Source: Triparma columacea | Taxonomy: Eukaryota; Sar; Bolidophyceae; Parmales; Triparmaceae | Assembly: GCA_030267965.1 (NCBI GenBank) | Contig: BRYA01000066.1 | Coordinates: 18,586-82,585 of the forward strand | Length of the DNA: 64,000 bases | Reading direction: 5' to 3' | Part shown: piece by piece, positions 1 through 64,000 of the stretch | Layout of the letters: the number at the start of each line of letters is the position of its first letter | Position numbering within the stretch: position 1 is the first letter of the stretch | Notes under the pieces: model-generated | What the model saw: the letters and a program-made list of their open reading frames with translations, nothing else | Databases searched by the model: none | What the model was told of the DNA's origin: nothing | Position numbers and translations under genes: made by a program

Positions 1-1388
1 TGTTGTTGCTAAGTTTCTTGATTTTTCCAAAGTTGATGTTTTTTGGCAAAACCATTATCCAAACAATGACAATGACAATGGACCGAGAAACATTATCCGA
101 TTTGGATATCCGATCGGATAATGGATAATGGATATCCAGATAACCAGTTATCCGGATATTGCCAAAAGCAATATCCATTATCTGGATATCCGAAATTTTG
201 GATATCCGATCGTATATCCGACCATTATCCAAAATGGATTTTTCCCATTCTCACCTGCCCTTGGGAGGCGCCGTCGCGATTCTCTCCGCGAAGAAGGCGT
301 GCCTCCTCGCCTGGCCCTGCTCCGAGTTGGACAACAAGTTCATAAAGACGTCCATCTCGGTCTTCATGCATTCCTCGAAGCTCTTTGTGGGGTCGAACGA
401 AGCCTACGCGGGTGAAGAGGTTAGCTCAATAACAATAATGAGTTTAAAAAGTGAATTGTGGTATCCAATTGATATCACACTCACCTTGATAGCCTCCACG
501 CAACCGTGCGCGGCCTCCCCGCCCATGGCAGGCGCGGGGAGCCTCTCCAACGCGGCATCGCAAATAGCGGCCATCTCCTCGACGTCGCCCTCGACCGTCT
601 TCTTCGCCAAGTTCCTCCCAGCAAGCTCTTCTGGTGAGGCGCTTGTCTTTCCCTCAGCAAACTTGACGGCAAAGTCGTCGAGCTCCTCCCCCTTGGGACA
701 CACGTCGTCGAGAATATTCGCACCCAGGGCCTCCTGCGCCTTGATCATCCTCCCGCTGGTGATGGCTCCAATGGAGAACTTGATGTCCTGGGTCACCCTG
801 GGAAGGCGCTGGGTGCCCCCTGCGCCGGGGATGATCCCGAGGTGAACTTCAGGCAAACCAACCTTCGCGCTTTCTGTCGATACCCTGTACTTGCAGGCTA
901 AAGCCAGCTCCAAGCCCCCACCCAACGCCACACCCTTGATGGCAGCAACGGTGGGCTTCTCAACGCCCTCAAGAACATCAATGAGCTCGTGCAGACTAGG
1001 AGATTGGAACTCTCCAGTTGCGTTGAACTCAGTAATATCAGCTCCGGCCGAGAAAGCAGAGGAGTGGTCGCTGCCTGTAATGACAATAGCCTTGATGTCC
1101 GGGTTTTTGTTGGCACTTTGGATCTCATTGAGGAGGTTCTTACGCGTTTCAAAACCCAAAGAGTTAACCTAAAGGAATACTAATTGTTAGTTCGTGGGGG
1201 GGGAATTTAGGTGCCTCAGCTACACTCGGATCAAAAACATGACAAGCGGGGCAATCGACACCGGTTGATACTTTGTTGGTTTTCCCACTTTACTAGTCCC
1301 TTTGTTGACGTACCTTGTTCTTAGGGATACCCTGAGCGATACGAAGGGTCGCTACTGACGACATGAGTCTTCTTGAGGCTCTCAACAT
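1..1388 (-). CDS. Mitochondrial beta-oxidation multifunctional enzyme, N-terminal enoyl-CoA hydratase part (runs off left edge)
   Basis: Exons read 1388-1314, 1168-485 and 403-255; the gene continues past position 1. The first exon encodes MLRASRRLMSSVATLRIAQG, a basic, Ser/Arg-rich presequence typical of mitochondrial import. Exon 2 holds a crotonase fold: the oxyanion-hole region AFSAGADI, then GGGLELAL and GLPEVHLG with the two glutamates used by enoyl-CoA hydratases, followed by GAGGTQRLPR. Exon 3 (ASFDPTKSFEE, FFAERIATAPP) matches the linker that precedes the 3-hydroxyacyl-CoA dehydrogenase domain in FadB/FadJ/HADHA-type proteins, so the full gene is probably the trifunctional-type alpha chain rather than a lone hydratase. 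It would hydrate 2-enoyl-CoA in fatty acid oxidation. Donors are GTACGT, GTGAGT and GTGAGA. The intron after exon 3 holds a palindromic repeat (90-235). Confidence 0.8.
91..235. repeat. Nested palindromic element built from TTATCC/GGATATCC words
   Basis: The segment contains a perfect 14-bp inverted repeat (130-143 with 178-191) enclosing a second perfect 9-bp hairpin (154-162 with 168-176, loop CAAAA). A 16-bp direct repeat, TTTGGATATCCGATCG, is at 101-116 and 197-212. It lies inside an intron of the beta-oxidation gene. It could be a small non-autonomous transposon relic; no terminal target duplication was identified. Confidence 0.6.
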
Positions 1389-1521
1389 TGATTGCGTTGT
1401 GTGATTGTGATAGATGGCTGAAGTGGGGAGTCGGTGAGAGAGGAATTTTTCAACTGATATTATATCAAAAAATCACTCTCTTACCTTAAAATCAGCAATT
1501 AAGCGTTTTTTTTTAGTACAA

Positions 1522-1607
1522 TGCCTTTATGCCCGAGTGGTCTAAGGGGGCTGACTTAAGATCAGCTGTGCATTCAGCACGCGTGGGTTCAAACCCCACT
1601 GAAGGCA
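1522..1607 (+). tRNA. tRNA-Leu (anticodon UAA)
   Basis: The 86-nt class II tRNA has acceptor arm TGCCTTT/GAAGGCA, anticodon stem GCTGA/TCAGC with loop CTTAAGA giving anticodon TAA, a long variable arm and the T arm GTGGG-TTCAAAC-CCCAC. It decodes UUA. No intron interrupts the anticodon loop and CCA is not encoded, as expected for a nuclear gene. Confidence 0.93.
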
Positions 1608-1613
1608 AAGTTA

Positions 1614-1621
1614 TTTTTTTT
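1614..1621 (+). terminator. RNA polymerase III terminator of tRNA-Leu
   Basis: A run of eight T residues begins seven bases after the tRNA 3' end, the usual Pol III stop signal. Confidence 0.7.
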
Positions 1622-1887
1622 GGCACGCGGGAGTAACATCCGCGTGAGAGGAGCATTCTGGCAAAGTTTGAGAGTGATTGGAGCAGTGAGATGGTCAAAG
1701 ATCAGCCCTTATTTTTTTCAAATCACTGTCTCGGAGGCACCGCGAGACTTGATTATTTTGCCCCCCGCGTGTCTCTAATCCCCATTATTTTTTTGCTCGC
1801 GGTGTCTAAAATTCCCAAGGCAAATTTTTCCTCCCCACTCCCCACTCCCCACTCCCCACCAGACCAAGCAAATAATCCACCCTCTCC

Positions 1888-3152
1888 ATGCTGGCACTCT
1901 TCCTCGTTGCCTTCGTTCTATCCTCGGTCGTTGTCGCTTCAGACCTTCCTTACGGTCTTGTAGGCCGTTCCCTTGATTCTAGCTCCAGCTTGAGGTTTGG
2001 TTGGCCTGGCTCTGGTTTGACATTTCTTGTCGCCCGGCAAGAAGACATTGTGGATGTCACTATCTCCTTGTCACTTCCCCCAATAAAGTGGTATGACCTC
2101 GAGGGTCAGGTGTCAGACGGTGCTCGGATGGCAGTGTTCATCGATGGACAGCTTCAGGACAGTTATCTGATTGTACCTTCTGAGACGCCAACTGATGTGA
2201 AGATCTCTGTGCCCTCTGCTGGTGGAAGGTGAGATTAAGGCGGGGTTGGTAGTTGAGAAGAGGTAATTGATAGTTAAAAAACGCCCTCGCGCTCATCCCT
2301 TCGCTCCTCCTCCTCCTCCTTCTCCTCCTCCTCCTCCTCCTCCTCCTCCTCAACAGGGTTGATGTCCTTCGCGTCTCTGAGGACATTTACTCCACCGATG
2401 ACATGAACTCTGTTATCCTCACCTCCTTCAAGTCTACCGCTCCAACCTCCCCGCCCCCTCCCCGCCCCCTCAACATTCACTTTGTGGGGGACAGCGATAC
2501 TGCAGGCTTTGGCATCCACAGCCACCCATACGACCCTGCCTGCCTCAACCCCTACAACCTCTGGAGTAAGGTAGGCGACGCATCGTTGAGCTGGGCTAGT
2601 CAGCTCGCTGATCTGCTCGATGCTGACCGAACTATCACTGCCGTTAGTGGTGTAGGGATCGAGAGTGCTTACGGTTGCAAGCCTTTTGCTGAATACGCTG
2701 ACAATGCCCTCCCCTTCCTCTACGATGATTCTTCCAAATGGGACTATGCATCTACCCCCTCTCCCGATCTTGTGCTGGTTCTGCTCGGTCCTAACGACTG
2801 CGGCAAGAGTAATGGTAACGAGTGTCCCACCGAATTTGTTGAGAAATACAGCGACCTCTTGCTCTCGTATGACAATCATTACGGCGGGCAATCCCAGATC
2901 ATCAGCGTTATTGGCGGCTCTTCCTCTGGACAAAATCCAGCCCTCATTGAAGCCATCGCTGCTGCCACGACGAAGGCGAACGCGGACCTAGCCAAACCCT
3001 CTCCCGTCATCACCCTCACCCCCTCCATCTGGAACGAAATCAACGATCATTCGAACGGATTTAATGGGTGCTTCGGACACTACAACGAGAAGGGCCACGC
3101 CCTTGTTGCAAGCGATATTAGGGATCAGCTCGTCAAAGGTGGATGGGTGTAG
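1888..3152 (+). CDS. Secreted SGNH/GDSL esterase, carbohydrate esterase family 2-like
   Basis: Exons 1888-2228 and 2357-3152 join in frame to 378 residues. The protein starts with a hydrophobic signal peptide (MLALFLVAFVLSSVVVA). Residues 20-120 look like the N-terminal beta-sandwich of CE2 enzymes. The catalytic SGNH domain follows: block I GDSDTAGFG with the nucleophilic Ser, LGPNDCG with the block III Asn, and HYNEKGH with the catalytic His. As in CE2, the usual Asp three residues before that His is absent. Known CE2 members remove acetyl groups from polysaccharides or transfer them. The role here is inferred: secreted or cell-wall glycan de-acetylation. The intron carries a CTC microsatellite as its pyrimidine tract. 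Confidence 0.8.
2304..2353 (+). repeat. CTC trinucleotide microsatellite in intron
   Basis: An almost pure CTC run forms the polypyrimidine tract directly before the acceptor CAACAG at 2356. Confidence 0.85.
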
Positions 3153-3218
3153 GATCAAAATAAGACTCATTTTTCATCTCAAATACAACCATAAACAAAA
3201 CTTTACTTCCTCCCCTCC

Positions 3219-5108
3219 TTATACCATCCCCTCGTACTTTTTCTCATCCCTCCCTGCGAACATTCCAATGGCCAGCGCCTGGACAGCCCTGAATTTCTTC
3301 CTCGCCGCCTTCCTAGCCTTGTCTTCCATCTCCAGCAGATACTTGGCCGCCTCCTCGTGCCTGTGCGCTTTCGCGGCCTCGCTGGGTAGCGTCCCCAGCC
3401 AGGCCGTCGGCTGCAGGTGCTCTGTGGTCGTCTCCTCCTCGTGGAGGTCGTGCACGAACCTGATGGTGACCTTCTTGTACTTTTTCTTCTTCTTTTTCTG
3501 GGACTGTTCCTTCCCCCCTGCTGGCACGATAGCCCCCACAGGGATGTCTCCTGCTGGCACCTCTCCAGCCGGAACGATGGTTCCCTCTCCCACGACCTCC
3601 TCCCCCTCCTTCCCGTCTGTGATTTGAAGGGGTGCGAGGTCTGGCGTTTCTCCGTCGACGGTGATTGCTGGTGGAGGCACCTTCCCCTCTTTCGTTCCCT
3701 CCTCCCCTCCATCCGTAATCTGCAGCGGGGGCGGAGGCGCATTCTCCCCCCCTTTCGCCTCCTCCTTCGTCTCCTCTTCCTCCTCTTCTTCGCTGCTATC
3801 CTCCACCGCCTCTGGTTCTACGTAATCCTCAGGCAGTATCTTGTGCATTAGTTTCTTCTCCACCCCCTCCTCCTTCGCCCCATCGTAATACTCCAGGTCG
3901 TACGTGTGGTTGCTGTTGACCTTGACGACGGTGGCCTTGTAGAACTTCTCCCCCCCATTGTATTTTGCGTCCACCGTGTCCCCTACCCTGATGGTGTGGA
4001 TGTCCTCCCCGTCCCCGACCTTGACAATCTTCACTCTCTCCATGTGCGGGAGTAGCAGGCAGATATCGTCAGCTCTTATCCGCTTCGAGCTGAAGTGTTC
4101 GTTTTTACTGGGAGTGGAGAGCTGTGGGGGGGGTGGCGGAGGGTGAGGTGGGCGAGCGTGGAAATAGGCCAAAATCAAAGCAGTAGTGCGACAAGTCTGC
4201 ACTAACAAAACCCTTGGTTCGTCCCTTCGCTCCCCCCCGCTCGCTCCTCCCGTCTCACCTTGAGAATGTTTGCTCCGTGCTCAATTAAGAGCTTGCAAAT
4301 GTCCACATTCCCTTTGAAGCCTGCCTGCCATAGCGGGGTCCTTCCATCCCCCGTCGGGTCATTAATGTCGTACTTCGGTATGTTGACCAGCTCCTTCCCC
4401 TCGACGTCCTTTCTTTGCAGGAGCCACGTGAGCGTCTCCAGCTGGTTCCCGTTGACTGCCTGGAAGAGAGGAGACTGCCCGTAGGAGGTCTTCGTGGTAT
4501 TGTCAATGTGACTGAACTTCACCATCTCCTTGAGGCACCTCGTAGACCCGTAGGAGCAGGCGATGCACCAGGCAGTCTGCCCGTAAAAGGTGTCATGGAT
4601 CCACTTGATGTTCTTCTTCTTGGCCTCCCCGAACAACAGATGTGTCCACTCATGGTCGTTTTCCTTCAAGCACTTCAGCAGCTTGGCCCGTCCGAACTCT
4701 CTGTTCTTCATAAAGTCTCCCAGTCCCATTCCCTCGAGATCTAGCTTGCCCTTAACTTCGTTCTTGAACGTGGGCTATTTGGAGTGGGGGGATGAAGTGA
4801 GCGTGAGTTAGGGTTGTCATCGTTGTTGTCATCGTTGCTCTTGTCGTTGCTCTTGTCGTTGTTCTTGTCGTTCTCCCCTAAACAACATCCTCCCCCCCCC
4901 CCTCCCCCAAAGTCTTCACTTCGCTTGTACCACCTCGCTCGCTCCTCCCAGTCCGCTCGCTCTTCCCGCCCCACTCGCTACTCCTACTCCCACTCACCTG
5001 CCTCCTCAACCTTCCCCTTTCCATTGCCTTCCTCTCTTCCTCAGCCTCCTCCTCGGGTGTCAGTGTTGGTGGCCTTCCTGTAAACGATTGACGTCTTGGT
5101 GACGACAT
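3219..5108 (-). CDS. Ankyrin-repeat protein with a C-terminal Tudor-like domain
   Basis: Exons 5108-4998, 4774-4259 and 4121-3219 join in phase 0 to 509 residues. Exon 2 encodes three to four ankyrin repeats (YGQTAWCIACSYGSTRCL, YGQSPLFQAVNGNQLETL, DGRTPLWQAGFKGNVDICK), a protein-binding scaffold. Exon 3 encodes a compact beta-rich module around residues 240-300 (VGDTVDAKYNGGEKFYKATV, YDLEYYDGAKEEGV) typical of Tudor/Agenet-like folds that read methylated Lys or Arg. A long acidic and proline-rich tail with Gly/Ala repeats of the type EVPAGDIPVGAIVPAG follows, then a lysine run. Function is not known; a chromatin or RNP reader is plausible. Start chosen at the first ATG, which opens the frame at 5108. 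Confidence 0.7.
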
Positions 5109-5299
5109 GATCGTTTCTAACTATCGTACCCAAGCTTTCCAAACTTTTAATTCCAGTTTTAGCGACACAGCCACTAAAAGCTAATCCAGGAGAACTGGAA
5201 ATCTCACAGGACTTTTCCCCACTCCCCATATTTCAACTTTGTCGAGGCAACAGCAGGACCAGACGACGAGGAGGATAGTGCTTATTGATATCTGACGCA

Positions 5300-7420
5300 A
5301 TGGTCGATATTTTATTTCCGTGTGTCTCATCATCTTCCCTTAAATTAGCCCTAACGCTCCTGTTTCTCCTGTCTTTCGCTTGGCCGGCCAAGGGGGAGGA
5401 TGTCTCACAGTCCACTGGAGGGATAAACAAGGGAATCAATCAAATTTACCTGGACGTCGAAGAGGCTGACACGAAGGTGCACCTGGAGGCGATCAGAAAC
5501 ATTCCCATTCACACCTACAAGCTCAGTTACGAGAGGGGGGGGCAGGGAAGGTAAGAATGGAGAGTGAAGGCAAAGTGAAGGCAGACAATAGTTATGACAC
5601 TGGACAATGGTTGCGACGCCGGACAATGATTACGGCGTCAAGCACTGGTTACAACGCTATAAAATAGTTACGACAATAGACTTGCTTGGCTATCCAGTGG
5701 CTCACTTCGCTTCACACTTACGCAACTGCTTCCGCCACTCGCTTCGCTCGTCGCCTGGCTCGTCGCCACACAGGACGAGGGTGGGCCCTGTGGGTCCCGA
5801 GGTCGCTGCGGTCATTCCTGAGGCAGTAGAGATTATTCCTAAGCGGACGCTCCCTGCTAAGGAAAAGGGGGGGAAGCCCGTGGAAATCTTCAACGTGCCC
5901 GTGGTGCACGACCAGACGCTCTTCATGTACGGGGTAGGGGCCACAAAGGAGATGGCCAAGGTCTTGGATGAAATCAGGGCGGAGATCAACGAGGAGCTCA
6001 CCAAGAGCGCGGAGATCGAGGCGGAGGTCCTCAGGCTAGAAGAGCTCACGGCGAAGAGCATGGACGGGGGGGCAGAGGTCAGAATGAGGGCTAGCCTCGC
6101 AGAGGCCAAGAAACTAAAGGCGAAGCTAGAGCTGGAGGTGGAGAGGGCGAAGGAGGAGACTGAGTATGCGGAGATGCTCAAGGAGCAAGAGCTAAAGCAG
6201 CTGGAGAGGAATGAGGAGCTCGTGCTCGACAGGCTCGCCAGGGAGGTAAGAAGAAAGGACAAGTTCGGTACCATGTAAGAGCGTCGCAAAACCATCATCA
6301 TCGACAAACTCAAGTCTTCTGTCGTCATTTCGCTGTTCCCCCGCAGGACGAGGCGGCGAGGGCCCGGGCGGAGATGCAGATGAGGAAGAAGTTGGAGACT
6401 ACGATGAAGGTCGAAGAGGCAAGGGCGGAGAGCGAGGAGCTGCAGAGTGCCGCGCAGCACGAGAGGGAGCTAGAGATTCAGGTGAGACTGCACAAAATTT
6501 TGAATCGGCGCAGCGTAACAACCATACATCTAACTACGCTCGTTGCAGAGGATGAAGGAGAACATGAAGGCGGAGACTGCTAGGGCTGAGGCACTGGCCA
6601 GGGCTGAGGCCGAGAGGATGAACGAGGACGTCAAGCTGAGGATGATGAAGGCTGAGGCGGAGCAGAGGAGAATTAGAAACGTGGCGGCGGTCAAGGAGAC
6701 CTTCGAGTGGATTGGTAAGGGTTTCAACCAGGTGAGAATGAGGGAAATCAAAGCGCGGCATATCAAGCATTGTTCTGATCCCTTCGGTCCCCCCCAGTTC
6801 TTGCAAAACCCGAAGGACGTGTTGACTGTGGTCGCATACTTTAGCTTGGCGGCGGTGGGGCTATATTTTAGCAGGGAGATGGCTCTTTTTGCGAGGGCCG
6901 TCATTGAGAGCATGATCGGGAAGCCGAAACTTATCAGGGAGACGACAAAAAAGGGCTACTTTACGGGCTTGCTTTTGTGGTTTTGGGAACGGCTAACGCA
7001 GAAGAAGATGTCAGGGGATGAGACACACCAGTGGTGCGTCGATAAGTTCTCTGACGTGGTGTTGGTCGGAGAATTGAAGGAGAGAGTCCTCGGCCTCGCC
7101 CTCAGCGCTAGGAAGGCGAAGGATTACGACGCCCCTCATAGGCATGTTCTGCTGTACGGACCTCCAGGAACCGGCAAGACGATGGTAGCCAAGAAAATGG
7201 CCGAGTGCGTTGGGATGGACTACGCCCTCATGAGCGGTGGAGATGTTGGCCCCCTTGGGGCAGACGGTGTAACCCAGATTCATAACTTGTTCAGGTGGGC
7301 AAAAATGAGCAAAAAGGGGGTCCTGCTGTTTATCGACGAGGCCGAGGCCTTCCTCGCGAGCAGGGGAAAGAAGAACATGAGCGAGGTGAGAATGTGCGAG
7401 ATGTAGCAACAGCACCCGAT

Positions 7421-7456
<36 letters not shown>

Positions 7457-8295
7457 TTAACGCAAACTTTTTCGTGACTCCCTTCGCACGTCACCCGCAG
7501 AGTGCTCATAACCCCCTAAATGCGCTACTTTACAACACCGGCGGAGAGAGGAAGGACTTCATGCTCGTGTTGGCTACCAATAGGGCCGAGGATCTGGACG
7601 CTGCCGTCTTGGACAGATGTGATGAGAGTCTCTACTTCGGACTTCCTGACGAGCATTGCAGGAGTCTGCTGATTAAACAGTACTTCAACGAGTACGTAGC
7701 GAAGGCAGCCGATTCGTTCAATGCCAAGGAGAGTGGGAGGTGGAGGAAGATGATGAAAAAGATGAAGCTTGCATCTGACATGGGCGGGGAGGTTAGCGTA
7801 TCGAAGGAAGCGCGAGAATTCGGCTGGTTAAAGTCGGCGGTTGGTATGTGCTCTGGATTTAGTGGAAGGGAACTGGCAAAGGTAATGATTGCCGTGCAGG
7901 GAGTCATGTACGGGGAGGTCGGGACGATCAACTCGAAGGTTGTCGAGAAGATCATAAGTAGGAAGGTGCTCGAGCACGCTGAAAAGGCCAAGATGGTCAG
8001 AGGGGACGCTGTTAGGCAGGAGCGAACGAAAAGCTTCAAGGCGCCCCCAAACCCCGCTGGTCATCGCAACGCCCTTAAACACAGCGTATCCACGCCCTTG
8101 TATACAGAGGGTGGAATGGGTGGGGGCGGGGGCACGCCACCTAGAAGCGCCACTGTGGCGAACATCAGATCAGCGCTTTACAGCCCCGCGGTAGGGGACG
8201 GTGGGGGGGCCGAAGGAAAGAACATGGAACCAATGAACGAAAAACACTTCCCAGGGGCCAAGCCGCCATCCACGCCAAGGAGAGTTGGACGGTAG
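5300..8295 (+). CDS. ATAD3-like AAA ATPase
   Basis: Six exons (5300-5550, 5774-6245, 6347-6481, 6549-6731, 6798-7385, 7501-8295) join to 807 residues. The middle is a long coiled coil (about residues 150-340) followed by the ATAD3-specific membrane region (NPKDVLTVVAYFSLAAVGLYF) and the motif GKPKLIRETTK. The AAA domain has Walker A YGPPGTGKT, Walker B VLLFIDEAEAF, sensor 1 LATNRAEDLD and a DRCDESLYFGLP second region. ATAD3 proteins sit in the mitochondrial inner membrane and organise nucleoids and membrane contacts. Unusually, this one begins with a strong hydrophobic segment (LALTLLFLLSFAWPAKG) that looks like a secretory signal peptide. The C-terminal 100 residues are low-complexity. The ATG at 5300 was chosen over an upstream in-frame TTG. 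Confidence 0.85.
7421..7457 (+). repeat. CAA trinucleotide microsatellite in ATAD3 intron
   Basis: About ten near-perfect CAA repeats lie in the intron between 7385 and 7501. Confidence 0.85.
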
Positions 8296-8452
8296 GGTTA
8301 GGGTGCGTAGCCGAGGAATAGAATGCTGTGGCGTGCTAAAAGTGTCGTAGCCGTTTAAGATTTGCTTTGAAAACAGGAGAGAGTTAGTTACTCCTTTCCA
8401 TTCCTCCACACTTCCCATATTTCCATCTTATCCCCTGAGGTTACGAAAGGCC

Positions 8453-9523
8453 TCAGTCACTGTCGTCACCTCCCTCGGCGGCCGCAGCTCCACCCTCGCC
8501 GTCACTGTCGCTGTCAAAGCTGGCGTGAGTGGCGATCATGGTGGAGTCCTCTGTTACCTCCTCGTAGTCCTCGGCCGGGGCCTTGGAGGAGCCCCCGATC
8601 TCGAGGGACGACTCTTTGAGGACGATGCGCCCGTTTATCAGCTCGACCTCAACCCTAGGGGGGCTACTAAGCATGGCCAATGCCTCGGTTTTCTTTGCCT
8701 CATATTCCGCGGTTTCCCTCTTGTACCTTTCCTTGTCAGCAGCGGCCTGCTCTTCGTAGGGCTGCTTGGCCTCGGCATCCATCTCCTTCCAAGCGGCCGA
8801 GAACTTCTTGGCAAGGTCCCCGAAAGAGAGGTTAGGATCTGCCTCCTTGAACTTGGGGCGCGCATCCATGCTGAAGAACATGTAGGACCCTTTGGCAGCC
8901 TTTGGGGCGTTGGGGTCCTTGACCTTCTTCTTGGGCGACTTCTTTCCCTTCTTCTTCGTGGCGCCTCCATTCAATAATTCGCTAAGAGTGAGGTGATCCT
9001 CATCATCAAACTCAAACTCATAATCGTCTTCGAGTACGTCATCCCCTCCTTCTCCCCCTCTCTTCCTCTTCTTTGGAGCCTCGGCCATTAGGTAGGTAGG
9101 CTTGACTTGTTGAAGCGAGTCCAGGAGAATGAGCTTCCCGACTGCTTCCGTCAACTGGTGCTTCTCGCCCGTCTCGGGGTCGAAACGTTCAATTTCAACC
9201 TTGTTCCCCCCCGCAGACCCCTTCACAGTCCAGGTCGGTGCATCGTCTGCCAAAGTGTCGAACTGGTATTTCATCAAAACAAAGGGGAATTTCCTTAGAT
9301 ACTTGTCCCGTCCGTTTTTGTTGATTTGTGACACTAACTTATATTTCGGGCAATCCTCGAGCTCATCTTCGCTAATTTCTCCAAGGATCTCCTCGCTCTC
9401 GACGACTTGGGTTCTTCGAACATAAAGGGTAGGGTTAGAATTGGGATTTGACAGATCGTGGTGACAAGTCGATTTCTTGAGCAGGATTTTACACCAGATA
9501 GTTTGCGTCTGTCGTAGATTCAT
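8453..9523 (-). CDS. HMG-box protein with an unrecognised N-terminal domain
   Basis: A single exon encodes 356 residues. Residues about 205-280 are an HMG box (KDPNAPKAAKGSYMFFS, ARPKFKEADPNLSFGDLAKK, WKEMDAEAKQPYEEQAAADK), a minor-groove DNA-binding and bending module of the non-sequence-specific HMGB/SSRP1 type, preceded by a basic tract KKKGKKSPKKK that may be a nuclear signal. Residues 50-140 form a conserved-looking globular part (NGRDKYLRKFPFVLMKYQFD, WTVKGSAGGNKVEIERFDP) that I do not recognise. It is followed by an acidic stretch (DDYEFEFDDED), and the C terminus is Ser/Asp-rich. A chromatin architectural protein is likely. It lacks the SSRP1 Pob3 domains, so it is not a full FACT subunit. 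Confidence 0.75.
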   Translation of the reverse strand: MNLRQTQTIWCKILLKKSTCHHDLSNPNSNPTLYVRRTQVVESEEILGEISEDELEDCPKYKLVSQINKNGRDKYLRKFPFVLMKYQFDTLADDAPTWTVKGSAGGNKVEIERFDPETGEKHQLTEAVGKLILLDSLQQVKPTYLMAEAPKKRKRGGEGGDDVLEDDYEFEFDDEDHLTLSELLNGGATKKKGKKSPKKKVKDPNAPKAAKGSYMFFSMDARPKFKEADPNLSFGDLAKKFSAAWKEMDAEAKQPYEEQAAADKERYKRETAEYEAKKTEALAMLSSPPRVEVELINGRIVLKESSLEIGGSSKAPAEDYEEVTEDSTMIATHASFDSDSDGEGGAAAAEGGDDSD

Positions 9524-9635
9524 CTATCTCACTCGATCAAAAACTATCTTTCTTGATTTACTTACTGGTTTTGTGTCATCTGTTGCCAAGACATAATGAT
9601 AAAATGATCAAGATTAAGTGTGAGCAGTGGAATTT

Positions 9636-9786
9636 TGGGGTTGGGTGGTGGCAGTTTTTGTTGGACTCCAATATTAGCACCTACACGACACTTCTGCCTA
9701 AGTGGAGTAGCTTGAAGGCTTTTTGCATAAGTTTCACATCGTAATTTGCCGCTATAAACTTACATTCGCGATAAGTTCGCTCAAAA
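9636..9786 (+). repeat. Duplicated 5' flank of ankyrin/MYND gene, copy 1
   Basis: About 150 bp directly upstream of the ATG is nearly the same as 11068-11218 upstream of the second paralogue (shared words GGACTCCAATATTAGCACCT and TTGCCGCTATAAACTTACA). It is promoter or 5' UTR that was carried along in the gene duplication. Confidence 0.85.
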
Positions 9787-10929
9787 ATGGAATCAGAGGT
9801 ACGATCGTCACACAATTCATCAGAGACCACAATTTTGACATTACCTGGATGGGACGATTTGACAGAAGGCCAGCAGTTGTGCTTGCAATGGGCTTTAGAG
9901 CAAGACTGGGATCGCATCAAGGGGTATGCCAAGGAACATGGTCCTGAGGTTTTGTTAGGCGTTCTTACAGAGCTTGTTGATGAGGAATGGAAGGTAGCTT
10001 CAGTCCTCACCGCCGCCTCTCGTCACGATAATGTTGAGATGGTTGAGCTTACCTTAAAGGCCGGCTTCGACAACAAGGAAGCCATGTACTCGGCTGCATT
10101 TATGTCATTGAAGAAGAGTGACAATTCAACAATCTTGAGATTGCTCTTAGAACATGGACTTGACCCTAATATGGACCTACAAGTCGAAGGGGTGCTGGGA
10201 GACTGTACAAACCTTTTGATTTCTACTGCTACTGTGGGACACATTGATCAGGCCATAGCACTTCTCGATCATGGAGCAAATGTGAACAAGACAATGGTTA
10301 CCCCTAAAGGACGTGTACTTTCAACACTTACTTGTGCTCTCTTATATGGAGACTACGACATATGGAGGCTGTTTCTCACGCGCGGTGTAATCCCAACCAC
10401 CGACAACGTGAATAATGCGTTTAGATACTGCCTCCGAGCGTGCAAAGGAGAACACCATAACCTTAGTAGAGATGTCGCAATAAAGATGTTCGCAACATTT
10501 CTTCATCTCGGAAAGCCCGATTCCGACGTAGTTCAAGACCAATCCAATTTAGTACCTCCTTCCTATCGCGATCCTACAATCGCCAACATCACGAAACATT
10601 ACCTTCAAGGCCGTCCCTTCTGCTGCTTTGTTTGCGAGGCTCTAACTGCAAAGTCACGCGATAAGCTCCTAATGTGTCCCTGTCGCAACGTCGCCTACTG
10701 CTCGAGGGAGTGCCAGGTCAAACACTGGAGGGAGCACAGGGTGCAATGCACGGGACCGCTGAACGAAAGGGGGGAGAGTGAGGCAATGGTCAAGAAAAGA
10801 TCCAAGACAGGGAAGGGGATGAAGGGGGGAGGAGCGGATGTGGGAGGAGCGGCTGTGGGAGCGGAAGGAGCAGTTGCGACGGGGAAGAAGGGCAAGAAGG
10901 GGAAGAAGGGCAAGGGTAAGAAGAAGTGA
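9787..10929 (+). CDS. Ankyrin-repeat/MYND zinc-finger protein, copy 1
   Basis: An intronless gene for 380 residues. Residues 70-215 contain ankyrin-type repeats (DNVEMVELTLKAGFDNKEAM, NSTILRLLLEHGLDPNMDL, GHIDQAIALLDHGANVNKT). Residues about 277-317 are a MYND zinc finger with the spacing C-x2-C ... C-x-C ... C-x3-C ... HWREHRVQC. MYND fingers bind short proline-rich peptides. The tail is Gly/Ala-rich and ends in GKKGKKGKKGKGKKK. The gene is followed head-to-tail by a close paralogue; the 3' third, including the MYND finger, is almost identical between the two, while the ankyrin part has diverged. Function is unknown; a protein-interaction adaptor is likely. Confidence 0.8.
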   Translation: MESEVRSSHNSSETTILTLPGWDDLTEGQQLCLQWALEQDWDRIKGYAKEHGPEVLLGVLTELVDEEWKVASVLTAASRHDNVEMVELTLKAGFDNKEAMYSAAFMSLKKSDNSTILRLLLEHGLDPNMDLQVEGVLGDCTNLLISTATVGHIDQAIALLDHGANVNKTMVTPKGRVLSTLTCALLYGDYDIWRLFLTRGVIPTTDNVNNAFRYCLRACKGEHHNLSRDVAIKMFATFLHLGKPDSDVVQDQSNLVPPSYRDPTIANITKHYLQGRPFCCFVCEALTAKSRDKLLMCPCRNVAYCSRECQVKHWREHRVQCTGPLNERGESEAMVKKRSKTGKGMKGGGADVGGAAVGAEGAVATGKKGKKGKKGKGKKK

Positions 10930-11067
10930 ACGAAACAATACAGTAATGCGGCGGCTACAAGCAATATTTCAGAATTCGATGTACATCAAATTGCTTATTT
11001 TTCATTGCGATAAGCGTGAGAATGAACAACTTCATATTTCTCTGAAGAAACTTTCTCAGAGGCTCTT

Positions 11068-11218
11068 GGGGTTGGTGTGGTGGCAGTTTTTGTTGGACTC
11101 CAATATTAGCACCTACACGACACTTCTTCCTGCTTGGAGTAGCTTTAAGGCTTTGTTGATCACTTTCACGTCGTAATTTGCCGCTATAAACTTACACTTG
11201 GGGTAGGTTCGCTCAAAA
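11068..11218 (+). repeat. Duplicated 5' flank of ankyrin/MYND gene, copy 2
   Basis: The counterpart of 9636-9786, ending at the ATG of the second paralogue. Confidence 0.85.
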
Positions 11219-12412
11219 ATGGAATCACAATCAGAGGTACAATCGTCACACAATTCATCAGAGACCACAAATGTGCCAGTATATAGTAGGGACGATTTGA
11301 CAGAAGGTCAGCAGTTGTGCTTGGAATGGGCTGAAGACAAAGACTGGGATCGCGTCAAGGGGTATGCCAAGGAACATGGTCCTGAGGTTTTGTTAGGCGT
11401 TTATATAGAGCTTGATGATGTGACACATGATGAGGAATGGAAGATAGGTTCAGTCCTCACAGAGGCGTCTGATCACGATAATGTTGAAATGGTCAAGCTT
11501 ATCTTAGAGGCCGGCTTCGACAACAGGGAAGCCATGTACTTGGCCGCAGAATTATCAATGCAGGAAAGTGACAATTCAACAATCTTGAGATTGCTCTTAG
11601 AACATGGACTTGACCCTAATATGGACCTACAAGTCGAAGGGGTGGTGGAAGACTCGTCAAACCTTTTAATGCATGCTACTGTGGAGGGACATTTTGATCA
11701 CGCAATAGCACTTCTCGATCATGGAGCAAATGTGAACAAGACAGTGGTTGACACTGATGGAGATGTTGATTCACCACTTGCTTTTACTGTCGATTGTGGA
11801 GCACACGACATATGCAGGCTGTTTCTCACGCGCGGTGCTATTCCAACCACCAACGACGTGGATACTGTGTTGTATTTGTGCCTCGATGCGTGCAAAGGAG
11901 AACACCCTAAACTTAGTAGAGATGTCGCAATAAAGATGTTCGCAACATTTCTTCATCTCGGAAAGCCCGATTCCGATGTAGTTCAAGACAAATTCGATTC
12001 TTTCGAACCTTCCTATCACGATCCTACAATCACCAACATCACGAAACATTACCTTCAAGGCCGTCCCTTCTGCTGCTTTGTTTGCGAGGCTCTAACAGCC
12101 AAGGAGCGCGACAAGCTCCATATGTGTCCCTGTCGCAACGTCGCCTACTGCTCGAGGGAGTGCCAGGTCAAACACTGGAGGGAGCACAGGGTGCAATGCA
12201 CGGGACCGCTGAACGAAAGGGGGGAGAGTGAGGCAATGGTCAAGAAAAGATCCAAGACAGGGAAGGGAGCGGCGGCAGGAGGAGCGGATGTGGGAGCAGC
12301 GGAAGGAGCAGGTGCGACGGGGGGAGTAGCGGATGTGGGAGTAGCGGAAGGAGCAGTTGCGACGGGGAAGAATGGCAAGAAGGGGAAGAAGTGTAGGGGT
12401 AAGAAAAAGTGA
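11219..12412 (+). CDS. Ankyrin-repeat/MYND zinc-finger protein, copy 2
   Basis: An intronless tandem paralogue of the gene at 9787, 397 residues. It has the same order: a short acidic N terminus, ankyrin-type repeats (residues about 80-225), the MYND finger (CCFVCEALTAKERDKLHMCP through HWREHRVQC) and a basic tail. The C-terminal low-complexity part has an expanded Gly-Ala-Asp-Val repeat not seen in copy 1. From the MYND finger onward the DNA is nearly identical to copy 1, which suggests recent gene conversion or a selective constraint on the finger. Confidence 0.8.
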   Translation: MESQSEVQSSHNSSETTNVPVYSRDDLTEGQQLCLEWAEDKDWDRVKGYAKEHGPEVLLGVYIELDDVTHDEEWKIGSVLTEASDHDNVEMVKLILEAGFDNREAMYLAAELSMQESDNSTILRLLLEHGLDPNMDLQVEGVVEDSSNLLMHATVEGHFDHAIALLDHGANVNKTVVDTDGDVDSPLAFTVDCGAHDICRLFLTRGAIPTTNDVDTVLYLCLDACKGEHPKLSRDVAIKMFATFLHLGKPDSDVVQDKFDSFEPSYHDPTITNITKHYLQGRPFCCFVCEALTAKERDKLHMCPCRNVAYCSRECQVKHWREHRVQCTGPLNERGESEAMVKKRSKTGKGAAAGGADVGAAEGAGATGGVADVGVAEGAVATGKNGKKGKKCRGKKK

Positions 12413-12443
12413 ACGAAAGTAAAACAAAAAACAACAATCTACT

Positions 12444-15400
12444 CTACAGCTCCTCGCCCACTCCGCCCAGTCCTTTGACCAAATCGAGCCACCAACCCCA
12501 AAAGCTTTCCGCTGCCTCAAACAGCTCGATTCCCCAAAGCATGAGCGTCGCCGCAAGCCATCCTTCTGCTCTTCCTCCACCCCCCTTGATGACCTCAAGC
12601 TCCTCCTTCGCCTTCGTCCTGTTCACCTCCTGCCCCGGTACCCCTCCAAAGTAGTTGATGAAGGCTGAGTTGAATAGAGCCTCGTCGTCTCCGAGCATTC
12701 CCCCTTCCTCATAAAGCTTGAGGGCGAGCGTGCGGTTGGTCGGGCAGCCGTATTCCACCCCTTCCTCCCCATCTCCCTTCCCATCACCCTTCCAGTAGCA
12801 ATGGCCGAGCCAGGTGACGGACCAAGCGTGGTCGTCGTTGGCCAACATTACCCTCATATACTTGTTCAGCCGGAGGAGCTTCTTGCGCTCGGGGCTGGAG
12901 GGCTCCATCAATTCGAGGAGGTCGTCGGCAACGTCAAATGAGCGCTCGCTGCACATGTGCAGTCCCATGAGCCCGCACTTGACGAACTGGAAATGCGCAG
13001 CCTCCAAGTTACCCTCCTCGTAGGCTTGGAGTCCCTTGTCTATTGCGGTGTGGACCCAATGCCCTGTGGCCGCCACGTTGTGCAAATACCTTCTCCCCGA
13101 GTAGCAATCGTGGGATGCTGGAATCTCAACGCCATCCACAATGTACAACTTCCTACCATCATTATGGGTGATTCCCTCGAGTAATTTCGTGGTGTTCTGA
13201 GCGCGGTCCCACTCACTGCGATGAGTGAAGTGAATCGCGAAAGGGTTAGGGAATACCACGGCAATTAAGGAGATGTTGGGTATTTTGTGAATATACGAGA
13301 GCGTGGAGTAATGTCAATAGCTTTGGGCTGAAAACTAGTCGCTTCGTATCTCTCTTCTCCTTACCTGACCCAGCCGTCCTTCGTCCCCACTCCCATTCCT
13401 ATCTGCGCCATACACGCCTCCTTCATCCAGGCAGCGCACTTCGCGTACCACTTGTACGCCTGAGTGGGGTCCCGAGCCCCCCACCAGTTTGCGAGGAAGC
13501 CTTTCGCTAGCACCTCCATTGCGTCCTTGGAACCCATCTCCGCGGCCTTCTCGTACATCACCCTTGCCCTGGTTGCGTTCCTTGGGATCTCCGTCCCATT
13601 CGATAGCTTCCTCCCTCCGAGGTGTATGTTCGCGAGCCCAACCGTGCTCGAGGTATCTCCGAGTGCCTCGGCCCTCTCCCAAGCTTCGATTGCTCTCACG
13701 TCCGGTTGGTTGTGAGGGGGCGGGGACTGACCATTCGCGTACATCACACCGAGATTGTACAGTGCTTCCCCCTGCTGGGGACCGGGGACATCGCCGGCCT
13801 CGCGAAAGTGCTGAAACGCGCGAGCGTGATCCTGGGGGATACCGGGGGCGCCCCAGTAGAAATTCTGGGCGAGCCGAAGTGTGGTGGAGGGGGCCGAGGT
13901 GGAGCTGTAGAACGCCTGGCGATCTTCCATCTCTGAAAGAGTTGAGAAGCTGCGACGAACGGGGTGTTGGGTTAGTATTCAAACTTCGTACTTTTCACTT
14001 TTTGTTTTCATCCTCACCTGATATCAGGCAGTGGCCTGCTCTTCCCTGTGGAATATCCTCTGAGGGCCCACGCGGTGGGATCCTTCAGGATAGTCGAGGA
14101 CAATGTACAGAGGCCTGAATTCGATACCACGTATGAGGGTGGTGGAGGCATCTCGGGGGGGTTGTGTAGGTAGAAAGGGGTTTCGGAAGAGGTATAATCC
14201 AAAGCGTATATCAGATAGCTTTTGATGAGCCCCCTCTCCCCCCCTGATGGCACATCGAATTTGATGCCCATGCACTCCATTAATCTGATCCCGTTCGGTT
14301 CCTCCATGAACTTCTTGATCTCCAAGTCGACGTTTGCACAATGTTCGAATTTATCAGCGGAAAGTCGCTCGTCGAAGGTCTTGTAGCCCAGGTCCGAGGG
14401 GAACGGGGCAGATACTATTTCGCCGCGCCTTGCCTTGGTGGGCGGCGACGCCTCTACCCCTTCCACCTTTTCGTTCTCCTTGTCCTTGTCCTTCTCGGTC
14501 CCTCCTAATCCTTGATGCCATATGAGTCCACCGAGCTCGTACCCCCTCCCGCCCTGAACCGAGAGGTACTCTCGGAAATCGTAATTGTATGTCACCACCG
14601 CTGTGCTAACCCCGTTGACGCTCCCTACGAGGCTGGACGTCGACGAGGAAGGATTGGGGGACTTAACGGCGATGAACACCTTGTTCCACCCCTCTCGAAG
14701 GGGGTTCTTGGAGAGGAGCCCTTCCACTGTTTTCTTGTTACCCTCATCCACGATGTTATTGGCGGTGAAGAAGAGATGGTTGCATTCGGGGGGGGTGGAG
14801 GACGGACGGAGGAGTACCTTGTGGAGAAGGAGCAAAGAGTGAAACCCGAGGATGAGAGGGCAAGTTGTGGTGAATTCGTTTGCTCTCGCCCGCTCTCACC
14901 TTTATACCGTTTATCGTAATCAACTCAATGGGAGGGGGCTTATGGGGTGGGGGCTTGTTTGGTTGTGGAGGAGGGGCAGGCGGGCATACTATTGAGGACT
15001 TGAAGTTCACGTTAAGCTGTATCATCCAATCCACGCCCCTCCCCGCGTAAAGTTCCCTTAACATGTAGAGCTTTGGGTCGTACATGTTTTCGTACTTGTA
15101 CGTAACGTTAAACCCTTCCTCAGGTGTCCCATGAGGTCTGGTCGGAGGGGACAGGTAGGGGACGTTAGAGACGGGAAACTTGTACGCACCCGTCGTAGGA
15201 ATTGTCGGCAAAAGTACCTTACTGGTTATATGTACGGTCGATTTGGGCAAGTCGTTCACGGGTGAAGGGTGGCAGATGCTCGTATTTGGGACCTCAATCA
15301 CCCATTGTGGCGAGGGGGAAGTCTTCACGTTTGACAGCACCCAGGTATACAAATTGCACTCCTTCGTCGCCACGTTGTGGTTTATGAACGTGCAAGACGG

Positions 15401-15580
15401 GGTATTGCTGCATAAGTCCAGGCAGGAGGGGTAAGAGGGGGGAGAAGGAAGGGGGGGGAAGATGTGGGATGGGATTACGAACTGGTTCTCTTCGATTATT
15501 GAAGGAGGAAAGGAGGAAGAGAAGGATGCGAGGGGGAGGGACGCGAGGAGGAAGAGGGGAAGGAGGGGGGGGGGCATCAT
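12444..15580 (-). CDS. Secretory-pathway SEL1-repeat protein with N-terminal PAN/apple-like domain
   Basis: Four exons (15580-14900, 14817-14018, 13949-13365, 13215-12444) join in frame to 945 residues. The N terminus is a signal peptide (LLPLFLLASLPLASFSSS). Around residues 45-80 a Cys-rich stretch (CLDLCSNTPSCTFINH, ATKECNLYTW) resembles a PAN/apple module, which binds protein or sugar. Residues about 520-860 hold SEL1-type helical repeats (ALYNLGVMYANGQ, GLANIHLGG, VTWLGHCYWKGDG, ALKLYEEGGMLGDDEA). The C terminus is hydrophobic (AATLMLWGIELFEAA). SEL1L/Hrd3 proteins scaffold the ER-associated degradation ubiquitin ligase; this could be a relative, but the PAN-like module is not part of known SEL1L, so I leave the function open. 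Confidence 0.65.
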
Positions 15581-16262
15581 CGATCGAGTGTGCGCGTTGA
15601 AAGCTGAAACTATTGATGAGGAAACTTAATTTTAAACAAGAGAGAATCTAAGGTTGCGTGAGCTTATCAAGGACCTTCACAGCAAAGGATGCTTTTCGTA
15701 AGTACCAAGAGGTGCTCGAAATTTTTTAGGAACTTTTTTTGGATTTTGTTCATTGTCAAATTGCTTGTATAACAGTTATACATATTATGAGTGATTACAT
15801 ACTAATTAAAAAAGCTCATAGAATACAATGAATAATTCTTAAAAATTAAGTGTGCCATAATAAATTTCTTTGCATCAATAATTCTTGAAAAGATATATTA
15901 ATCATTTTTAATGATTGATAACAATTACCTTGAAAATCTATATCACCCCCTATTATAATCAAATTTTTGAAATAATTATTATAGTTTATATCTGTGACAT
16001 CTATAAGTTTATATTATTGTATAATAGTGATTGAAATACATAAATAATCAATTAAAAAATGATTAATGAAAAAGTTCGACCCAGTCTGTAGCTCAAAATC
16101 AAAACATGTCAATTCTGTGTCAATTTCACTATTTTGAAACTCCCTGTTAAAACTGCTGCCAAAACTAGCCCTTTCTCCCAGATCCATAAGAATCAGAATA
16201 ATCCTCAAACACTTGGCAAGCCAAGTTTTCACACATTCCTCCCGGCCCTACCACACACAAGC
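15581..16262. other. AT-rich intergenic segment
   Basis: No gene is visible. From about 15,700 to 16,130 the sequence is much richer in A and T than the rest of the window, with many TAATAA and ATTATTA words and no long ORF. It separates the divergent SEL1-repeat and aminotransferase-like genes and probably contains their promoters. Confidence 0.6.
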
Positions 16263-17497
16263 ATGAAAATCATGCTTTTGCGCCTCCTCCCCCCCATCCT
16301 CCTCCTCTCCACCGTCATGTCATTAAACTTTCAGTACGTTCCATCTTCCACACCTCCCTCCTTTACACCCACAGACAACCCCCCAGGCGTCTTCGTTGCA
16401 AACCATGGGGCCCCCACCAATGGTTCGCCCTCCCGTGGCGTGTACACGGCGATGGAGGTTCGTGACGGTAAAATTGTTGGCCGCTCCTTCCACATGGAGC
16501 GCATTCTGGAAGGCGTGACGAAAGTGAACGTTCCTCCTTCCCCATCCCTCCCCACTCTACTCACCTCCCTTTTTTCCACCTGCGAGTCCTTCATCTGCGC
16601 TTCCTCCTCCTCCCCTGCGGCCTCCGGTATGATAACAGTGTGTCTGACGCCTCCTCTCTCCTTCGGTTGTCACATAATGTTATCCTCCCCCCCCACCGAC
16701 AGTGAGATTGTGGTTAATGTGGTGCTTGGGAATGAGGCTGGGAGGTTGGGAGAGCACGTGGGAGTGAAGAGGTGCAGTTGGGCCATAGACCGTAGACCGT
16801 TGGAGGTGAGCTCATCCGCACATGTAGCTCTCGTCGTGATTCGCTTCTCTCACACCATTTCCGCAGGGGATGAAAATTAAAGTTGATCCTGGGGATGGGG
16901 TTGGGAGTGAGGTAGTCATGACGATGCCTACAGTCGACGAATCATCCGGCGAACAACGAGAGTACCACGCGTTGGAGGGTTTGGTTTCCAATTTCTTCGT
17001 CATAACACCCTCTGGTGATCTCCTCACTGCCCCATCCTCATCTGTATTGCAAGGTTACAAACGCTCTGTTTTCCTCGCCGCTGCATCCGACCTTAATATC
17101 CCCGTTCGTTTTGCCGTTCCTGTATCGTGTCTGGGTGAGGTGAGAATAGACGACAAGCGAGAGCGCTTCCCACTGGACGTAAAGCACAACCAAAGTGACG
17201 TTCACTTTGATTGGTATGCTCTGTGGAGATAACAAGAACGCGCACAGTGAGAGGTTTTCCGATACCTGCATCCGATGCCTCCACTCTGATCCACTGACGC
17301 AACCCCCTTCACCACTCGCTGCACTGCTGCAGGTTGGGTGTGCTTTCACGACAAGCAGCTGGGGTGGTGGTCGGGAGGTAAAAGAGATATACGTTGACGG
17401 AGAGCTTCGGTGGAGCAAGGAGGAGGGGGCAGAAAACGATATTTTTAGAAGGTTGAAGGAGAGAGTAAGAGAGATTGAGGAAGAGGAGGTTGGGTGA
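16263..17497 (+). CDS. Class IV aminotransferase-like protein with signal peptide
   Basis: Exons 16263-16805, 16867-17139 and 17333-17497 join in phase 0 to 326 residues. The ATG at 16263 gives MKIMLLRLLPPILLLSTVMS, a signal peptide; an upstream in-frame ATG (16134) would bury it. Class IV signatures are visible: GVYTAMEVRDGKIVGRSFH near the N terminus, LEGLVSNFFVI, a TAPSSSVLQGYKRSV loop that normally holds the PLP phosphate, and AFTTSSWGG near the end. Members are PLP enzymes such as branched-chain aminotransferase and aminodeoxychorismate lyase. The catalytic Lys would have to be that in HVGVKRCSWAIDRR; its neighbourhood is not canonical, so activity is uncertain. Location in the secretory pathway or plastid is inferred. 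Confidence 0.65.
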
Positions 17498-17844
17498 ACT
17501 AGTTTTGTTCACTTTAAATTCATTTATTTGTGAAGAACGGCGAAATAGCTTTCGAATTTTAGTACGCCCATTTTTGGTCCTCTACCCGCGCCACAAAAGC
17601 CAGCCTCGCCTCAAATCGCCATTACCGTCACTTCACACTTCCTCACTTCTTAATTCAGTTTCGCCCTTCCTTCCTTCATCAACTCTTGAATTTCTAACTT
17701 GAATTCAAACTCTCCTAACCACCTTCCCTGCCCCCCTCACCGCCCCGCACCCCCCTAAACCCCCTTCCACACCCATCTTGCCCCTATCCCTTTCCGCTCC
17801 CCAACCTCATTCCCCCTCCCTTCCCATTTCTAAAAGCAGTTGCC
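17498..17844. other. Pyrimidine-rich intergenic/5' leader
   Basis: No gene is seen. The last 150 bp before the next ATG are almost entirely C and T with scattered A, as in several other leaders in this window. Confidence 0.5.
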
Positions 17845-20800
17845 ATGTCTTCGCCAACATCCCCATCCCCTGATGCAGAGAACTCCGCACCTGAGGCCCT
17901 AAATCGCGACTCCCCCGCTCAAGATGGAAAGAAGGAAGAGCGAGCGAAGCATAAAAAGCATAAAAACAAGGATAAGAAGCACAAACACAAACACAAGAAC
18001 AGGGACAAAGACGAGGGCAAGGAAAAGGACAAGGAAAAGGACAACCAGGACAATAACGAGGGAAAAAAACAGGATGACAAACACAATAGTAAAGAAGATA
18101 ACAAGATTATGGACAAGGACAATGAAAACGATGGCAATATCGACAAACAAAAGGCCGCAACAAACGACACTGCTGCTCCACAAACTGTTCCACCCTCCAC
18201 CTCTACCCCTCCGCCCACGACCTCTCCCCCCCCCCCCTCTACAACCACATCATCGCCACCACGCACAAGTCCCGCAACGCCCCATCTGGACAGGCAAAAG
18301 GCGACACCAAAATCAATCAATAAATCACCTCGGTTCGGGGGAAAGAGTAAGAAACAGCCTGCCCAAGGAGACGAGAAAGACGACGACGATGAGGACGACA
18401 ACCAAGACCCCGGAAAATCGCCTGGAAATAAACCCGACAACGGAAGCCCAAAGAAGAAGACAGTTGGTGAATTTGGGCTCGAAGGCAGCGACGAGGACGA
18501 CGATTTTGACGCCGAGAAGGAGGCCAAGAGGTTGCGAAAACTTGAGGAGGTGAGAGTATTACCAGCGGCCATCAACTTCCTGCACATCAAATGGCTGTTC
18601 TAACCCAAGGTCACAACCATTGCTCCTCGCGCAGAAAATGGAGAAAGATAAGCAAGAGCACAATAAGCTCAAGACTCTCGTCGAGAAGTCCCACCGCGTG
18701 AAGTTAGACCGCAAGGCCACTCAGCACGAGGCCAACATAAAAACGCTGGACTCGGTTATATCCTCGAACCGCGACATAATCACCACAACGGTCACCGAGC
18801 TGGAGAAGCTACATCAGAGCGAGCTGGAGGCGAAGCTGATGGAGGCTGAGTTCGAGAAGGAAATATGGGAGCTCGAGAGGGACGTGCAGCTGGACAAGAT
18901 CATCCTAGAGAAGATGGAGCTGCAGAAGGTGCAGGACAGAATAAAGATATTAGAGGTAAGAGTTGAGACGATATTCGAGGACGAAAGACGTGATTCCCAC
19001 CCATTATTCTCACCCACGATCGCAATTTGCTTTGCTCACTGCAGGACCTCCAAATGGATCGCCTCGCATCCCTCGAGGCCGTGGAAGACGAACGCAAGAG
19101 GAGGACTTACGAGCAAGAGAACAAGCTGGAGATCCTTCTCGGGAAGATCCCCCACCTGACGACAGGCCTCGAGGAGAGCGACATTAAAGAGGCCTTCGAC
19201 GCCAAGGAGATAATGGGAGAATACGGAAACGAGAACGAGGACGCAGTTTACAGGGCCGGGGACGCCAGCAAGAAGCTGAAGGAGCAAAAGTACAAGGAGA
19301 TGATAGAGAATATGCAGAAGGAGAGGGTCGAGTGGGTGGAGGAGAGGAAGAAGCTGGAGAAGGACTTGCTGAAGCTTGAAGAGGTAAGAACGGACAAGAA
19401 TTGAGACAGTACAACAAAGAGCACGACAACTCACAACGCTTTAATCGCAGGAGCGGAGGGTGGCGGTCAGGAAGCTAAGGAAGGGAAAAGAATGGCTCGT
19501 CAGGGTCGAGCTTGGAGAGGAGAAAGCCGAGGTGGGCGGAGAGGAGGGAGACGACGTTGCCGCGGTGGACGTGTTTAAGGGCCTCGAAGAGAAGAAGGAA
19601 GACAAGTCCGAAGGAGATACTGAAGAGGACAAGAAGGACACAGAACTAGACGCCGACACCGACGCCGGTGCTAATGGAGAAGACGCCAACAGCAAGGCCA
19701 ACCTCGAAGAAAAGGCTGACCCCGACGACAAGGCCGACCTCGATAAGGCCTCAGATGGGACAAAAAAACAAGAAGCCGAGCTCCCCCCCAAGCCGACCGA
19801 ACCCACATACGAGGAAATTAATTACAAGGCGATTCTTACCTCGTTCTTCGAAAAGTTTGCGCCCAAGAAAATGAAGCAGGTCGAAAAGATACTCGCGAAG
19901 AAGAAGACGCCAGAGGATCTGGAGGAGGAGTTTGCGAGATTGGCCAAGAAATACAATTGCGCCGACCCACTAGTAGAGGCAAAGAGTGAACTTGAAGAAA
20001 CAATAAGGAAACAGAAGGAGGAATGGCAGAAGGACGTGGAGGAGTGGGCAGCGAAGGTAAAGAAAATCGAAGACGAGGAGAAAGAGAAGGAGAAGGAAGA
20101 GGAGAAAAAGAAGGAGGAGGAAGAGGAGAAGAAGAAGGGAGAAGACGATGAAAAGGAGACCTCAAAAGAAGAAATAGACAAGACCCCCGAACAGATCGCC
20201 CCTCCCATTCCGCCTCACCTCCTTGACGTCACGTCCAAGGTCGAAATGCAGATTCCGGTGTCCTCCTCTCACGTCGAAAAGCTCCAATCGGAGATTGCAC
20301 TCCTTGAGGAAGAGTTCGAGTGGGTCGGCGCATCCAAGGCCAAAGCCTGGGAGGAAGCAGAGGGGAGGCTGGAGAAGGTGAGATCACACGAGAACGAAGG
20401 CAGCACCGCGCACGACGAGGGCCATGCTGTCAGCGGAACATCACAATATACTGACGCAAATCTTCCCGCCGCTCGCCCTACTCGCCGAAGTTATCCGTGG
20501 AGGAAATGTCGAGGCTGCGGAAAGGGTTCAAAAAGGAGCTCGCGTCGTTTGCAAACGTTGCCGAGGGGAGGGAAATCACGGCAAGGAGGATAGAGAGGGA
20601 GCGGGAAGCAATGAAGTGCGCTATTGACATTGTGGAGGAAACAGTCAAGGGGTTCGCCAAGGGTATTTACAACGAGATATTAGCAGTCACGAGGTTCACC
20701 GAGAGCCACGCCAAGGAGGCCATCTTGTCCGCCCTCGGGTCGATAAAGGACGTGGAGGGAGAAGATTGGGAGCAGAGCATGTGGGGGCGGTGCTTTGATC

Positions 20801-23246
20801 AGATCGTCAAGGAGCGGAAGAACAGCGACCGCAAAATCGAGGGGGAGACGGGGGTCCGGAGAGTTCAGAGGCTCAGGGCCCACTTTGTGGACGGCAAGGC
20901 TGCCCAGAAGGATGTCAAGAGGCTCAAGTACGACGACATCAACGTCCCGGACGCCAAGAAGTGGGGCACGAGGTCCGTGCGGGTGGGGTGGAAGCACAGC
21001 AGTCCCGAGTTCAAGCAGCTCGAGCGGGACTACTGGGCCGCGGTGGAAGTCAAGTCCAATAAGGTCAAGATTGTCAGCGGGCTGGGCGGGATCTCCGCGG
21101 TGGCGACGAGGGGCTACAGAAAATTCGGGGGGGGGGGGGGATGGAAAGAGGGGTGCATGGTAGCAGTTGGTACGACCAAGGGCGGGGTGCTCGTGTACAG
21201 CCTAGGGGAGGACAGTAAGGAGGAGCCGCAGTTACTGAGGATCATGAACGACCTACCGGCAAAGTTGAAGCGGCCAGTTCTTGAAATGAGGTGAGGCAGG
21301 AGCGAGGGGCGAGCGGAAGAAGGAGCGAGCAAGCGCCCAACTGCCTTTTGAAAACACGTTGCCCCTCCATCACCTAATCCCCCCTCCTTTCCTTTGCCTC
21401 CCAAATCTCTCCACGTCTTCAGCTTCGGTTACGACGCAACTAGCCAGCTCCTGACCCTGAACGAGGGTCCCACCCGTTCGTCCCGGATCGTCAGGCTGTG
21501 GAGCCTCAGCGTTCAGCCCGACCCCAAGGACGGGACTGTTCACAGCAAGGACGCGTTCTCTAAGAACTTCAGCCCGACCATCCCTGGAGTTAGCATGCAG
21601 ATAGACGGGGAAGACGGGGTCAAGGTGGGGTACGTCGATAGGACGATGAAGAGGGAGATGCTCGACGCCTTCAATCTCGAGGAGAGCCAGGGCGGGTTCT
21701 TCGGGGGAAAGTCCAAGAAGGTGAAGGAGAAGGAGCTCAAGGAGATGTCCCTAATCTACTCCCACAACTTCCCAAAGGAGGACTCTGAGCCAAACGCAGC
21801 GGGGATGCACGGGAGCATGACCATGCTAGGGATACAACCAAGCGTCGTGGTGGGGACTAAGGGGGGGGGAGTTTACAAGTGGAACAACGTGGAGGCAAAG
21901 GGTGAGCAGCAGGTGAGATTGGACAAAAGTGGGCGGGGGGGCGGGGGGAGGGAGGGGGTTGGAGGGAACGAAGTTAACAAGAAGACGAGGGAAGGGAGGG
22001 CAAGCGGTTTAGATAAACAAAGGAGGTCACCCTCCCCTCACTCGCTACTCTCTCATCCCTCATCCCTCATCCCCTTCCCTTCCCAATTCCCGTTTCCCTC
22101 CGTCTCTCTTAGCCTCAAAACGGCGGCGGCATAATAACCGCCGACAAGGTTCTCCTCGGTCCAAGTCTCGCCGACGTCGAGCCCGGTAATCCTTCCAGCA
22201 AGGTTTCCTCCACCCGTTCCATCAAGGTTATCGGTCGGAGACAAGGAGGCGTTGTTAGGAGAGAGTTCTTCGAATTCCATAAGGAGAGAGTGGTATTCGT
22301 AGGGGACTTTCCGGAAGGGGATAAAGCGGGGTTCGTTACTGTTGATGATAAGGGATGGTGCGCTCGGTGGGTTGAGGTGAACGACTTATGGTCTAAGCAC
22401 GGGTGGTGGGAACCAAGAGAGGCGAGGCTATGGGACCTAGAGGTTAACGGGGAACAGGGGGCGATTGTGGAGTGCAGGAAGGCGGAGGGGAGGAGGGAGG
22501 TCTTTGTTATGACCAGCTACGGGGGGGGGAATACGCTGAGGGTGTTTGTTTGGAACGTTGACGTCGGGAGGTTCTTACCTCAGTATGTTGAGCACAGGGA
22601 GGGAGGGGGAGGGGGAGGGATGGAACCGAGCTTCTCCATATTCCCGGTCCTGTCAAGCGTAGGGAGCGACTACGTCGCGATAACCTCGGGTGGGAAGGTC
22701 CACGTTTACAGCCTGGCGACAGGGGAGGAGGTAAAGAGGGGGGCGTTCGGGAGGGACGTCACGGGGAGCCTGCTGGGGTGCAGCGTGGGCATGAGGGGGC
22801 AGGTGGTGGTTTACTCTACACCGGACGTACCGAAGCACCTGATTTTAGACAGGATCGGTTACGGAGGGGCGGAAGGGGACGTGGGGGAGCTGACGAGGAA
22901 AAAGATACAGGAAGTTGGGAGGGGGGGAAGACAAGGGAGCTCTTCAGTTGAAATGATGGGAGGGTGGAAGGGCGACATTGGTTACAAAGGGTGGTGTAAG
23001 GCTTTCGTCAAGGATGCCATTGAGGAGGCGATCAAGGTGTCCGAGGAGAAAGATAGGGAAAAGAGGGAGAAGGACGAGGTGGTGGTAGAGGTGAAGGTGG
23101 AGGACGAGGGGGAGGAGGGTTGGCTGGGGGATAAAGACTTGGGAACAGTTGAGCCTAGGAGGTTGGGGGACTTGCCCAAGGGCGGGGACTTGCCCAAGGG
23201 GGACATGCCCAAGGGCGGGGACTTGCCCAAGAAGGGAGGGAGTTAG
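17845..23246 (+). CDS. Large charged coiled-coil protein with C-terminal beta-propeller-like region
   Basis: Seven exons (17845-18549, 18635-18955, 19045-19383, 19451-20377, 20491-21290, 21423-21912, 22113-23246) join to 1571 residues. Residues 1-235 are disordered, Lys/Asp-rich (HKHKHKN, DDDDEDD) with a proline-rich stretch. Residues about 235-800 are long coiled coil with an acidic central insert. From about residue 950 the sequence changes to beta-rich repeats (AVGTTKGGVLVYSL, RIVRLWSLSV, VVVGTKGGGVYKWN, YVAITSGGKVHVYSL) that look like degenerate WD40 blades. The tail has short repeats of LPKGGD. I do not recognise the family; a cytoskeletal or axonemal scaffold would fit. The acceptor at 20490 (CGCCGAAG) is the least certain join. 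Confidence 0.65.
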
Positions 23247-23872
23247 AATTAGAGTTTGGGGAAGTGAAGTAGAAGTAGAGCGTGCGGAAGGTAGAGCAGG
23301 CGGAAGGTAGAGCGGGCGGAAGGTAGAGGCGGAAGGCAGGTTGTAGGGGATGTATGTAAATGTGTTTGTAAAGTGTGTATGTAAATGCCTTTCCACTAGG
23401 AATTTTATTCTGGTCAAATGGCACGCGGACATCGTTCTCGACGCTGTCCCATTTCAATCCGTGAGGGTCTCTCACCCTTAGAGGCGGCCGTCTCGGTCCA
23501 TACCAATCCTCTGCCTCTATTCTCCACGAGCATCCGGCTCCGTGAAGACCTACGTCACCCCTCCATCCCCCCCCCCCAAGGCTCCAAGGCTCCCTCCAAG
23601 GCTCCCAAAAAGAGGGAAAGAGGTCTCAAAAAGAGCCCAATAACCCAACCATTCCAATTTTCTCGTCTTAGCCTAAAGTCGTACAAATCCCTCATAAATC
23701 CCCGATACATTCCTCAGACATCCCTCATACACCCCTAATACACCCCCAAATCAGTAATTGAGGCTTGAATCGAGTTGAATTGAGGAAATAACTGACCCTC
23801 ACGACGACAAACCACACTCGTCGACCACAAAAACTCTCAAAATCTCCTTATTACTACCACAAACCCCAAATA
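23247..23872. other. Intergenic region with a short minisatellite
   Basis: Between 23,280 and 23,341 about four imperfect copies of GGCGGAAGGTAGAGC occur in tandem. The rest shows no convincing gene; an ORF at 23418-23738 has low-complexity composition and no recognisable domain. Confidence 0.6.
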
Positions 23873-24127
23873 ATGTACAAAATCTCCGTAACAATCCCAA
23901 CTTCCTCCGCCTCCCTCATAGTCCAGTCTCTAGATCCTGATTCTGAGTTAAGTGATCGCGTAGTCCGTACTCTAACAGCTGTTCCTGGTTCCTCCCCCTC
24001 TTCCGTGTCTGAGTTGAGGGTGAATTTTGAAGGTTCTAGGGCAAAGGACGTAAGGGTGGCTGCGAGGAGTTGTATGGATGATATTAAGTTACTCATTCGT
24101 GCTAATGATGAGCTCAGTCACCTTTGA
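23873..24127 (+). CDS. PCC1: KEOPS complex subunit Pcc1 (LAGE3/CTAG family)
   Basis: An 84-residue intronless ORF. It has the Pcc1 layout: a first strand YKISVTIPTSSASLIVQSL, the pattern DxxxSDRVVRTLTA, a second strand SELRVNFEGSRAKDVRVAARS and a final helix MDDIKLLIRANDEL. The length equals that of typical Pcc1. In KEOPS, Pcc1 dimerises and supports Kae1 in making the universal tRNA modification t6A. Expression control cannot be judged from the sequence. Confidence is limited only by the small size. Confidence 0.75.
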   Translation: MYKISVTIPTSSASLIVQSLDPDSELSDRVVRTLTAVPGSSPSSVSELRVNFEGSRAKDVRVAARSCMDDIKLLIRANDELSHL

Positions 24128-24545
24128 AGGAGGACAGAATTTGCCTCAATGAGCCTCTGTCAAGCGTAAAGACAAATTGTGTCAATTAATTGGGCTAATT
24201 TACGGCAAAGCTTGCCAATAAGCGTGCCGACAAGCGTGCCAATAAGTACACCTCAACAAAATGCGAAAAACCACGTCCCAAACCCTCAAGCTCTCTTCTC
24301 AAGCTCTCACCGCAAATGCCTCGCTCCCCTCCTCGTTCCTGCCACAACCTATCATCTATCTGGCTCGACTTACCGTCACCGCAAGATTTTACTATTGAGT
24401 TACTCGGATTGAGTTACTCAGACCCTACTATACTGTACTATTCTCCCCGCCGCCTTTCATAATATAAGCAGCCCAAGTATTTATTTGTAACGAAATGCCC
24501 CCAATCTAATGTTTTCCCCTCCCCCCACCGTTCAACCCCCCCTTC
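24128..24545. other. Intergenic region, no gene seen
   Basis: The region contains a short repeat of the word AAGCGTGCC (three near copies, 24,205-24,245) and a C-rich 3' end bordering the convergent gene; nothing else was recognised. Confidence 0.5.
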
Positions 24546-27500
24546 TCAACTCGCCGTGCAGCAGCCTCCCTTGCCCAACTTCTTGCTCTTCTCCTCTGCC
24601 TCCTTCTTCTTCTTCCCATCCTCGTCCTCTTCTTCTTCCTCCTCCTCCTCTTCCTCACTGCTCTCCTCCTCCTCTTCCTTCTCCTTTTCTTCCTTCTCCT
24701 TCCTCAGCTTCTCCTCCATCTCCTCCCTAACCAGCTCCATCTTTATCTCCTCCTCCACCTTATCCTCCCCCTTCCCCTTTACTTTCATGGCCTTAACGTA
24801 CCCCTCAACCCTCCTCTTAACGTCGTTCGACAGGCCGCCCCCTCCAATCTCGTTCCACATTTTCTTCTCCACCCACTCCTCGTCCAGCAGCATCTTCCCC
24901 GTAACTCCCCTGGTCTCGAACTTCTCAGCTACCTCCTCATCCTTGGTAAGGTTGAACGTCCACTGTTTAACATGTCCCTTCTCCCACCTCTCCACGACCT
25001 CTTCCTCGACCCTTTTCTCCCCCAGGCTTTTCTCGATCCTTTCCTTCATTTCCTTCTCCTCCCTCACCTTCCTTTCCTCCTCCTCCTCCCTCTCCCACCT
25101 TTCGCTTTCCTTCGTAACCTTATCGCTGAATTTCTTAATCGCTTCATCCACCCCCCTCATCTTCATAGCCACGCTCGCGAAGGTAATATCGTCCCCGTTC
25201 TTTTCCTTAACCCCAACCCTAAGTTCCCCTCTCTCATAGCTCTTCCTCAGTCCTTCAATACCCCTGATTTCGACTTTACCCTCCTCGCCTACTTCCCCTT
25301 CATCCCCGTCCCCGAAGAATACGACCTGCTCAGCGCTGGTGTTCATCCTTTCGGCGAGGTTTTTCCTGACGGTCTCCAGGTCAGTTTCCGAGTTAACTTC
25401 AACTGATATATCCCTTCCGTCATAGCTGAGGTTCCAGGACGATGTCTGGCTGTTAGTTCCTTCCTCCTTCGACGCTTCCTTAGTAGATGGTTCGGTAGAG
25501 CTTTTCTTAGGACCCGATGATGCTTCCTTCTCCTTCTCCTTCTCCTTCTCTTCTTCATCTTCCTTCTTTTTCTTCTCAGCTAAGGCGGCGGCAGCGACGG
25601 CTTCCTCCTCCTTCTCGAGAGCCAGCCTGTCAGCCCTTTCCTTCTCCTTTTTCATCTAAGTGTGTGTGTGTGTGTGTGTGTGTGAGTGTGTGTAAGAGAG
25701 AGAGAGAGAGAGAGAGAAAGACCCTCGGCTTGCTTCGCTCGCCCGCTTCCTTCGCTCTCCCGCTTGCTTCGCTCTCCCGCTTCCTTCGCTCGCCCGCTTC
25801 GCCCCCCCCCCCCCCTCTCTCACCTCCTCCTCAATCTCCTTCTCCCTCCCTCTCTCTCTATCGAGCTCCTCCCTAACCTTCTCGAGTTCCTCCCTCATCA
25901 TTTCCACCTCTTCATCCTTCTTCCTCTTCTCCCCCATCAGGTCCTCCGTGCTCTTCCTAAGCTCCGCAAAGTCCTTCTCCATCCTCCCCGCCCTGTCCTC
26001 GCTCTCCCTCATCCGAGCCGCGATCTCCGTCCTAGTTAGAACCTCCTCTTCTTCGTCGTCGCTCTCAAGCTCCCCGGCCCCGCTGACCTTGATGGTCTGA
26101 CCGCCCATCGTCCCTGCCCCCCCCTGCTGTTGCTGCAACTCAGACTGTTGCTGTACTCCACCCCCCGCCTTCTCCCTGAGCATAACCTCCTGCTTGACTT
26201 CGTGTCTGATTGTCTCCTCGAGTAGTCTGACCCTCCTCTCCATCTCCTCTTTCATCCTCTCCTCCCTCTCCTTCCCCTTCCTGACCTCCTCTTCCAGCAT
26301 TTTCGACGCAGTCACTAGTTCGGCCTGGCTTGCCGCCGTCGCCTTCTCCAGTGTGCTCTGCAGTTTCTTGATCTCTGCCTCCATGGCGACTCCTCCCGCC
26401 TGTTGCACAGGTGCCTGCATGATAATCTGAGGCTGCTGGACCTGGGGCTGAACGGCGGCCTCGACCTTGGGCCTCTCGCCGTCCATCAGGACCAGCACGC
26501 TCTCGTCTTTGACCTTTGCGTCGACGAGCCTGTCCCCGTCCTTCAGCTGCACCCCCTTGAGGGAGATTGACTGATCGGTGATGGCCATGGTGCTCCCAGT
26601 GAGCTTGCTCACCATGCCCTTCAGGGAAAGCACGGTGGTGCCTGCGGGCACAGTGAGGTCGAGGCAAACGCCCATGAAGTACCTGATAATATACACGTGG
26701 ATCTCGTCTTCCGGGTCAACCTCCCCCTCCTCTTCCGCACCGCCGGCCTTCTTCTTGGACGACCCCCTGCCCTTCTGGGCCTGGTCGTCATGCTCGGGGG
26801 GAGGGGGGGCCTGCCTGAGCATGGCCTCGTACGCCGATATGGTCTTCGCCCTTCTCCTCATTTCCCTCTTGAGCTTCTTGATCTCGTCATCCTTCTCCCC
26901 GATGCCCCCCTTGAGCCTCTCGAGCTCTCGCTTCTTGCGGGAGTACTTCTGGGCCAGGGAGTCCAAGTTGGACGCGAGGGTGTCTTGGACGTTCAGAAGG
27001 TACTCTAGGGTCAGCTGAGTGATCTGGGGGGAGGAAGGGAGAGGGGTTTGTCAGCGACACACTTCACACACTTCAAGCACCCCCCCACACTACGCTTCTC
27101 TTGTCTCCTGCAAACGCAAAACCTAGCCTAAGGCCACCATCACAACCTCTACTACCCCCCCCCACTCCCTCCCTTAGTCCCTAGCTTACCTGGAATAACC
27201 TCACGAAGGTTTCGTCACTGTAAAGAGCCAAGTCCTCCCCAGTGACATCCGAGAAGGTTATGTTTTCAAGGTACCCCTGAAGAGTATCGATATCAACCTC
27301 CCTGATTATCTTGTCAACATCGACCCGCGATATTCCCCGCAGGTCTAGCGTACCACGACGCTGCTGGAAGTAAAAGGACTTGTGAAACAGGAGAGTTTCT
27401 GCATAACTGGTCGGAACTGATGGTTTAACTGTGCCATTTACTCCACCCACATCGTCTGCAGCCGCCTCAACTGGACCTCCCGGTATTTGATAAGGCCTTA

Positions 27501-27549
27501 CAAACGAAGACTTAAGTTGTCGAGGCGGATTATTCTCTTCTGACGGCAT
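24546..27549 (-). CDS. DZIP1-like protein with an internal ubiquitin-like domain
   Basis: Exons 27549-27190, 27023-25824 and 25655-24546 join in phase 0 to 889 residues. Residues about 50-160 match the DZIP1 N-terminal domain (FYFQQRRGTLDLRGISRVDV, DTLQGYLENITFSDV, then across the splice FQ|ITQLTLEYLLNVQDTL). DZIP1/Iguana is a basal-body protein required for ciliogenesis. The C2H2 finger that normally follows is missing; residues about 205-285 instead form a ubiquitin-like fold (HVYIIRYFMGVCLDLTVPAG, SISLKGVQLKDGDRL). The rest is coiled coil with a Gln-rich patch and a strongly acidic/basic C terminus ending GGCCTAS, whose paired cysteines could be lipidated. The second intron is made largely of microsatellite and short tandem repeats. 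Confidence 0.7.
25657..25805. repeat. Microsatellites and CTTCGCTC tandem words filling a DZIP1-like intron
   Basis: Within the intron there is a TG run (25,660-25,694), a GA run (25,696-25,719) and then about five tandem copies of a roughly 16-bp unit containing CTTCGCTC (25,728-25,803). On the coding (minus) strand the TG run becomes the CA-rich tract next to the acceptor. Confidence 0.75.
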
Positions 27550-27821
27550 CTTCCTCGATTTAATTTGAAGAAGAAGGTCAAACAAGGAAGCCCAAACAAG
27601 ACTTTTAAAATAGAATAAAATCAAATCCTTCCAGCGTTACTTTCAAGCCATCTCTACCCCCCCCCGCTCCTGATCGACACTAATTTTTTCACATAACAAC
27701 AATATTTACCGCTCAACTCCCCCCCCACCATTATATCTTTCTAGTCCCTGTCCACCGTGCTCGGCCAACCCTCCAAAACACCGCTTTAACCTTCACAACC
27801 CCCCTCCAAACGCCTCTTACC

Positions 27822-29029
27822 ATGTCTCTACCAAACCCTCCCAAGCCATATACGCAAAGATCAGGGTCCTTATCGCTTCCTTCCAAATTCCAAGTGCCCT
27901 CATTTGCAACCTCAAACACTCCCTTAGCAATGAAGTCTATCCCGTCGGCTTCGTCGACATCTTTGGAAGATAACTACAATCTCACTTCCTCAGCATTTAC
28001 ATCGGAGTTTATGGTGACGTTGAAGGACGACCCTCAGCCGGTATTTGGGCACGAGAACGCCAAGAAGTTCCTGAAGGAGGTGAGGAGAGAGAGAGAGAGG
28101 AAGGGAAACACGACGTAGGAACGGAACACCCATCCCCAACGCTATCCCTAACACTCATCCCCGACATTACTCCCCCCCCCCCCTCACAGTCCGTGATAAT
28201 TCCGCTCCTCTACCCCTCTATGCCCTCCTGGAAAGGCGTGCTCCTCTTTGGTCCCGCCGGGGTCGGTAAGTCTAGCTTAATTAAGTCCGTCGTCTCGTCC
28301 GTGAACCAAAAGTACAAGGAGAGGATAAAGGTGCACCTCTTTGAGTGCAGCGCAAGCGGGATCGTCAACAAGTACAGGGGGGAAAGCGAGAAGATCCTCA
28401 AGAGAGTGTTCAGCGCCGCGCGAGAGGTGAAGCCCCCCCAGGGGTCGCCAAGCGAGCTCCTTAACGTCTCGATCATCTTCATCGACGAGCTTGATTCTAT
28501 ATTCTCCTCCACTGCGCACGATGAGTCATCGAGCAGGCTGCGGGTGGAGCTCCTCAAGCACATTGACGGCGTCGAGGCGGTATCCGCGGCAGGAAACAAC
28601 AGGGTCATCGTGGTTGGGGCGACCAATAGACCGTGGGATTTGGGGGATGCGCTGGTAAGACGGTTCGAAAAACGTTGCTACATCGCGTTGCCGGGGGAGG
28701 AGGATAGAAGGGCGATCATTGATTACCACTTGGGGGGCGTGCGGGTGGGGGAGGGTGTAGATAGGGAGGACGTTGTGAAAAGGACGGAGGGACTTAGTGG
28801 GGCCGACTTGAAGGTGCTTTGCAGGGAGGCCTCCATGGGACCCCTGAGAAGGTTCTTGGTTGGCGTCAGCCCCAAGGACTTCACGAAGGCTGACTTGGCC
28901 GAGATTACACCTGATGTACTGGGAGAGGTCGAGAGGGAGGACTTTGAGAGGGCAGTTAGCAGCACGAGAAGGACTGTGGGGGACGTCAAGAGGTTGGAGA
29001 TGTTTGACGCAGATTTTGGGTCAAGATAG
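27822..29029 (+). CDS. VPS4/katanin-type AAA ATPase without MIT domain
   Basis: Exons 27822-28079 and 28190-29029 join to 365 residues. After a short Ser/Pro-rich N terminus come the entry motif FGHENAKKFLKE, Walker A GPAGVGKSS, Walker B IIFIDELDSIF, sensor 1 VVGATNRPWDL and the arginine fingers in VRRFEKR. The C-terminal helix (REDFERAVSSTRRTV) is like that of VPS4, which disassembles ESCRT-III, and katanin, which severs microtubules. Walker A reads GPAGVGKS rather than the family's usual GPPGTGKS/T, but the Lys and Ser are present. There is no MIT domain to bind ESCRT-III, so it must be recruited in another way. It shares an upstream region of 272 bp with the divergent DZIP1-like gene. Confidence 0.8.
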
Positions 29030-29135
29030 GCGGTGGAAGTACGGGCAGTGCACTAGCAATGAATAAAACGTCAATGTTGTTTGTATATCTAACAAATTGG
29101 CAGTGCTTTTCCCACCCCACTTACAACTCTTACTT

Positions 29136-29562
29136 TTACGACTCATACTTTCCGCCTCCCTTGACAGCGGCACCGGTGAAGGTGTCAGTCTCGTCAGTCT
29201 CTCCCGTCTTTGCGTTTCCTATCGTCTCCAGGTTAGAAAAGTTTTCAGGGTCCTGGAAGGGTGTTAGAGGGACGTTGGAAGCGCGTTCAAAGGGCGTTGG
29301 AAGCGTGTTCGAAGAGTACTCAGAGGCGCTAGAAGGCATACGAACACGAACGCACTCAGACAAACAAAACAAAAAGACGCTGCCAAGAAACAAATTCCCT
29401 CTTCAAACTCCCCCCCTCCCCCCCCCTCACCTTATCCCAGTCCGGTCTAGCAAAGTTGGGCCACCAAAGCGGAGGATCCTCATAATTGGAGACAAAATAG
29501 TAACCCAAACCGGCAAAGGCCGCAAGGCCAAACAACAAAATGACCACGGCAGCCGCGTCCAT
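29136..29562 (-). CDS. Small single-pass membrane protein
   Basis: Exons 29562-29431 and 29252-29136 join to 82 residues. An N-terminal transmembrane helix (AAVVILLFGLAAFAGLGYYFV) is followed by an aromatic segment EDPPLWWPNFARPDWDK and an acidic/Thr-rich tail. The two exons keep frame across a GTGAGG donor and a TTCCAG acceptor. I do not recognise the family; the short N-out or tail-anchored layout resembles small mitochondrial or ER membrane subunits. Confidence 0.5.
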
Positions 29563-29841
29563 CGAGACGTCGCAAGGATATATATGGAAGAGTTACGGGG
29601 ATGTGTGATGACTATTTAATTGAAGCGATTAACAAAGTAATAAGGCGCTTGAACTTGAAAGTGGGCAGGTCCAAATTTCCAAGTTTCACGACTTTCGCGA
29701 GCTGGGGACACTGCCGATAAGATTCCAGCCTACTTTAACTCTTACTCTGAGGAAATACTTCCACGCCCCCCCTCATTCATCACTTCCCAAGTGAGGATCC
29801 TATTTATACACCCCGCCAAAGCAATCTAGGTGAATTTTTAT

Positions 29842-32800
29842 ATGGCTTACCCAGGCTCAGGAACCTCCCGGGGAGAAGGTTTTAGGCGTAGCAGCAATGG
29901 CAGCAACCCCGGTGGTTCCCCCCGGCTCTTGACACTCCACAATTCTACTTTGATCCCCCCCGACCGCCACCTTCAGCCTTACGTCTTTCGTTCTCCCTTC
30001 CAGTCCTCCCTCCTCTCCGAGCAGTCCCTCCGTAGATCTAGGAAGAGGGCGGAGAGGGGAAGGACTGAGAGTGATTTCGAGAGGGATGTCCTCCGCGCCG
30101 GTGTCGGCGTCGTCAAGGGTGTGGTCGGGACTGCCTTTGGGGTCCTTGGCACCGTCGTAGAGGGGGGGGCCACAGTGGCAAACAAAATCGACAAGAAAAA
30201 TGGCGGAGACTTCACTCCGATACTACCCCCGATCACATTGAGGGCAGGACCTGTAAGGAATATATTTCAGAACAACATTTTCACGGAGAACCTCGCCAAG
30301 AGGTTCAAGATGCTAGGTATTAACTCTCCCTTTGAGCTGGCATGTGAGTGCAGGGGAGGTGTGACGAGAGAACTTCGCATATGTTCTGTTAGCTAATTTT
30401 GTGCCCCCCCCCCTCCCCCCCTCCTTCCTCCCCCCTCCCCCCCACGCCAGCGAAATCTGGATCAGGTGCCGAAGGCGTCCGTAAGAAGTTTGTGCCCCTA
30501 AAGTCTGGCGACATTGTCTACATGACCGCCTCCGTGACCTCCCCCCCCCTTCCCTCCTCCCCGCTCGGATCCGCGAAGACGATATACCTTTCCTCGACGG
30601 GTCCCACCAACACGGACTTTGGGGGAATAGAAGTTGAAGAGGGCTGTGAGGTAAGAGTACAGTAGAGAACAAAATTTGACCACACACATTGCGACGACGG
30701 GCGATGCGGCGAGGACGTTCCGAGCGGGGGCCTCACAACATACTAACGCAAATCGCTTTACGGCTCGCTCCGGTCTCCTCACACAGATGGACGAGATATA
30801 CTGGTGCCTCTTCAGGGTCTGGCACTCCAACGCTTACTCCGACTGGCACGTTGACAACCGTCGCCCCCGTGCCTGCGTCGGGGAGCACGGTAGCTACAAT
30901 GGCTGCGACGACATGGACTCCGACGAGGAGGAAGACGGGGACAAGGGTGGGGGCCTTCAGAGGGACGCAGCGGGGGAGGCTAGGGACGCCAACGTCGACG
31001 AGGTGGACGAGGCGGCAATCGTCCAGAAGATACACGGGAGCGGAGGGAGAAGGGTCATCAGCTACGAGAGCGACCTTGTCTTTGAGCATATTGCTACTGG
31101 ACAAGTCTTGGCGAGGTGAGTAAGAACGTGCAATAGCAATTTGCAACGGCCGCTCTGAACACTGATGTTTACGCGCAACCCTCCTATCGCAGCTTGAACG
31201 ACGTTAACAGCCTCATCGACCAGGAGGCGACAAAGGTCGCCCTTGTAGACAGGGTAATCGCCTCCCAGGGCCGCCTCAAAAACATGAGCAAGAAGCAGAA
31301 GAAGCAGCAGGACACCCACTTCTCCATCATCCCGCGCTTCAAGTCCCGGGCGGGGGTTGTGTACGACGGAGATCTCGTTCGCGTGACCACCTTCTCAACC
31401 CAGGGCAGGCTGCACGTGTCGGGACCGCACGGGGTCGTCGACCCCCTCGCGGCGCATCGGGTTCGCGAAGCCAACGTCAGCCACTACCATAAGGTTATCG
31501 ACAGCGACCTCAGCAATACGTCCACTTCCTCTTCCTCCTTGAAGGCCAAGAAGAATGCTGTCGGCAAGGAGGAAAAGAACGCTAGGTAAGAATGGTCGAG
31601 GGCAACACTACACCCCCCCCTCCCTCCTGCTCGTCGCTTCACCACTACTAACTCAACGCTTTACTCACAGGAATACGCACGCCGATAAGCACCAGCACGA
31701 CCAGCAGCACGAAACTCTCGGCGCAGCACATGATGCCAAGGCCACATCGATGCAGGGGGAATCAGTCCTTACGATAAAGAGATTCTCTCAATGGACCATT
31801 CCCTCCTCCACGCTGAATTACGGAGACTGTATCCGCATCTCAAACCCGGAAATCGATGCCTATCTTTGGTGCAGCTCCTCAACGCGTGTGAACAAGCCTC
31901 CCTTTTTCCGCCGCATTCGCCACAAGTCCGGTCTCTATGAGGGTGACCACGATGTATCGCACGTCGTCACCGGTTGCAAGTCGATCTTCATGATCGAGAG
32001 GATCAACCGCTTGCTCGGTGGCCCCATTCGGTGGAATGACACGGTACGTTTTAGGCATCTCATCACAGGCAAGTACCTCGTGGTGAACAACAGCCCAATC
32101 ATTGATCCAGAGGAGGACGATGGCGGAGCAAGCGGGCGCAGAGGTCCGCTAGGTTTGAGAAGCCCGAACCGCCGCACCAGAAGGAAGGGACCGCCGAAGG
32201 CAAAGGAATTTCAACTTGCCCTTTACGACTTCAAGTCCGCCGCCAGCAACTCTCCCGGGGACCAAGAAGAGCTATTTATGGGTTCTCTATTCAATCTTAA
32301 CCCGGTATCTGCCCCGAGCAGTGCCGAAGGTGGCTCAAAGTCATCCTCCACCTCTTATAGTAGTTATATATCTCCGCAAAACTGCTTTGCTATCCTGTCG
32401 CATTCTTTCGTTGACACGTATAACTCGGACGAATCAAGCGACGACGACGACGGCGAGGGGGCTTTCTCACCCAATGGCAATGGTATCGCGAGTGGCACCC
32501 AGCGTTGCTACCTGCACGCTAACACTAGCAAGGTTCGCCATCCAAAGAAGAAGCGCCTTCGCGATCTCTTCGAAGTCTCTTCCTTGAGAGGCGAAGTTTG
32601 GGGCTACGAGAAGGGCGAAGGAGGAAACACGATGGAAAATAATCGTCCCCACGGAGATATGGAGGCCACCTTCTGCGACAGCTTCTTCCCGAGGGACGCC
32701 ATCAAGATAGAAACTGTGGATTGGACAGAAGTCCAATCTGTCATGTTTGCTCTGAACGCTAAGTCAATCGCCGAGACCTACATGGTGAGAGTGTACAAGT

Positions 32801-35800
32801 TTGCAAATCGACAGCGCGAGGGCAAAGACACTGCGTTCTCGCATGAGTTTGTCACCCCTGTTTTCGAAATGCTGTCATGCGTGCGCAAGTTTGCAAGCGG
32901 CGAGTCAATTTTTCCTAACGAGATGAGAGGCGATGAAATTATCGACAAGTCAATGAGAGATCTTGTCATCATCGACAGAAGGTACATTGCCAATTGCATC
33001 ATCCAAGGCACGAAGCTCCTAGACACGCTCTTTGCAATGCTAGCAGCCCCAAGGCACGCTGGACTTCTGATCGACCATATTCAGAGGGAGGAACGGCTCT
33101 GCGAGGTTCACAAGGAGGTTGGAAAAACCATTGCGATAGCGACTGAAGACAAGGTGAGACGAGGCGAGGAGGGAACTGACGAACTAATAATAATAAAGCC
33201 GGCGCTGCTGACAAATAGATTCTCATTCACCACCCCACTTCACTTCTCTCTCATTGCAGCGTGCTCAGATATACTGTTCCATGCAGGCCTTTCAGCAAGG
33301 ACCCAAGGCGGGCCTGGGTTTCATCGGAGAGCTCGTTAAGCAGATGCACTGGAACCTGGGGGCGAGCGGGCTGCTAGATATGATTATGACAAACAATAAA
33401 GTTCTCGTGAGGGAGCTCGTTGACGAGAGGTTGATAGAATTCTTCCTCAAGAGTCTGTGCAAGCGGGGTCCTTCGAGGGAGACTCTCGACTTTTTGACCA
33501 GTATCAACATATGCACCACTTCTAGTAGAGCAACCGAGCCCGTAGTCAACTGCCAGGAGACCCTGTGCAAATTGCTCTTCCCCACCTTTGGCTACCACAT
33601 GACGTCTGACTTGGGAGAGCGCAGGTTCAAAAGACGGAATATTCTCCTTGAGACAACCCTTGCAACGATCGAAGGGGAGCACACCGAACAGACTAAAAAG
33701 AGGACCGGTAGCGTAAATGGCGATTGGTCTCCTCACAGGAACAAGCGGCTGAGCCATAATCCTCAGGCTAATGGATACCAGATTGTTGTCTCGTGGGAAG
33801 GCCTCGATGACTACGTCGCTGGGAGCGAGGAAACTATGACGAAGCACGCACTGTTTTACTCAGCCCGTAAACTTGGGATGAAGTACATTTCGGAGACGAG
33901 CGACGATAAGAAGTGGCACATTGAAGCGCAAAGCTGGAAAGAGTATACGCGCACGTTCTTTCACCACGAGAATTCCGCCCCTCGTCAGTGGGTCAAATTG
34001 AGCGAGTTCATTTGGACGATTGACCCGATTGCCAAGCATGGAGTCGAAAACTGGGCGAAGATAAGCGCGAGACTTGCGCTCGATGAAGTCGCCATGCAGA
34101 GGTTTCAGAGAGCACAGAGCCTGGCGAATTATTACATGGGGAGCTTGAACCTGTTTACCAACATGTGCAAGCACAGGAGCGTAAGAGTTGTCAAACACCT
34201 CGAGAAGCAGTTTAGCTTTGAATGTCTCATGGCTGGACTTGCTGACGATAACCTCCCAGATTTAACCAGATCAGCCATAACCGACCTCCTTTTGGTCCTA
34301 TACATCGATAGATACCCCCACGAAACGATTCTTCTCCCCAGAGTGGTTCGTTCGTACTTCTCCTGTGATCACATCCCCGAGAACGACAGTTCCCTCACTG
34401 ATTGCGACGACATGCTCCCCCGCTTCAACACTGACGAAGGGAAGAAACTTGAACAAACCCCTATGACAATGGAACCCCAACCCTTTGATGAGGAAGAGGA
34501 AGAGATCCAAGTTTCGCCCACTTCTCTCTCTGTAGAAGAAGCAGAAATTTTCAGGCAAATGCGCCTCAGTAACCAGAGTAGCGCTGGGACAGCGAAAGGC
34601 AAGAAAGGGTTTACTGGGTTCACCACACCCCAGATGACGATAATGCAGGACGGTAGTAATGAAAAGTTCGAGGCTCTGCAGGCTGTCATTATCAGAGTGT
34701 TGAAAAGCTGCGAGATGGAGGACCAACTTCCCACCCCCAAGAACCGCGCTGAGGCAAAACAAGTCGCGGATAGAATGAAGTTTACGTTTTCAGTCATGTC
34801 CATCGCAAAAAAACTTCTTTTCTCTGGGTTTCTGACCAAGACAAGCCAGATCAACGAGCTAATCAATGTCATCGTGAGATTCATGAGGAAGCCAGAGGCA
34901 GCCCTCATGGCTGATGGAGGCAACATTGGCATCATTTCTGATATCGTCAACCCAAAGAACTTATTGGAAGGAGTGGGCAAGGGGTTGAACATGGTGGGCA
35001 ACACAACTCTTGGCGGGCTGGGCGAGTTGGGGAAGTTCTTCACAGTGTCAGCTGAGGATGAAGGTCACGGTCACGGCGACGCCGAAGGGAACAGAAGCAG
35101 AGAAAGTTCTTCCCATCAGCATGACTCGCAATGGAAGAGAGTCAGTCATACCGGTTTGGGAGACGAGGTTGAAATGGTTGAAAATCCAACCTCAAAAGGC
35201 AAAAACAGATTGGGAGGCCTCAAGAAGCATCTGAAATTTGGAAAGCCGGACACAAACACAAAACACCACAAACGCAAAGACGCAAGATTGTCTATAGTTA
35301 AGCAGGATGCAATTGAATCAGCCTCAAAGGGCAAAACCCAGAAGCTGCTTGACGGCCTAAGAACGGGGGAAGGAAAACAAAAGGTCATAGACAAGCTTGG
35401 GAGCGACCTATTCAAATTTCTCGATTCGCATGACAACCAACAAAGGGAAAGGAAGGAAATCGTTGACGTTATTTACGAGAGACAGAGACAGAATGTACTG
35501 GGAAAGTGGAGTGCCAATCACATTATTAGAAACGAAGCGAAGAAGATGGAAGTCCCCGCTCACATGGAGATCCTCGTCTTCAAGACGGGAGACAAAATTA
35601 ATCAGGCGGCGAAATCATGGGCATCGGAAGACAAGGCTAAGCACCCGTACAGGAAAATTGGAGGCTTGACGCCGCTCTTGTGCAGCAAAACAAACCCCGA
35701 AGTAGACGCGGTTCCAGCACCCAAGAGCCTCTGGCACTATAAGGAGGATACATGGATGCTGAGTGATGAGGTTGATGGGGTCATTAGCGAGGACCATCAC

Positions 35801-38800
35801 AAGTGGTGCTACAACTTGAATTGGCCAGGAGACTCTGAAAACATCTTTGGGCGACCAAAGTGGTGGCCGAAGTCCCATGCGACAGCCTTTGTGAGGATCA
35901 GAAAGTGGATTCGAACGAGGCAACTCACCACAGCGGTAGAACTAGCTATAAAGTTCGCATTTAAACTCGACAAGGTTGCAATTAGCAACGCCTTTAGGAA
36001 AAGTGCAGTGGGGAACACGAAAGACAAGGGCAAGATTGACGTGTTCAAGGCTGCAGAACTGATGGAGAAGGCTCTGATGGAGAAGGTCCACGAATCTAAT
36101 GGCACTAGTGTGTCAGGCAGGCAACACGGAGTAGCGGCTTCGGCGACGGAGGGGGGAGGTGTTGAAGACTTGATGATGATGGAGGGAGCAAAGATCGACA
36201 CGGTAAAGTGTCGACAGTTGACTTGCGACATGCTCACTTACGCCGCCGGAACTGCTCTTGATGTGAGGATTACTGCTGTAGCTTCTAGGCTGAGAAATGC
36301 TCTCGAGAATAATACCGAGCTATACTTTGACCAGAAGAGTAGTACAAGAGGCGGAAGCGCAGCTATTAAGGAGTCGTTACATCGTAGATCATCGCCGTCA
36401 CCACGGAGATCCAGCATATTGGAGCAATCATCATCGAGCTTGAGGAAGGCGAACACGAACCTACAACAAAATGTGAACAGCCTTGGGATTAAGAGAGTAG
36501 ACGTAAGCATCGCGGGCACAAATAAAACTAAGGATGCCATAGTACACAGCATGCTGCTCAAACACAAGTGGGGAAAAAACAAGGAGCCGATTACCCTCAC
36601 CATGGCAGGAATGGAAGTGTTCGATAGTCTGTTCAAAAGAGGCGAAGACGAAAACCACTTGAGTAGGCTAGATATTGGCGATCCTCACGACACAGCCACA
36701 GCGAGGAATTTATTGAGCGCTTTGTTGACAGAAAGGGATGGGGATTTGGCTGAGAAGATCCTTTGCACGCTGTTCCTCCACCACAGCAGGAAGAGTCTCT
36801 TGGTGCACAGGCTTAGTGAAATGCACTGGCTGATGGACGACGAAAGCAAACACCTCCACAGCAAGATACTGCAAAATGTTGCTGTCCTTAGGAACAACGT
36901 CCAAGGATTCTTCAGCTGGGCATCCTCTACAATCGACGATTCGTTACACCGCGAAGAGGACACTAACGGGGACAACGAGGCTCGCACCAGTACCAGCACA
37001 GATGGCGATGCGTTTTCAATACAGAGCCAGCGCGCCCTGGAAGAAACTCTTTTGATTATCAAGGAGTTTACCGATGCGTGCTACAAGAGCAACCAGGCTC
37101 TACGAAAGATGTCATCAACGATGAACATGATCCACAAGGAGACACAGGATTTCCACAATCACCGCACGGACGCCCATATGGCTCCTACGAGTTCTAACTT
37201 GAAGCCTGCAAAGGGCAGGCAGACTATGATGAGGAAGTTGGAGGTGCACATGATATTCATCGAGCTCCTGGATGTCGAGGCAGAGATCGGGGAGCAGCAT
37301 GACCAGCAAGAAGAGATTCTCAAGCTTTTGCACACTGCTGCAAACGACTTTATGGTTGCCTTCATGGACGGTAACACCGATAACAAATTGGAGATTATCA
37401 GGTGCGGAGCTATTGATATCTTCCTGAAGCAGGTGGGCAGGTCAAGGGGGGTATCGAGGGTTCTTGCCAGCATCTACAAAAATAGTGCCGCGCTAGTGAG
37501 GGACGTGCCCAAGAGCATCTTGATTGATTTCGCCTCGCACATTAATGACTGGGGGGTGCACTTGAACAATCTCTTCTTCTACATGGATTTCTTCAGGAAC
37601 GTCATGGTCGTGAAGGGGGTCCCTATGAGAAGGAATCAAGCAATGGTCATGAACGTCTTTACGGACCCCAACCTCTCGAACATTCTCTTGACTTACTGCA
37701 GCACCGGGGTTAATTCGGAGGACAGTGGCGGGGGAGGAGGCAGCGCAAGGGGGGGGGGGAGGGTGAGAAGTGGGAGCTTGGACGCGAGATTGAACAGCCA
37801 CATCTTTGTCAGCGGGCCAGCCATGAAGAGAAAGCTTTTGCTCCGAGAATTCGCAGAGAGGGGGGAGGATGCCCCGAACAACGCCCAAAAGAGAAGTTTC
37901 GAGCATATCCTGCTTTCGGAGACTATCAGCAAGGACTCAAGCAGAAGAATGACAGATACAGAACGCCAAATTTATTGGCACGCGAGGGTAGTGGAACTCT
38001 TAGGCCTTTGCTGTACCGGAAATGTCGACTCCACAGAGCTCTCTGCAAGCAGGGTGATCAACTTCAACGAGATCTACACCTTCTTCTCCGACCCTGAGTA
38101 CTGGCAAGAAGCTCCTTTCTTGTGGACGGCGTTTGCTAAGTTTACAGGGAATGTCTACTTCGACACAGACATTAGCAGCGATCTTAGCTCCGAGGGTAGG
38201 ATGAAGGACATGACAACCGCCTGGGAGGTGGTCCTTATGATTTCTGAGGCGATTGAAACCTACGTGGAGGAGCTTGTTCAATTGGTGGGGGAAGCAGATG
38301 AGGTTCCATTCGACGAGACCACCAAAGAGACTGGTACTGGCAAAGGAAAGAAGGCGAAGAAGGCGAAGAAGAAGGATAAAAAGGTTAAGGCAACAAGGGA
38401 GAATGTGCTCATCGAGGCCATCATTGAGGGTGGTTTTTCGGCGGTTGAAGCGTTTTACCGCTGCGTGGTGCAAAACTATTCCGTCTTAGAGACTAGTGGC
38501 GGGGCCTTGTTGGAGAATACCGGGAACGGCTACGGGTATTCGAGGGAGAAGTACGCAGACCAAGCCACAGCAGCCTTGCAAGGTGCACTGGGGCTCATGG
38601 TGAACAAGAGCGTTGTAAAGCGACTGGATGATTACCAGAAAAAGGTGCTAAGCAGCTGCTGCTTGGTGCTAGGCATATACACGGACGTAGACTTGGATGC
38701 TCCTACGAATGTGACGGATTCCACCAGGGACAGCGAGATGAGCCGGGGCGCCAACGATAGGCAGAGGAGCATATCGAAGAAGCTGAGCTTCTTATCGGGC

Positions 38801-41800
38801 GGCGCGAGTCCTGCAGCCGATCCCGAGAGGGCGAGCCCAACATCTGACGTGGAAGACAACTGGGAAATGAAGGCCGCGAGAAAGTTAAAAAGGGAGTATG
38901 CTTGGGCCATCCAATCAAGCGAATATGTGAATTCGCAAATGATAGACGAATTTAACGACCTCGTGAAGCTCGTTTTGAAGTTCGGGACGAAGCAGGGCAA
39001 GAGGGTCGGTACAGCAGAAGGCAGCAGTTCGACGAAAAAGGCGAAGAATAGGAAGAAGAAGAAAAAAGGCAAAAAGGCGATTAAGATCGACGATGTCAAC
39101 TTCGAGACGAACAAGTACTTCGACGCCCTGATTGGGAGGCTTATTGAGCACGTTAGGAGGTTGGTTGCAGGTCTCATCGATGGGCTTGATAAATACAACA
39201 TGACAAGCGGTGAAGCTAACGCAGGGCTCATGACAAATTGCCTGTTGGGCTTCAGGAGTTCAGCCCCCTTGGTCTTGCGGTTGCTTCGAAATTGCATTAC
39301 TCAAGCGGGGGTTATGTGGGACGAGGAGCACCTTTTCATCGATGCTGAGAAAAAAAAGATCATAAACGAGAAGAAGAAGGCAAAGATGCAAGAGCTCATG
39401 GTAAAGTGCGGGGCTGCCGACCTCGTCGTCGATTTGCTTGCGGGCTTAGGTGACAGTTCTGCTACATCGTCGAGCGAAGGTGGCGACGAAAACGCTAGAT
39501 CTGGGGTCGTTGGTGGCAGCCACGCTTTGACTGAATACGTGAAGGAGGAGGCACTCAAGTTTGCCATTGAGCTCCTTGATGGAGGAAACAAGGAGGTGCA
39601 AGACAAGGTCTTTATCTACTTACGCAATAACACTAACGCCGCGAGCAAATTCTTCAGTGGTATCCATTCCAGGATTGAGAAGGCCAATCGATGCACAGTT
39701 GCCATCAGAAGGTGGATTGAGTACAGGTTGCAGGACAACGCTGAGATGACTAGCGTCGAACAGGAAGGTATCAACGAACTATACTCGGTGAAGGGCGACT
39801 TGAAGGTGGGCTTGATTTTCAAGATGCTGCAGCTCCTTACCGAAGGCCACAACCTGCAAATGCAGAGGCTCCTCGAGGACCAAAGCGTGATTGGACTAAG
39901 CAAGAATAGAGGTCTCGTGAGGGCGGGAGCCAACCTTATTAGCAATAGCGCATTTAGCAAGGCAGCTGTTGAAAGGATGAACCCAGAGAGCCTGGACGAG
40001 ATATGCCAGCTCTTTGACTTCCTTACGGAGTGCGTCCAAGGCCCTTCACTCTCCAACCAAAGGCTCCTAAGCATGACCCAGGTCGCAGAGGCTGCGTCAT
40101 TTATCTTCCAGTGCCAGTTCGGTGACAGGGAAATAAGGCAGGGAACATCAACGGGTGCGACCGAAGACACGGCAGTAAATAGTGACGAGGCAACGCTCAT
40201 TGCGAATAATTCCAAGGTGCTGGAAGTTCGGAGGAAAGGCAACTGCATGAGAAAGCTGAGCTTAGCCGCGGCAAAGATGCTGAATAGTATGCTTGAGGGG
40301 AGAGCTGAAACTAATAGCTGCCCGGTTCATAATTACCTGTGTCAGAAGCTCAACCCGAAGTTGCTCATCGACAGGTGAGTGGCTGTTGCCGACATCATAA
40401 CCAACTTGTTGCACAATATTCTTTTGCATCCTTTATCATAACCCTAACCACAACTCTTTTTGCTCTTCGCAGGCTCACCCTCGCGTACCAAACCTACAAA
40501 CTGTGCCGGAAGAAGCTCGGGAGCTCGCAGTACTTGATCCCGATCCCGCTGCTCAAGTACACTTTCGGGGCAATATACTCTCTCTCCCACGACAAGCTCA
40601 TCTCGGATAGGAAAGCTTTCTTGTCGAGCCAGAAAGAAAAGGCCTTTGATATTGGTATCGAGCTAACGACGCTCCTGATTAGGTGAGAGGTTGAAAGCGC
40701 TTCAGATTTGTTGCCCCTCCTTTTTTCGTGCCCAAAGTTAACCCTTTCGCTTCAATGTACCACCATCGGGCGCACAGGCTTAGCCACGTTGACCCGAAAT
40801 TTGATCCGCACGTGAGCATGGAAATGATTGAGATCGAGGACAACATCACTCACAGAAAGGGGTTCTGGGGAAGGATGATGGCCCTGGTTGTCCCCGCGGG
40901 TGATGAGGAGGACGAGGAGGACGAAGCAAACGTGAGCTTCGGCGGTGAAGAATCAAGGAAGAACCAGCTCGAAAAGACAGAGAGGAAGGCTATTGAAAAG
41001 CACAGGTACGCACAAAAGAAGGCGCTGCACTTTTTCCAGAGCAAACTTAGGGCCATCGAGGTTGTGTGGGGATCGGGGGGTCTTAGTACAGTGTACTTCC
41101 CGATTCCACCAGAGGGCGCGTTCATGAGCGACGAGATAAAGGAGAACATGTTCGTCAATATCGACTACGGAAGCGAAGACAGGGTCAAGGAGCTCATGAA
41201 GCTCGTCCCCGAAGTGCAGGACGAGCTAAAGTGGCACGAGACCCTCGAGAAGCTGAACATACCTCAGAAGCAGAGTACGACAGTACTGAACCAGTTCACC
41301 TTCGTTGTGAGCCTGATCATCAACTTCATTATGATCATCAGCTTGCAATACAAGGGGGCCGAGGAGTCGCCGACCTACAAGGACGAAGAACTGTTCCATT
41401 ACATTGAGATACTTGGCATTGTGAACTGCGTGCTTGCGGCGGCAAAGTGCCTCCACATTGGTGTCTTCAAGCTCCCCATAATTTTGAAGAAGATGCTGAG
41501 GTTCAGAAAGAAGGCGCGCTACTTCAACACAATCAGCGCGGCGGAGAAGGAAGCCGCGCTACTGAGCTCCCTGAAAGTACCCCTTGGTATACTGTCCATG
41601 ATCTTGATATTTTCTCACATCGGCACCGTCGCCTACGGCGACATTTTTGAGGAGGGCCACGCAGGGTACTGGATAAGGGGTGCCTGCTATGTGCTGTTGG
41701 GGATGAGCACGCTGCGCAGCATTCACAAGGTTTCTCAGGCGACCGGGTACCCCACGGCGCTCTTGTTCTGGTACAGCTTTGTATGGCAGAGTGTCGAGAC

Positions 41801-42902
41801 CTTGAAGTTCTATGGCTTCATGTTGGCTTCAGCGATCCTGGGCACGATCTACAGCAGGAAGTACCCGCTCTTCTACAGCCTTCAGCTCTTCACTATCATT
41901 CCAATGAGCCCAACCCTCACATCAGTCATGAGGGCTGTGACGGACCCAGGAAATCAGCTTGTCATGAGCGCCGTATTGGGGCTGATTATCATCTATACAT
42001 TCTCGTTGATAGCCTTCTTCTTTTTCCACAGTTCTGGAACGATGATGAACAATGACCAAGGGTTGAACGAGTGCCATGATATGATCTCTTGCTTGAAGAG
42101 CTTCGTGAGGAACGGTTTGCTCTACGGGGGTGGTATCGGAGACTTTATCAACGGTGATTTGGGCAACTCTCCGGATCTTGACGACGATTTAGGATACTGG
42201 TCCCGTTTGATTTTTGATTTGTCTTTTTTCATCATTGTGATTGTGCTCCTTCTCAATATAATTTTCGGTATTATTCTGGACACGTTCAGTTCCTTGAGGG
42301 AGGCCCAGAACCAAAAGATGGAATTGAAAAACAGCCAGTGCTTCATTTGTGGGTTAGGAAGGGATCTGTTCGAGGATCAGAAGCAGTTGGGAGGGAGAGG
42401 GTGAGTGGGAGGGAAAGGCGAGCAAAGGCGAGCAAACTGCTGTGATACTTTTCGTCCCTACTCCTAACCTTCCTTCTACTTCACGATTCGCTTCGCTCGT
42501 TCAAGGTTCGCCTTTCACATGACCAACGAACACTCCGTCTACGATTACGTGTATTTCACCATCTACTTGAGGAGCAAGCACGACACTGAATTCAACGGGG
42601 CGGAGACGTTCGTCCAGGAGTGTCTTGACAAGGACGACATCAGCTGGATCCCTGAAGGCGTTGCGCTCCAGATTCCTAGGATCGACGTAAACGCGGAGAG
42701 GGAAAAGAGAATGGACGAAATGTTCAGGGGGCTCCGTGAGAGGAGCGACGGAGTTCAGGAAGTGCTGAGCGGGGAGATCGGAAAGGTCAGTTTGATGATC
42801 GAAAGGCAGTTCGGCATGTTCAGGAAGCAGATTGCTTCACTTAAGGAAGAAGTCAAGGCGGTGAAGCAGCAGAATGCAGAGTTGCAAGCCTCAAAGAAGT
42901 AG
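29842..42902 (+). CDS. IP3-receptor/ryanodine-receptor family calcium-release channel
   Basis: Nine exons (29842-30343, 30451-30650, 30787-31115, 31193-31585, 31671-33153, 33260-40374, 40473-40682, 40778-42400, 42506-42902) join to 4083 residues, between IP3R (about 2700) and RyR (about 5000). MIR-like beta-trefoil parts lie at about residues 240-540 (GDTVRFRHLITGKYLVV type) and a RIH domain starts near 740. Near 1060 the IP3R-like motif DDNLPDLTRSAITDLLLVLY occurs, and a RIH-associated region lies near 3200. The C-terminal channel (from about 3590) has six hydrophobic segments, the selectivity filter GGGIGD near 3861 as in RyR, and the last pore helix FFIIVIVLLLNIIFGIILDTF. The end carries the Cys/His motif CFICGL ... 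HMTNEHSVYDY shared by both families, then a coiled coil. It releases Ca2+ from an internal store. Confidence 0.88.
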
Positions 42903-42910
42903 GAAGGGAG

Positions 42911-42936
42911 GTGTGTGTGTGTGTGTGTGTGTGTGT
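42911..42936. repeat. TG microsatellite downstream of the calcium channel gene
   Basis: Thirteen GT repeats start eight bases after the stop codon, in the 3' UTR. Confidence 0.85.
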
Positions 42937-43032
42937 TAATAATAAACTTCATGAACAAAAAATAAACTGCGTAAAATTTAGATTCAGATACATGGTTTTG
43001 TTTAAGCGGTCTTTCCTTGTTGCCTAGATCCT

Positions 43033-45535
43033 TCACGCTTTGCTAGTAGAGAAGCCCGAGAAGACTGTCCCCGTCGCCATGGTACTGTCGTCCCTGCGTC
43101 CCTCTAGGATCCTGCTGCTGAGTGCGTCTACGTGCTGGAGGAGGGAGTCAAAGTTAAACCGAGCTTCCTCCTCACCCTCCTTCTCCATCCTCTTCCCTTC
43201 GGCGATCAAGTGGTCGGCCAGGAGGTCCACGACGTCAACATTGTCGGAGGAGGAGCTCTTAAGGATCTTCATCATCCCGACTGTCACCTCCTTCATGACG
43301 TTGTCGGAACAGAACTTCCTGTACTCAGAGGTAAGGGATGAGATCTCATTGGCCTCCTCCAAGGTCACATCTTCGTACACCAGCTCATGTGGTAGTAGGG
43401 AGGAAGGTACGGAGGGGGGCGAAGGTGCGGCTTCCAAGGCAGGAGCGGGAACGGATGCGGGGTCCTCAATCGCCTCAGGGGCAGCATCTTGAGCAGGCGA
43501 TGCTGGTGTCTTCTCCTCCTCGACCTTGGTAGTATCGGTCATAAAAGTGATTCCCGGGACCTGCCCGTCCTCGATGAACTGCTGGATGTAGGTATCCTGC
43601 CGTTCTCCGGGGGGGATGAACGCCGAGCTCAGCTCTTCAGCTGCGGCCTCGTCTCCTGGAAGGTGCAGCACCTTAGCGTTGCACTTCTCCTCCATCCAAC
43701 CCCAAACCGAAGTAGCGGGGGACTTCGAGATTTCCACTGCCTCGTCTCCTTCCTTGGCATCTTGAGCGTCCTTGGAATCCTCATTCTCCTTCTTCTCCTC
43801 CTCTTCCTCAACCGCAGGGCGTTGTCCGAATGTTTTCTCCTGAGCTCTAAACTCCATCAGCTCCTCCTTGAACTTATCAACAGCTTCCTGATCAATCGTC
43901 TCCGTCTCTTCTCCCTCCGCTGGAGGTTTGGTGTTTGCCTTGGTAATGATGTCAACCAGCTGTTCATCCGAACTCGCCAAATTGATTACGTGCGTCGGCG
44001 CCTTCAACGGGTTGACCTCCCTCTCCTCAACCTTTTCCACCGGCGCTGCTTCCTCCGCCGCCCCTTTCTTTCCCTTCTTTCCCTTGTCCTTCCCCTTGGC
44101 CGGCTCCTCCTGCTCCTGCTCCTCTCCCTCCTCCCCCTCCTTCTCCACCGGTTCATCAGAGAACACCACGTTAACGTTGTTCTCACTCGTCGGCACCCCC
44201 ACCATGATGTAGCCCTGAGTTTTGCACGCCGCGCTCTGCAGAGCCCTGCAGAACGCCCTGGCCATTAGCGGGGGGGAGATCTTCTGCAGGTCCTTGCCCC
44301 CCTCCTCGGCGTTCCAGACGGCGGCAACCTCGTCGCGCACCTTGGAACTTCCTTCGTCTTCCTTGAGAAGCATCTCAACGACAGTTATTGGGGTCACGAG
44401 GGGGAGGCTGTACCTGCCCTTCAAGTTCTTGACGAGGGCGTCGGTGGCAGCAGTGAGACCGGGGGGCGACGTGATTGCTACCCTGATCGGTTCGAGAGAG
44501 CGGGCTTCCACGAACTGTTTCGCCACGGTCTCCATGCTCCCAATGATTCCAGCCCCCGCGTACTTGAGGCTCAGGGCCGCGGTGCCGCACTTCGAGTTGT
44601 CTACGAAGAGGTTGAGGTTGAGGATGCGGAACTCCGGGTGCTCGAGGGCAACGGACTCGTAGTTGGCGTCCTTCATTACGCGCGTTTCTGAGGTGCCGTT
44701 GAGACGGGAGGCGATGCTCTTGGTGATCTCAGCGAGCGTCGCGTTGGGCCCGTCCGTCAGCAGCGTGTAGGCCGGTACGGGGGAGGACATTGACCTGGCA
44801 ATCGTCAGGACGGTCGAACAGAGGTCGAGCACGTGGGTCGTTGGGAGAGTGTTCGACCCGTTTGATTTACTCAAGGCCGGGACGAGCACTGGGGTCGTCT
44901 GGTACTGCCACGCGTCGCGGAAGGTCATGTAGAAGTGCTCCTCCCCACACCCATAAAGCACCCCAGGGCACAAGACCGTGACCTCCAAGTTAGATACGCT
45001 GGCAATTGACAGAGCGAGGTCCTCAAGACGCTTGTGATTGGTATATGTGGGGGATGGAACGCGCCACTGGAAGGTGGTTGAGTCAATGGGGTTGCCTGAA
45101 GAGGAGACAGTTGAGCCCCAAACTCCTATTGAGGAGATGACGATAAGCTTAGGGGTGGTTGGGGGGGGGGAGAGGAGTGAAGAAGGGGTGAGGGGGGGGG
45201 GGGGGGGTATAAGCGGCAAAATAGGGCAGCAATGTCATCACCTTACTCACTTTCGTTGGAGACTTTGGAGTTGCAAACTTCATCATGGAGAGTATAGAGT
45301 CCGCCGTCGATAGCGAGGCATGGTCCGTACTCTGCAAATTGACCACCACCACCGTGGACCGTCCCAGCGCTGCTGATACTCCTTCTACATCACTCGATAG
45401 GATGGAGCCCGGGAAGGCCTCAAGGTCACTGGGGGAGGAGACTGTTCCAACGACAGTGTAGGAGGAAGAGGAGAGGTAAGAGGAGAGGACGGAGGAGGCA
45501 AAAGAGTCCAACGATGAAATAAACGCTGTAGGCAT
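43033..45535 (-). CDS. AK7-like protein: Rossmann domain plus degenerate adenylate kinase and Dpy-30 motif
   Basis: Exons 45535-45251 and 45147-43033 join to 799 residues; a second donor nine bases on (45241) would add VSK in frame. Residues 1-300 form an NAD-binding epimerase-like domain with the AK7 start AFISSLDSFASSVL and LIVISSIGVWGS. Residues about 310-420 align with the AK7 kinase core, but the P-loop reads SPPGLTAAT with no GK[T/S], and the family's QGY-x-x-DGFP reads QGYIMVGVP. A long acidic Lys/Glu insert follows, then near 750 a Dpy-30-like dimerisation helix (VTVGMMKILKSSSSDNVDVV). AK7 acts in motile cilia; this copy is probably a scaffold rather than an enzyme. An upstream exon is possible, because the frame stays open to an acceptor-like site near 45,620. 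Confidence 0.7.
45192..45207. repeat. Homopolymer G16 in AK7-like intron
   Basis: Sixteen consecutive G residues on the plus strand (C tract on the coding strand) lie inside the only intron; the length may be an assembly uncertainty. Confidence 0.7.
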
Positions 45536-45869
45536 GATTGGAGTGGAGCCTATGGAAACTGGGAGGCCAAAGCTGTTGAGAGATAGGGGAGGAGTGAGGG
45601 GAGTGAGGGTTCTCGTTCGTCTTGAAGAAAAAAGCAAATCTTGTTATTCAAAGAGATTTACGAATAAGCGCTCTGTTAGGGTTCAATCGTCGCCAAATCA
45701 CGACTCATAGCCCGCGAGTAAGTACATCTTCCACATCTCATCCTTCTCCTGTTGTCAATTTCCCTAAACCTCTCAATTCCCATTCCCTACCCGTAGCCCG
45801 CACCTTACACTTTCTTACCTACCTACCCTACCTTCCTACCTACCTACCTACCTACCATACCTACCTACC
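45536..45869. other. Intergenic region ending in an ACCT microsatellite
   Basis: No gene was recognised. The last 55 bp (45,814-45,868) are ACCT repeats running up to the next ATG. Confidence 0.6.
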
Positions 45870-46313
45870 ATGGGCATAAATTGGTGCCGGCCCGATCTCG
45901 GTGATAACTGCGTTGGCGCGTACTCATATAACCAATGCGCCGACGCGCCGACCTGCAACGCAATATTCTGCTGCTGTGCTGCCAGGTGGTCGGTGAACCA
46001 CTGTGATGCCAAGGCATTCACAGACCCGAAGTGGGCGGAGGGAACGCAGCTGAGGAACGGGTTTAACGACCTCATTAATGGACCGGAGATGGCGGCTGCC
46101 CTGGAAGAAGCCCCTCGGAGCTGCAAGAGCTTTTGCGGGGGCTGCAAGAACGTGCAGAACATGTCCCCTCACCTGAACGACGGATGGTGCAAGGAGACGA
46201 ACGAGAAGGTTCTCAGACCGCAGGGATACGAGTGCAGGGCACACCACTGGGTCACTTATGGAAGCAAGGGGGAGAGGCAGGAACACATGGTTCTCGCAAT
46301 TTTAAAGATTTGA
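45870..46313 (+). CDS. Small cysteine-rich protein, unrecognised
   Basis: An intronless 147-residue ORF with about thirteen cysteines, including a CCC triplet (NAIFCCCAARW) and CKSFCGGC, and several Trp and His residues near the Cys clusters. There is no signal peptide, so metal binding is more likely than extracellular disulfides. No family was recognised. The start is the first ATG after the ACCT repeat; the codon composition is even and GC-rich like the neighbouring genes, which supports a real gene. Confidence 0.55.
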   Translation: MGINWCRPDLGDNCVGAYSYNQCADAPTCNAIFCCCAARWSVNHCDAKAFTDPKWAEGTQLRNGFNDLINGPEMAAALEEAPRSCKSFCGGCKNVQNMSPHLNDGWCKETNEKVLRPQGYECRAHHWVTYGSKGERQEHMVLAILKI

Positions 46314-46493
46314 GTGGAAGCGGACGGAGGAAGCATCAACTTTCGGAGCGCTCACTCCAGTAATTTTACTGTTCTATTTTTTTTAACATGAATACGCAAT
46401 CGAATCCGTAATTTGAAGAGTCAGTGTCATTTGGGCAAAGAACCCTTTTCGCAAGGCCTTTCGCAAAGCAAAGCCATCAAACACTTTTCTCCA

Positions 46494-48215
46494 ATGTTTG
46501 CTACTCGTCGCATCACTCAAACTGCCTCTCGTAGGCTTTTCTCCACTCAGTTGGCCACCAGCACGGCCACGCTTACCGATTTTAACGCGTTCAACCCCAC
46601 TGAGGAGCACAAGGGACTAAGTAAGTTTGTGATGGACGAGTGATCCTGTGGGGGTGTCCATTTTTGAGGCTATTTCTACGTTTTTGTCAACGTTGAGGAC
46701 TAAATTCCAACTTGACTATACTATTACACATCGATTGCCCTCTAAAGATGAAAAAAATAAGGCGACGGATCAGCTCAAGTCACACAGCGCAGAATCGAGG
46801 ACAGACTTGTTGTCTGATTTCAGGGTGATTGGAATGACATATATATAGAACCCTAACAGAAATAGCGACTTCACTTACCAACACATACCATCTTATCCTC
46901 ACACTTTATCCAATCACAGGGGAAATGGTTCGTGCCTTCGCTGAGAATGAAGTGGAGCCTCAGGCGCTCGAGTACAACAGGGCAGAGAAGTTCAACATCC
47001 CACTTTTCAGGAAGTTGGGCGACCTAGGCCTTCTAGGTATCACTGTGCCCGAGGAGTACGGGGGGAGCGGGATGGACGCTACCGCCATGTGCATCGCTAT
47101 GGAGGAGGTGAGAGCCAAAAAGGGGGAGGGGGAAGGAAGAAGAGCAGGGACGTACGCCCTTATTTGGGGACGAACGCCCTGATTTGGGGACGAACGCCCT
47201 TATTTGAAGTCGACTAACCCCCGCCCCCAACCCCCCGCTCGCCCCCCCCCCCCCCCCCCTCCCCCAGCTCTCCGCTGTCGACCCTGCCTTCTGTCTCTCC
47301 TATCTTGCCCACTCTACCTTGTTCGTGAACAACCTCAACATCAACGGCAACCACGAGCAGAAGATGAAGTACCTCACTGCCGCATCCTCCGGTTCTCTCA
47401 TCGGCGGCATGTGCATGTCCGAGCCCGGGGCCGGTACAGACGTCCTCGGTATGTCCACAAAGGCCACGAGCAAGGGGGACTCTTGGGTCATCAACGGCAC
47501 GAAAATGTGGATCACCAACGGAACCGTCGACGGCGTCAACACCGGGGACGCCTTCCTGGTGTACGCCCGGACGGGGGAGAAGAGGACGGACCTCTCCATG
47601 TTCATCGTGGAGAAGGACATGCCAGGCTTCACACTGGGGCAGAAGATCGAGGACAAGCTCGGGATGCGCGCGAGCATGACGGCGGAGCTCGTGTTCGAGG
47701 ACGTCGTCGTACCACAGGAGAACATGGTCGGGAGCCTGAACGGCGCTGCACTTTGCATGATGAGGAACCTAGAGATTGAAAGGGTAGCCCTGGCGGCAAT
47801 GAGCAGCGGGATCGCAAGGAGGTGCGTCGAGGAGATGGCGAAGTACAGCATGCAGAGGAGGGCCTTCGGGGCTACGATCGGGGAGTTCGGGCAGATCCAG
47901 AAGATGATCGCCGAGAGCTACGCCGAGTTCATGGCCAGCAGGTCGTACATCTACAACACCTCAAACAACCTGGACCTGAACTCGGCCGGGAACGTCATGG
48001 ACAGCGACGGGGTTAAGCTGTTCGCGGGGGCGATGGCTAAGAGGGTGGCGGACTGCGCGATCCAGACCATGGGAGGGAACGGATACACGGGGGAGTACAG
48101 GGTGGAGCAGCTATGGAGGGACTCAAAGCTGCTGGAGATTGGGGGGGGGACAAACGAGAGCCACCATAAGAACATGACCAAGTGGTTCAAGAAGGACGAC
48201 GGAAGGATCGAGTAG
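46494..48215 (+). CDS. Isovaleryl-CoA dehydrogenase-type acyl-CoA dehydrogenase
   Basis: Exons 46494-46620, 46920-47107 and 47268-48215 join to 420 residues. The N terminus (MFATRRITQTASRRLFSTQ) is a mitochondrial presequence. Family signatures: MCMSEPGAGTDV with the flavin-binding Ser, MWITNG, and near the end QTMGGNGYTGEY. The position of the usual catalytic Glu near the C terminus is Gly (IGGGTNES), while NLEIERVALAA supplies a Glu at the alternative site used by isovaleryl-CoA dehydrogenase. It would oxidise isovaleryl-CoA in leucine breakdown and pass electrons to ETF. The second intron ends in an unusually long C tract. Confidence 0.85.
47242..47267 (+). repeat. C18 homopolymer forming a splice acceptor tract
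   Basis: Eighteen C residues, one T, five C and AG make up the acceptor of the isovaleryl-CoA dehydrogenase exon 3. Confidence 0.7.
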
Positions 48216-48304
48216 AGGGGGAGGCAAGTAATAGAATAAAAGGAAGTGATGAGGAATAATGTCAATTTTTTTATATCTACATCACTCAACAACCCTTTGC
48301 GTTT

Positions 48305-50936
48305 TCACTTGCTCTTGCTGTACTCTCGGGACGCCTCATCCCCAGATTCCCCGGCCCCGTCCTGAGGGACCTTCTCTGATGCCCTTCTAATGCTTTTCAT
48401 AACGCCACGACGCTGGTGGAGAATATGTGACGTCCCACCCTTTAGTAGGCTTTTGAACCTTTTTCGCCATTGGGAGGGGGGGGAGGGGGGGGGAGAGTGA
48501 GAAAAAGACAACCCCCCCCCACCCCCACGTCCACGAAACTCTCACCTCCCCTCCCTTGTCTCGTCATGGTCGTCACCTGATTGATCCGTATTTCTCTGTC
48601 TCCTCCCTTTCCTCATCCTCCCGTTCCTCGTTCTTCCGTTCCTCGTCCTTCCCTCACCTCTTGGTACAAGTCTCCCCGGTAGTAAGTGTCCCGGTTGTAA
48701 TACGATATCGTTGATCTTATCAAGTTCCAGTCTCCCTGTCTCATTAACGTCCTTACTAAGCACCTCCATACTCCCGAACCTCGCCCCTAAAATAACGTTC
48801 TCCTTCCCGTACTTATGAGTCCTCGATACCTCCCTACCAGTGTCGAACTCGGTGCCTGATACGGTAACTAATATCTTCTCGAACCTCCTCAAATGCTCTG
48901 CCAACGGGTGCGGTTCACTTAAAGAAGAATAAGCACCTTCACCGTACCCGAATATATACCTCGGCCATTTACCGTCGTTGACCTTAACGATTTTCCTAGT
49001 CCGACCTCTAACGAGGGGTGAATTATGATCGAGTATATGTCGGGCGTACCAAGTCTGCTCGAAGAACGGGTGTGAATTCATAAGCAGCGTTAAAGGAAGG
49101 TACTTCAAACTGCTAGCGTGGTGACGGGGATGCTTACGACTGCTGAGCGGGATCGCTGGGCTGGCACCGGGTATATCGGCTGGGGGGTTGGTTTGAGAGA
49201 TCTCACCGTCGGTATCAAAGAAACCAACGCTAACTTGTAACTCCGCGTTAACCAGGGCTCCGCATACAGGCTCTTCAGAACCGTCACCAACAATAGGCTC
49301 TGGGCGGCCGAAGAGACGACGCCAATAAGAGGTCGTTGCGTTCTTCATGTTAGGGGCGGATTTCCAACGTTCGTTCGCGAGACGGAATTCAAGCATTGGG
49401 GGAGCGTAACAGTTACCACGAGCGGATGAGTCTCCACCTGGTGAGATGTTGTTGAAAGCACGGAATCTGTGGCTTGGGGAGGGACCGTCTGAGGATGTGT
49501 CGGATGAATCAGAGTCTGATTCAGAGTTGGAGGAAGAGTCTGATTTATTGGAGGATGATTTAGAGTCTGATTCATCGTCAGGTTCTCCGTCCCCGGAGGC
49601 TTGTCTGACCAACACATCTTGCAAACCGTAGTGAGGGTCTGACTGGTCTTTCACGGTATCGTCAATGAGTATAGTTACATGGGAATGCTCAACGGAACTC
49701 AGATACGTCTCACCAACTATTTCATCAAACGTACCGGTTGGAGATAGAGCTAACGTCTTTGTGTGTGTGCGTGTGTGGGGGGGGGGGGTTAAAAGGATTG
49801 TCGAAATGGTAGAAACACTTGGAGATTTTCTTTTTATCCAACACAAAAAAATACAATATACATACAAACACACCCACCCCCTACACACACACCCCTCTCA
49901 CTCTCTTACCTTAATCTTACTCCTCCCTTCCTTAAGGTGAACTTTATCATGTATTAAAATAACCTCGCTAAACCTAACCGCTGCGTTCCTACTATTCCTC
50001 CCGATAACAGTAACTATTATACCCGCACTTAAAGAGGCCCATATAATACCTAAAAACGCCTCCACCATTAGGACGAAGTTTACGAGCACGCAGAGACCGG
50101 ATTTCTCAGCTGTTGATACAGAAGTTGGGTATATATTCCCGTACCCTACAGTTGTGAAGGTGGCCCAACTTAAGGTGAATACATCCATGTAGACTGGGAA
50201 TACTTTATTAAGGTTGATTGTGGCGCCTGATTTGTTGATGTTGTATTGACCGTCTCCACCCAGACATTGACGGTCTAAGTTCGTGCTGTCGTCTAGTGTA
50301 CTCCAACTCGCTAATCCGTATACTATGGAAGCGAAGAGTACGACGATTAGGATGTAGAGGAGGAGGAGGATTGAGAGGGTACGTTTGAGGGTTAAACGGG
50401 TGAGGAGGGTTAGGGTTGTGGAGGGGGATTGGTAGAGCCAGAAGAAATTATGGTGGAATAGGGTGAGGATGTATTGATATGTTAATCGAGTCTTGCTTAT
50501 GGACGGCTTGGTTTAGGGGGGGAGTTGGGGAGAAGGGGTGGGAGGAGGGGGTGGGTGAGGGGAGGGAGTGGGGAGAGGAGGGGAATGGGGTTAGTGAAGA
50601 TGAGTGTCGATGGAGGAATATAATAATCCTCAATAAAATGACAATAGTTGTGTTTGTATGCGTGTGTGTGTTTGTATGTGGTTGAGTGATAGTATGAAAT
50701 GGCGTAAAATGGCATAAAATATCGTAAAATGTCGTAAAATAGTCCTAAAATGTCTCATACCCTCAGTGTCGTATTTGTATCCATTTCCTTAGTGTCATAT
50801 AATCTCTCTCTCTATACGTCTATATTACCTTTTGTTGAATATCCTGTGTTATTACACCATTCTCAATGTCTATTACTGCTGTTGTAGGTTGAGATATTAC
50901 GTTAACATCATTATCACAGGATAGTTCTGAAGCCAT
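48305..50936 (-). CDS. Inward-rectifier-type potassium channel
   Basis: Exons 50936-50829, 50506-49910, 49756-48546 and 48458-48305 join to 689 residues. The first exon encodes a 36-residue cytosolic N terminus. Exon 2 holds the first membrane helix (SILLLLYILIVVLFASIVYG), a pore helix, the K+ selectivity filter TTVGYGN, the second helix (FVLMVEAFLGIIWASLSAGI) and the start of the Kir cytoplasmic domain (AAVRFSEVILIH). The cytoplasmic domain carries a long Ser/Asp-rich insert and ends with Arg/Asn repeats (GRTRNGRTRNG). Two-helix topology plus the beta-rich C domain fit Kir. The 5' end lies 28 bp from an ORF start on the other strand and about 290 bp from the first intron of the snoRNA-like array, so a shared promoter is likely. 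Confidence 0.78.
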
Positions 50937-51228
50937 AATTTTGGGGTTGGATTTGGAAGGAAAATGGATTTTGCGAATCCAGAACTTCACACTAGTTTGA
51001 CCTTAAACACATCCCACAAGCTTCATTTTCAACTAAATACACATACAATCCCATTCAAACTACACACAGAACACACATCCTCATTTTTAAAACCTCTACC
51101 ACCACGCAAACCCACCAAAATTAATACACCACCTCGAGAACTCGTGTCTCAATTTTTACCCCTTTACAACCCACAAACAACAACAACATGGATGTGAACC
51201 TACACAATCCTCGCAGATATACAACTAG
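50937..51228 (+). other. Putative bidirectional promoter and first exon of the array host transcript
   Basis: This A/C-rich stretch lies between the K+ channel start (minus) and the first array donor CAACTAG|GTGAGA (GT at 51229). A 77-codon ORF (50964-51197, His/Thr/Leu-rich, ending in WM) lies inside but begins only 27 bp from the divergent ATG and has no recognisable domain, so I do not call it a gene. The donor fits the window's consensus and would open the first intron carrying unit 1. Confidence 0.45.
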
Positions 51229-51280
51229 GTGAGAATGCAGAGAAAGGAAAACGGGAGAGGGTCATTGTGTCACATTGTTT

Positions 51281-51408
51281 GTTCCGATGAAGAGATAACC
51301 CAAAAATGGAAATCTATTTTATGATATGCGACGTGCATTTCGGAGACACGCGCTATGATATAACGCCAGCAAGGGTCAAATGGCTGCCAAACGACCATAC
51401 TGAGGAAC
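51281..51408 (+). ncRNA. Box C/D snoRNA-like RNA, unit 1
   Basis: Stem GTTCC/GGAAC, box C-like CCGATGA, box D CTGA. Segment before the D'-like ATGA: AAAAATGGAAATCTATTTT. Loop pentamer GGGTC. This is the first intron of the array; its guide window is two to four bases longer than most. Confidence 0.5.
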
Positions 51409-51607
51409 AAACACATGACAACAACAAGCTGTTATTACTGACACTGTAATTTCCTGTAGAAGAACCACCTAACACACATCTTCAATCGCACTCGATATTC
51501 GCTTCCCCCCTCTCCTCCCACACACACACACACATTCGACGATGCAGGTAAGGAAGGAAAGAAGGAGAGGTGTCACGAAGTTGTTTGAGACGTTGAATGT
51601 TGTTTTG

Positions 51608-51732
51608 TTCCGATGAAGAGATAACCCACAAAGCGATATGGCCTATGATATGCGACGTGCATTTCGGGGACACGCGCTATGATTAAACGCCAGCAATCTG
51701 CAAATGGCTGCCAAACGACCATACTGAGGAGC
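51608..51732 (+). ncRNA. Box C/D snoRNA-like RNA, unit 2
   Basis: Same frame as unit 1; the 3' stem strand is GGAGC. Variable segment ACAAAGCGATATGGCCT; pentamer TCTGC. Confidence 0.5.
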
Positions 51733-51930
51733 AAACACATGACAACACTGAGCTGTTATACTTGACACTACCTTCCTGTCGAAGAATCACCTAACACACA
51801 TCTTCAATCGCACTCGACATTCGCTTCCCCCCTCTCCTCCAACACACACACACACACATTCGACGATGCAGGTAAGGTTGGAAAGAAGGAGAGGTGTCAC
51901 GAAGTTGTCTTGAGACGTTGAATGTTGTTT

Positions 51931-52057
51931 GTTCCGCTGATGTAGATAACCCACAATCAGGTCTTGCTTATGATATGCGACGTGCATTTCGGAGACACGC
52001 GCTATGATTAGACGCCAGCAAGCGATAAATGGCTGCCAAATGACCATACCGAGGAAC
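51931..52057 (+). ncRNA. Box C/D snoRNA-like RNA, unit 3
   Basis: Box C region reads GCTGATGTA, closer to the RTGATGA consensus, but box D reads CCGA. Variable segment ACAATCAGGTCTTGCTT; pentamer GCGAT. Confidence 0.42.
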
Positions 52058-52224
52058 AATATACAACAAAAAAACAACAAGAACTGTGACAAGGACGATA
52101 ACAGCGACGCTTTACACAGCCCTAACACAATACACTTTCGCCCTTCGCAACGGCTGGCACTATGGAACGTAGGTAAGATCAGAACAGGGAACATGAGATT
52201 GAGGGGTCTTGTTTTGTTGTGGAC

Positions 52225-52349
52225 GTTCCGATGAAGAGGTAACCCACAATTGAAGTAGGGTATGATATGCGACGTGCATTTCGGAGACACGCGCAATGAT
52301 TTAACGCCAGCAAGACTTAAATGGCTGCCAAACGACCATACTGAGGAAC
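52225..52349 (+). ncRNA. Box C/D snoRNA-like RNA, unit 4
   Basis: Canonical frame of the array. Variable segment ACAATTGAAGTAGGGT; pentamer GACTT. Preceded by a type C junction. Confidence 0.5.
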
Positions 52350-52508
52350 AATGACAATACGCAAGAATAATATGGTTACAAACACAGGACGAACGTAGGA
52401 ATCTAACACTTGCGTTTCCCTGCTTCTCACAGCCCACCACGATGATGCAGGTAAGATGTAAAGAAGTGGGTGGGCGTGATTTCGTTTCGTTGCTGTTTAT
52501 TTTTGTTT

Positions 52509-52634
52509 GTTCCGATGAAGAGATAACCCATAAAAGTTTTTGGAGTATGATATGCGACGTGCATTTCGGAGACACGCGCAATGATTAAACGCCAGCAAGT
52601 CAGAAATGGCTGCCAAACGACCATACTGAGGAAC
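52509..52634 (+). ncRNA. Box C/D snoRNA-like RNA, unit 5
   Basis: Canonical frame. Variable segment ATAAAAGTTTTTGGAGT, partly similar to unit 8; pentamer GTCAG. Confidence 0.5.
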
Positions 52635-52816
52635 AATATACAACAAACAACAAACAAATACGCAAGAATAATATGGTTACAAACACAGGACAAACGCCGA
52701 GGAATCTAACACTTGCGTTTCCCTGCTTTTCACAGCCCTGCACGATGATGCAGGTAAGATGTAAAGAAGTGGTTCGGCGTGATTTTGTTTTCTTGGATGT
52801 TTGTTTTGCGTGGTTC

Positions 52817-52942
52817 GTTCCGATGAAGAGATAACCCAAAAGTGTATTTATGTTATGATATGCGACGTGCATTTCGGAGACACGCGCTATGATTTAACGC
52901 CAGCAAGTCATAAATGGCTGCCAAACGACCATACTGAGGAAC
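52817..52942 (+). ncRNA. Box C/D snoRNA-like RNA, unit 6
   Basis: Canonical frame. Variable segment AAAAGTGTATTTATGTT; pentamer GTCAT. Confidence 0.5.
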
Positions 52943-53167
52943 AAACACATGACAACACCGAGCTGTTATACTTGACACTGTACCTTCCTGTTGAAGAATC
53001 ACCTAACACATATCTTTTATCGCACTCGACATTCCTCCCCCCCTCCTTCCTCCCCCCCCCTCCCCCTTCCTCCTCCTCCCTCCCGCACACAATTGACGAT
53101 GCAGGTAAGGAAGGAAGGAAAGAAGGAGAGGTGTCACGAAGTTGTTTTTAGAGTTGAATGTTGTTTT

Positions 53168-53293
53168 GTTCCGATGAAGAGGTAACCCATAAAGCAGCGT
53201 TATGTATGATATGCGACGTGCATTTCGGAGACACGCGCTATGATTAAACGCCAGCAAGCTCCAAATGGCTGCCAAACGACCATACTGAGGAAC
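53168..53293 (+). ncRNA. Box C/D snoRNA-like RNA, unit 7
   Basis: Canonical frame. Variable segment ATAAAGCAGCGTTATGT; pentamer GCTCC. Confidence 0.5.
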
Positions 53294-53460
53294 AATAACA
53301 ACAAATAGTCAAGAATAATATGGTTACAAACACAGGATAAACGCTGAGGAATCTAACACTTGCGTTACCCTGCTTCTCACAGCCCACCACGATAATGCAG
53401 GTAAGATGTAAAGAAGTGGGTCGGCGTAATTTTCGTTTTCGTGGCTGTTTGTTGTTGTTC

Positions 53461-53585
53461 GTTCCGATGAAGAGATAACCCACAAAGCTTTTTGGATATG
53501 ATATGCGACGTGCATTTCGGAGACACGCGCAATGATATAACGCCAGCAAAGGTTAAATGGCTGCCAAACGACCATACTGAGGAAC
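53461..53585 (+). ncRNA. Box C/D snoRNA-like RNA, unit 8
   Basis: Canonical frame. Variable segment ACAAAGCTTTTTGGAT; pentamer AGGTT. Confidence 0.5.
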
Positions 53586-53752
53586 AATATCAACAAACAA
53601 ATACGCAAGAATAATATGGTCACACACACAGGACAAACGCTGAGGAATCTAACACGCGCGTTTCCCTGCTTCTCAGAGCCCCCCACGATGATGCAGGTAA
53701 GATGTAAAGAAGTGGGTCGGTGTGATTCCGTTTCGTAGCTTTTTGTTTGTTC

Positions 53753-53878
53753 GTTCCGATGAAGAGATAACCCATAATGCAATGAAGGCTATGATATGCG
53801 ACGTGCATTTCGGAGACACGCGCTATGATTAGACGCCAGCAACCGATAAATGGCTGCCAAACGACCATACTGAGGAAC
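53753..53878 (+). ncRNA. Box C/D snoRNA-like RNA, unit 9
   Basis: Canonical frame. Variable segment ATAATGCAATGAAGGCT; pentamer CCGAT. Confidence 0.5.
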
Positions 53879-54049
53879 AATACACAACAAACAAATACTC
53901 TTGAATAATACGGGAACAAACACAGGACAAACGCCGAGGAATCTAACACTTGCGTTTCCCTGCTTCTCACAGCCCACCACGATGATTCAGGTAAGATGTA
54001 AAGAAGTGGGTCTGCGTGATTTCGTTTTGATGGCTGTTTGTTTTTGTTT

Positions 54050-54179
54050 GTTCCGATGAAGAGGTAACCCACAAGTAGAATGTAATGTAATATGATATGC
54101 GACGTGCATTTCGGAGACACGCGCTATAATTAGACGCCAGCAATTGGAAAATGGCTGCCAATCGACCATACTGAGGAAC
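54050..54179 (+). ncRNA. Box C/D snoRNA-like RNA, unit 10
   Basis: The longest guide window (21 nt); its last 17 nt are GTAGAATGTAATGTAAT. Pentamer TTGGA. The C'-like word is ATAATTA instead of ATGATTA. Confidence 0.48.
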
Positions 54180-54348
54180 AATACACAACAAACAAACATT
54201 CAAGAATACTAGGTTACAAACACAGGACAAACACCAAGGAATCTAACACGCGCGTTCCCTGCTTCTCACAGCCCCCCACGATGATGCAGGTAAGATGTGA
54301 AGAAGTGGGTGGGCGTGATTTCGTTGTCATGGCTGTTTGTTTTTGTAC

Positions 54349-54474
54349 GTTCCGATGAAGAGATAACCCATAAGCGAAGTGAAGTCATGATATGCGACGT
54401 GCATTTCGGAGACACGCGCAATGATTAAACGCCAGCAAACCTCAAATGGCTGCCAAACGACCATACTGAGGAAC
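54349..54474 (+). ncRNA. Box C/D snoRNA-like RNA, unit 11
   Basis: Canonical frame. Variable segment ATAAGCGAAGTGAAGTC; pentamer ACCTC. Confidence 0.5.
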
Positions 54475-54638
54475 AATACAATACACAACAACAAGAACTG
54501 TGACAAGGACGATAACAGCGACGCTTTACACAGCCCTAACACAATACACTTTCGCTCTTTGCAACGGCTGGCACTATGGAACGTAGGTAAGATGAGAACA
54601 GGGAACATGAGATTGAGGGGTCTTGTTTTGTTGTGGAC

Positions 54639-54762
54639 GTTCCGATGAAGAGATAACCCAAAATTGGTTTAGCTATGATATGCGACGTGCATTTCGGAGA
54701 CACGCGCTATGATTAAACGCCAGCAAGTCTTAAATGGCTGCCAAACGACCATACTGAGGAAC
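54639..54762 (+). ncRNA. Box C/D snoRNA-like RNA, unit 12
   Basis: Canonical frame after a type C junction. Variable segment AAAATTGGTTTAGCT; pentamer GTCTT. Confidence 0.5.
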
Positions 54763-54919
54763 AATACACAACAAACAAATATCCTTGAATAATATGGTTA
54801 CAACCACAGAACAATCTAACACGCGCGGTTCCGTGCCTTTCACCGCCCCCTAACGATGATGCAGGTAAGATGTAATGAAGTGGGTCGGCGTGATTTCGTT
54901 TCGTTGCTTTTGTTTGTTC

Positions 54920-55045
54920 GTTTCGATGAAGAGATAACCCAAAACTCGAATACATGTTTGATATGCGACGTGCATTTCGGAGACACGCGCTATGATATAA
55001 CGCCAGCAAAGGATAAATGGCTGCCAAACGACCATACTGAGGAAC
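54920..55045 (+). ncRNA. Box C/D snoRNA-like RNA, unit 13
   Basis: Stem strand GTTTC and D'-like TTGA are both variants. Variable segment AAAACTCGAATACATGTT; pentamer AGGAT. Confidence 0.47.
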
Positions 55046-55216
55046 AATACACAACAAACAAATACGCAAGAATAATATGGTTACAACAAACACGGAACAA
55101 ACGCTGAGGAATCTAACACTTGCGTTTCCCTGCTTCTCACAGCCCGCCACGATGATGCAGGTAAGATGTAAAGAAGCGGGACGGCGTGATTTCGTTTTCG
55201 TAGCTTTTGTTTGTTC

Positions 55217-55342
55217 GTTCCGATGAAGAGGTAACCCACAAGCAGACTAGGGTTATGATATGCGACGTGCATTTCGGAGACACGCGCTATGATTTAACGC
55301 CAGCAATTTGCAAATGGCTGCCAAACGACCATACTGAGGAAC
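55217..55342 (+). ncRNA. Box C/D snoRNA-like RNA, unit 14
   Basis: Canonical frame. Variable segment ACAAGCAGACTAGGGTT; pentamer TTTGC. Confidence 0.5.
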
Positions 55343-55539
55343 AATACACATGACAACACTGAGCTGTTATACTTGACACTTGTACCTTCCTGTCGAAGAA
55401 TCACCTAACACACATCTTCAATCGCACTCGACATTCGCTTCCCTCCTCTCCTCCAACAAACACACACATTCGATGATACAGGTAAGGAAGGAAAGAAGGA
55501 GAGGTGTCACGAAGTTGTTTGAGACGTTGAATGTTGTTT

Positions 55540-55665
55540 GTTCCGATGAAGAGATAACCCACAAGGCTAGCAAAGCTATGATATGCGACGTGCATTTCGG
55601 AGACACGCGCTATGATTAAACGCCAGCAATTGCAAAATGGCTGCCAAACGACCATACTGAGGAAC
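55540..55665 (+). ncRNA. Box C/D snoRNA-like RNA, unit 15
   Basis: Canonical frame. Variable segment ACAAGGCTAGCAAAGCT; pentamer TTGCA. Confidence 0.5.
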
Positions 55666-55848
55666 AATACACAACAAACAAATACTCTTGAATAATATGG
55701 TTACAAACACAGGACAAACGCCGAGGAGTCTAACACTTGCGTTTCCCTGCTTCTCACCGCTTCTCAAAGCCCCCCACGATGATGCAGGTAAGATGTAAAG
55801 AAGTGGGTTGGCGTGATTTCGTTTTCACTTGGCTTTTTGTTTTTGTTC

Positions 55849-55974
55849 GTTCCGATGAAGAGGTAACCCACGACAGGTCATTGTGTATGATATGCGACGT
55901 GCATTTCGGAGACACGCGCAATGATATAACGCCAGCAATTGTAAAACGGCTGCCAAACGACCATACTGAGGAAC
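55849..55974 (+). ncRNA. Box C/D snoRNA-like RNA, unit 16
   Basis: Canonical frame. Variable segment ACGACAGGTCATTGTGT; pentamer TTGTA, followed by AAACGG instead of AAATGG. Confidence 0.5.
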
Positions 55975-56147
55975 AATACAATACACAACAAACAAATACT
56001 CGAGAATAATATGGTTACAAACACGGAACAAACGTCGAGGAATCTAACACACGCATTTCCTTGCTTCTCACAGCCCCCCTCGATGATGCAGGTAAGATGT
56101 AAAGAAGTGGGTCATTTTGATTTCGTTTTCGCTGTTTGTTTTTGTCC

Positions 56148-56273
56148 GTTCTGATGAAGAGATAACCCACAAATCCATGAAGGATATGATATGCGACGTG
56201 CATTTCGGAGACACGCGTAATGATTAGACGCCAGCAAATTACAAATGGCTGCCAAACGACCATACTGAGGAAC
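56148..56273 (+). ncRNA. Box C/D snoRNA-like RNA, unit 17
   Basis: Box C reads TCTGATGA, containing the full TGATGA core. Variable segment ACAAATCCATGAAGGAT; pentamer ATTAC. Confidence 0.55.
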
Positions 56274-56437
56274 AATATACAAAAACAACAACAAGAACTG
56301 CGACAAGGACGATAACAGCGACGCTTTACACAGTCCTAACACAATACACTTTCGCTCTTCTCAACGGTTGGCAATATGGAACTCAGGTAAGAAGAGAACA
56401 GAGAAATGAGATGGAGAGGTCTTGTTTTGTTGTGGAC

Positions 56438-56573
56438 GTTCCGATGAAGAGATAACCCACAATTTTTGATGGGATATGATATGCGACGTGCATTTCGGAG
56501 ACACGCGCTATGATTAACCGCCAGCAAGATCTAAATGGCTGCCAAACGACCATACTGAGGAACTATAACAATG
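56438..56573 (+). ncRNA. Box C/D snoRNA-like RNA, unit 18
   Basis: Canonical frame after a type C junction; C' is followed by ACCGCC instead of AACGCC. Variable segment ACAATTTTTGATGGGAT; pentamer GATCT. Confidence 0.5.
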
Positions 56574-56737
56574 CACAACAAACAAATAGTCAAGAATAAT
56601 ATGGTTACAAACACAGGACAAACACCGAGGAATCTAACACGCGCATTTCCCTGCTTTCACAGCCCCCCACGATGATGCAGGTAAGATGTAAAGAGTGGGT
56701 CGGCGTGATTTCGTTTTCGTGGCTTTTGTTTTTGTTC

Positions 56738-56862
56738 GTTCCGATGAAGAGATAACCCAAAAATCGTTTGTAGTATGATATGCGACGTGCATTTCGGAGA
56801 CACGCGCTATGATTAAACGCCAGCAAAAGTTAAATGGCTGCCAAACGACCATACTGAGGAAC
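56738..56862 (+). ncRNA. Box C/D snoRNA-like RNA, unit 19
   Basis: Canonical frame. Variable segment AAAAATCGTTTGTAGT; pentamer AAGTT. Confidence 0.5.
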
Positions 56863-57024
56863 AAACAAACAAATACTCTTGAAAGATATGGTTGCAAACA
56901 CAGGACAAACGCCAAGGAATCTAACACTTGCGTTTCCCTGCTTCTCACAGCCCCCCACGATGATGCAGGTAAGATGTATAGAGGTGGATCGGCGTGATGT
57001 CGTTTTCGTGCTTTTTGTTTGTTC

Positions 57025-57149
57025 GTTCCGATGAAGAGATAACCCACAAATGAGTTCACTTATGATATGCGACGTGCATTTCGGAGACACGCGTAATGAT
57101 TTAACGCCAGCAAACCTCAAATGGCTGCCAAACGACCATACTGAGGAAC
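57025..57149 (+). ncRNA. Box C/D snoRNA-like RNA, unit 20
   Basis: Canonical frame. Variable segment ACAAATGAGTTCACTT; pentamer ACCTC (also in unit 11). Confidence 0.5.
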
Positions 57150-57315
57150 GATATACAACAAACAAATACTCAAGAATAATGGTTACAAGCACAGGACAAA
57201 CGACGAGGAATCTAACACTTGCGTTTCCCTGCTTCTCACAGCCCCCCACGATGATGCAGGTAAGATGTAAAGAAGTGGGTTGGCGTGATTTCGTTTCTTT
57301 GCTTTTTGTTTGTTC

Positions 57316-57440
57316 GTTCCAATGAAGAGGTAACCCAAACATCTCTTGTCTTATGATATGCGACGTGCATTTCGGAGACACGCGCAATGATTTAACGCCA
57401 GCAAGGACAAAATGGCCGCCAAACGACCATACTGAGGAAC
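57316..57440 (+). ncRNA. Box C/D snoRNA-like RNA, unit 21
   Basis: Box C reads CAATGAA. Variable segment AAACATCTCTTGTCTT; pentamer GGACA. Confidence 0.48.
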
Positions 57441-57663
57441 AAACACATGACAACAACGAGCAGTTATACTTGTTACTGTACCTTCCTGTCGAAGAATCAC
57501 CTAACACACATCTTCAATCGCACTCGACATTCCTCCCCCCCTCCTTCCCCCTCCCCTCTCCCCCTTCCTCCTCCCCCCTCCCACACACAATTGACGATGC
57601 AGGTAAGGAAGGACGGAAATAAGGAGAGGTATTGCAAAGTCTTTGAGACGTTGATTGTTGTTC

Positions 57664-57789
57664 GTTCCGATGAAGAGATAACCCACAAATTTTGTAGGTT
57701 TATGATATGCGACGTGCATTTCGGAGACACGCGCTATGATTAGACGCCAGCAACTTGAAAATGGCTGCCAAACATCCATACTGAGGAAC
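57664..57789 (+). ncRNA. Box C/D snoRNA-like RNA, unit 22
   Basis: Canonical boxes; the usually invariant ACGACCATA before box D reads ACATCCATA. Variable segment ACAAATTTTGTAGGTTT; pentamer CTTGA. Confidence 0.48.
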
Positions 57790-57987
57790 AAACACATGAC
57801 AACAACGAGCTGTTATACTTGACACTGTACCTTCCTGTCGAAGAATCACCTAACACACATCTTCAATCGCACTCGATATTCGCTTCCCTCCTCTCCTTCC
57901 ACACACACACACATTCGACGATGCAGGTAAGGAAGGAAGGAAAGAAGAAGAGGTATTGCAACGTCTTTGAGTGTTGAATGTTGTTTT

Positions 57988-58114
57988 GTTCCAATGATGT
58001 AAATATACCACAAGCTACTAGGACGTATGATATGCGACGTGCATTTCGGAGACACGCGCAATGATTAAACGCCAGTAATCGAGAAATGGCTGCCAAACGA
58101 CCATACTGAGGAAC
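57988..58114 (+). ncRNA. Box C/D snoRNA-like RNA, unit 23
   Basis: Divergent subtype with box C ATGATGT, one mismatch from consensus, followed by AAATATACC. Variable segment ACAAGCTACTAGGACGT; pentamer TCGAG. Confidence 0.55.
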
Positions 58115-58291
58115 AATAACAATACACAACAAACAAATACGAAAAAATAATATGGGAACAAACTCACGGCAAACGAAGAGGAATCTAACACGTTCATTCC
58201 CCTGCTTCTCACAGCCCACCACGACGATGCAGGTAAGATGTAAAGAAGTGGGTCGGCGTGATTTCGTTTCCTTGGCTGTTTGTTTTTGTTC

Positions 58292-58417
58292 GTTCCGATG
58301 AAGAGATAACCCACAAGGACAATAAAAATATGATATGCGACGTGCATTTCGGAGACACGCGCTATGATTAGACGCCAGCAAAGGTGAAATGGCTGCCAAA
58401 CGACCATACTGAGGAAC
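58292..58417 (+). ncRNA. Box C/D snoRNA-like RNA, unit 24
   Basis: Canonical frame. Variable segment ACAAGGACAATAAAAAT; pentamer AGGTG. Confidence 0.5.
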
Positions 58418-58585
58418 AATATACAACAAACAAATATGCAAGAATAATATGGTTACAAACACAGGACAAACACCGAGGAATCTAACACTTGCGTTTCCCT
58501 GCTTCTCACAGCCCACCACGATCATGCAGGTAAGATGTAAAGAAGTGGGTCGGCGTGATTTCGTTTCGTTGCTTTTTGTTTGTTA

Positions 58586-58710
58586 GTTCCGATGAAGAGG
58601 TAACCCAAAAGTCAAAGTTTCAATGATATGCGACGTGCATTTCGGAGACACGCGCTATGATTAAACGCCAGCAAGACATAAATGGCTGCCAAACGACCAT
58701 ACTGAGGAAC
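58586..58710 (+). ncRNA. Box C/D snoRNA-like RNA, unit 25
   Basis: Canonical frame. Variable segment AAAAGTCAAAGTTTCA; pentamer GACAT. Confidence 0.5.
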
Positions 58711-58872
58711 AATACACAACAAACAAATACGCAACAATGAATATGGTACAAACCAGTTCCAAGAATCTAACACTTGCGTTCCCCTGCTTTTCACCGCCCA
58801 CCGCGATCATGCAGGTAAGATGTAAAGAAGTTGGTCGGAATGATTTCGTTTTCTTGGCTGTTTGATTTGTTC

Positions 58873-58997
58873 GTTCCGATGAAGAGATAACCCACAAGTT
58901 TTGAGTAATATGATATGTGACGTGCATTTCGGAGACACGCGCTATGATTAAACGCCAGCAACCATCAAATGGCTGCCAAACGACCATACTGAGGAGC
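58873..58997 (+). ncRNA. Box C/D snoRNA-like RNA, unit 26
   Basis: The hairpin strand reads GTGACGTG; the 3' stem strand is GGAGC. Variable segment ACAAGTTTTGAGTAAT; pentamer CCATC. Confidence 0.48.
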
Positions 58998-59220
58998 AAA
59001 CACATGACAACAACAAGCTGTTATACTTGACACTGTACCTTCCTGTCGAAGAATCACCTAACACACATCTTCAATTGCACTCGACATTCCTCCCCCCCTC
59101 CTTCCTCCCCCCCCCTCCCCCTTCCTCCTCCCCCCTCCCACACACAATTGACGATGCAGGTAAGGAAGGAAGAAAAGAAGGTGAGGTATTGCAACGTCTT
59201 TGAGATGTTGATTGTTGTTT

Positions 59221-59347
59221 GTTCCAAGGATGTAAATATACCACAACACGAGCACCTTTATGATATGCGACGTGCATTTCGGAGACACGCGCTATGATTA
59301 AACGCCAGCAACTTGTAAATGGCTGCCAAACGACCATACTGAGGAAC
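59221..59347 (+). ncRNA. Box C/D snoRNA-like RNA, unit 27
   Basis: Divergent subtype, box C region AAGGATGTAAATATACC. Variable segment ACAACACGAGCACCTTT; pentamer CTTGT. Confidence 0.45.
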
Positions 59348-59518
59348 AATACGCAACAAACAAACGCTCTTGAATAATACCGGAACAAACTCACTGCAAA
59401 CGCCAAAGAATCTAACACTTACGTTTCCCTGCTTCTCACAGCCCCCCACGATGATGCAGGTAAGATGTAAAGAAGTGGGTCGGCGTGGTTTCGTTTTCTT
59501 GGCTGTTTGTTTTTGTTC

Positions 59519-59643
59519 GTTCCGATGAAGAGATAACCCACAGAAGAGTTGGTATATGATATGCGACGTGCATTTCGGAGACACGCGCAATGATTAAGCG
59601 CCAGCAACACCTAAATGGCTGCCAAACGACCATACTGAGGAAC
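59519..59643 (+). ncRNA. Box C/D snoRNA-like RNA, unit 28
   Basis: Canonical frame. Variable segment ACAGAAGAGTTGGTAT; pentamer CACCT. Confidence 0.5.
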
Positions 59644-59810
59644 AATACACAACAAACAAATTCTCTTGAATAATTGGTTCAAACACAGGACAAATGCATT
59701 TGGAATCTAACACTTGCGTTTCCCTGCTTCTCACAGCCCACCATGATGATGCAGGTAAGATGTAAAGAAGTGGGTGGGCGTGATTTCGTTTTCGTGGCTT
59801 TTGTTTGTTC

Positions 59811-59936
59811 GTTCCGATGAAGAGAGAACCCACGAAAGGAGATCTCTTATGATATGCGCCGTGCATTTCGGAGACACGCGCTATGATTAAACGCCAGCAA
59901 CCACTAAATGGCTGCCAAACGACCATACTGAGGAAC
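59811..59936 (+). ncRNA. Box C/D snoRNA-like RNA, unit 29
   Basis: The hairpin strand reads GCGCCGTG, with C at the bulge position. Variable segment ACGAAAGGAGATCTCTT; pentamer CCACT. Confidence 0.5.
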
Positions 59937-60106
59937 AATGCATAACAAACAAATACTCGAGAATAATATGGTTACAAACACAGGACAAACGCCGAGGAAT
60001 CTAACACTCGCGTTTTTCTTGCTTCTCACAGCCCACCACGATGATGCAGGTAAGATGTAAAGAAGTGGGTCTGCGTGATTTCGTTTTCTTGGCTTTTTGT
60101 TTGTGC

Positions 60107-60234
60107 GTTCCGATGAAGAGGTAACCCACAAAAGTAGTTGATATATGATATATGCGACGTGCATTTCGGAGACACGCGCTATGATTAAACGCCAGCAACC
60201 TTCAAATGGCTGCCAAACGACCATCCTGAGGAAC
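60107..60234 (+). ncRNA. Box C/D snoRNA-like RNA, unit 30
   Basis: Canonical boxes with an extra AT after the D'-like ATGA. Variable segment ACAAAAGTAGTTGATAT; pentamer CCTTC. Confidence 0.5.
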
Positions 60235-60435
60235 AATACACATGACAACAACAAGCTGTTATTACTGACACTGTACCTTCCTGTCGAAGAATCACCTAAC
60301 ACACATCTTCAATCGCACTCGATATTCGCTTCCCCCCACTCCTCCCACACACACATACACATTCGACGATGCAGGTAAGGAAGGAAGAAAAGAAGGTGAG
60401 GTATTGCAACGTCTTTGAGATGTTGAATGTTGTTT

Positions 60436-60561
60436 GTTCCGCTGATGTAAATACCACAACAAGGAAGACGTGTATGATATGCGACGTGCATTTCGGAGAC
60501 ACGCGCAATGATTTAATGCCAGTAAGGCCTAAATGGCTGCCAAACGACCATACTGAGGAAC
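60436..60561 (+). ncRNA. Box C/D snoRNA-like RNA, unit 31
   Basis: Divergent subtype, box C region GCTGATGTAAATACC. Variable segment ACAACAAGGAAGACGTGT; pentamer GGCCT. Confidence 0.5.
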
Positions 60562-60760
60562 AAACACATGACAACAACGAGCTGTTATACTTGACACTTG
60601 TACCTTCCTGTCGAAGAACCACCTAACACATATCTCCAATCGCACTCGATATTCGCTTCCCCCCTCTCCTCCCACACACACACACACATTCGACGATGCA
60701 GGTAAGGAAGGAAAGAAGGAGAGGTGTCACGAAGTTGTCTTGAGAGTTGAATGTTGTTTT

Positions 60761-60885
60761 GTTCCGATGAAGAGATAACCCACAGAAGGTCTTTGATATG
60801 ATATGCGACGTGCATTTCGGAGACACGCGCTATGATTAAACGCCAGCAAAGCGGAAATGGCTGCCAAACGACCATACTGAGGAAC
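60761..60885 (+). ncRNA. Box C/D snoRNA-like RNA, unit 32
   Basis: Canonical frame. Variable segment ACAGAAGGTCTTTGAT; pentamer AGCGG. Confidence 0.5.
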
Positions 60886-61105
60886 AACACATGACAACAA
60901 CGAGCTGTTATACTTGACACTTGTACCTTCCTGTCGAAGAATCACCTAACACACATCTTCAATCGCACTCGACATTTATCCCCCCCTCCTTCATCCTCCC
61001 CTCTCCCCCTTCCTCCCCCCCCCTTCCACACACAATTGACGATGCAGGTAAGGAAAGAAGGAAATAAGGAAATAAGCAAAGTCTTTGAGACGTTGAATGT
61101 TGTTT

Positions 61106-61232
61106 GTTCCAAGGATGTAAATATACCACAACTTAATGAAGGGTATGATATGCGACGTGCATTTCGGAGACACGCGCTATGCTTCAACGCCAGCAAGCTG
61201 TAAATGGCTGCCAAACGACCATACTGAGGAAC
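61106..61232 (+). ncRNA. Box C/D snoRNA-like RNA, unit 33
   Basis: Divergent subtype, box C region AAGGATGTAAATATACC; the C'-like word is ATGCTTC. Variable segment ACAACTTAATGAAGGGT; pentamer GCTGT. Confidence 0.42.
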
Positions 61233-61403
61233 AATATACAACAAACAAATACTCGAGAATAATATGGTTACAAACACAGGACAAACGCCGAGGAATCTAA
61301 CACGCTTGTTTCCCTGCTTCTCACAGCCCACCACGATGATGCAGGTAAGATGTAATGAAGTGGGTCGGCGTGATTTAGTTTTCTTGGCTGTTTGTTTTTG
61401 TTC

Positions 61404-61529
61404 GTTCCGATGAAGAGATAACCCTTAAGCATGCTTGAGTTATGATATGCGACGTGCATTTCGGAGACACGCGTAATGATTAAACGCCAGCAATGCCAAA
61501 ATGGCTGCCAAACGACCATACTGAGGAAC
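61404..61529 (+). ncRNA. Box C/D snoRNA-like RNA, unit 34
   Basis: Canonical frame. Variable segment TTAAGCATGCTTGAGTT, itself palindromic at AAGCATGCTT; pentamer TGCCA. Confidence 0.5.
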
Positions 61530-61694
61530 AATACAAAACAAATAGTCAAGAATAATATGGTTACAAATACAGGACAAACGACGAGGAATCTAACACTTGC
61601 GTTTCCCTGCTTCTCACAGCCCCCCACGATGATGCAGGTAAGATGCAAAGAAGTGGGTCGTTGTGATTTCGTTTTCGTTGCTTTTTGTTTGTTC

Positions 61695-61820
61695 GTTCCG
61701 ATGAAGAGATAACCCATAATTGTGGTTGGAATATGATATGCGACGTGCATTTCGGAGACACGCGCTATGATTAAACGCCAGCAACTTGAAAATGGCTGCC
61801 AAACGACCATACTGAGGAAC
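61695..61820 (+). ncRNA. Box C/D snoRNA-like RNA, unit 35
   Basis: Canonical frame. Variable segment ATAATTGTGGTTGGAAT; pentamer CTTGA (also in unit 22). Confidence 0.5.
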
Positions 61821-61991
61821 AATATACAACAAACAAATACGCAAGAGTAATATGGTTATAAACACAGGACAAACGCCGAGTAATCTAACACTTACGTTTC
61901 CCTGCTTCTCACAGCACCCCACGATGATGCAGGTAAGATGTGAAGAAGTGGGTCGTCGTGATTTCGTTTCCGTTGCTGTTTGTTTTTGTAC

Positions 61992-62116
61992 GTTCCGATG
62001 AAGAGATAACCCACAAGCCAGATGTTTTATGATATGCGACGTGCATTTCGGAGACACGCGCAATGATTAAACGCCAGCAACCCTCAAATGGCTGCCAAAC
62101 GACCATACTGAGGAAC
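61992..62116 (+). ncRNA. Box C/D snoRNA-like RNA, unit 36
   Basis: Canonical frame. Variable segment ACAAGCCAGATGTTTT; pentamer CCCTC. Core identical to unit 37. Confidence 0.5.
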
Positions 62117-62285
62117 AATACGTACATAACAAACAAATACGCAAGAATGATATGGTAAACACAGGACAAACGCCGAGGAATCTAACACTTGCGTTTCCCT
62201 GCTTCTCACAGCCCACCATGATGATGCAGGTAAGATGTAAAGAAGTGGGTGGGCGTGATTTCGTTTCGTTGCTTTTTGTTTGTTC

Positions 62286-62410
62286 GTTCCGATGAAGAGA
62301 TAACCCACAAGCCAGATGTTTTATGATATGCGACGTGCATTTCGGAGACACGCGCAATGATTAAACGCCAGCAACCCTCAAATGGCTGCCAAACGACCAT
62401 ACTGAGGAAC
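62286..62410 (+). ncRNA. Box C/D snoRNA-like RNA, unit 37
   Basis: The core is identical to that of unit 36, including both variable windows; a recent tandem duplicate. Confidence 0.5.
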
Positions 62411-62578
62411 AATACACAACAAGCGAACACGCAAGAATAATATGGTTACAAACACAGGACAAACGCCGAGGAATCTAACACTTGCGTTTCCCTGCTTCTC
62501 ACCGCCCACCACGATCATGCAGGTAAGATGTAAAGAAGTGGGTCGGCGTGATTTCGTTTTCGCTGTTTGTTTTTGTCC

Positions 62579-62704
62579 GTTCCGATGAAGAGGTAACCCA
62601 CAATTGAAGAGCCTCTATGATATGCGACGTGCATTTCGGAGACACGCGCAATGATTAAACGCCAGCAAATGAGAAATGGCTGCCAAACGACCATACTGAG
62701 GAAC
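62579..62704 (+). ncRNA. Box C/D snoRNA-like RNA, unit 38
   Basis: Canonical frame. Variable segment ACAATTGAAGAGCCTCT; pentamer ATGAG. Confidence 0.5.
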
Positions 62705-62874
62705 AATACACAACAAACAAATATTCAAGAATACTAGGTTACAAACACAGGACAAACGACGAGGAATCTAACACGTGCATTTCCCTGCTTCTCACAGCCC
62801 CCCACGATGATGCAGGTAAGATGTATAGAGGTGGGTTGGCGTGATTTCATTTTCTTGGCTGTTTGTTTTTGTTC

Positions 62875-62999
62875 GTTCCGATGAAGAGGTAACCCACAAA
62901 TGTAACTTCCTTATGATTGCGACGTGCATTTCGGAGACACGCGTAATGATATAACGCCAGCAACCGTCAAATGGCTGCCAAACGACCATACTGAGGAAC
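62875..62999 (+). ncRNA. Box C/D snoRNA-like RNA, unit 39
   Basis: D'-like ATGA is followed by TTGCG instead of TATGCG. Variable segment ACAAATGTAACTTCCTT; pentamer CCGTC. Confidence 0.48.
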
Positions 63000-63169
63000 A
63001 ATACACAACGAACAAATAGTCAAGAATAATATGGTTACAAACACAGGACAAACGCCAAGGAATCTAACACTTTCGTTTCCCTGCTTCTCACAGCGCCAAC
63101 CACGATGATGCAGGTAAGATGTAAAGAAGTGGGTCGGCGTGATTTTGCTTTCGTGGCTTTTGTTTGTTC

Positions 63170-63295
63170 GTTCCGATGAAGAGAAAACCCACAAAGAAAC
63201 TTGAGGTATGATATGCGACGTGCATTTCGGAGACACGCGCTATGATTTAACGCCAGCAAGGGTCAAATGGCTGCCAAACGACCATACTGAGGAAC
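63170..63295 (+). ncRNA. Box C/D snoRNA-like RNA, unit 40
   Basis: Canonical frame. Variable segment ACAAAGAAACTTGAGGT; pentamer GGGTC (also in unit 1). Confidence 0.5.
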
Positions 63296-63466
63296 AATAT
63301 ACAACAAAGAAACACGCAAGAATAATATGGTTACAAACACAGGACAAACGCCGAGGAATCTAACACTTGCGTTTGCCTGCTTCTCACAGCCCACCACGAC
63401 GATGCAGGTAAGCTGTAAAGGAGTGGGTGGGCGTGATTTCGTTTTCTTGGCTGTTTGTTTTTGTTT

Positions 63467-63592
63467 GTTCCGATGAAGAGATATCCCACAATCACTATTT
63501 TGTTATGATATGCGACGTGCATTTCGGAGACACGCGCTGTGATTAGACGCCAGCAACGACAAAATGGCTGCCAAACGACCATACTGAGGAAC
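63467..63592 (+). ncRNA. Box C/D snoRNA-like RNA, unit 41
   Basis: Canonical boxes; the C'-like word is GTGATTA. Variable segment ACAATCACTATTTTGTT; pentamer CGACA. Confidence 0.5.
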
Positions 63593-63762
63593 AATACACA
63601 ACAAGCGAACACGCAAGAATAATTTGGTTACAAACACAGGACAAACGCCGAGGAATCTAACACTTGCGTTTCCCTTGCTTCTCACAGCCCCCCACAATGA
63701 TGCAGGTAAGATGTAAAGAAGTTGGTGGGCGTGATTTGGTTTTCGTTGATTTTTGTTTGTTC

Positions 63763-63888
63763 GTTCCGATGAAGAGGTAACCCATAAGTTAACAGGGTAT
63801 ATGATACGCGACGTGCATTTCGGAGACACGCGCTATGATTAAACGCCAGCAAGTTTGAAATGGCTGCCAAACGACCATACTGAGGAAC
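63763..63888 (+). ncRNA. Box C/D snoRNA-like RNA, unit 42
   Basis: Canonical boxes. Variable segment ATAAGTTAACAGGGTAT; pentamer GTTTG. Followed by a type C junction segment cut by the window end. Confidence 0.5.
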
Positions 63889-64000
63889 AATATACAACAA
63901 AAACAACAACAAGAACTGTGACAAGGACGATAACAGCGACGCTTTACACAGCCCTAACACAATACACTTTCGCTCTTTGCAACGGCTGGCACTATGGAAC

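Follow-up and report, generated by a model that had tools for sequence, protein, structure and literature searches.

Box C/D-like RNA units with two hypervariable segments in putative introns of Triparma columacea

The array and the anatomy of its units

The window analysed here is a stretch of 64,000 nt from Triparma columacea contig BRYA01000066.1 (positions 18586-82585). Forty-two C/D-like units of about 125 nt each, identified as core matches with six substitutions or fewer, are located on its + strand at 51281..63888. A preliminary description had likewise counted 42 repeats, but had the array begin at 51229, ahead of the first unit. The units range from 124 to 130 nt in length (126 nt in 21/42 and 125 nt in 12/42) and are separated by spacers of 153-225 nt. 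The contig is 82585 nt long and ends with the window, so that the array is truncated at the contig end.

The family is not confined to this locus. The core ATGCGACGTGCATTTCGG occurs 302 times in the genome, the same pattern read backwards not once, and a 27-nt core allowed up to three mismatches gives 358 genomic copies against none for the reversed control. Copies occur both in arrays and singly, and the matches listed are spread over more than 80 contigs; the single host transcript proposed earlier may hold for the array, but not for the family. We collected 222 unit keys, of which 217 were aligned; about 140 of the 358 genomic copies lie outside the collected set. Subsets comprised 206 units with 165 nt downstream, 143 with enough flank, and 200-214 in the guide tests. 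A search for relatives in IMG/VR gave no exact 22-mer match. Rfam returned no match at gathering score for the whole window, and for 51270-53000 at E≤10 all matches were far under the gathering scores.

Unit 2 (51607..51732, + strand, as are all features below) serves as a worked example. The 5′ arm of its terminal stem, GTTCC (51607..51611), faces 51728-51732, which reads GGAGC here and commonly GGAAC. At each position of this stem the commonest pair is present in 201-211 of the 217 units; of the 37 cells listed as departing from it, about 20 still pair (our count from the pair table), and the stem is altered on both sides in two loci, L080 and L090. Beyond GTTCC there is a small excess of pairing, 2.35 bp versus 2.07 (maximum of 100 shuffles, 2.24). 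Most scaffold columns have an entropy below 0.3 bits.

Box C of unit 2 is AUGAAGA (51613..51619; columns 36-43 of the 217-unit alignment), and CUGAUGU, AUGAUGU and AGGAUGU occur in other units. The box C consensus is RUGAUGA, from which the best forms (AUGAAGA, AUGAUGU) differ by one mismatch and the others by two. A box C had been recognised before as CCGATGA, one nucleotide out of register; the true box lies one nucleotide further 3′. Its kink-turn residues are nearly invariant (G in 214/216, A in 216/217, G in 216/217 units), and so is box D, CUGA (51724..51727; columns 194-197; C 216, T 213, G 215 and A 215 of 216). Read from the alignment, the unit ends consist of the stem, three nucleotides, and GA facing CUGA, which is the pattern of a kink-turn bulge with tandem sheared G-A pairs. 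Given this register of box C, the ends fit a C/D kink-turn, in line with the C/D-like ends proposed before.

The internal boxes are degenerate. The D′-like box is AUGA (51645..51648; columns 98-101; A 211, T 216, G 213 and A 215 of 217), the C′-like box is AUGAUUA or, in variants, AUGAUAU (51679..51685; columns 136-153), and an extra UAU stands between D′ and the stem. The hairpin between them, GCGaCGUG/CACGCGC (51652..51677), retains a standard pair in 33 of 42 departing cells (again counted from the pair table) and has a paired probability of 0.97 in 200 modelled RNAs. A second hairpin, CAGC/GCUG (51691-51694/51707-51710), is moderately stable in the model, with a paired probability of 0.59.

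Two hypervariable segments and their turnover

Two blocks within this otherwise constant scaffold are saturated with variation, and both are sharp-edged. The first, G1, comprises 12 adjacent columns (51632..51643 in unit 2) with entropies of 1.84-1.99 bits each over the 217 aligned units, and the three columns preceding it are moderately variable (0.7-1.1 bits). It ends one base upstream of the D′-like AUGA, which is where the guide of a C/D RNA, about 10-20 nt long, is expected, and 215 distinct G1 sequences are present among the 217 units. A variable stretch had been noted before the internal ATGA; its saturated part is 12 nt rather than the 12-17 given. The second block, missed altogether in the preliminary description, is the 5-nt G2 (51697..51701 in unit 2; 1.89-1.99 bits per column over the same units) in the loop of the CAGC/GCUG hairpin. 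The motif around G2 has 181 matches genome-wide.

In the folding model the accessibility of G1 (0.476) does not exceed that of column-shuffled guides (0.466-0.479), and the accessibility of G2 (0.598) is slightly above that of five shuffles (0.553-0.592) but below that of uniform random sequence (0.639). G1 paired no better than chance with G2, with the intron flanks of its own unit, or with any of the other guides. One coupling between non-adjacent columns of G1 and G2 was observed (z 5.7; corrected p about 0.03 by our own estimate).

The earlier description had named equal variability of the flanks as a sign of random drift. The flanking intron proved to be 95-98% identical in pairs of units with unrelated guides, which favours the original claim. 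In 39 pairs with downstream introns at least 96% identical, G1 agrees at 2.4/12 (5 pairs) and 3.0/12 (34 pairs) positions, and in 14 pairs alike in both flanks and the 5′ scaffold the mean is 2.9/12, with none at 10 or more; over all 21,115 pairs the mean is 3.2/12. Guides are thus no more alike between units with such flanks than between units paired at random, and simple drift fails as an explanation. The extreme case is the pair L032_6236 and L032_3361, which is identical over the upstream 80 nt (100%) and the 5′ scaffold (26/26 nt) and 98.2% identical over the downstream 165 nt, and differs at 9/12 positions of G1 and 2/5 of G2. Sharing of at least 11/12 positions of G1 is found in 3 of the 21,115 pairs. 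Agreement at 9 and 10 positions occurs in 15 and 2 pairs, near the binomial estimate for random pairs, so that no intermediate stages are seen. The closest pairs listed come mostly from the single array L032. Within the window array, units 36 and 37 (61992..62410) are the sole ones to share identical G1 and G2. In that array the spacer types A, B and C occur next to a single box C subtype in numerous arrangements, which points to recombination through the scaffold.

Intron location and juxtaposed splice sites

An intron location on the sense strand is supported by the flanks. Among the 31 units with no upstream neighbour and enough flank, GTRAG lies upstream in 31/31, against 10/31 in the opposite-strand control, and an acceptor signal lies downstream in 20/31 (control 10/31). 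Both splice signals are present in 13 of 20 lone units, and at the loci listed lone units with unlike flanks retain the scaffold. Two host genes read in frame through the intron with Pfam matches, namely a NUBPL-type P-loop NTPase (L073) and a member of the epimerase family (L020); in the latter all three alternative internal exons would be frame-shifting.

Within arrays, acceptor and donor are juxtaposed. After unit 2 a branch-point-like CTAAC (51791..51795) is followed by CAG/GTAAG (51869..51876; the slash marks the junction), which would form a zero-nucleotide exon. Every one of the 41 spacers in the window array has this arrangement, and [CT]AGGTRAG is present in 125/128 spacers overall. 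In 96/125 spacers no other AG intervenes between the nearest CTRAC and this site, although in 16/125 that CTRAC is only 19 nt from the site, where the test is a weak one. An 18-nt exon is possible in 23/125. CTRAC followed by YAG and GTAAG, with nothing between acceptor and donor, would make up an apparent zero-nucleotide exon, with one intron for each RNA.

Possible targets and interpretation

For rRNA, yeast 18S and 25S sequences were used as a proxy. Of 212 guides, 42 score at least 9.5 against this proxy, compared with 30-49 in six column-shuffled sets and 37 for reversed guides, and none matches it perfectly. No excess over chance was seen against U2 and U6 either. For 5.8S of the species' own genome no match was found. 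In the main subtype, the 8 nt immediately preceding box D are complementary to an 18S segment; a single 8-mer would find such a match by chance in roughly one of 12 tries. The match points to position 1119, which is not known to be methylated, and it is disrupted in the CAACCATC subtype.

Searches of 287 kb of the species' own DNA (<1% of the genome) gave 7 perfect 12-mer matches to G1, where shuffles gave 6.6. An excess of 10-mers over column shuffles was not significant versus a Markov control (14/100 as high). Bipartite targets at fixed spacing were absent from these 287 kb, and the offset of G2 showed no preference. Two guides have 5 and 4 perfect G1 complements in the genome outside their own units; a 12-nt G1 is therefore not unique there, and 12+5 nt could be, which is a reason to test bipartite recognition. 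The idea that guides are complements of coding sequence was also discarded; they show a coding-like TA depletion, but under trinucleotide models they resemble non-coding DNA more closely.

The reading that we favour, with somewhat better than even confidence, is that these are intron-encoded box C/D-type RNAs spread over the genome, with guides diversified for many non-ribosomal RNAs. The constant scaffold would form a terminal kink-turn (stem GUUCC/GGAAC, box C and box D) and an internal element of D′, hairpin and C′, and each copy would carry its own recognition sequence, the 12-nt G1 just before D′, where a guide would sit, and the 5-nt G2 in a loop. If transcribed, an array would yield one RNA per intron, adjacent introns being joined by the zero-nucleotide exons; it could be removed by recursive splicing, each lariat being trimmed to a single RNA. 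The resulting particles, presumably with the C/D proteins Snu13/15.5K, Nop56/58 and fibrillarin, would most likely be directed by G1 and assisted by G2 to many RNAs other than rRNA (mRNA or pre-mRNA), with 2′-O-methylation, or control of splicing or stability, as the outcome. Exchange between copies would homogenise scaffold and spacers, and the guides are probably held different by selection. Of the guide library envisaged in the preliminary description, the C/D-type ends and the D′-like box next to the variable block are supported, as is an intron location on the sense strand; the searches gave no evidence of targets in rRNA (yeast proxy) or U2/U6.

Expansion of canonical rRNA-methylation snoRNAs on one scaffold would share the C/D-type ends and the intron location, and could point to the 8 nt complementary to 18S; with guide scores on the yeast proxy inside the shuffled range and that complement placed and broken as described, we hold it to be very improbable. 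A functionless dispersed intronic repeat, both variable blocks being merely unconstrained, would account for many near-identical scaffolds on more than 80 contigs (among the matches listed), negative target searches and a G1 lacking an accessibility signal. It does not sit well with the sharp block edges, with adjoining introns 95-98% identical where guides are unrelated, or with lone units that keep the scaffold between unlike flanks and in 13/20 cases both splice signals, and we think it improbable. Much the same standing is given to a structured RNA class that is C/D-like at its ends alone, in which both blocks bind one bipartite target in some other way. We know of no C/D guide RNA with two variable blocks, one of them in a hairpin loop, and D′ and C′ are degenerate, but the sheared-pair and closing-pair positions of the C/D kink-turn have the expected residues.

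Active diversification, that is targeted replacement or hypermutation of guides in new copies giving a renewed repertoire like that of CRISPR or antibodies, is also unlikely, if less so. It would account for the near-identical L032 pair with its different guides and for the want of intermediates, with at least 11/12 positions shared in just three pairs. Guide-sparing exchange between copies yields the same picture, however, as the shuffled spacer types suggest, and the closest pairs listed derive mostly from one array. About equally doubtful is a broader proposal, an RNA-targeting repertoire, encoded in a eukaryotic genome, of more than 350 C/D-type particles with actively renewed 12+5-nt guides, made from exonless, recursively spliced arrays and directed at cellular or invading transcripts; renewal here means that guide replacement outpaces mutation of the flanking intron.

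If functional, the intron-encoded C/D-type RNAs that we favour would make up an unusually large guide set off rRNA, built on a single scaffold and diversified to saturation, and the role of orphan C/D RNAs could be tested across hundreds of natural guides together. The zero-nucleotide exons suggest a route by which tandem intronic RNAs may multiply in a gene while leaving the message undisturbed.

Several known systems invite comparison. In SNORD115/SNORD116-type loci, tandem intronic C/D snoRNA arrays have largely conserved guides. The present RNAs resemble them in their tandem C/D-type units, one per putative host intron and apparently orphan for rRNA, but nearly every copy differs, single copies are dispersed, and there is a second variable block. 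Class I RNAs of dictyostelids also exist in many copies that combine conserved ends with a variable portion; they are shorter and not of the C/D type. Drosophila ratchet points lie within long introns, whereas here one site occurs per ~300 nt between small RNAs; the juxtaposition of acceptor and donor is common to both, and in Drosophila it serves recursive splicing (PMC8605326). Among unicellular algae, Ostreococcus tauri has 131 snoRNAs, their genes single-copy except three, and has intron-encoded, clustered C/D RNAs, as Triparma would; a shared scaffold with variable guides is not known there (PMC7671301). Intronic snoRNA clusters are also on record for Chlamydomonas (cited in PMC7671301). 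For Candida and Debaryomyces, polycistrons of intronic snoRNAs have been described with zero-size or one-base exons and recursive splicing; neighbouring introns with no exon between them are a likeness seen here at the sequence level. Those are small clusters of unlike snoRNAs, whereas here dozens of copies share one scaffold (PMC5033589).

The array and its genomic family

From its sequence, we judge the unit family to be real, large and unusual: its ends are of C/D type, its splice signals place it in introns, it has two hypervariable segments that resemble recognition sequences, and its arrays appear to lack exons. The window is the terminal 64 kb of contig C66 (82,585 bases), in an assembly of 37.85 Mb and 789 contigs. 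Core matches locate 42 units at positions 51281-63888, the number counted in the preliminary description; each is 124-130 nt long, and the spacers between them measure 153-225 nt. Since the last spacer is truncated by the contig end, the array may extend beyond its visible part. A short ATG-containing stretch ending in CTAG/GTGAG (51188-51228), just 5′ of unit 1, possibly represents exon 1 of the gene that hosts the array.

Genome-wide, an 18-nt core has 302 exact matches and a 27-nt core 358 with up to three mismatches, the reversed pattern giving none in either case; the motif surrounding the second variable block (G2) has 181 (30 + 52 + 52 + 47). Part of these copies was sampled: 222 distinct unit keys were retrieved, 217 of them usable for alignment. 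Rfam holds no family for the units, the sole gathering-score match within the window being a tRNA gene (1523-1607), whose match of 85 nt to a 71-position model points to an intron or long variable arm. The window also carries an IP3/ryanodine-receptor-like calcium channel gene (31555-42404), in which successive long frames encode MIR, RIH, RIH-associated and ion-transport domains. For the last of these frames, the nearest protein found has 68% identity and no name.

Unit anatomy and the two variable blocks

In the 217-unit alignment the 5′ end reads GTTCC, one base, and then AUGAAGA, CUGAUGU, AUGAUGU or AGGAUGU according to subtype, and the 3′ end CUGA followed by GGAAC. The weak box C reported earlier (CCGATGA) was a register error of one position. 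Read from the alignment, the ends have the parts of a kink-turn: stem, three-base bulge and two G-A pairs. Box C keeps its G, A and G in 214-216 units, and the letters of box D are present in 213-216 of 216. By this terminal motif the units pass as putative C/D-type RNAs. Downstream of G1, the 12-nt variable block, come one T, AUGA (candidate D′), a hairpin, and AUGAUUA or AUGAUAU (candidate C′); both boxes are degenerate and a UAU separates D′ from the stem, which speaks against a C/D reading, as does the terminal stem, where only some 20 of the 37 departing cells remain paired. In the hairpin between D′ and C′, 33 of 42 departing cells do so. Both sides of the terminal stem are altered in L080 and L090, lone units on different contigs with a common GC-rich divergent stem, similar flanks and different guides.

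Entropy is below 0.3 bits in most scaffold columns and about 0.5-1.4 bits in some with subtype differences. Twelve columns (G1) and five in the hairpin loop (G2) reach 1.84-1.99 of 2 bits, with sharp borders: entropy rises from 0.74 to 1.98 bits at the left of G1 and falls from 1.98 to 0.21 at the right, and for G2 the corresponding steps are 0.16 to 1.95 and 1.99 to 0.04. The 217 units hold 215 distinct G1 and 188 distinct G2 sequences, three units yielding fewer than 12 nt for G1 owing to the alignment. The single variable segment of the preliminary description is found saturated as G1; G2, a second such block, had been overlooked. Units in L093 and L038 have 31 and 27 nt (usually 17) between the fixed columns ahead of the D′-like box and are possibly rearranged copies, and a subtype with a shortened stretch 5′ of G2, and with G2 itself reading as 3 nt, comprises 9 of 217 units (e.g., L084_1188, L084_1468, L089_608 and L036_4068).

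Divergence of the putative guides and searches for targets

Flanks were compared in the 206 units for which 165 nt of intron on the downstream side were available, identity being scored over at least 130 nt. Thirty-nine pairs are at least 96% identical there; their G1 blocks match at 2.4 of 12 positions in the five pairs at or above 98% and at 3.0 in the other 34, the mean over all 21,115 pairs being 3.2. Among the 76 pairs at or above 95%, 14 also reach at least 90% identity in the upstream flank and the 5′ scaffold (G1 mean 2.9/12, none reaching 10). The closest both-flank pairs listed come mostly from a single array, L032, whose units L032_6236 and L032_3361 are the clearest case: they show no difference in the 80 nt upstream or in 26 nt of scaffold and are 98.2% identical over the 165 nt downstream, with G1 matching at 3/12 and G2 at 3/5. 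Only three pairs, each inside one array, share G1 at 11 or 12 of 12.

Equal variability of the flanks had been named as the sign of random drift, and they are near-identical beside unrelated guides. Such pairs are not accounted for by plain drift of unconstrained positions, because the intron adjoining the guide is likewise largely unconstrained. Within the array, spacers of three types are combined in varied order with units of a single box C subtype, which suggests exchange between copies; this would homogenise scaffold and spacers while selection keeps the guides apart. Guides may instead be actively replaced; of the two, we think exchange sparing the guides the likelier cause.

The best reading of the family's putative function is a library of guides directed at RNAs other than rRNA. 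The rRNA and snRNA part of the guide search proposed earlier gave no excess over controls: with yeast 18S and 25S rRNA standing in for the species' own, 42 of 212 guides score at least 9.5 (six shuffled sets, 30-49; reversed set, 37), with no perfect pairing, and U6 and U2 likewise show no excess. Over 287 kb of the species' own DNA, G1 has perfect 12-mer matches at chance frequency (7 versus 6.6), a null covering <1% of the genome, so that mRNA targets may still exist. Ten-mer matches there number 423 against a column-shuffle mean of 320 (maximum of 50 shuffles, 402), an excess that does not reach significance when a Markov control is used (339 sites, mean 302, 14/100 as high). No preferred G2 distance from G1 matches was seen in the 287 kb; loci behind the G2-spacing matches listed hold repeated coding-like stretches resembling, by eye, tandem C2H2 zinc-finger units. 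Searched genome-wide, two guides have five and four perfect complements beyond their own units, against five and zero for the reversed sequences; one of the complements lies in locus L021. These counts show no more than that a 12-nt sequence is not unique in the genome. Predicted accessibility of G1 is no higher than that of shuffled guides, and pairing of guides with other guides, G2 or their own introns does not exceed chance.

Introns and apparent zero-nucleotide exons

Splice signals were assessed in 143 units with enough flank. GTRAG lies upstream, on the unit's own strand, in 31/31 units without an upstream neighbour (opposite-strand control, 10/31), and a pyrimidine tract with YAG downstream in 20/31 without a downstream neighbour (control, 10/31). 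Exons flanking the lone unit of locus L073 join in frame to give a NUBPL-type P-loop NTPase, and those in L020 an epimerase-family protein.

Between neighbouring units, [CT]AGGTRAG occurs in 125 of 128 distinct spacers, letter conservation within the 125 being partly by construction. Its AG is the first after the nearest CTRAC, a branch-point-like motif, in 96/125 (a weak test in 16/125, where CTRAC is only 19 nt away), which points to juxtaposed acceptor and donor. An 18-nt exon is possible in 23/125; among the 40 spacers belonging to this type, only 25 have the A in the CACAG that such an exon requires, whereas all 40 have CAG/GTAAG. Locus L020 has one juxtaposed site inside the host intron, where all three alternative internal exons (115, 112 and 86 nt) would shift the frame. 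Given such sites and frame-shifting alternatives, a tandem array could occupy an intron without adding to the message; each RNA would lie in its own lariat, the apparent zero-nucleotide exons contributing nothing.

In open-licence PubMed Central literature, as far as a search on this theme covered it, we found no report of arrays of such design. For Candida and Debaryomyces, PMC5033589 describes snoRNA introns that are separated by zero-size exons and removed by recursive splicing; those are small clusters of different snoRNAs, whereas the Triparma array repeats one scaffold.
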